From: Trogon surrucura
Lineage: Eukaryota; Chordata; Aves; Trogoniformes; Trogonidae
DNA: 64,000 bases
Direction of reading: 5' to 3'
NCBI GenBank assembly: GCA_020746105.1
Contig: CM036636.1
Location: forward strand, 7,812,001-7,876,000
How positions within the stretch are numbered: position 1 is the stretch's first letter; the number at the start of each line of letters is the position of its first letter. Below the pieces are notes generated by a model. That model was not told the origin of the DNA, did no database searches, and worked only from the letters and a program-made list of their open reading frames with translations. Below are positions 1 to 64,000 of the stretch, in pieces. Both the position numbers and the translations under genes were made by a program.

Positions 1-3000
1 CCTGTTCTCACAGCATATAGAGGGAATTTAACACTATCTATTAAACATTAGTGTGCACATCCAATCAGCTTAAGATGAGTCAGAAAGGCAGAAGCCTAGG
101 ACAGCTGCAGCGCTCAGCAACCTTATGACACACACAATGTTTGGACATCCCTAACTCAGGTAAGCTGCATTTACTCCACTACACAAGCTGAAAACCTCTG
201 TACGCAGCAAGCTTAAAGTAAATAAGCTTCATAAACAGACTGTATGAACAAAAATCCAAGCCAAAAGAAGAACCATGGAGATCCAGAGTGAAAGGAGAGA
301 ACAATTATGTGGTAACAAGTGAGCATAGAAGATATCAAGTGATTTTACAATTGGAGGATTCAGGTATGAGTCACTGAAGTAATTTAACTACGGACAGAGT
401 TACTTGTAAGAAATGGGAGGTCTCTAGAAATAGGACTCAGTAATACTAGATGCCCTGGTTTTGTCCCTACACATTAGCATCAACACAGGGCTCAAACGCA
501 GCACCCTGAGACCACTTCCTGCTTCCTTTATGATTCACGTAGATTAAAGCTGCATGTACGGGAAACTTGGCAGCTGCAATTAATAACCATACCTGACCAA
601 GACACTGGACTCCAAATGCACACTCCACTAAGCACAGCACATGTAAGCAAAACCACAACTGTTTAGGATGATGAAGGTGACAGTGTTAAACTCAAGGCGT
701 AAAGCACCTGGATGGCTTATTCTGCTACGGCCTTTGCATCAACTGTTCTTAGCACATACTGTCTCCTTTGAAGAGGCAAAACATCTTGAGAAGAGACAAC
801 AAAATGCTGAAGTAAGAGCATTTTAAAGAAGAACAGCTGGTTCTGTGTTGGCAGCCAAGTCACTAACACACACCAGAAGGGCTTTCTGCTGCCACTTTCC
901 CCTCTATCAGGATTAGAAAGGCAAAGACAGATTTAAATGGTTCTCTTAGGTCAACAAGCAAAGATGCACAATTGGATCCAGGGGTCCCTAAATAAAAAAC
1001 TCTGCTCAAAAACCATTTTTTCAAAGTAAGGCTTGAAATTTTCAAACCCATAAAGAGGCCTGCTCAAAGAGAGAAGTGATTTTGGTTTGACTCTTACCAA
1101 ACTTTCTAAACTATATCCCACATCCAATAGTCTCAAATTTATTACAAAGCCAGTCTATTTTACTAGAAGTGTACCTACCATAGCATAATTAGAGGTCTTT
1201 TAAGACCAATACACAGCCAGAAGTTGGCAATTTTTGCTGTCACTTTGCTGTCACCTTTCTCTGCCCAAACAGAGAAGCCTTTTCTGTATGTGTACACATG
1301 TGCATTCATGGTGATGAACAGCAGTCCGCTCATCGACGCGGAGAGCCCTCCTGTGGGCTGCACAGCATTAGTAGTCTAGAGCTTCTGATAAAGGCATATT
1401 TTGTACTCGTTTAAGCAATTGCTTTGTTCTGGGAGGACAGAAACCTCTAGCAGCCTGGGACACCAGTGATCTTTTCTGGAATAGAATGCTCAATCCTCTG
1501 GGAGAGGGAAAAAACGCAAAGAAACCATAACAAAGTAAACCACCAAAAAAACTTCCTTCCACCAACCTGTATACATCCACTTAAAGAGATTCCACCTAAT
1601 AATCGCAAGGACGCTAACACCCATCAACATTGGGCTAATCAATGCCTGCAAGTTACACACAAACTGGGAACTGAGGCTTTCCCAGGCATGGAGAGAGCTC
1701 TGACCTATTAGGACACTGCCAGCAGTCTTATTCAAGTTTTTTATGGCAGGAAAATTTCTAATGACAATGCTTTTCACTTTGAGTGTTCTTTATACCAGCT
1801 CCCTTTTCCAAAAGGCTGTTTGTTAATCAAATCTTTAAATTGAGATTTATTAGTCACGTTCTGCATTTTGCTATCTCTCTTCATGGGAAGATTCTTTCCC
1901 AGTCTAACCAGAATATGCTATTTGGCTTATAATGATAAGGGATTAGTGCAGTGCAACCCAGGGTTTCCAAATTATTATTTTTTTAAATATAAACCACAGA
2001 GAAAGCTCACACTAACAATTAAGTGTTTTCTTCTCCCTTCTGTTTTCTGCAAAATAGGAAACAGAGATGTTAGAATTAGCTCAACAAACATGCATCAGCA
2101 TTTATGTTGGAAAATTAAATAAACCCCCAGACTCTGGTTCTCCCTTAAGAGTCCTTTCTCTGCAGTACAATGACTCAATAGTCTCCTTGCATTTTTGTCC
2201 ATATTTTTTTCAGAACAGCAGAAATACCAGGCACTCACATTCCTAAAGATTATTACAGACACCAGGAAAGTTGCTTAAGATCTGTTTCCTCTTATGGTGA
2301 CGACAGTTCTATAACCCTAAATGATCAGTACAGTCTCCAGCTACAGCTATTTTCAGTACAATGTCAGCAATGAAGGGTTTAGCACATAACATTTTAACAA
2401 GAAACACTAAAAGAGGGCTTAACTTCGGGTGACATAAATTATTTCATTAATAACATCAGGCTGGTGTTAGGGGGCTTAAAAACAAACCAACCCATAAAGC
2501 CTGTAGCTGGGCAGCACTCTGAACCGAGATCCCAATTTCCTTGCACAGTGTATTACCTTATTTTTAAGAACCCATACTAGCTTCTCTCAACCTTCTCAAT
2601 ACCTATGAAGTTGCCTTCTACAAAATCTAAAGGACCAGCCCCCAACATTCACGGAGTAGCTGTCTCCTCCGCTGCAGTCCCTGGAAACCACCAACAGCGC
2701 AGAGAACAGCTCACCAGCCGCGCTGTGCGCCTGCAGGCTACAAACTCATGCTATGGCCAAGCTAAGCTAGCAGTTAGTTCCCATCACAAGTGATCCCATC
2801 ACCAGCATTGGTGCTCACTTGACTCAAACAATGAGAAAATTCGAACCAACAGGAAAAATCAGCTCTTTCCCTCCCCCTCCCCAGTTCAGCCCTCCACTCC
2901 AGTGACAGAAAAGCGCTAGCGAGAGAGAAAGGGGAATATCACCTTGGGAAAAGTAGGACAACCCCTTCCACTGAGAGCTAGCTGTCAGGAAAGCTTAGCT

Positions 3001-5005
3001 GCCTCGTAAAACCATGCCTTCAGTGCATTAGTTCACCTCTGGATTAACAGCCACTTGTTCCTACTTTGGGGAGACTTCTGACAAGTATCTTGGCATCCAA
3101 GACATAATTTGCCATTTCAAATAGAAATTACAGTATTTGAGAAAAATGAAGCTTTAATGTTTGAATTTATGGAACAGACAATTTTTGCTTTTGTAAAAGA
3201 CATTCAGGACTTACTGATAAGCCACAGAAGTAGCTGTAACATTTTCCCACAGGGCTTTTATGCTACAGAAATTAAGACTCATTAGCTCTCGAACGCTAGT
3301 ACAGGGAGTGGAGAAATCAACGATGTCATTGAGAATGCATTCAGCTCCCAGAACAGCCATTGTCCAGCTTCACTACCTCCGCCTCCATCAAGGGGAGTTT
3401 CAACATAATTTCAGTCCGAATGTTCCAAGTTGTTTTTTGGTGGTTTTTTTTAATGCAAGATGAATTAACAGCTTCCATAATGCCAAGTGTTAACTCCGCA
3501 ATATATACCAAAGGTTATTGTTTAGTAAATCTCTCCACTCCTACCTACATTGGTGTGATACTGAGTTTTAGCAGCATACATAGCACTGAAAGTACTGAGA
3601 CAATTATCAGAGTTTGTTACTTAGGAAGTCATAAAAAAATGTTGTGCAGTCTGATGGGTAGGTGTACACAAGCAGCCCAAGTCCTGCAGTTAAAGGGAAG
3701 ACTCATCTCTAAATAGAACATGGCCAAGCACAAATAAAGTTGGGTCACTTAGAACTCATTTTAGGAGGAACCAAACTGTGTTTTAGCTGGACAGAAGAGC
3801 TTTCAGTAGTATGAAAAAAGGGGCATTAAAGACATCTAGAAATAGTCACACAGGAATAAATATAGAGGTGTTATAAAGAAGTCAAGACAAGCGCTGTAAG
3901 TTTTGGTAAGTAATTTGGACACTATACGGATAGTTTACCGTCTCTTCTAAAAGAGCAAGAGGACAAGGTAAACAGAGGATAACAGATGATCCAGACATCC
4001 CTTAAACCGAATACTCCACACATCATAAGATACTGTCTCTAAAACACATCTTCCTCCTGGGGGTGGGGAAGAAGTGCAGAACAGGTTTTCCCAGCTAAAG
4101 TCAGTTACTCCGTCCTTACAGAGAGGCGGCACAGCCCCCTCAGAGCTATGACGTGTTATCAGGACTACACACCTCGCACTGCTCCAAGTCAGAGATGTAG
4201 AAGCAGGCAGATTAGATTTTCCACAGAATCTGTTAAATATGATTAGATGGTGCCTCTTAATCTTAATTAGATGAATCACAGCGACAGTGAAGACCAACTA
4301 CTTACACATGGCCCTCATGTGAAGTCACTAACTTCTATTTAACAGAGAAATCTGTAAGGGCCTCTGCTAAAATAAGTGTAAAAAGGATGGTAAGACAACT
4401 ATCAGTTCGTTTGCTTTCACTATCAGCTCGTTTGCTTTCCTTTTGCCCCAAATCTACACACAGTACTACAGTGCTGGCAAGCCTCTTCCAGTCTGGGTTT
4501 CTAGACACCAGCCAGGGTTTTGATTTTTGCTTCCCATCACCACCACCTCACCCCAGCTTCTCCCACCCCTTTCCGCCCTATTTGCCAGTTCAAGACACCT
4601 TACAAGCACACGAGAGCAGCTCGGCCTCCTGCTCTCCTTTCACCCATTCACTCCCAGGGAGAAGAATACCAAGGAGAACTCGCCGGCTCCAGAGCGGCCA
4701 CAGAGCTCGCGTAGGGCAAGGGGGGGCAGCCGCTGGGTCTGGGCCCACCGTCCCCAAGAGGCGCCAGGCCCCCAGCCCCACCTCAGAACGCGGCCCCACC
4801 GGCGGGACAGGCCCCAAGGCGGTGACCACGCCAGCGCGGCCCCTCAGGGCGGCGGCCTTAGCCCTCGCTTCTCCCGCCTCTTCTCCTCAGCGCGGCGAGG
4901 CGGCCCCTCAGCGCCGGCCCCACCGCCTGAGGGAGCGGCCCGGCGCCACAAAGGCCCCCCCCCCCCCGCCCCGGAGCGAGGCAAGGCCACCAAGCGGGCA
5001 CCCAC
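1..5005 (-). other. SURF4: SURF4 intron 1 (5' part)
   Basis: This stretch lies downstream, on the minus strand, of the SURF4 first coding exon. I looked on the minus strand for the expected second exon (the conserved membrane-protein sequence that follows ...EDFADQ in vertebrate SURF4) and did not find it, so the rest of the gene should lie left of the window. Short open frames here carry no recognisable domain and lack consistent splice sites. I see no RNA gene or clear transposon. The 4600-5005 end is GC-rich and belongs to the CpG island. Confidence 0.6.
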
Positions 5006-5053
5006 CTGGTCGGTGAAGTCCTCCACGGTGCTCATGATAGCGTTCCGACCCAT
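5006..5053 (-). CDS. SURF4: SURF4 first coding exon (partial gene), ER cargo receptor
   Basis: SURF4 is a multi-pass ER membrane protein, the vertebrate Erv29 counterpart, which loads soluble secretory cargo into COPII vesicles. Only 16 codons are visible: ATG at 5053-5051 reading MGRNAIMSTVEDFTDQ, then a GTGGGT donor at 5005-5000. The vertebrate N-terminus is close to MGQNDLMGTAEDFADQ and the exon break falls after the same DQ, which is the main evidence. A Kozak-like GCCGCC precedes the ATG. Position next to STKLD1 agrees with SURF4-STKLD1-REXO4-ADAMTS13 synteny. The identification rests on a short peptide plus synteny; the transmembrane part is outside the window. Confidence 0.82.
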
Positions 5054-5299
5054 GGCGGCGGGACGGAGGAAGAGGGATGGGGGGGGGAAAAAAAAAAAAG
5101 GAGGGGAAAGGGGAAGACGGGGCAGCTACCGGCTAGCTGCGCGCTCGGCCTCGCTCTGCGCCGCCGGCGAGAAGGGCGGGAGGGAAAGAGGGGAGGGAGC
5201 GCCCGGGCCGCGCCGCCGCTCGGCCTCTGCTGCTGCCACGTAGGCCAGGCCTTAAAGGCGCCGCGCGGGCGGCAGCGCGCGCGGCGGGGCGGGGCGAGC

Positions 5300-5397
5300 G
5301 CCGCTGGGAGGGCGGGGCGGAGGCCGCGAGGAGGGCGGGGCGGGGTCTCCGCCCCGCCCCGCCCTCCTCGCGGCCTCCGCCCCGCCCTCCCAGCGGC
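5300..5397. repeat. Perfect 46-bp inverted repeat with 6-bp loop
   Basis: The left arm 5300-5345 is the exact reverse complement of the right arm 5352-5397, separated by TCTCCG (5346-5351). The match ends at 5299/5398. Each arm holds several GC boxes (GGGCGG type), so the element presents paired Sp1-like sites on both strands and could extrude as a very stable hairpin. It lies in the middle of the SURF4/STKLD1 promoter. Confidence 0.93.
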
Positions 5398-5596
5398 CCC
5401 CGCCCCGCGCGCTTAAAGGGGCCGCGTTTCCCTCACGGGGCGTAACCCCTCCCGAGCGTTTATTAATGAGTTGTTCAGCTCTCAAAGTGTGGCTTAAGGA
5501 GTAAAAAAGACACGTTAATGCATCTCCCTGCCCCGCTAATAGCGACCGAGGGGGTGGGAGTCCCTTAAGGCCTCTCACGCCTCGCCAAGCCCTGCT

Positions 5597-19913
<14,317 letters not shown>

Positions 19914-20028
19914 AATCAAAACTTTTCGTATAAGAACAAGACTTCTGGTTCAAATATAAAAGCTTGGATCATCCAGAAACATTTTAAAAGATTTTTCTCA
20001 CAAGAAAGATTAATACTGGGTCATTAAT

Positions 20029-20138
20029 AATAAATATATTAACAGAATATATAAATGTTTGAGTACCACAACTGTGAGACTAACAGCAGTAACGAGAAAC
20101 TCATCCTACTTTGTAGACTTCAAAATATTTGAAATAAA
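20029..20138 (+). terminator. STKLD1: STKLD1 polyadenylation signals
   Basis: AATAAA occurs at 20029-20034 and 20133-20138, 116 and 220 bp after the STKLD1 stop codon. Either would give a short 3' UTR ending before the REXO4 stop at 20511. I saw no canonical minus-strand signal for REXO4 between 20139 and 20510, so the two convergent transcripts may overlap. Confidence 0.6.
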
Positions 20139-20510
20139 GATCTTAGTCTTGGGAATTCCAGCAAAGCAATGAGTTTCTTCCTTCATCTATCATAATTTAA
20201 ACCCAGTTTTTAAAGAACTCCAAACTTATTCAGTATATATTTCCTTTGCAGAAATTGAACTGATGAAATAATTCACAAATGCAGGCATTTGTTATAAGTA
20301 TTTTTTAAACACAGTAGTAGACGTTAGGCACAGCTGCCATCCAGAAAGGGGATACTCGCAGTACTCTTGTGTGGCAGCACTCATGTGCCAGGGTAGGAAG
20401 TGTGGTCTTTTGATTCATTTCATGAAGTAGCTGGTGTCAGTTCTGAGTTCTCTCTAAATTTGCCCTGGAATGTGACACGAAACCAGTAAATGCTGCAGAT
20501 AAAAAAACAT

Positions 20511-23500
20511 TCAAGTTTTGCGATTTTTGTTGTTAGATTTGTTCTTAACATCGGCTTCCCAGTTCTTCTTCTCTAATGTGTACAGTCTCATAGCTGCTTG
20601 TGCATCCTGAATCTGAAAAGAGAACAGAACAAACAGGGCTTAATGAAACAGCTGACATGGTTTAAGAACCTTACTGTTTATAGGCAGCTAAATCTTCCAT
20701 CATTTTAATACATCCTTTCAAGTAACGTTTCATAATCTTGTTCTAGGTTTAGGTTCAGTGACTAGTGGAAGGATATGACTGTGTATTCAGAATACATGGC
20801 CCACCACAAGGCTATGCACTTCTCTTTCTCACTGTGACTTGAAAAGCCATAATAAAAAAAAAAATACTCCTGGTGCAGTTATCTTGGAGATACCCTCACG
20901 ATCTGCCCTGCTTCTTCAGTTTGTTCCTCTGTTATATCCTCCCATCTGCTGAAAGAAAGCAACTAACTGCTGAGACTCAGTAGCAGGCTCTCACACTATT
21001 TTATCCAACCTGCCACAGTACAATGGTGCAGAATGCTGCTTTTAAGGTAAGCAGTCGATATTTTAAGAATTACTTTTATTTTTCCCTGGGGATCTTAAAA
21101 TAACAAAAATCAATATTAAAACAAAGTACAGTTGACTTGTGCAAAAGAAGTTTAGGAACATGGGGAAATAATCCAAGTGGTATGAGCAAGCTTGGGTGGC
21201 AATCCTGCGGCGTGCTGGTGTGCAAACAGGGCTTGTGAACTTTCACTGAAAGGCTAGAACAAAGGCACAGCATTCTGCTCTGATCCAAAAGCCCAAGCTG
21301 ATGTGCAGTGCCTTCTTGATTCAGCCAAAAAATGTATGTTCTGATGAGATACGTACCGAACAGTGCTCTGATGTCTGCACTTGAATGTTTAGCAATCTCT
21401 CACAGAGCAGTTTCAGTGATGGCCGTGCATTCTAGAAACAGAAAAGACAGAATCATGTTGTCTTGCACTACCTGAAATATATATATAGATGTGTGCATAT
21501 AAAAAAAAAAATCAGCTTAACTGTATTCCTCAAAGTATAGCAGCTTCTCCTGGTAAACTGTCAATGATAATTAATGAATAATGAGATTTATGTGTGCACT
21601 GCTGAGCATTTTATGTGTGTTACCATAACCCTAAGATCTATGCTTGTGGTGTTTTGTTGTGAAAAAGAAAACCCGAGTATATAGTTATGAAGCTTAAAAT
21701 ATCTCCCTATAATCTGAACCTTTACTCCTGCAGTCTAAGCAGAAACTTGAAGCCACCTATTTTTTTTTTTTGTATCCCTATAGAAATGATACTATTAAGA
21801 AGTCAAGCCCTACTGTAAGCAGAACTGTCCCATCTTATTTTGCTACGCAGAAAAGCATTGTGAGGACTATGCAAGTGCTAAAGAATGGGAAAACGCTGAA
21901 TTTTTTGCACAAATATTCCTGGTAATGTTTGCACTGAACTAAGTAATTCAAACACTAAGCAAGCACTCAGGCTAGTATTTTCAAACGACAAAAAGGGGGG
22001 ATCCCTGTGGTAGGTAGGAAAGAAGGAGCAGGGTGAGGCAGAGGCAAGCGCAGCACTGAGCTGGCAGCTGGGGGTCAGCAGCTCACCAGTCAGTCAACTG
22101 AGGTGCATCTTCCCAGCAGCTTCTTACCTTGACTCTCTGTCTGAAAGGCTTGTATCTTTGTGTGTCACGCATCTTCTTCTGAGGATGATCAAGGAATAGG
22201 ACCTAAAAGAAATTACATTTCCAGTCCGAAGTGTGCTGCTGCACGGAAATTTGCACAGCTGAGTACACAGCTTCCTGCTGTTTCCTTCTGTCCGTTACAA
22301 GAGATCCCTGGCTCTGGTAATAATGACCGGACTGCTGGGCTTTGGGGGCTAAGCAAAGCATGAAAATGTTGTTTTTTCATCATTTTGTTTTGTTCCTGAC
22401 TCTTCATAAGCAGATCAGTGCTATTGGCAACAGTTTGAAAGCTGAAGAACTTTAGTGGGCAAGTGACTAGGGCTATGCTTGGTGCAAAATAAAATCACAA
22501 GAGATGGAGGTAACAGCGATAAAGCTGTTCTTTCTAGGAGTTTAGGCGTGTGCCTCTGGTCCAGAAAGATGTATTAGAAATTTAATCAATCTTAAATTTT
22601 TGGACCCTTGTCTTCAAAATAACAAATCTGCAGCCACGTACCTTTAGATCATTGCGTAAAGCATGTCCAACTAAAATCCTTCCATTCAAGATTTCGGCAA
22701 CCTCTTTCTGAACTGTTTTAAAATCCTCACCTAAAATTACCGCAGAAGGAGACACTTTCCGTTAGACACAGAAGAGAAGCAAGCAAACTACAGTTAAAAC
22801 ATCGCATCATTTATGTGAAAGCAATTGAATCCTTAGGGCTGTGTAGAGTATACTAATCCTCTGCTTGTTAGTAGAGCACAGAGGACTCCACAAAGGGCGT
22901 AACACTAAAAGGAAATAAACTTGCTATTATTCCCATACCATAATCCATGAGTCAATCTCTTCTAGGGCATTAATGACTACTCTGTAAAAATGTACTTTGT
23001 CCCACAGTTTTTCTTAGCACTCAGGCTACATTTTGTTTTCCGTTTCCCAAAACAGCTCTAAAACTTCTCCAAGCCCAGCCAACAAGGCTTCTGTTAAATT
23101 CTCCCTCCTTAAAGAACATTTCTGGGAAAAAACCTCCTACCTTTATTGATATTTTCAGGGCGTATGCCACTAACCGCTGTTCTGTAATCAGTCACCTCTT
23201 CTGTGGGCTTGACGTACTTGTCGTAAATGCACTTTCCAAACTGGTTCACGATGGACACCCGAGCCACAATACTGTCCTCACCCTTGGGTCCCACGCCCAC
23301 CATCTCACAGTCCATGGCTACAGCTCGTGTCAACCTAAAAGACAAAGGACAACTTGGTGACACCTCCGTTACAGGGACCACACTGCAGAGTTCCAAAAGA
23401 GGGAACTCGGCCGTTTGTCTGCCAGCAGACTCGGGAGATGTCAGCTTGTGCTGTGCACCTGCAAATGACAGTTATTAGAAGATAACCTCGACGCCATCCT

Positions 23501-24808
23501 TCCCGCTGGGATGCCACTTACCCTTCAAAAGCCTTTTCTTTAACCAGCACCTGCTCCACAGATTGGCCTGTGTCGAGTCCCAGATTTCTTCTGGCAATTT
23601 TTGCTGCTTCTGGTCCTATTGCTGCTTCAATATCTTTTGGATCGACGTCATCAAACCATATTTCAGGCCTGGTAAGTACAGATTTAATTACATTTAACAG
23701 TCTTAAGGCAGTCTTGCATCTTTATAAAGTACAAAGAGCGTATTTATTTCTTAAATCGATAAATTAGCTCTGTGAAAATTAGTACTGTCACCTATGCAGC
23801 TTCATTGCTGTATCTGAGAGGCAGGGGCAGCATGCATTTTATTTCTCCCAGAATTTGGTCTGGAAGAGTGCAGCTGTTTTGAAAGTGCTCCTTAGATACA
23901 CCGCCCAAAATACTCACACACGTGTATGATGCCCCAAGTACTCACTCTTTGGGCTGCTGCTCTGCATGTTCTTCAGCTTTCCTCCTCTTGTGTTTTATAT
24001 CACCTTTCTCCTTTAAAATATTGCCATTTTTCTCTTTGCAGACTTTTTCATTGCTTTTGGTGCCATTGACATTCTTGCCCAATGCAGCCCTCTCGGATTT
24101 TGGCTTAACCGAAGGGCTGTTTGGAGCAGAACCACTGTCCCTTTCATTTGGGGGTTTGGCCTTTACCACATTCCCGTTCTCGTTGATCGCTGGGATTTCT
24201 TGGTTGTTCTTCGCTTTGAGTGGATGCTTCTTTTTGGTGGCTGCTTGACGTGTAGAGACGGCCTTGTTGGAGCTATCTGTCTTTTGTTTCAGGAGCTAAA
24301 ACGACAAAAAAAGAGGAAGAAATTTCCACTCTCTGTTTCTGACTCTGGCTCCTGGCATTCTGCCTCGGGGCGAGTGGCCTCTGTTCGCCAGCTGCCTCTA
24401 AGGGAATTATCTGCAACGGGATGTCCCGCATCCCTGCCCGCAGCACTTAGTGACACAAAGATTAGTATTATTCTTTTTTTTAATGACCAGGTACAACGTG
24501 GGAGCGCAGTCCCAGGACGACAGCGTGGCCTCGGCCTTCCCGGCCGCCTTCCCCGTCCCAGCGCCCCGGGGCCTGGCTCCGGCTCGCCCCAGGCGACTCC
24601 CCGCGGTTCCCCTCACCTCCTGCAGCGCCTTCCAGTTGGAGGAGAACTCCCGGGGGCTGCGGGGAGGTCCCGCCGCCGCCGTGGCGGCTCCTTTCTGCGC
24701 CGGCCCCGCTGCCTCTTCCCCGCCGCCTCGCCGGCCCTTCTTCCTCCTCCTCCTCCTCCTGCCCTTCGCGCTCGGCCCCGGCGCCTCCGTGGGGCTCTCC
24801 TTCGCCAT
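20511..24808 (-). CDS. REXO4: REXO4, DEDDh 3'-5' exonuclease (RNA exonuclease 4 family)
   Basis: Exons in transcript order: 24808-24617, 24295-23946, 23668-23522, 23334-23141, 22730-22642, 22202-22128, 21431-21357, 20612-20511. All introns are GT-AG and the frame is continuous, giving 407 residues (human 422). Residues 1-180 are a low-complexity basic tail, including a GRRRRRRKKGRR cluster likely to act as a nuclear or nucleolar signal, and FSSNWKALQE, conserved with human. WFDDVDP..IEAAIGPEAAKIAR leads into the exonuclease domain. Catalytic motifs are AMDCEMVGVGPKG (D238, E240), HALRNDLK (D322) and EHCSIQDAQAA (H372, D377), so all DEDDh residues are present. The family is related to yeast Rex4, which acts in pre-rRNA processing; the human protein is nucleolar. 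The C-terminal tail is short, basic and poorly conserved. It shares a CpG-rich promoter with ADAMTS13. Confidence 0.95.
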
Positions 24809-25286
24809 CGGCCCGACCCCTCCGCGGTGCGGGGGGAAAGTGGAAGCGAATCCTAACCGGGCCGGGGCTACCGCTCCCCGCCACGCCGCGACCGGCCCCG
24901 CGCAGCGCCGCACCGGCCCGGCGGGGAACAGCGACCCGCGCTTCGGTTCCGGGCTGCGGGGCCTGCCCGGCCAGGGTCTGGCTGGGTGCCGTGGGCGGAG
25001 GAGAGGAGTGTGTCAGGGCTCAGGGAGTCCCTAACCCCCCCTCCCCGAGCAAAGCCCCGTGTGTGTGGTCGCTAAGCTCGGCACTGCCGCGCCCACGTTG
25101 CAAACATTGCGCAAAAACGCCCCGCGGTGCCCGCCAAGCCGCCCCCCCGGCTGCCCCTCGCCGCAGAGGATCAGCCCCCCTGTTTGTTTAAACCCTGCGC
25201 TCTCCCCTTCCGCTCCACGTGATGCCTCGGCCCAAACTTTGTTTTCACCCCCCTGGGCCCGCGGCGCCGGTCGCAGCTCCTCCAGC
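24809..25286. promoter_or_regulatory. Bidirectional CpG-island promoter of REXO4 and ADAMTS13
   Basis: The REXO4 ATG (24808-24806, minus) and the ADAMTS13 ATG (25287, plus) diverge and are 478 bp apart. The interval, and the adjoining REXO4 exon 1, are GC- and CpG-rich without an obvious TATA box. Both 5' UTRs must lie here unless additional upstream exons exist. Confidence 0.75.
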
Positions 25287-28200
25287 ATGACCGTCAGCCT
25301 GAGCCTCCGGGCGCTCCTCCTGCTCCCCTTGGGGCTCTGCTGGCCGCCGCCTTCCCAAGAGGTGAGTTTGACCTCCAGAAAACGCAGTTTCCAGGAAGAC
25401 TTTTTTTTTATTTCTAGGAAAAAAAAAAAAAGAAGAAGAAACAACGCAATGTGTTCCAAGCCCAAATCCATCAAACCTTGCTAATCGAGAAGATAAAGCT
25501 GTTTCCTCTGGGTGGCTGCTGTGCAGCCCATGCTTAGTGCAGAATAAAGCCGTGAGAACTTGGCGTCGGGGCGTGTTCAGTTGTTCGCTGGCATTCCTTT
25601 CAGGCTAGGTTTGGTTAAGCGATAGTCTTGTATCCATTTGTTTTTCTTGAAAAAAAAAACATAAAGCTCTTCTTCTTCTTCTTGCAGAAATTTCTCGGCG
25701 CTTTGGATGCAAAAGATGTTTTCTTCTATTTTGGAACCAGTTCAGTGTCTGATGGTATGCAGGGCTTCTTCCTTCTCGATTTTGGAACACGTCTGTCAGT
25801 TTATTTCTAATCCTGTGCATTCGATAACGCTAAGAATGCTTATTAATGAGCCCTGATCTGACAAGCATTTAGCATTTCTGAGCCATATTACTCAGTGAGG
25901 CAAGCCATGCTTCAGGGTGAAAGCAGTTGAACTACTGGGTCAGTATTTAAAATCTGGTGAAGGAGATATGATAAATCTTTTTGGACATTTCTACTACGAT
26001 CCTCGTTCTCCGTATTGGTATTTTTCTGCGAGATTAACAGATCCAGGTCTTCTTAGTAGGATAAGAATAACTTTGAATGTACTTGATATTTTTTAGGTTT
26101 GTTTTTTTTTTAAATAAACACATTGAGAGACTAGTATTCTTGGTCTGGATTAATGGTAGTTCAGAATTAAGATATGTTTTAAATTCTCAAATCCTTAGAG
26201 CAAGGCTGTTGGCTACTTGTGGATTCACCTGGTGCTCGTCTCGGTGTCTGTGTCCGGATTATGATAATTCTCACTCAGTAATACTTAACATCGGAGGAAG
26301 TAAAACTGTCTCAGTCTTTGTTAAATGGACTGTTCTCCTTACTGAGAGAGCAAAAGCACCTATAATTCTGGAACCAGTTTCAGAGCTGTTGTCTGTTCCC
26401 AGTCAGATTATCCTCACTTTAGAATACATGAAAGCAAACAAGTTCTTTGACTGTTGACACAAGGACCCCGAAAGGCCACAGCGATCCTTTCTAGAGTATT
26501 TTTTTCCTAGGGAAATAGATCATTACATTTGGTTTCAGTGTGTCATCATTTCTCATAACTGTTCCTCTTGTTTTGGTCTTGGTTAATTTCTTTCAGTACC
26601 TGAGTTTGTTGTTGCTGAGCCAACTTGCCCATGTAAAGAAGAACAGGTTGGGCTGTCGTCCTGTCGTATTCAACATTGCTCCATTGAGGCCTGGGGAGAA
26701 CTCTATGCCTTTGAATTTCTAGAGGACCATGCCCTCCTTTCCTCTTCCTTTGTGAGCAGTCAAGTGGTGAACTCTTCCTTTAGCTTGTTGAAGCGATTCT
26801 CAGGCAACTGCTTTGCAGGTGGAAATCCACTGCAGCCTCCTGGGGCGAAGTGCAGAGTCACTTACTGTGAAGGGCAGCTGGTGAGTATGCACTGAATTAA
26901 CTCTTACAAGCCCTTGCAGCCTTCATAGGTTTTCAGCTTGAAGCACCAAACGTGTGAACCATCCATTTAATAAAGCTGAGCATGACAAAGGAGAACCAGG
27001 AGGGATATGGCACACAGTTCTCCATTGGTAGCAAATGTCTTTGGAATCACTCAGAGATGGAATTTCATCTCCTTTAGCAAGGAGTCGTCATTGCAGATGG
27101 TGAGAAGATTCATGTCAGGCCTGTCAGAAGCAAAGATGTGGCCCTGCTGAAGGACCTCGGCTTCTCCAGACCCCACATTCTCTTCAGAAGTGCTGCGAGA
27201 GAGGCAAATGCACCAAGAGGTAACGTACATGGAAAGGAAGCCCTGATCGTTGTGCTTGGAAAAGCTGCCTTCTTGTGCTGGGGTTGCTTGCATGAGCTCA
27301 GTGGAAGAATCTGTGGATCTGTAGGATATTTTCTATTGTCTCGCTTTTTAAACTCCCCGTGTCCCTCTGTGCCGTTCAGCAGGGCCGTTTCCTTCTCGCC
27401 TGCAGAAGAGGGCTGAGGGAGCTGTCAAACATCTGGAGCTGATGGTTGTAGCAGGTCCAGATGTTTACTTGTACCACAAAGAGGACACGGAGCGATATAT
27501 TCTCACCAACCTGAACATTGTGAGTAGCTTTCTGTTTGGATTGCTGTCCCAGTGTGAGAGCCCAGTGTGAGAGCTTAAGTATCATGGGCTGTGTCACAGG
27601 CAGATGGACCTGTGTGAGTGCATGTTCAGAGGTGTTTGCGGTTACCTGTGGTTACCTGCGGTTACCTGTGGTTACCTGCTCCTGTGCAGGGTATTCCTCT
27701 CTGCTTCCCTTGGCACAGCTTGGCAAACTTTCCCTTGTACAAAGAGCTGCACAAGAAAAAGTGGATGTTGGAAGCTTCAGGGTTGTAACCTTAGTTAAAA
27801 CCCGTTAGAAAATGTAACTCTTAATTTCATTACTGATATTGCTGTATGTCAGATACAGTAGCAAGAGTTCTGTCACCAGAGCCTTGATCCAGGCCTTGTT
27901 GCTTTCAGTGAGTTTGAACAAGATCCACTGAATTAATCTTACGTTTTACGTCTCAGCGTTTTATTTCTACTGCAGGATTTATCTTGAATGTCTCCCTTTG
28001 CAATTATTAAGAATTTGTTTGTGCGTTTTCTGTGTGAGTGTATTGCAAAGCAGTCTTTAGCATTCACTTGCCTACCTTATGAAACTATTTTTCATGCAGA
28101 TTCTTCTCTCTGCATCAGAGTATCTGACGAGTCTAACAACAGTTCTTGTCTGCTGACAGATTTATTTCCATTTGTAGTGCATACTTTAATGTTGTACTTC

Positions 28201-31200
28201 CCAGTGACTTTATAGTTGCCCCTATGGTTACCAGGTGTGTTACCTGTGTAATGAGCACAGCCCTGTTATTTGGAACAGGTAGTGGGAGTCACCAAGGTGC
28301 CTTCTTTATTAAATCTTTCCTATCTTTTAACAGGGGGCAGAGCTGCTGAGAGATGCCTCACTGGGTGCTCATTTCAGGGTTCATCTTATGCAAATGCTTG
28401 TTTTGAGAGAACCAGAGGTAAGCAGGGAGGACTGTGTCCAAGTGTTGTCCAAGAGTTTTCTAAAAGCTGTATGAAATGCACAAATGTGTGCCTTCACTCT
28501 AGGCAGAGCTAAATATCACGGCAAATATCACCTCCTCGCTGATCAGCGTTTGTGAGTGGAGCAAGAAGGTCAACCCCCAGAATGACTCTGACCCTCAGCA
28601 CGCTGACATCGTCCTCTACATCACCAGGTACTGAAGCTCCCCTGCCCTGGGAGGGGACTGGGAGCAGGGATGTTGCTGTCCAGCTGTTAACACAGTGGCA
28701 GTGATGCACACTGGGTCTTCCAGCCGTTGGGCATCACAGGGCCTTTGGGAATGGCTTGATTCTCCTGTGTGGGGTTGACTCCCCTGCCCTTAGTGCAGTT
28801 AAGTCAGAGATGCTGTTTCTTCAGATTCTGAAGGAACTGGAATATTTCCCAAGCGCTGACCAGCCAGACTTGAGCGGACATTGTGTGCTTCCAGAGTGGC
28901 ACAGCCAAACCCACTGCAGCTTTTTGTGGGCAGAAAAGTCGAACAGTAACTGGAAGTGAAAACCCATGGGTGTCTTCTATGGAAGATTTCTAGTGCTGCT
29001 CTGACTCAGACCTTTTGTCTGACTTTCAGGCTCCTTGCTTGAAATTGCCGTGGCTAAATTTGTTGAAGGCAAACTTTTCTTGAGTGTAATGGATTTGTTT
29101 TGGTGCTCTTTCTTAAAAGAGATGGTGATACTGCTCTGTCTCTTGCAAGTAGTCATTTCATTCTGTTCTGCTTGTCTGGGGTCATGAGGATTTTTTAACC
29201 GCAGATTTTGAGCAGTGGGTGTTCATGAGACCCTGCTGCCACCATCCTGCCCCAGGGAGCTCCATGTGTCAAAAGAAATGTTAGATGGGTGGCAGAATTA
29301 GATCAGGAAGGTGCCAATAAATTCAGCTGAATGTCTAGACCTGACTTTATTAGCTGCAATAGTTCTTTGCTCTTTCATCTGTATCTGTCTCCCTTACTTT
29401 AGGTTTGACTTGGAGTTACCTGATGGGAACAAGGAGCTACGTGGAGTGACTCAGTTAGGTGGAGTCTGCTCCTCCTTCTGGAGCTGTGTTATCACCCAGG
29501 ACACTGGCTTTGACCTGGGAATCACCATAGCCCATGAGATTGGGCACAGGTCAGTAGAAAATCCCCAGAGCAGCCTAGTATGTTTTATTCAGGTAAAAAC
29601 ATTCTGCAATTTAAAGGACTCAGAAGGAGGAAAAGGATCTCTTGGCATAACAGGGGACTTCCTACAGATGATTCAAAACTTTTGGAAAGAGTTCCTTGCA
29701 TTTCTTGTATGCCTGCATGCCCTGTGACAATTAGAAGCTGCAAAGAAGAGATAAAACCTTTGTGACAATGGAAGAAGAAAAGGTTGCCAAGAGAGCTCAG
29801 TCCTTGCTTAGGCTCTGGGGGAACCCAGCCTCTGGGTTTCTTCTCCTTAGGGCACTGTGCTGCTTCTGTTACAGTCTTGGAATCCCCCATGATGGTGAGG
29901 GGAATGGGTGCAGCAGCAGCGGTTACATCATGGGTTCAGCAGGAAACCACAACAGCATCGACCTCACCTGGTCGCAGTGCAGCCGGCAAGAGTTCCTGGC
30001 CTTTGTCAGGTAAGGGAATGGTCGAGTTCTGTGTGCCCATGTGGGAGTGTTTGCCTGTGCTGAGAGTTTAGGAGAACGTAGGGAAAGACAAGGAATAAAA
30101 TAGGACATTCTTGAAAGAATGAGGAACTCTGAAAAGCTTGGGGTTTATTTATTTCTGAGCACTTTGTTGCTGTGGTTAAACCATTTTGCTTCAAGAAGCT
30201 GGAAATTACTTTGGTTCGTGATTAACATGCCTGGGCTCTGTTGGACTTCTCAGACACTAGCTCAGCCTGGAAATTTTATTTAAAATGTCAGAGCGTCTAG
30301 GTTCAAATAAGCGTTGTGGGCTGTGAGCCGACTGGGTGAAGAGCAGGGATGGATTTCTGTTATCAGTTCAGCAGCAGGGAGCTGTGAGCATCTCCAGGCA
30401 GCTGCTGTGGCTAAATCCATCACAGCCCACAGCGAGCACGTGTTGTCTGGGAAAGCAACAGCCAACTCCCAGAATGAAACTCAGCAGAAGTTTGCAAACA
30501 TGTCATTGTCCTTACTGCCCACAGCTGGGAAAGTGATGTTTCTTATGTTTCTATCAGCACAGGCCAAACAAACTGCTTAAATGACCTGCCGGACATGGAC
30601 GGCAGCATCCCTGGATGGAAGCCTGGCTTGTACTATGGAGCAGATGAGCAATGTAAAATAGCCTTTGGGAGTGTTGCCACAGCATGCACCTTTGCTGACA
30701 GCAGTGTTGTAGGTAGAAAGTTTGTTTGTCTTGCTAGGGCCAGCAGGGAAATGTTCTAGAGCCAAGATTCAGGAAGAGGGAACTGGGAACATTTTTTTTG
30801 TAATGAGTGGAAGGTGCTTTCCTGCCACGAATTTCTTGGCAATGAACAAACTTTCAAAGGCTTTTAAAATGCTTCCTTTCTCTCCATCACCTCCTTCACC
30901 CACATAAGTCACCTTTAAGGTTTGCACAGTACACAGAGCCCTCTGTCCAACCAGGGGCCTGGCAGTGCTGATGCCAGGGATGCCTGCTCAGGGTTCTGTC
31001 TTAGGGAGCTTTTGTTCATTGGATTTCTTCAGCTTCCCCACCATTGTGCAAGTCCCCTTATCTGGGAAATACAGCATGGCTAGTAGCTGCCATCTGGACA
31101 TGTTTTGTTAATGAGGAAGCACTAAGATGGGTGAAACTTTAATTGCTTCAGTTGGCCACCTTCTAGCATTACAGCTGGCAGTGCTGGTCTGTTGACATGC

Positions 31201-34200
31201 CCACAACTTTTGCCCAGCAGCAAGAGAAATGAAGGGACTTGGTTGCCTTGTTGGGTACCTGTGGGGAAACTAAACCTCTGGGACATGCACCATTTAAACA
31301 GAACAGCTTTTGGGACTGCTGTGTTGATGAGCCTCAGTGAGTCCCCAATCTCCCTGATTTTCTTGTCACACCAGGACATATGTGAAGTTCTCTCATGCCA
31401 CGTACAACCAGGAGACAAATCCAGCTGTACTCGGCTTCTTGTTCCCCTCTTGGATGGTACTGAGTGTGGAGTCAATAAGGTGAGGAAGCTGCTGATGTGA
31501 CGATGATCAGAAGTGGGTGGGGGTGCTATGGAGCTCATTAAATAGCAAGACGTGGTCAGTGGCTGGCACATTGCCCCTCGGCCAGGGAGCTGGGACCATC
31601 TCAGACGCTCCAGTCGCAAACTGATACCAGCTGATCTTGGTGTCTTCACCTTGTTCTGTACCTCTGGAGCTGCTTTGCAGTTCTGGAGCCTGATATCTGA
31701 GCTCTTCTCAAAGGCTTTTGCTTCCCACTTGAAGTAACCTATGAGGTCTTTGAACCCCAGCCTCATACTAGATGATAATTAGGAACGAGACTCTTCTAGG
31801 TTCTTGTGGGAAGGTGCCTCATTTATCTCGAGATTCTCTGTTACAGTCTGGCCTGCATAAAAATGGGGTGCCACCCCTGTAGATCCCAGCCCTGCTGGGT
31901 TCACTGCGGTGCTGCTGCCAGTTTTCTATGCTCTTGATCTTAGTGGTGCTCCAAGGGACAGTGTAGCTCTCTCGAAGACCTGAACCCCACGGCCGTGGTC
32001 CACGGGCAGTGGTCCAGCTGGAGCCCTTTCTCCTCCTGCTCCCGCAGCTGCGGAGGTGGAGTTGTCCTAAGGCAGCGGTTCTGTAACAACCCCAGGTAAG
32101 AGCTGGGGAGTTTGCAGTGGATCTTGGTTGATTCAGGGCCGTGGGGTCTGAGACTTGCTCGTTGCTTGGGACAAACCTGCCTCTGCTGAGGAGTTCTTCT
32201 CCTCTCATTTCCAGGCCTGCTTTCGGGGGGCAGGACTGCCACGGTGTCAGCATCCAAGCAGAGATGTGCAATACTCAGGTAATGGAGCTCATCACATCTT
32301 CCGAGCTTTTTCCTTAATGTTGTTTAACCCTTTGAGAGCTGAATGGTTTGGGACTGTACTTCTGACAGCAGACTGCTCTGGGAAGGGGGAATAAAGATCT
32401 GGCATACAGCCTCCATCTGTCTGACAAGAGGAGAGGTATTTGTTCCCCTGTGTCTGAAGACTGCAGTTTTATTTAATAGAGTCATTCACATGTAGTGATG
32501 CATTTTCTCTATGCTTTTATAGCAGGACAGATGCTGGGAAAATAATGTCTTGATGATAGTTTTCTTCAGCGGGTTATTCTTACGTTGTTCCTATTATTTT
32601 TACCCATTTATTTTGTATAAATATCAAAGAGAACAGCTTCCACGCACAATTCTCTGCATATCCTGTATCCTCCCTTTGAAATGATTTTTTTTATTTGCAG
32701 TTGTTTTGGTGTTTTATGTTCCAGCCACTGGTTTCTGCCCTTGCCTTGCGGGTAAAGTGCTGCTTGAGATTCTGTGCTCAGTAACTTCCTTTCATTACCC
32801 GTACAATTGTCTCTGCGATGTAGGCCTGTTTGGTGACCCAGCAGGATTTTATGGCTGAACAATGTGCAGCAACAAATTTAAAACCACTGTATCCCACTGC
32901 GGGAACTCCTTCATTTTACACCTGGACTTCTGCTGTTGGCTTTGCCAAAGGTAAGGAAAGAAGGAGAAACTGTGGTTTCTTTGTGGAGCGCTCGTGGACC
33001 TGTCCGTACTTCAAAGTCCAAAGACCGTTTCACTAATTGGTTTAGTTTTCATATGAAAGCTGGATACTCTTTCTGTCAGATCCTTTTGACTTCTTGCTGT
33101 TGCCTGATGGTCAGCCAGGTACTCTTGTGGAAGGGTGACTCCTCTCTCCTGCTCTCTGCCTCCTCCAGGGGACATGCTCTGCAAGCACATGTGCAGGGCC
33201 GTTGAAAAGGAATTCATGGTGAGCCGCGAAGACAGTTTCATAGACGGAACCAGATGTGAGCGGGATGATTCTGAGCATCACGGAGCTTTTGGTCTGTGTG
33301 TAATGGGAAGCTGCAGAGTAAGTGACTGGGAAATCCAGGTCAACCTCTCACATGGGATCTGCTCCACAGGAGTCACTTTACTAGGAGTAGGGGGGAAAAA
33401 ACCCCAGTGTCCCAAACAACCTCTTCTCAAATGAAGAGAGTTTTGTTCATAGCTAATTGGATGGAATCCAGCAAATCTACTCTTCTGTCTGTGCCTCCAA
33501 TGCCAGTGCCCTCTGTACAAAACATCCTGCCAATTATGCAGGAAGAATGTAAGGCTGTTCATCCCTAATCCAAAAAGCAACTGATTTGTGTTGGCTGAAG
33601 ATTGAGGAGACGTCATTAGCTGTTCTCTGCTGGAGAAAAGTTATATGATTTGAACCTACAGAGTCAGTGGCAAATTAAGGACTAAAATTGGGGAATTGTA
33701 AGTCGACAAATTGATTGCTGCACTTCAGAATTGAAGTGTAACTTTGTTTTTCTGGATCGGATGTGAGAAGGGCATTCTTTCTTGCTGAACTTGAATATAA
33801 CTCCCCCGCACTGTCTGCATCTCAGTAACTGCTCAATGCTGACCTGGTTGTATGTTTTCTGTTGTTTCTTTACATTCCCAGAATACACTCTTAACATTTT
33901 ATGGTTTTCTCATTATCTTCGTGTTCACAATGTTTTGTAATGTGTTTCCACCTAATGAACAGCAGAGGGTGTAGGCATAATCTGTTCTGATTTCTGCTAT
34001 TCTGTTGGCGACAGTGATAAATATGCATGTTATGGCAGCGTTCGAAGCCTGGGATCGGTGCCTCTAGCATAAATTCAGCAGTTGCACGTGTTTTGCTGCT
34101 AAGCCTGCTGAGATCCTCCTGTAGATTTGTGTGAGTTGGTCTTGTTCATGGGAACGAGGATCAAATCTCTTTCCTGAGCCGTGGGATTGAAGGCCAGGCT

Positions 34201-37200
34201 GAAGGATGTGAGCTAGGTTTGGGTTTGGAGGAGGTAAAGTTTCCTTTTGAACCTGCCATTCATGTTTATTGCTCTCCTGGGCTTCCATTTGTTCTTTTTT
34301 TTTTTTTCTTCCTGCTTTCCAGAAAGAGTCTGTAGAAGAGAGGAGGTGCAGAGCCCTTGTTTTAAGTCACAGGAGAAATCTTTCTGGGCTGCTTCATATG
34401 GGAAAGAAAATGTCACACAGTTAATGAATCTTGTTGTGCTTTCAGCTAAGACTGCCCAATCCCTTGCTTTGCATCCTGCTGTACAGTGGTAGATCTAGGT
34501 ACAAATGCTTCTTTCTCTATCTTGTCTTCTTAAATTCAAATTACAAATGAAAAAGGCTATCTTGAGAATTCAGGCAGTGTTGCTTTCATTTGCTTGTTTT
34601 CTTCTCAGAATAGGCAAGTCTTGACAGACTCTCCTTTTCACTCAGGCATTCGGGTGTGATGGCCAGATGGACTCCAAGAAGGTAATGGACTCTTGCAAAG
34701 TCTGTGGGGGTGATAATACTACTTGCACCAAAGTGAGTGGATCTTACACAGACGGAAAAGCTAAAGGTGTGTAGTCCTCCCCCTCAGGCTCAACATCGTG
34801 GTACTTTTCACATGCTGAGTGTCTGTGTGCATATTCGGTGTTCATAATCTTCTGTATGTGACTTCTGGTTTCTGCTTGATTTTGTTTTATGGAGGGTATG
34901 GTGGTGGAGTTTGGGTAGGCAACACAGATGGCAGCTAAGATCTGCTGTAGCAGGCAGGTAGCTGTTGTGTAGGCAGAGTGACTTTTTTGGTCATAGTTCT
35001 GGTCTGGACATAGACGAGAAATGCAGCCACTTGGGAAATTCAGCAAATTACTGGGATCTGGGGGCTGTATCAGAAGCTTCCCAAGATGTGAAACGTTCAT
35101 TTGGGAACTGATCTGACTCTTGCAGTATCACATACAGATTTCAGCAGAGAACATAAAAAGAACAAACAAAAGGTGAGAACGGGACACAGAACTCAATTCT
35201 GTTTTTTTTTGCTGTATTCACCGTCCCTGTGTTCAAGCCAAGCTGGTAGAGCTAAGGTCTGTCTGAATTTGTCCTGCTGGCCATCACTGTTGTATTATTT
35301 TTTGTATTAGCCATATAACCCTTGTCTGCAATTAAGCTTTGTTGCTACCTTTAAGGCTTGTCCTCCAGTGGGTAGCACACTAGCAAGGTGAGGAGGGGTG
35401 GATCTGTAATCCCCAGGTTTTTAATAGAGGTGCAGTAATGGAAGGTGACCGTCTCTTCTTTCTTTCCATCGCAGAGTACGTTACATTTCTGTCCCTGCCT
35501 TACAACACCACCTCGGTCCGTGTTACCAATCGGAGCCCACTCTTCACACATTTGGGTGAGTTGAATGAAAAGGAGAGGGACTACAGGCAGGGCTAAAACA
35601 AGCTTGCGAGAAAATGGAGTTTAGGAGGAAAGTTCTCGATGATGCAATTTGTTCGTGGAGTGCTCTCCAGTGGGAAGCAGCGGAAGTCACACACTTTGGG
35701 ATGCCTGACTTGGATCAAACTGGTTTCTAGCAAATGGGCAGCCTGTAGCTGCCAGCACCAGGGCCTCCTGGTGACCACGTCATATCTCTTAACCTCACTG
35801 TTACTTTGGCTCGTCTAGCTGTGAAGGTTAAAGGAGAATATGTGGTTGCTGGAAGAGGAAAAATTTCACTGAATGTCACCTATCCATCAGTTCTGGAGGA
35901 CAGCCAGATCGAATACAAAGTATTTCTCACCAAGGACAACCTGCCAAGCCTGGAGGAGGTCCATGTGGATGGGCCGACGCAAGAAGAAATTGAAATACAG
36001 GTAAATTAAAATAGCAGGGCTGGAAAGGGGCCAGTCAGAGCTGGCCAGACTGAGTTCGTGTAGCTCTGCGGCAGTGCGGAATCCAGACGCAGTCGGCTTT
36101 GTGTCCAAGGCCCGTGGAGATGATGTTCACTAAGAGTGATGGTGTTGCTTTTCTTGGGAAAGGTTGAGGGTTGGCTGCCTACAGGCTTTCTGCAGGTCTG
36201 GTGGATGGTTGTGTGTGGAAAAGCGAACCAAGTTAAACCTTTTGCTTGGCTTAATCTTTTTTAAGTGCCCCGTGCACAGAATTCACAGTGTGAGTGCTCT
36301 GATACATCTGGCAAGAATTGAGAGTCGTAGCGTTGAGGCGCAGGATTGGATGATAAAAAAGGAGATTAGCTTCTTTTATCTTTGTCCTAAGAAGTTGATT
36401 TGAGTTGATTTGTGCGTTGACCACAATTTTTTTCCTTCCCCAGGTCTATCGAAGTTATGCAAAAGAATATGGCAATGCCACCAACCCAGACATCACCTTC
36501 AGCTACTTTGTCCCCAAAGAGAATCTGACGTACACGTGGGTTCCTCAGCAGGGCCCGTGTTCAGTGACCTGTGGGGAAGGTGAGGCAGCAACACTCAGTC
36601 TTTGCTCTTATGGAGATCTGGGCAGACTTCTAGTTTGGTTGCCTGATAGTCACCCAAATCTTTATTCTCTGGGCTCTCGTGGGCTGACTGAAAGAAATAT
36701 GACATCAGCAATAAATACTTGGTTAGAACTTATTAAGTGAACTGGATTTAAAAGCAAATTGTGAGCTACAGTTGCCAGGGTTAAACTGGACCAAAGAAAA
36801 GAGTTGTACAGCTTTTGAATTAAATTAGCAAATCAGGAAAGGAGTGGAATGATCAAAATGATAGGGAAAATGTTTGATTGTGAAGAGGATTTTGAAGTAG
36901 GTCTTAACTGAAGTTTTGGGTTTAAGACTAAGTAATTTTCTCCGATTTTTCAAAGTTGTTGAAGACGGTAATTTGAAGTTGGCTAAACATCAAAAGTCTG
37001 AGACCAAAGTGGTATCTAGTGTCTAACTAAAGCCTCAGAGCTAATTATGAAACTTCCTTCTTAGAATTCTATTCCTGTGCCTTGGCTAATCCTTGCTGTC
37101 TCCCCGAAGAAATCAAAATGCAGATTGTAAAGGATCACTCTAGTAGATGGTGTGACGTCTTGTTTACCAGATAATACAGATGACACTGGCAAGCCTCTCA

Positions 37201-40200
37201 AGACTTTTATGACAAGAATTTAGAAAATATGTTAATAAATACTTACGGAAGTCAATCTACAGGACCAGTTATGTCTGGAGAGGTTTTCTCCAACAGATTC
37301 TCCAGGTGAACTGATTGCTGAAACCCTGAAGTAAAGAACTCAGAATGCTCTCAGGCTTTCTGGTTAATGCAGTCACAAACAAAAAAATGAGAAAGCTGGG
37401 ACATAAAATAACAGAAAGTTGAGAATCCGAGCTGAAATTGCATTGTGAGAGCTGAAAGTGATGCTCAGCCCCTTCTTACCAATAGGAGGGTAGTGAAAAG
37501 ATAGCATTGCTGATTGATTCTTGACATTTGCTTCTTAGGGTCATTCTCTTTCTCTCTCTTTGTGGGTGGCTCATTCACTGCAAAGGAGACTCTTTCCAGC
37601 TTTGCTTATAACTGTTTTGACTTCAGATTTTCACCTGCTTTACCTGTTAGGTTCAGTATTGTTGAACACCTTGTATAGCTGTAGTTTTATAGCTGTACTT
37701 TATGATTTTTTCGTTTCCTGCGTGCCACAGGTGCTGTAAGTTTGCAGTTTCTCTCGCAGTGCCTCTAGTTTTGGGTATTCATGATCACTTTGAGGACATT
37801 GGCACGATGCTGTCTGAGTACAAAGGCTGCGTGATGATATTACGTGATCAGTTCTGCAGAATGTAATTTAAAAATACCTGACCGCTAGAGCTTATTTTCA
37901 GCAACCTGTCCCTCATCAGTCAGACATCAAGACCATTAGAAGTAATTCGCACCAAATTATGATTGATATCCTTGTTCTTGCAATCGGCCAGTTTAGAGCA
38001 ATCTCTCCATTTTGGCAGTGGGTTATCCATCACACTTAGCATCTTCTGGGGTGTTCGTCTTGGAAAGCCACTTTAAAACTCTTGAGGGAAGTTATATCAG
38101 AAAGAAGGGGTTTGTGTGTTTGTAGAAACATTCCCAAATACACCAGTTTCCTACACAGATGATTTGAGTAAAGCAAAATTACTGCATCTTCCTAGCTTGA
38201 TAAAGGTGAGCTGTTCACTTTGTAACTTCCTTTCCTTCTCCTTTTGTATCCCAGGGATGCAACCAGTGGATCATGTGTGCTTTGACCAGACAAAGAATGA
38301 AATAACAGAGGATCAGTGGTGTCTGGAGCTGCCACAGCCCCTTTCAGAGCACAAGCCCTGTGCCATGGAGCCATGCCTGTACAGGTTGGTGTTCCTGGAA
38401 GCTCAGATGAATTCTTGCTTCACTTGTCCTTTCTCTGCCAACTAACCCAGTCTCTGCGGTCTCATTTGCATCGTGCAAAGTGAAAAACGGAGAGTTGTGT
38501 GGTAATTTCTCCCTAATTATAATGGCGTGGAGGATCCCAAATGATGTTCTGTCTTTCCTGGTCCCATGAGGTAATTGAGTTGTCAACTGAATGAATGGGA
38601 AATAGTCCTTCCACTATTTCACAGGAGTCTTCTAAATGAATACAGTTAGAGAGCATGGCCAGAAGAAGACGTCTGCTCATATCCTTTCCAAGATTGTGTC
38701 AACAGAGATTGGATCTTACTCTGGAGGAGACCCTCCTGTTAATTAGACTGGAAAGAGGACTGAGCCAAGCCTGCCCAGATATTGATCTCGTAGGCATTTT
38801 AGTGTTTAATGAAAAGTGGTTACACTGTGAACTAAACTCTAAGCTTAGGTGCTCTTTGCCCTAGAGAGCAGTCACTGCAAGCACTTGAGTTTCCAGCAGT
38901 TGTCCTCAGTCACATACAGACAAGGCTCTTGAAGCAGAGAAGCCGAATACTCTGTATGACCCTTTTCTGTAATCAGTGGCATAATAAACCTCCACGATCC
39001 AGATGAAAAATAGCGTGATACAATTACTTCCCATTTAGGTGGAAGATGTCTCAGATAGGCGAATGCTCTGCTGTCTGTGGAACTGGAGTTGCCCAGCAGA
39101 ATCTGACCTGTGTTCAGTTTCGTGATGGACTGGAGACTGTTGTGGATGACAGCTTGTGCCCGGCAGAAGAAAAGCCCCTCTCCGTTGTGCCGTGTGTGGT
39201 TAATGTCTGCCCTTTAGGCTGGGACAAAGTGAGTTCACTGGCTTGGCTTATTTCCAGAGTCTTACTGTGGGAGCTTTGCACTTGTGATTCACAGGGGGCT
39301 ACCAGCTAAGAACCACCTTACTGCTGGAGTCTGGGAGGGTGGTTTACACCAAGGATGTCTGCCCTGTCAGAGGTTCATCCTGTCACTTTAGACAGCTCTG
39401 TCCCTCTTAGTGCTGCTGAATTTGTCAGTTCATAGTGGTGGTTTGTTTAGGGCAGCTGTTGATTATGTTCTCTCTTCATTTCACCTCGTAGAGTCCAACA
39501 AAACCAGAAACAGAAATAACTCCTGGCCACAAGGAAGTACCTCAGTGGCAAACAGAGAGGTTCTGACATGATAGGGAGGATTGTTAGCGTGGAAGAGGGC
39601 TTCTCAGCACAGCATCACTGGTCCAAATCCATACTGGGGAGCCACTGCCAGGTTTACTTTTGCAGATGGGGGAGGTACTGCTTTAGGCATCTCCAGTCTC
39701 AGGTATCTCTTTTCAGGTAGTCTGAATTAGGAGGGTCTTGGCTGTTGGATGTCCTTAGCTATTCGTGATACTTATGTGTTCTGCAAAAATGGAGAAAGTG
39801 CTTGAATGTGCCTCTTTCTTCAGTGACAGCAACTATGTTGTAGGCTTGATCTGGAGAATCCCCCAGCTTCATTAGACCAGGACTGGTGTGGAAAGCAGGT
39901 GCCAATGTCAGTCTGGGTCTTTTTGCTCTGTTCTGAGGAGGAAGATGCACACTTGCTTCAGACTTCAGAGTCACTTGGCCATACCCAGTTGGAAAATCGG
40001 ACTGTATATGTCTGGAGCCCTCGAGCTGGAGAGTGTTCTGTCTCCTGTGGTAGAGGTGAGATCTTCCAGTGCTGCAGGAAAATGTTACTTGGCTGTAGGT
40101 GTGAGCTTAATGCCTGGGAACCTCAGGGACCTGGTCTAAGTGCATGTGTAGCTATGACCACAATGTTTTTTTGAGTCTGGAAGAGGCAAGGGGGCCTGAC

Positions 40201-43200
40201 TTAGAGATGGAATAGTTGGGAGAGCTGACTGGCTGCTGCTGCGCATCAGCGTTGAGGGAGATGAGTGCAATAAGTGTGCCTGGGGCTTGGGCAGAGTTGG
40301 GCTTGTTTTGTACGTGCAGATGTAACTGACACTGCTTGGCTTATTTTCAACCCTTGCGTGCATGCCATGCAGTAAGATCACTTCCCTTGCTAGGTAAGAC
40401 TCAGCTACAGTATGTTTGTGTGGCTTTTGACACCAAAGAAGAAACCCAAGAAGAAAACTGTCATCCGGTGCCAAAGCCAGAGAGCAGGACGGAAGTCTGC
40501 GACCTCAGTCCCTGCCCACCAAGGTAAAGCAGTTATGAGGAGACAACGAGCCCGGGAGAGGTCTTTCCTTCCTCTCTCTGTCTCCAGATAGAGTAAGGGT
40601 CGAGCTGTGGGACTGGAAGGCCACTTTCATCTGAACTTCTTTTACATGCTCCCAGGATGAAGTATGTTGGGTCGGTTTCTGATCTGATCGTTCAAAGGGG
40701 GATGTGCGTTTTGAAGGGAGATAAGATTGTTTCTGCAGCTAAGCCTGTCTATGTCACCCTGGGAAAGACTGTAATGGACACTGAGTCTCAATGTAAATTT
40801 TAAGTCTGTGAGCTTCTTGCAAAATGCGAATCCCTTCTGTTTGGGTCCAAATCCAAACCTGATCCAGACTGCCACGCCTTGTTTCAAAGGCTGCTGTGTG
40901 AGTGCTCTAGGCAGCAAAGCATGTGAGGCAGAGGGGTGAAGAAAGCTGCAGAGAAGCAGAAGGGGGAAGGATGAGCGAGTTAGAGCGCATTTTCTACAGT
41001 GAGTGATAGCAGAGGGTGGGGATTCATCACTAACTTAATTTTTCCTCCTCCATGTCCTCTGTCAGATGGAAGGTAACCCCAGCTGGCCCCTGTTCCTCCA
41101 GCTGTGGGCTTGGCTTAGCTGTTCAACTGGTCACCTGTGTGCAGATTCACCAGGGCAAGGAGATTCTGCTGGAGGAACATTTGTGTCCTGTGGCGGAGAA
41201 GCCTCTTACCAGCATCCCCTGTGTCATCCGAATGTGCTCTTACGAATGGAGCTTCAGCGAGTGGACAGAGGTATTTGCTCCTGTTCAAATGCAGCTCTTG
41301 GTGTCTAATGCAATGGTTTTATAACATTCCCTTCCCTAAAGCATGCAAGAGAGAAATACCACTTGTGCCTTGTATATTTACATCAGCAAGGCCTTTGACA
41401 CCGTCTCCCACAGCATCCTCATAGGTAAACTGAGGAAGTGTGGTCTGGATGACCAAGTAGTGAGGTGGGTCGAGAACTGGTTGAAGGGAAGAAGCCAGAG
41501 GGTTGTGGTCAATGGGGCCGAGTCTGGCTGGATGCCTGTGTCTAGTGGGGTCCCTCAGGGGTCAGTGCTTGGGCCGGTGCTGTTTAATATATTCATCAAT
41601 GATCTGGATGAGGGATTAGAGAATGTTGTCAGCAAGTTTGCTGATGATACGAAGTTGGGGGGAGTGGTTGACACACCAGAAGGCTGTGCTGCCATTCAGA
41701 GAGACCTGGACAGGCTGGAGGGCTGGGCGGGGAGAAATCTTATGAAGTTTAATAAGGGCAAGTGTAGAGTTTTGCACTTGGGAAAAAATAACCCCATGTG
41801 CCAATATAGGTTGGGGACTGCCCTGCTGGAGAGCAGTGCAGGGGAAAGGGACCTGGGGGTTCTAGTGGACAGCAGGATGGCCATGAGCCAGCAGTGTGCC
41901 CTCGTGGCCAAGAAGGCCAATGGCATCCTGGGGTGTATTAGAAGGGGAGTAGCAAGTAGGTCAAGAGAGGTCCTCCTGCCCCTCTACTCTGCCCTGGTGA
42001 GGCCGCATCTGGAATATTGTGTCCAGTTCTGGGCCCCTCAGTTCAAGAAGGACAGGGAGCTGCTTGAGAGAGTCCAGCGTAGAGCCACAAAGATGGTGAA
42101 GGGAGTGGAACATCTCCCTTATGAGGAAAGGCTGAAGGAGCTGGATCTCTTTAGCTTGGAGAAGAGGAGGCTGAGGGGTGACCTCATCAATGTTTATAAA
42201 TATGTCAAGGGGGAATGTCAGGAGGATGGAGCCAGGCTCTTTTCAGCGGCGTCCACTGACAGGACAAGGGGCAATGGGTGGAAGCTGGAACACAGGAGGT
42301 TCCAGAAAAATATGAGGAAAAACTTTTTCACTGTGAGGGTGACTGAGCACTGGAACAGGCTGCCTAGGGAGGTTGTGGAATCTCCATCTCTTGAGACATT
42401 CAAAACCCGCCTGGACGCGTTCCTGTGCGCTCTAGTGTAGGTGATCCTGCTCTGGCAGGGGGGTTGGACTAGATGATCTTTGAGGTCCCTTCCAACCTTT
42501 AACATTCTGTGATTCTGTGATTCTGTGATTTACTTCCCACAGAAATGCTCAGCTGTTCACAGAGATGTTTTCCAGCCTTTCCACTGCCCTGTTTTGAGCA
42601 GCCGTAGGTCTGCTCCCCACCTTTCTCAGCTAAGATTTTGGCTGCAGTTTAAAATTGGTCCTTGGCATGTTTTCTCCTGGAACGCAGATCTTTTGGGATT
42701 TTTTAGGACGTGGTTCTGCAAGTCAGAGATACAGTTTGAAGATCCACTGGGAGGTGGGCCATCTTATAGCTGATGAAATGAAAGCACTGGAAGGGCCAGT
42801 GGCAGAACAGCGTCAGTGAACAGTGATTAGTCCTTTGGATCATGCCTGAGTCAAAAAATGAGTTTATTTCTAAATACCAACTAAAACACACGTATAAAGG
42901 CCTGTGGTTTTCTGCTTCCGCAGTGTTCAACGTCGTGTGGGAATGGCATTCAGACACGGCAGGATTTCTGCCTCAACCCGCTAACCCGTAAGCACGTGAA
43001 CCCCATCTTCTGCAGACACTTCCCCAAGGCCATTGTGGTACGTGGCTGCTCCGCAGGGCCCTGTCCTGAGCAGGTGGTGGGCACCCGATTCCCTGGAGCA
43101 CAACTGCAGACAGTGACACCAGCTGCTCATCTGACGGCAGCTGCAACTGCCAAAGAGGCGAGATACAAGGACCTGGTTCTGCCTCCATCTCCTGTGCCTC

Positions 43201-45363
43201 AGGAGCAGACAAAGACCAGTGGAGGTGAGGAGGACACTACCAAAAGGTAGGCATAGGTGCTTACTGTGTGCAGCTGGATTGTGGTGACCCTAGTTCTGTA
43301 CAGGGACAGGAGCATGGGAAGGGGACTCCTGCTTAGGAGGGACAACATGCTCTTCTTTCCAGCATGCTCTCAGGTGTCCATGTTATCTGAGTCAGGAACA
43401 GTGACTCGCTTCCCTGGGCTTCCCAAAGCTCTTCTGACTTGGGACTCTTCCTGTGCTCCACCCAGAAGGTGGGCACACTGTTGCCACTTGTCTGCCAACC
43501 GTGCCACGAAGGGAACAGGGGCTGTTTCTTGGCAGCTGTAGTTCCTTCTGGATGTGTTTCTCATCTGCCTCTGCTGTGCAGGTGTCTGTGGAAAGCTCTT
43601 TCTTAATGCCACCGGGGTCATCAGCATGATGGGGCTAGAGAGCAGCGACTGCACTGTGGCCATCGGACGTCCTCTCGGGGAGGAGATAACAGTCACCGTC
43701 CTGGAGAGCTCCCTCAACTGCAGTGCAGGTACTGCCCAGGGCATGCTGGGACTCGCCTGGCCCTTTGGGACATCTGCATCTTTCTTGCCCGTGTGATTTG
43801 GGTGCCCTGAAAGGGTTTTGGTACCTTGGAACCTGTGTAATCTCTGAAACCATTTTAGAAGTTTTTCTGTCCCACCAAGTTGTTGCCAGATGGGACTAAA
43901 TGAAGATGCTGCCTTTCCTCCCTCTACATCATGGTTTCTTACCCATTTTGTTGGTAGATATGAGATGAAAGGAGTTTACAGGGTTAAAGTAGATCCTTGC
44001 TTTGGCCTGTTACAAACTCTAATATACCCTCTTGCTGGAATCAATACAGTTAGATCAGTTAGCTGGACTGTTTTCATGACAGGTTTTGATAAGATATGGA
44101 CAAGATACAGAAATTACTCGAATCCAGACCTATATCAGATAGGTTTCAGCCTTTTACTTGCAGTAAAACTGTTTCTAGTCCCTGTGCTCTCCCATTCCAG
44201 GTGAGGTAGTGCTCTTCTCTGGGCGAATGATGTGGCGGACGGGCTGCCGGAAGCTCCCGTTGTCACTGATCAATTCCAGAACGAACACGCTGATTGTGAA
44301 ACAGCGTGTTTTGCTGCCAGGAAATGGGGTCATTCTTCAGTACAACAGCAGAAATGCAACTAAAAAATATTACCAAGGTACTTTACTGAATCCTTTGCTA
44401 TTGCTTTAGATTAAGGCACCCATGACAGGGCCCGTAGAGTTCCACAGGTCACGGTTGCTTATGGAAATCTGTGGAAACCTTCCTTCCTTTTTAGCAGCTA
44501 ATAAGCACCTTCTTGAGAAGTGATGGAATTAATATTACTTGTGGACTACCCCTCTGTTCTAAAAGCAAGGCCCCTGCAGGTGTTTGCTCATGCTTGGAGG
44601 TTCCCAGATGAAAATCCTTCGAGAAACTTTCCTGCCTGTGTTTAGTTTAAATTATTTCTTTCTTGGAGATGCTGGACACTTCTGTAAATCATTTTCTTTC
44701 CTGCTCCCTTTTTTTTTTTTTTCCTCTCAGACTGTGACAAGCAGCTGTTTGGTCCCCAAGGGGAAATAGTGAATCCTGTGCAATTGCCTGATGAGATGCA
44801 AGAAGTGGTGTGTCGGACCTTCATCAACGTGGCTCCTCGGCATCGCATCGCTATCCGCGCCCTGTATGTTGACCTGGGCAATAAGAGCAACCAGACACAT
44901 TTTAATTACATCCTGGTGAGTCAGAAACCTAAAGGGGATGATTGGGATGGGAATGGACTCATCTGCTCATTAGAGATTTCCATCCAGGTGCGAAGTTCAG
45001 TCACAAATCCTAGAGGATCAGACTCTGATCTCTGTTATGTAAACGTAGATGTGAATGAGCGCTGCTGATGTCCACTGTATTTCTTCTAACCTTTGGATAA
45101 GGCACCTTCTGCCCCTGAGTGACCAATTTGCCAGTCCCCAGTATTTTGTGGGTCCTTCACTTGTAGACTGTTACGCTACAATGGTTTGGTCTTTCTTTAT
45201 GTAGGTCCGTGATGTAAGCACCATGAAGACGATGGTGTTCCACGGGAAGCAACAATTCTTCTGGCAATCAACGGGAAGCCAAGCTGAGATTGAATTTCAT
45301 GGAAATTTTAAGGAACACCAAACCAGCTTCTGGGCTGAATACCATGCTATTGAGCCCAAGTAA
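25287..45363 (+). CDS. ADAMTS13: ADAMTS13, von Willebrand factor-cleaving metalloprotease
   Basis: Secreted zinc protease that cleaves von Willebrand factor in plasma. Exons: 25287-25361, 25688-25754, 26597-26880, 27078-27219, 27383 (or 27380)-27519, 28334-28417, 28503-28627, 29403-29549, 29875-30009, 30558-30708, 31375-31479, 31944-32095, 32215-32278, 32824-32950, 33169-33317, 34646-34766, 35475-35555, 35819-36000, 36444-36579, 38255-38384, 39039-39228, 39938-40055, 40394-40523, 41066-41270, 42924-43224, 43582-43728, 44201-44377, 44731-44915, 45205-45363. The frame is continuous: 1401 residues (human 1427). Order: signal peptide (1 to about 20), a long Cys-rich prodomain ending QKR (to 199), protease with HEIGHSLGIPHD (349-360) and Met-turn IMGSAG, disintegrin-like (about 399-484), TSP1-1 (about 485-556), Cys-rich, spacer (about 690-810), five more TSP1 repeats, and two CUB domains from about 1180. 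The two CUB domains are specific to ADAMTS13 in its family. Oddities: the prodomain is far longer than human, there are six TSP1 repeats rather than eight, and the RGD is replaced. The exon 4/5 junction is the least certain. Confidence 0.95.
27641..27680 (+). repeat. Short 10-bp tandem repeat in ADAMTS13 intron 5
   Basis: Four head-to-tail copies of GTTACCTGTG/GTTACCTGCG, with the ninth base alternating T/C (the last copy ends GCT), so the array can also be read as two 20-bp units. It starts about 120 bp after the exon 5 donor. Confidence 0.85.
36580..38254 (+). other. ADAMTS13: ADAMTS13 intron 19, no gene content seen
   Basis: The longest ADAMTS13 intron, 1.7 kb, separating the two halves of the second TSP1 repeat. 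It is AT-richer than its surroundings. I found no extra TSP1-like exon (no CSxxCGxG codon pattern in frame) and no clear CR1. Confidence 0.55.
41370..42531 (+). mobile_element. CR1 retrotransposon, 5'-truncated, sense orientation in ADAMTS13 intron 24
   Basis: A non-LTR element with the CR1 3' end: GGGGGGTTGGACTAGATGATC, then GAGGTCCCTTCCAAC, then direct repeats of ATTCTGTG at 42508-42531. It begins inside the reverse-transcriptase domain, the usual 5' truncation, at roughly 41370 where the translation becomes recognisable ([13 protein letters not shown]). It sits in the same orientation as ADAMTS13, between exons 24 and 25. I could not identify a target-site duplication. Confidence 0.93.
41385..42440 (+). 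pseudogene. Remnant CR1 ORF2 with reverse-transcriptase core, uninterrupted
   Basis: About 350 codons stay open without a stop or frameshift to TAG at 42438. Visible reverse-transcriptase landmarks are KAFDTVSHS (motif A region with catalytic Asp), [19 protein letters not shown] (motif B), and [10 protein letters not shown] (motif C, the YxDD equivalent as FADD), followed by the CR1 C-terminal segment with [26 protein letters not shown] and [14 protein letters not shown]. The endonuclease domain, ORF1 and the start of ORF2 are missing, so it cannot be autonomous. The ATG at 41343 lies in host intron sequence and is coincidental. Confidence 0.88.
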
Positions 45364-45909
45364 AAGAGGCCAGGGCCACTGCTCAGAGAAAGGCCGTGGT
45401 CTGGTCACACAAGTCATTTAATGTTTTCGCAGCTGCTTCCCCACCTAGTGAGTAAGAATGATGATATTTACTGACTCCTTTGTGATCTCAGTTAATATTT
45501 ATAAAGATTATTCAAAAGATAGGTAACTACCAAATGTTTAGCAAATAGTTCTTGTAGGGATTTGCTATCTCTGCTGACTGGTATTAATGCAGTTTACATG
45601 TCTGCAGTTGGTGACTTGGACACTGAAGTCTTGGGGTCCTCTTTCTTTAACAGGCTTGACTTTTTAGGACAGTCACTTTGTTTTTTAGTGGCTCAGTGTC
45701 CCATTGTAATCCTCTGTATACCACGTGTAGCTACAATTATGGTTTAGCCACTAAGTTTTCTCTCCTGCAGTGTAAAGGCCCCTTAAAACTGAGCCCCACT
45801 GAAATTCTGGGTTGTTATAAAGAAGGCAAAGATGTATACGAGGACAAAGTGCTAGCGCAACATGAGTAGAGACATGTGTGAGGGCAAGGCAGTTATTTGC
45901 CCAGGAGGG

Positions 45910-46095
45910 TAGTGCAACGTTAAGACAGGCTGCTCAGGCAGTAGGTGGAATCGCCATCCTTGAATGTTTTCAGGAGTTAGCTAGAGCGAGGCACTGCTGA
46001 CCTGTCAAGCCCTGGTCAGAGCTGACTTTGTATGGGAGGACTAAATGACATCCAGGGGTCCTTCCACAGCCACCCCTTCTGTGGTTCTACTGTTA
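45910..46095 (+). mobile_element. Old, diverged CR1 3' fragment in the ADAMTS13 3' region
   Basis: Weak but collinear resemblance to a CR1 3' end: a form of AGGTGGTGGAATCTCCATCC near 45940, a form of TTTTCAAGA near 45968, then GGACTAAATGAC followed by CCAGGGGTCCTTCCACAGCC and TTCTGTGGTTCTAC. It lies between the ADAMTS13 stop and its first AATAAA, so it may be part of the 3' UTR. High divergence marks it as older than the copy in intron 24. Confidence 0.6.
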
Positions 46096-46135
46096 TATAT
46101 CTGACAATGATACCAGTACTTCTTTTCTATGGGAA

Positions 46136-46498
46136 AATAAAAGAATTCGGTCTTTTAGTGATGGGTTTGGTGCAAAGACTCGGATAAGAACAGTAGCTGT
46201 GCTGTTAATCTACTCACATCTTCATCTCACAGGAACTGTGCAATGAGAGATTGTTGAGACTCCACGATACAAGTTGTAGAACGAAGAGATATTCTAGAGC
46301 AGTGACAAGTTATTCACTCAAGCTTGATTTAAATACATTTTTTAGGTTGTCTTTATTTAATATCTTGAACATTGGACTTGCTTCGGTCCAAATCTGTCAT
46401 CCTCCTCAAAATCACAATATACTGCTTAAGGGGTCTTTTCCACACCTGGAGCCTGGCTGGACACATCTGCCCTTGCTCTTCACGCTGGATGCAATAAA
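46136..46498 (+). terminator. ADAMTS13: Candidate ADAMTS13 polyadenylation signals
   Basis: AATAAA occurs at 46136-46141 and 46493-46498, 0.8 and 1.1 kb after the stop codon at 45361-45363. Both precede the CACFD1 CpG island at about 47250. Which is used cannot be told from sequence. Confidence 0.4.
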
Positions 46499-47249
46499 TG
46501 ATTCTGCCTGGGCAGTATTAACCCTCCTTCTGCTTTCTTTCAGTTGAATTCTCTGACTTCTTTTTTACAACTGCAAAATTTTATTTTCTTCTGTCTTTTT
46601 AATAGTTGTTTTTTTGCTGGTTAAGCCTGGAGTTTTTTGCTTGCCAGCCTCCAGATTTACGTTCCATTCCTGGAGGAGCTAGAAAGTAGATTCTGGAAGC
46701 GAGATCCTCTAGGAGCTGGATGTGTCAGCTTATCCCACTGCAGTGCGTGGGTGATGCAGACACCGGGCCTTCGTTTCCTGTCTAACAGGAGATGTTAATG
46801 AAAAGACGTCCTTTTCTCTTAATCCTTTTTTGGTAACCTCTTAGCAGATGGGATCTGTCTTCCCGCTCTGCTCTGGATCGCAAGTCTCACTGCGATTTAT
46901 TGTTCCAGATCAACTATGCAGAGTCTCTGGTCTGTAGGGATGGGCTCTGGTTACTGACTCTGTGCTCCATGTTGTTTGCAAAAAACACAGCTGTTGTCTT
47001 TATAATTTAAGAGAATTAAGGCCATTTCCCAGTACCGCTTGTGTGGATACCAGCGCGTTGCTAACTGGGTCATCTCTGGCTTGCAAAGTCCTGCTCATAC
47101 TCGCGTTTTCTAGGGTGAAACCTAATTCCGTTCAGACTGAGGGAAGCATTCCCCTCTTACCTCCAGAATTTTATGACACTGTTAAATTCCTTTTAATGCA
47201 AAACCTCATATTTTGCTTTCTTCCGAGCATGCTCTGCCTGCCTGGATCT

Positions 47250-47716
47250 GACCAGCATCCAGCCCTTCGCCGGGGAAGCGGGACCCCGAGCTCCCGCGCA
47301 CCCCCAGACCCTGGTGCGGAGCGTGTGCCCGCGCCGCCGCTTATGAATATGTACACGATGGGATCTGCCCACCGGCCTTTTAATTCCAGTGACATCAAAG
47401 CCCTGCCTGCTTGGAGGAGGGGACCCACAATGCAATACGCAGGCAGACGTGGAGGCAGCTCCCCGGGCCGCTGGCATCGCTGCTGCAGGCACAGACCTTC
47501 CATTGTCAGCCCTGGGGGGCCGCCGGGGGCCAGGCCCTGCGTGGGGGTGCGGCGAGAGGCTCGGCAGCTGCGGGGTTGGGTTTAGGGGCTGGCTGGAGGA
47601 GCGGGGTACGGGGTTGGGTGGGTGAGTGTAACCTGGGGGTGTTGGGGGGGGGAATCCTGCGCTGCTGGGGCTCAGGCGGGGAGCGGGGCGCTGCCCCCTG
47701 ACCCCCTGGGAGCGCG
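47250..47716 (+). promoter_or_regulatory. CACFD1: CpG-island promoter and 5' UTR region of CACFD1
   Basis: GC content and CpG frequency rise sharply from about 47250 and remain high through CACFD1 exon 1. No TATA box is obvious near the ATG. The transcription start probably lies within the few hundred bases upstream of 47717. Confidence 0.6.
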
Positions 47717-53552
<5,836 letters not shown>

Positions 53553-56500
53553 AGCACACGAGTTCACACTAACCTCTCCTGGACACTGAGATGGTGACAA
53601 TAAGGAAATCCACCCTGCCCTTCCCTCTACCCGCTCCCCTCTCTGTTACACCACAATTTCCCTGGACGCTGCAGCAATTGGAAATCTCAGGGGCTGGGGC
53701 AGGCTGTGCCCTCTTCTCACACCAGCAGCCAGACCTTGGCTTGTTGGCCCCTTTTCTCTTCAACCCTCAACCAAATATCCTAGAGCCCTTTTTTTGTTTG
53801 TTTTTTTTTGCTGCAGAGGTGCTGGCTCTTTGAGTGCTGCTTTACAAGCCTGAACAGGCAGCCTTTCTTTGGAGTGATGGCCCGATAATGAGACGAGGAT
53901 GCCGTTATTTGCGCTTGGGATGGGATAAGGAGGGAGAGAGGGACCAGCTCCTTGCCCATGCGGGTCTCCTGGGAGTCAGGGAGCTGCTGGCCTTACTCAC
54001 GCCTGGGGATAACCTGCCATTGCACGTTACACGGCTTTAGTAACTCTCTGGTGTGACCCTTCCCAGGCGTAATACACTAATCCAGGGTTTAGCAATACAT
54101 GGTGATGCTCAATCTTGGTCTTCTTCCATTGAGTATATTTTGATATGGGTCCATTTAGGCCAGGCATTGGGGGCATTGCTGTGTGGGAAAGGAGTTCCAG
54201 CAAAAAAAATCCTGTAAATACAATAACCATCTCTGCGGAGGAGCTGCCAGAGGTGCTGGGGCAGATCCTGGTACCTACAAAACAGTCCCCGCTTCCTCTG
54301 AGTACAGCTGCAGGCAGTTACTGCAGTTTACTTGAATTACATGAGTTAATTACTTTGTCTTAATAAGGGTACTTTTCTTAGGCTTCACTCTTTTACTGGG
54401 AAGAAGGGAAGTAAGGTATGCTTTACCTCACCTGAAGAGGGTGTTGCTTGAGCCCAGTGGAATTTTTTGCTGGTGTAAGAGTCACTGATGTGCAAGAACA
54501 TCCTTCTCTCACGACCCTGGGACTCTGCTCTGTTGTCTCTCACCCGCTGCATCCTGTGACCCTTCACCTCTGTGCAAGGGACCTGCTCTTTACTTCTGTC
54601 TGGTACAGCCTCTCTCTTTGGGATCGTGTTCTTTTTGCATCAGTGGATGCAAAAAAAACCTGGACTGGTTTTGTGTGGGAAGGTGACGTATCCTTCCTTT
54701 GCAAACATAGAGGAGTCTGCACCATTTCAGTGCGGATAGCTGGGATGTCTTGTTGCTTTGTTCTAGGCTCCATCGGTGGCTTTCACACCACGTTTTATGT
54801 TTGCTTTGTATCACGCAAAACAAAACTGCCCGTTAAGTCCAGATCCCCCTCTTCTCACCATGGTTTCTTCTGGGGTTTTTAATTTATTTGATTTTTACGT
54901 GATTGCTTTTTGTTTTGTTTAGGAAAAAGGGCAGTAATTTATTTCTAGTTATTTAAGTATTTTGATGGGACTCCTTTTCTCTGGATATAGAGAAAGGAGT
55001 GCTCTGTTTCCTGTCCTTCAAAGGACTGCCTCGTTCCATTGGGAGGATCTCTCTGAACTCTGGGAGAATGCTGGCTCCTGTAACTGGGGTGCTATAACTG
55101 GAATACTGTAAAATCCCTTTTCAGCCTTCAGAATGTTCCTCATACTTTTGGAAACTGTGTTGTCCTTTGACCCCTTTGTCTTCTTCTGGACCACTGGCTT
55201 GACAAAGTTTGTTTTCCTTCCTCTTCTGGGAGAGAGAAGGGAGGAAAACTGGGCTGTAACTGCTGGACTGAAGGTTTATGCTCGCTCAGCACCCAAGACA
55301 GGCAGCAGCTCTGGTGAGCATCGGGGACTGCAGCCTGTTCTCACTCCCCTGCCCTGGGAGCTGAGTTCCTGCTGCTGCCAGCACTTGGTCCCATTTGAAT
55401 CACTGGAGTACCAGAGGGGCTGTGCTGTGGTCTGAGAAATGCTGCTGGAGGTTATGCTGTCTGTCAGAGGGGTCTGTCCGCCAGCCACATTGTAGCTACT
55501 GAGCAGTTTTGTTGGAAAATATCTGTATAACATGTCCTTCCTCTAGGCACAGTGTGTGCTCATGTTAGCTGAAACGCCAGCACATCCCGGGCGGAGCCTG
55601 GAGAGGATGGCTGGGTACGGGTGTAGCGTGGGCTACAGCAGTCGCTGGAGATCGAGGGGCTAAACTGCCAGCTAACTTTAGCTGTTCTTTCTTCCTTGGA
55701 GTTCAGGGAGGTGTGAGGATTTACACCAGTTAAAGAACGTGGCTTGGGCTCATTTACACACAGCTGGGTGCTGGGGCAGCCACTTTGTGCTAAACCCCTT
55801 TCCCCCTGGGGCCTCTGAACTGCAACTGCTCTGACACCAGCTTGTCTGGGATGCAGAATGGGCACCCCCAGCCTGGGTGCAGCTTGTTTTGATAAAGGCT
55901 GTGACGTTTCAGAGCCCCCAGCTCTGAGATGATCCCTGTTGCTGCGGGCATCCGTGGGACATTTCCTTGCGCGTGGGTTCAGGCTCCCGCCTGGGTTGAG
56001 CTGCCTGTGGCAGGAGGAAAATGCCGCAGCCTGCGGGATGCTTTGCTGGCAACAACGTCTGCTCGTGGAGCCGGTGGCATCCCTTCAGTGGGTGGTTCAA
56101 GTGCAGAGTCCTGCCTTTGATTTCAGGGGGGGTTTGGGGAGTTAAGTAGTGTTTAGTAGAGGAATGCTGCAGACTGATGTGTGTAGCTACGAGCATGCCT
56201 TTGGTAGTGACTGCTTCGTGAGTAGTTCCACAGTAGCTTTGGTGAGAGGAGGTGAAAGGCAAAGCAGAGGCAATAGAGGAGAACCACAGAGCTGGCTTCA
56301 TCTGGTTGTCCTAATGCCACTGACCAGCAGCAGTCCCTGGGGTTGTTGCAGGCAGATGCTGCTCCACGTCACCTGGAGAGCTTGTCAGCACGGATGAGTC
56401 CTCTCTGCTCTCTTGGCACCAACGGCAGAAGTCCCTTGGAGACCAGTAGTACTGTCATGCTGTGTTTTGTGGCAGTTGGGTCTGACAGTGGGGACAAGGC

Positions 56501-58746
56501 AAGCGAAACAATCTGCATTGGCTCTGCCACCATTAAAGGTTGTGAAGTGAAGCTCTGAGCTCAACGCCTTTGCTGAAAGTGGGCCTCGGGCTCTTCTGAA
56601 AGAGCTGGATCCTTTGGCCACAATGCTTAAAGACACCTGGTCTGTTCCTTGTCTCTGTGCCTGCTGCAGCAGGGGGTACCTCGGATCCAGGCTCCAGGAG
56701 TGCCGACTCCTGCAGATGTGTGTCTGGAGTGGGAGCTCTTGCAGATTTTGTCTGTCGGTGATGCAGCTGAAACCAAGCCAGATGCTGCCCTCATTGCAGA
56801 CGAAGCTTGGTGACAGCACCCATGGCTTTTAAGAGTTGTAGGGACAGTTAGGGGATGGTCTCACCTCTGTGTGGGCAAGAGGTTGTTTTTGTGGAGATAG
56901 AAAGGACCTGTAGAGTAGTAGCATCACGGTAGTTAATATGCCCGTTCACAGTGCATGGTGGTTATTAATTGTGTTTAGATGCACCATCAGGGTGCTTGAA
57001 GCTGTGTAAAGATAAATGAAGCTAAAAGCCCTGCTCTAGAGATTTTACAGGCTCAACCCAATCCCCACTGGTGGCATCCAGGCTGGATGGCTGATCCATG
57101 GGGTCTCTGTGGAAGAGGTTTCTACTTGGCAGATCTTGGAAAAGCCTTTTTGGGAGGTGATGGGGCAGAAGTTTTGTTACGTCTGAACTCAGGAGCAGGT
57201 GGTGCATTGACTCTGGTGACCCGTTGACACCAAGTGTGGAAAGACACCTGGGTACAGACAGCACACGTGCACTTAGCAATGGACAGTTGCACTGTTCACC
57301 GCGTGAGCTCTGTGCTTCTCACCCACGTGCATTTGCACAGAGTCCCATTCAGTCATGAAGTTGTCAGTGCTCCACTGTCCCCTGGGGCTGTCCATTGGGT
57401 GTGAACAGAAGAGCAGAAGCTCATTTTCTGCTGTGTACCCAGACTTTGCTGCTCTGGGCAGGAGCTGATTTTGTAACACCAATTGATTCTCTGTGTGTGC
57501 AGTGAATAAAAAGACCATTCTACCTCTGGAAAGAGCCACTGTGATTTCTCAGACTCTGAATGTTGTAGCAAAACCCCTCAGACTTTCTATATCGAAGAAA
57601 GGAAGTCACTCAGAAAATACTTCTCCAATAAGGTTCTCACAGGACCTTGAGAGTCCAACAACATCATTTCATATTTGGGCATTTTTTCCTTAAGCTGAGC
57701 CCTGGGAAGCTCAATTCATCTTTGTCATTTTTTTCCTCAGGAAAAAAAAAACCATCCACTGTCTTCAGGGAAGGGTTTCACTGAAGATATCAAGACCTGG
57801 TCCATAGCCACGTGAGAAAGAGAATGCTCTAGCACAGGGCTGCCAGAGATCCTGATCTTCAGAAGGTCAGTGGAAACTAGGGGCTCCTGAGACCTCTTGT
57901 AATCAGGCCATGCTTAGAAACAGTCGTATTCCAGCCAGGGCTGAACATCTTTCTGGAAATGGGTCTCAGCTGCAAAGGTTAGGCCTAATACTGAATTTTC
58001 TCTGTGGTTTTGATTTTGGCCCATCTCTCTTCCTCTGTCCCACGCTGCTTTAAATTAATCCTCTGATAAAGCACATCTTCTCTTAGGTGATTTCTCTCGT
58101 CTTCTGCTGCAAAGGATCTAAACAGTAGCTAGCATATCTTGAGATTTAAGTCAAATATGCTATGTTACCCCATGTTTCCTCACCACAGCCGGCTGAATGC
58201 TCTGGGAATGGGAGGACATGAGCATTTCCAGCAGCCCTCAGGGTGCCAAGTGCATTTCAGGAGGTTGGACAGATGTTGGGGCAAATCATCTCCCAGCTCA
58301 GCCTTTATTGTCCTGCCCTTTTGGGAAGAGTTGGATTGGGTGTGATACTCAGCAAAGCCATTCGTTCCTCGCAGCTGTGACCACCTCCTGCGGTTGGGTT
58401 GTACCTGGGGTTAGGCTCTAAATAAATAAAGTCCTTAATCTTGCAGGACACACAGGAAAGAGGTAAGAGCAATTTGCTACTAACTATGCAGTTAAAATCT
58501 CAAAGTGATGGAGGCAGGGGCTCCACCTCCCTATTTGGGGATGAGTAAAACTCTGGGGTGGGAAGGACCTGCCCCAGTACCATGTATTGTTAGTCCCCAC
58601 TGTGTCTTTCTGACAGTGAATCACATGCACTACAGCTGAATGTTTGTCTGTTCCTGTTCTTCGTTTTGTCCTGTATTTTCTTTGTGAACTATATTTGGTC
58701 TTGTTTGTTAGGCTTCTAGTGTAATGTGTGTTTTTAGAGCAATAAA
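53553..58746 (+). other. CACFD1: Probable long CACFD1 3' UTR and intergenic DNA with candidate poly(A) signals
   Basis: No gene is recognisable in these 5.2 kb. AATAAA hexamers on the plus strand are at 57505-57510, 58421-58430 (overlapping pair, AATAAATAAA) and 58741-58746. The last is followed by a T/G-containing stretch and lies just before the SLC2A6 3' end, so a 3' UTR of up to 5 kb is possible; nearer non-canonical signals cannot be excluded. The open frame at 54448-54882 (144 codons) has no recognisable domain. Confidence 0.45.
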
Positions 58747-58937
58747 ATGTGGCAGCTTTTTGTACAAAATATCTGGCTCTTCCTCTTTCGCAGTCCTTAA
58801 GTACGTGAGACTCATCTAGGAAGCCGCAGGTCTCTGTGGTCTCCTTGCCACAGTCCTGGGCTGCCTCTCCCATCCCACCCGCCTGCAGCTCCTTCTCTGC
58901 AAATCAACGCAACATCTTGCACCTGGAGCAAAACTGT

Positions 58938-58943
58938 TTTATT
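58938..58943 (-). terminator. SLC2A6: Candidate SLC2A6 polyadenylation signal
   Basis: TTTATT on the plus strand reads AATAAA on the minus strand, 413 bp after the SLC2A6 stop (59356-59358). Another copy is at 59074-59079. Both are within 350 bp of the last plus-strand AATAAA of the CACFD1 side, so the two genes converge closely. Confidence 0.5.
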
Positions 58944-59355
58944 CTTGCAACTACACGATGAGCTTTTTGCCAAAACAGCTACAACTGTTAACTCTGTTCC
59001 AGCCAAAGTCTCAGACTGCTTTGGTGGCTACCTAGTGAAGGACGTGCGTGGTCTCTTGTCCACAGCCACACCTTTTATTTTCCTTCCAGGACATCTTGAT
59101 CTCCAGCCTGGAGCTGGTTACCGGGTCCCGTACCTTGGGTTGATGTTGCCCAGGCAGCAACAGGTAGTGTTGAATGACAGGAAGAGAAGATAAAGTTCTA
59201 GTTGCAACTTCTACACCCAAAGCGAGGTGATCATTGCTGCCCAGTCCTTTCCTGTTGCCTTCACAGAGAGCTCCAGCCTCCACCTCCAGCAGCACAGCGG
59301 TTGGCTTTGTTGCCCTTGAGCGTGTGGGCGCGTAGCCCAGCACAAATGGCAGCTC

Positions 59356-62300
59356 CTACCTCATGAGCGACCTCCGGCCAGTCCTGAAGAAAGCCTCGAT
59401 CTGTTCCAGGGACCTGCCTTTGGTTTCTGGAACACAGCAGCTTGTGAATAAGATGTTCCCGGCACAGATGACAGCGAAGAATAGGAAAGGCACCTCGAGG
59501 CCAAAGGCTTCCTGGGGAGTGGGGAGAAAAAGCAGACGTGAGCCGGGTCTGAGGGTCTGAGGAGGGGCTGCCGGGCACCTTCTCAGGGCAGTACCCACCA
59601 CGACTCGGAGGAAGAACTGGGTCAGGGTGAAGGCTGTCAGCCAGCTCACAACAACACAGAGGCCCGAGGCCACCCCACGGGCTTTCAAAGGGAGGATCTC
59701 TGACATCAGCAGCCAGGTGATGGGACCCCAGCCCATGGCATAACCTGCAGGGGAAGGTGAGGTTGTTGAGGCTTCAAAGCCCATGGAGGAGTGCAGAGAG
59801 CCTCGCGCAATCGTACCCTGCTCTCCCATCAGTTATTATTCCTGATGTTTGTGCTCTGTCAGTTCTCCAAGTGACTTCAGATACCATCTTTCTTGGTCTT
59901 CCAGGGACATCTGCCTCCCTCCCAACTCCAAGCCCATCCTGCTCCACAGCTCCTTGCTGTGGGTCCTGGGCTCTCGCTCTCTGCACCTACCCATTATGAA
60001 GAACATGGTTGCCAGGAGGGGGATGAGGGTGACGTAGTTTGTTGGCTCAACAGGAAGGTTGGCAGAGCTGACCAGGGTCTTGTTGGCAATGGTGCCATTC
60101 TGAGAAGCTGGCACGAAGTGGATATAGAGCCCCATGGTCAGGTTGGAGACCAACATGACACCACCTGTGGAGAGATGCAACAGCGCAGTGGGACCGATGA
60201 GCAAATGATCTCCTCCATGCCAAGGACTGAGTCCCCAGAAACATCTCTGCTTGAATCTGAGCCACCACTGAAAGGGAAGAGACCTCCTCAACTCCCTGAC
60301 GAGTCCTGTAAGGCTGAAGTTTCCACTGCTGCAAGTTTGCAGAGCTCCTGGAAATCGTGAAATAAAAGCTTCCCTTGCACAACAACGGGAGAGACACATA
60401 CCTGATACAAAAAGAAGAATCTTCCTGCCGGCTTTATCCATTGACACAGCTGCAATCGCCACCGAGAACAGCCGTACCAAGCCAACAATAGCTGCATCGT
60501 ACTCTGGTTTCTGCAATGGCAAAAGCAGGGGGGAAGCTGAGATGGGAGAGCCAGGGAAAGGGCAGGTTCCTGACTGTGTGGCCTTGACTCTGGCAGGCGA
60601 CTTTGTCAAAGCTCTTCTCCTATGGTAAGAGACCAGAGGAGAAGAACCTTAAGCTCAGAGGAGTAGAGCGAGGACAAGGTGGGGCCAGTCCTGCTCCCCA
60701 CCCTCATGCAGACTTTTGCAGGGCAGCTGCTTAGAAATTGCTGCCAACCAGGTGCTTTAAAAAAGGCTTCAAAATTGGGGTCTTGTAGCCGCAGGGGACT
60801 TGGAACATTGGGCAGCTGTCACTGGAGACAAAGCAGTCTGATCACAGACCAAATTCCAGGGCTCACCAGGATGACGGATGTTTTCTTGAATATTGACTGC
60901 AGGTACACGAGGACGCAGGTGACACCCGCAAGCTGCTGCAGGAACCTCATCCCCACCGCGATCAGGATGGGCTTGTAAATGAAGGGGTCCTTGATCTCAG
61001 CACAGGAAACCCGCTGGCTCTGGAAGGGAGAAAGCCAAAAAATCTTGATGTGTTACTGCTTCTGGGCACCACTGCAGCACACAGGACGGGGCTCAGGAGT
61101 TGCCCAAAGGAGGCTGGGATTGGCAGTTTTCATGTTACAGGGGAGGGGAACCCTCCTCACCTGCTTCCTCACGCTGTCCTCGATCTGCTCGTACTCCCGG
61201 GCGTAGTCTGTGTCCTTGCCTCGCAGCCAGCACAGCGACCCCAGGGCCTCATCATCCTTCCCGTGGGAGAGCAGGAACCGGGGCGAATTGGGCATGAAGC
61301 AGAGCAGGACGACCATCGTGAGCACCGGCACCTCCCCTGCGACAGCCAGCCAGCGCCAGTCCAGGACCAGCCCTGCCAGAGCAGCGCGGTTATGAGCAGA
61401 AAGCACGCAGGGAACCAGGCACACGGCAAGCACACACCAGCCACACACTAACCACACGCCAAGTATCCCAGAATCCCAGGCAACTAGTGACAGGACGAGA
61501 GGGCATGGTCTGAAACTGTGTCAGGGGAGGTTCAGGTTGGACCTCAGGCAGCTCTTCCTCTTGGAGAGGGTGCTCAGGCACTGGGATGCTCTGCCCAGGG
61601 CAGGGGGGAGTCACCGTCCCTGGAGGGGTTTAAAGAGAGGCTGGATGTGGCACTTAGAGCCATGGTCTGGCCGATGTGGTGGTGTTGGGTCATAGGCTGG
61701 ACTTGGTGATCTCAGAGGGCTTTTCCAGCCTCAATAATTCTGTGTAATTCTGTGAAAGGGTGTCCTGGCCTTGCCTCCACATGGGCACCCTGATAATTAA
61801 ATTTAATAAATCTGGCACGGGGAAAAAATTCTATTTAACAAATAGGAATTTTGCACATTTCGTCCTAGCAAAGAAGTATTTTTAGCTCTACAATACGGGG
61901 AAATTCCAGCAAGCTTCCCCAAACCTCAGGCTACCCAGCAATATCCTGCAGCAACTAGGGCACACTCTGTCAGGAGATGCACACATGGTTCGTTGCGTGC
62001 TGCCCTTCAGCCCTGGTGAGACCTTGGCAGGACCCAGCTCTAGAGGCACGGCGACAGCCACAGGTCCGTGCGGGTTGTGGATTCATCACTCTGAGCACAC
62101 AAGTGTGGTCTGTGCACAGGCGATCCCATCCAGACCCCTTTGCACACCCGTGGTGGTGGCTGTGAGGGGAAGGAATCCATCAACTTGCTGAGAAAGTTGT
62201 TTAAAGTAAATTCTCCTTCCCTAAGGAGGAGGCCCCGAGGGTTTACTGCCCTCCGAACACCCAGATACTTGCCCAGCGCGTACAGGACGAGGGAGCCCAG

Positions 62301-64000
62301 CACTGCCATGATCTGAGGACAAGCGCCCAGCATGCCTCTGACCCCAGGGTGGGAGATCTCCGAGATGTAGACCTGGAGCGGGATGACACATGCTTAACGG
62401 GGCTGTAATGTGCAGCGGTCACCACCAACACCTGTCCTCTGTCACCTCACAGTCATCCACTGCAGCTGGGAGAACACCGAACTGCTGGGAAACTGCTGTC
62501 TCGGAGTGGAAACCTGACTGGTCCAGCAGCACAGGCTGGTTGCGGCAGGCAGGGAGGACAGACTTGCAGGCACCGCCACTTCCCTCCTTCAGCCCGCGTG
62601 GGAGCAGGGCTCCAGCGGCAAGCTCAGACTCCTGTTACTGGAAAAATGTGCTCCGGGGTTACCCAATTCTTCCCCTCTGCATGCAACGTGAGGTCGACAT
62701 TTGGTAAACATGTGAGGAACAGGGCAGGGATCGAGGACCTGCCTTCCCCTTTCTGCAGGCCAGCAAGTCCAGCACTGTGGCAGCAGCTCGACCTGGCCAT
62801 TCCAGGGCCACTAATCCAGCATGCCCTCCCCGTCCCTGTGACTCCTCCAAAAAGCAGTGGGATGCCCCAGGCTCAGCTCCAGCACCGCCCCGTCCCCCAC
62901 CATCCAAATCCCCAGCAAGCTCCTTCCCGCGGCACGTTACCGGGATGGAGGCAGACGTCACGCCGCCGGCGTAGCCCGTCAGCACGCGGCCCAGCAGCAG
63001 CATCCCGATGCCCTGGGCGCCAGCCATCAGCGCGTATCCCGCTGCGGAGGGCAGCGCTGAGAATATGATGCTCAGCTTGCGGCCCAGGCGGTCGTTGAGG
63101 AGCATGGCGCTGAGCCCCCCTGCCGCCGCTCCCAGCGTGAACACCGACTGCGGGGACACACGGAGAGGGGCCTCGATGGGTTCTGGGTCCCTCCACGCAC
63201 CTACTGGCTCTGCCTCTCCCCTCCCCAGGAGGGACAACCCCGCTCCGTACCCCGAACCAGGATGCTGTGTGCTGGTCCAGCCTCAGCGCTGGGCTGGGGT
63301 GGGTCTCCAGAGCAGGGATGACGGGCGAGGGGTAAACCAGGGCGAAGCCGAAACTGAAGTTCCCCAGGACGGCAGCAAACACAGCCAGGTAGAGCCGCTT
63401 GTTGTGGAGGCTCCTGAGAGAGGGATGGAGCGAGAAGGACATGTTGGGTGCCCTCATCAGAACCTTCAGCCTTGACCATGGAGGGATTTTCCCAGGGAAT
63501 GGCCCCTGTGCAGCCCCAGGCTGGGGGATTTCTCTGAGCAAAACAACAGCTGCTCCTGCAGTGTGTTGAGGGGGTGAGAGCTCATCCCCCCCGGGCACTG
63601 CCAACTCCTTCCTCTACATTGGGAGGTTTTCAGCAGGTTCGACAAGGGAAAAGCAGAAGCTGCTGCCAGGCAGCACCACAGACCCAGCCAGCAGCCGGCT
63701 TGTCCTGGTGGAGCAGGGAGGGGGTTCTCTTCAAGACCTCGTGCCCCATGTCGGGACCCTGTTCCCCCCCAAAAGCTGGATGCCCAAAAGCATGCACACC
63801 TGCAGCTCTCCCAGGCGGGCTCATCGAGCACTGCCCACCCTGGGCAGGATGCGATCCCATCTCAAGGCAACTCGGGAATGATAGCAGCATGAAGCAGCTC
63901 TTCTACCAGCTTCCCCCAGCCCAGTGCTCTCGGGACAAGGGTCAGAGCTCACCCCACAGCCCCAGCCCTTACCGCAGGTACTCCTTGTCGAGCCTCTTGC
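59356..64000 (-). CDS. SLC2A6: SLC2A6 (GLUT6), facilitative hexose transporter, N-terminal end outside window
   Basis: Exons in transcript order: 64000-63973 (cut by the window edge), 63413-63251, 63147-62941, 62372-62273, 61372-61161, 61019-60867, 60510-60402, 60164-59991, 59744-59599, 59511-59356. The frame is continuous, with 482 codons including stop (human 507 residues), so only about 25 N-terminal residues are missing. Class III GLUT of the major facilitator superfamily, an intracellular, lysosome-associated transporter in mammals. Sugar-porter signatures: [20 protein letters not shown] (TM1), NDRLGRKLS (loop 2-3), [18 protein letters not shown] in TM7, [19 protein letters not shown] (TM10) and the terminal [15 protein letters not shown]. 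All introns are GT-AG except the one after 62273, which is GC-AG. N-linked sequons (NGT, NKT) fall in the long loop near TM9, as in human. The dileucine retention signal expected at the N-terminus is not visible. Confidence 0.95.
61465..61757 (+). mobile_element. CR1 retrotransposon 3' fragment in SLC2A6 intron
   Basis: Plus-strand sequence runs AGGGGAGGTTCAGGTTGGAC, then a decayed ...CTGGAGGGGTTTAAAGAGAGGCTGGA segment, GTTGGGTCATAGGCTGGACT, TGATCTCAGAGGGCTTTTCC and the 3' tail AATTCTGTGTAATTCTGTG. This is a 5'-truncated CR1 antisense to SLC2A6, inside the intron with the GC donor. It is of a different CR1 subfamily type from the copy at 41370-42531. Confidence 0.88.

Follow-up and report, generated by a model that had tools for sequence, protein, structure and literature searches.

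Human ADAMTS13 is made with a propeptide of 41 residues that ends in RQRR (passages of PMC3787661), and several papers on the enzyme, in the portions that concern this segment, present its shortness as a trait of ADAMTS13 as such. The prodomains of related ADAMTS enzymes are presented, in the parts of the literature that deal with them, as aids to folding and secretion (PMC8275829, PMC10499240, PMC4448532); the propeptides of ADAMTS7 and ADAMTS9 are described there as chaperones (PMC10499240), and ADAMTS17 is said to require its own in order to be secreted (PMC8275829). On whether a cysteine switch is general in ADAMTS enzymes, the relevant passages of PMC4448532 and PMC6706451 are at odds. 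In sections of the latter paper, Petri et al. state that Arg193, Asp217 and Asp252 are unique to ADAMTS13 and conserved from human to zebrafish, and they suggest that the fold which keeps the enzyme latent may accommodate its non-inhibitory propeptide (PMC6706451). Portions of two further papers place ADAMTS13 beside ADAMTS2, ADAMTS3 and ADAMTS14 (PMC549037, PMC4349717).

Here we describe the ADAMTS13 gene of Trogon surrucura as found in the window, that is, the whole stretch of 64,000 nucleotides that was analysed. The propeptide predicted from it comprises E25 to R199, or 175 residues. We consider it probable that this gene keeps a full-length, diverged prodomain of the M12B type that descends from the common ancestor with ADAMTS2, ADAMTS3 and ADAMTS14, and that human and mouse have lost the counterparts of its exons 3 and 4.

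The ADAMTS13 gene and its neighbours

The features of the gene are collected in Table 1. Joined together, exons 1 to 5 read open over 235 codons and every intron between them is of the GT-AG type, which bears out the exon coordinates and in-frame splicing proposed in an earlier note on this DNA. The same note had counted about 175 residues ahead of a QKR/AEG processing point, in agreement with the length given above, and the motifs to which it called attention (CPCKEEQ, CRIQHC and a third one) are all present in the translation. The predicted mature chain begins AEGAVKH. We infer that exons 1 to 5 are used in transcripts; exon 1 was modelled from its start codon, the signal-like peptide and its splice sites, and nothing else. 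Another start for exon 5, at 27406, has an acceptor score of 9.2, higher than that of the modelled start at 27383, but was rejected because exon 4 ends in phase 1 and the frame would shift. The splice scores were trained on a set of exons that included exon 5, so that its own scores are circular.

Table 1. Features of the ADAMTS13 locus, in positions of the window.
Feature	Position	Strand	Remarks
ADAMTS13 exon 1	25287..25361	+	75 nt; start codon, signal-peptide-like peptide; donor score 10.4
ADAMTS13 exon 2	25688..25754	+	67 nt, phase 0 to 1; putative counterpart of the mammalian propeptide exon
ADAMTS13 exon 3	26597..26880	+	284 nt, phase 1 to 0; putative prodomain core, first part
C119 to C138	26809..26868	+	alignable with the two cysteines of the ADAMTS3 reference sequence CAYVGDIVDIPGTSVAISNC, itself matching PF01562
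ADAMTS13 exon 4	27078..27219	+	142 nt, phase 0 to 1; putative prodomain core, second part
Tandem CAGCAG acceptor of exon 5, first half	27380..27382	+	use of this site would insert a single Ala without a frameshift
ADAMTS13 exon 5	27383..27519	+	137 nt, phase 1 to 0; encodes the linker, the processing site and the beginning of the catalytic domain; equivalent of human exon 3
Predicted convertase site RLQKR	27397..27411	+	cleavage before AEG; P1 Arg, P2 Lys, P4 Leu
Rest of ADAMTS13	28334..45354	+	catalytic, disintegrin-like, TSP1, Cys-rich, spacer, further TSP1 repeats, CUB region
Arg at human Arg193	29440..29442	+	gatekeeper kept; 6qig alignment
Asp at human Asp217	29512..29514	+	gatekeeper kept; 6qig alignment
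Ala (GCA) at human Asp252	29939..29941	+	gatekeeper not kept; 6qig alignment, gap-free around the site

By its sequence the gene is clearly the orthologue of ADAMTS13, and this orthology is not in doubt despite the long propeptide. A spliced stretch of 603 residues matches PDB entry 6qig (human ADAMTS13) over query residues 6-602 with an E value of 8.4e-268, the best chain of the PDB that is not ADAMTS13 being ADAMTS-5 (E 1e-54), and the reprolysin, disintegrin-like, TSP1, Cys-rich and spacer domains are present according to Pfam and the 6qig match. One scan each of the viral_contigs and genome_contigs collections, neither of which is intended for vertebrates, with a 49-residue peptide of the catalytic domain gave no orthologue. 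For the C-terminal CUB region, tblastn with a reference copy of human ADAMTS13 aligned pieces spanning residues 1191 to 1405, and Pfam gave a single CUB match of 18.1 bits, under the cut-off of 21.4. The exon model is rough between about 38255 and 42924, and we did not rely on this part. The spacer region at 36444-36579 differs from the human QVYRRYGEEYG and has Ser at the position of human Arg660, a known exosite residue.

On the reverse strand, an open frame at 24407-25012 (MAKESPTEAPG...FSSNWKALQE) lies head to head with ADAMTS13. Its product resembles the start of REXO4, presumably the neighbour of ADAMTS13 in human and mouse too, and the two genes possibly share a promoter. Sugar-transporter-like open frames at 59836-63613, also on the reverse strand, probably belong to SLC2A6, as the synteny of the region would suggest. 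Within an intron of ADAMTS13, the forward strand at 41340-42440 holds an open frame of 366 residues for a reverse transcriptase, which we take to be that of a CR1-type LINE, and the length of the frame suggests that this copy is fairly young and points to a sauropsid genome. A long open frame of a repeated unit at 5595-6545, reverse strand, is apparently a tandem repeat array.

Prodomain similarity across exons 3 and 4

The prodomains of the family and the N-termini of human and mouse ADAMTS13 used for comparison are reference copies that do not come from a database, and the only check on the six prodomains was how they themselves scored with PF01562, five of them lying above the cut-off and ADAMTS5 below it. 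An HMM built from these six prodomains gave 17.9 bits over residues 77-160, which exons 3 and 4 encode, against 8.8 for the best of 1000 shuffles. Local alignment to the ADAMTS3 prodomain scored 70, and the alignments to ADAMTS1 and ADAM12 scored 59 and 58; for each of the three, none of 500 shuffles was as good. The alignments to ADAMTS2 (20/500 shuffles as good, which is marginal), ADAM10 (64/500) and ADAMTS5 (435/500) were unconvincing. With hhalign, the comparison with the family scored 35.6 at a probability of only 64.7; 100 shuffles reached 20.5 at most and the reversed sequence 14.5. The pattern C-x3-G ... C-x-G-L-x-G ... P, taken from the reference members, is present with an insertion of one residue in CEGQLQG.

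Pfam PF01562 (Pep_M12B_propep) gave no match to the propeptide at E values up to 10; in the reference members this model extends over no more than the initial part of the prodomain, and the conservation of that part is weak in the present protein. A search with an HMM of the propeptide family, proposed earlier as a check, had a divided outcome, positive with our six-member HMM and negative with PF01562. A Pfam listing of DUF687 on the prodomain was discarded as noise (E 0.015-0.025, and 0.17 in another run, far under its cut-off), and in the search of the PDB by sequence the prodomain matched only an Fc-receptor-like stretch with an E value of 1.4, which we ascribe to chance. Exon 3 folded alone from the single sequence had a mean pLDDT of 38.1.

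The open frame of exon 3 alone scores 6.6 bits and ranks first among the 2628 open frames of at least 15 residues in the window, though its E value is 0.93. When exons 1-3 were joined to each of the 109 AG sites between 26940 and 28299, the modelled acceptor at 27078 came first with 17.5 bits, the next one reaching 10.6; of the 72 donors between 25900 and 26999 that were tried in front of exon 4, the best was the modelled one at 26881, with 18.4 bits. What goes beyond chance is this similarity at the protein level, which requires this very splice. Together with the HMM, hhalign and local alignments, the splice-dependent score upholds the resemblance to ADAM/ADAMTS prodomains that the earlier note had claimed.

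Two other kinds of evidence were rejected. Among 4000 comparison windows, which were taken from introns and from 46500-64000 and possibly include some exons of neighbouring genes, 648 of the length of exon 3 and 2034 of the length of exon 4 were open in some frame. With codon usage learned from the other exons of the gene, 1314/4000 windows scored at least as high as exon 3 and 1663/4000 at least as high as exon 4, and we left codon usage unused because the two exons could not be separated from the comparison windows.

Processing, latency and the gatekeeper residues

By analogy with related enzymes, we infer the function of the prodomain as a whole. In the ER, it would fold against the catalytic domain and help its folding and exit from the cell; a proprotein convertase would then cut RLQKR|AEG, perhaps inefficiently. 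The end of the prodomain departs from the furin motif R-x-K/R-R by the Leu at P4, and furin or a different convertase may still cut at RLQKR.

Exon 3 encodes all seven cysteines of the propeptide (58, 60, 70, 75, 119, 133 and 138) and one N-glycosylation sequon (N106). In the translation no Cys lies between C138 and R199, and for this reason the prodomain would silence the enzyme by no classical cysteine switch. The conventional folding or latency prodomain suggested earlier is not supported, in its latency part, as it was written, with no Cys after C138 and PF01562 unmatched. The reference prodomains of ADAMTS2 and ADAMTS3 likewise lack any Cys in the corresponding interval.

With seven cysteines, one or more must stay without a partner inside the domain, and such a cysteine might give latency by reaching the zinc as a substitute for the classical switch. 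We regard this as unlikely. The odd count and the lack of any Cys after C138 would suit it, as would the finding that only C119 and C138 have Cys counterparts in the ADAMTS3 reference and that Ala replaces Asp252, to which a role in self-latency has been ascribed; but the usual place is empty, the candidate switch Cys of the ADAM12 and ADAMTS1 references following the conserved pair, and a free cysteine could equally pair with another molecule.

The Ala at the position of Asp252 would be a natural variant at a site for which conservation from human to zebrafish has been described; it is seen in one genome and might stem from a local sequencing error. If zebrafish has the triad, then the triad predates the loss of the exons in mammals, and the Ala is secondary in this lineage. 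We also considered that two alternative ways of quieting the enzyme were swapped between lineages: this sauropsid would keep the prodomain, possibly still attached through the poor furin site RLQKR, with one gatekeeper lost, and in mammals, having lost the prodomain exons, the gatekeeper lock would have become indispensable. This appears quite improbable; if it were true, the ADAMTS13 of bird plasma would be a true zymogen or a complex with its prodomain.

Probable exon loss in mammals and comparison with known enzymes

The main transcript might join exon 2 to exon 5, giving a propeptide of about 33 residues with exons 3 and 4 rarely or never used, or both forms might exist. Together the two exons form a symmetric pair (284+142 = 426 nt, phase 1/1) that can be skipped without loss of frame, and the codon usage of the pair is neutral. 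Its splice sites are comparatively weak: the acceptor of exon 3 scores 3.6, lower than that of all 19 other exons of the gene with which it was compared, and the donor of exon 2, the acceptor of exon 4 and the donor of exon 4 score 4.8, 5.4 and 5.3. Nevertheless, an unused pair is not expected to hold 142 open codons and a prodomain-like alignment across its own junction, and we find skipping rather unlikely. A lineage-specific insertion or an exonised intron is a very improbable source of the extra residues, in spite of the absence of a Pfam match, the modest HMM and hhalign scores and the fact that five cysteines out of the seven, among them those of the CPCKEEQ...CRIQHC cluster, have no counterpart in the ADAMTS3 reference, since the similarity is colinear, correctly placed in the protein, extends across both exons above all 1000 shuffles, and the modelled junction came first of 109 and of 72.

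The reading that we favour, an ancestral prodomain reduced in human and mouse, agrees with the exon numbering. In the portions of PMC8549186 that give the human gene structure, codons 96, 98 and 102 are in exon 3 and intron 4 begins at c.414+1. In the window, the codons equivalent to these three lie in exon 5, and exon 6 (28334-28417), of 84 nt, ends at the codon equivalent to residue 138; from this numbering, the window has two more exons upstream than human. Aligned without gaps, exon 2 has 8 of 22 residues in common with the mouse reference peptide (1/20000 shuffles as good) and 5 of 22 with the human one (15/20000). No match was found between exons 3-4 and residues 1-78 of the human reference (490/500 shuffles as good). 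Loss of the 426 nt in phase 1/1 would leave the frame intact and a mammal-like propeptide of about 33 residues, such that in the short propeptide of human and mouse the equivalent of exon 2 would be followed directly by that of exon 5. The shortness in mammals is therefore best read, from these sequence comparisons, as the loss of two exons; the exon numbers and the exon 2 match fit the earlier proposal that the human short form is derived. Given the placement of ADAMTS13 beside ADAMTS2, ADAMTS3 and ADAMTS14, the long form is more simply taken as the ancestral state, and the loss may extend to mammals other than human and mouse.

In the literature searched as full text, mostly open-access papers, no long ADAMTS13 prodomain outside mammals was reported; automatic gene models may already show it. 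Our analysis suggests that the short human prodomain is a secondary loss and not a hallmark of the enzyme. If the prodomain is kept outside mammals, the shortness becomes a two-exon loss that can be dated; if our reading is true, human intron 2 can be searched for remnants of the exons, and the role of the prodomain can be tested by adding it back or removing it.

Among the known systems, ADAMTS9, ADAMTS10 and ADAMTS17, which belong to other subfamilies, have long propeptides as this protein does, and in them removal by convertases is no simple on-switch; the same may hold here. ADAMTS10, according to passages of PMC8275829, has a degenerate furin site, as RLQKR is here. The missing P4 Arg also brings to mind the poor processing of ADAMTS10. 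Closer in the tree, the ADAMTS3 reference has the same order NC...G...PG...C-x-G...L-x-G...P, followed by an H in the stretch ahead of the linker, and no Cys between the cysteine pair and the processing site; the present prodomain differs from those of ADAMTS2, ADAMTS3 and ADAMTS14 in its five further cysteines, the extra residue at CEGQLQG and the lack of a PF01562 match. With human and mouse ADAMTS13 the present gene shares the catalytic-to-spacer domains, the exon 2 peptide and an exon 6 that has the length and end of human exon 4, and it differs from the human enzyme in having RLQKR in place of RQRR, Ala in place of Asp252 and two exons more.
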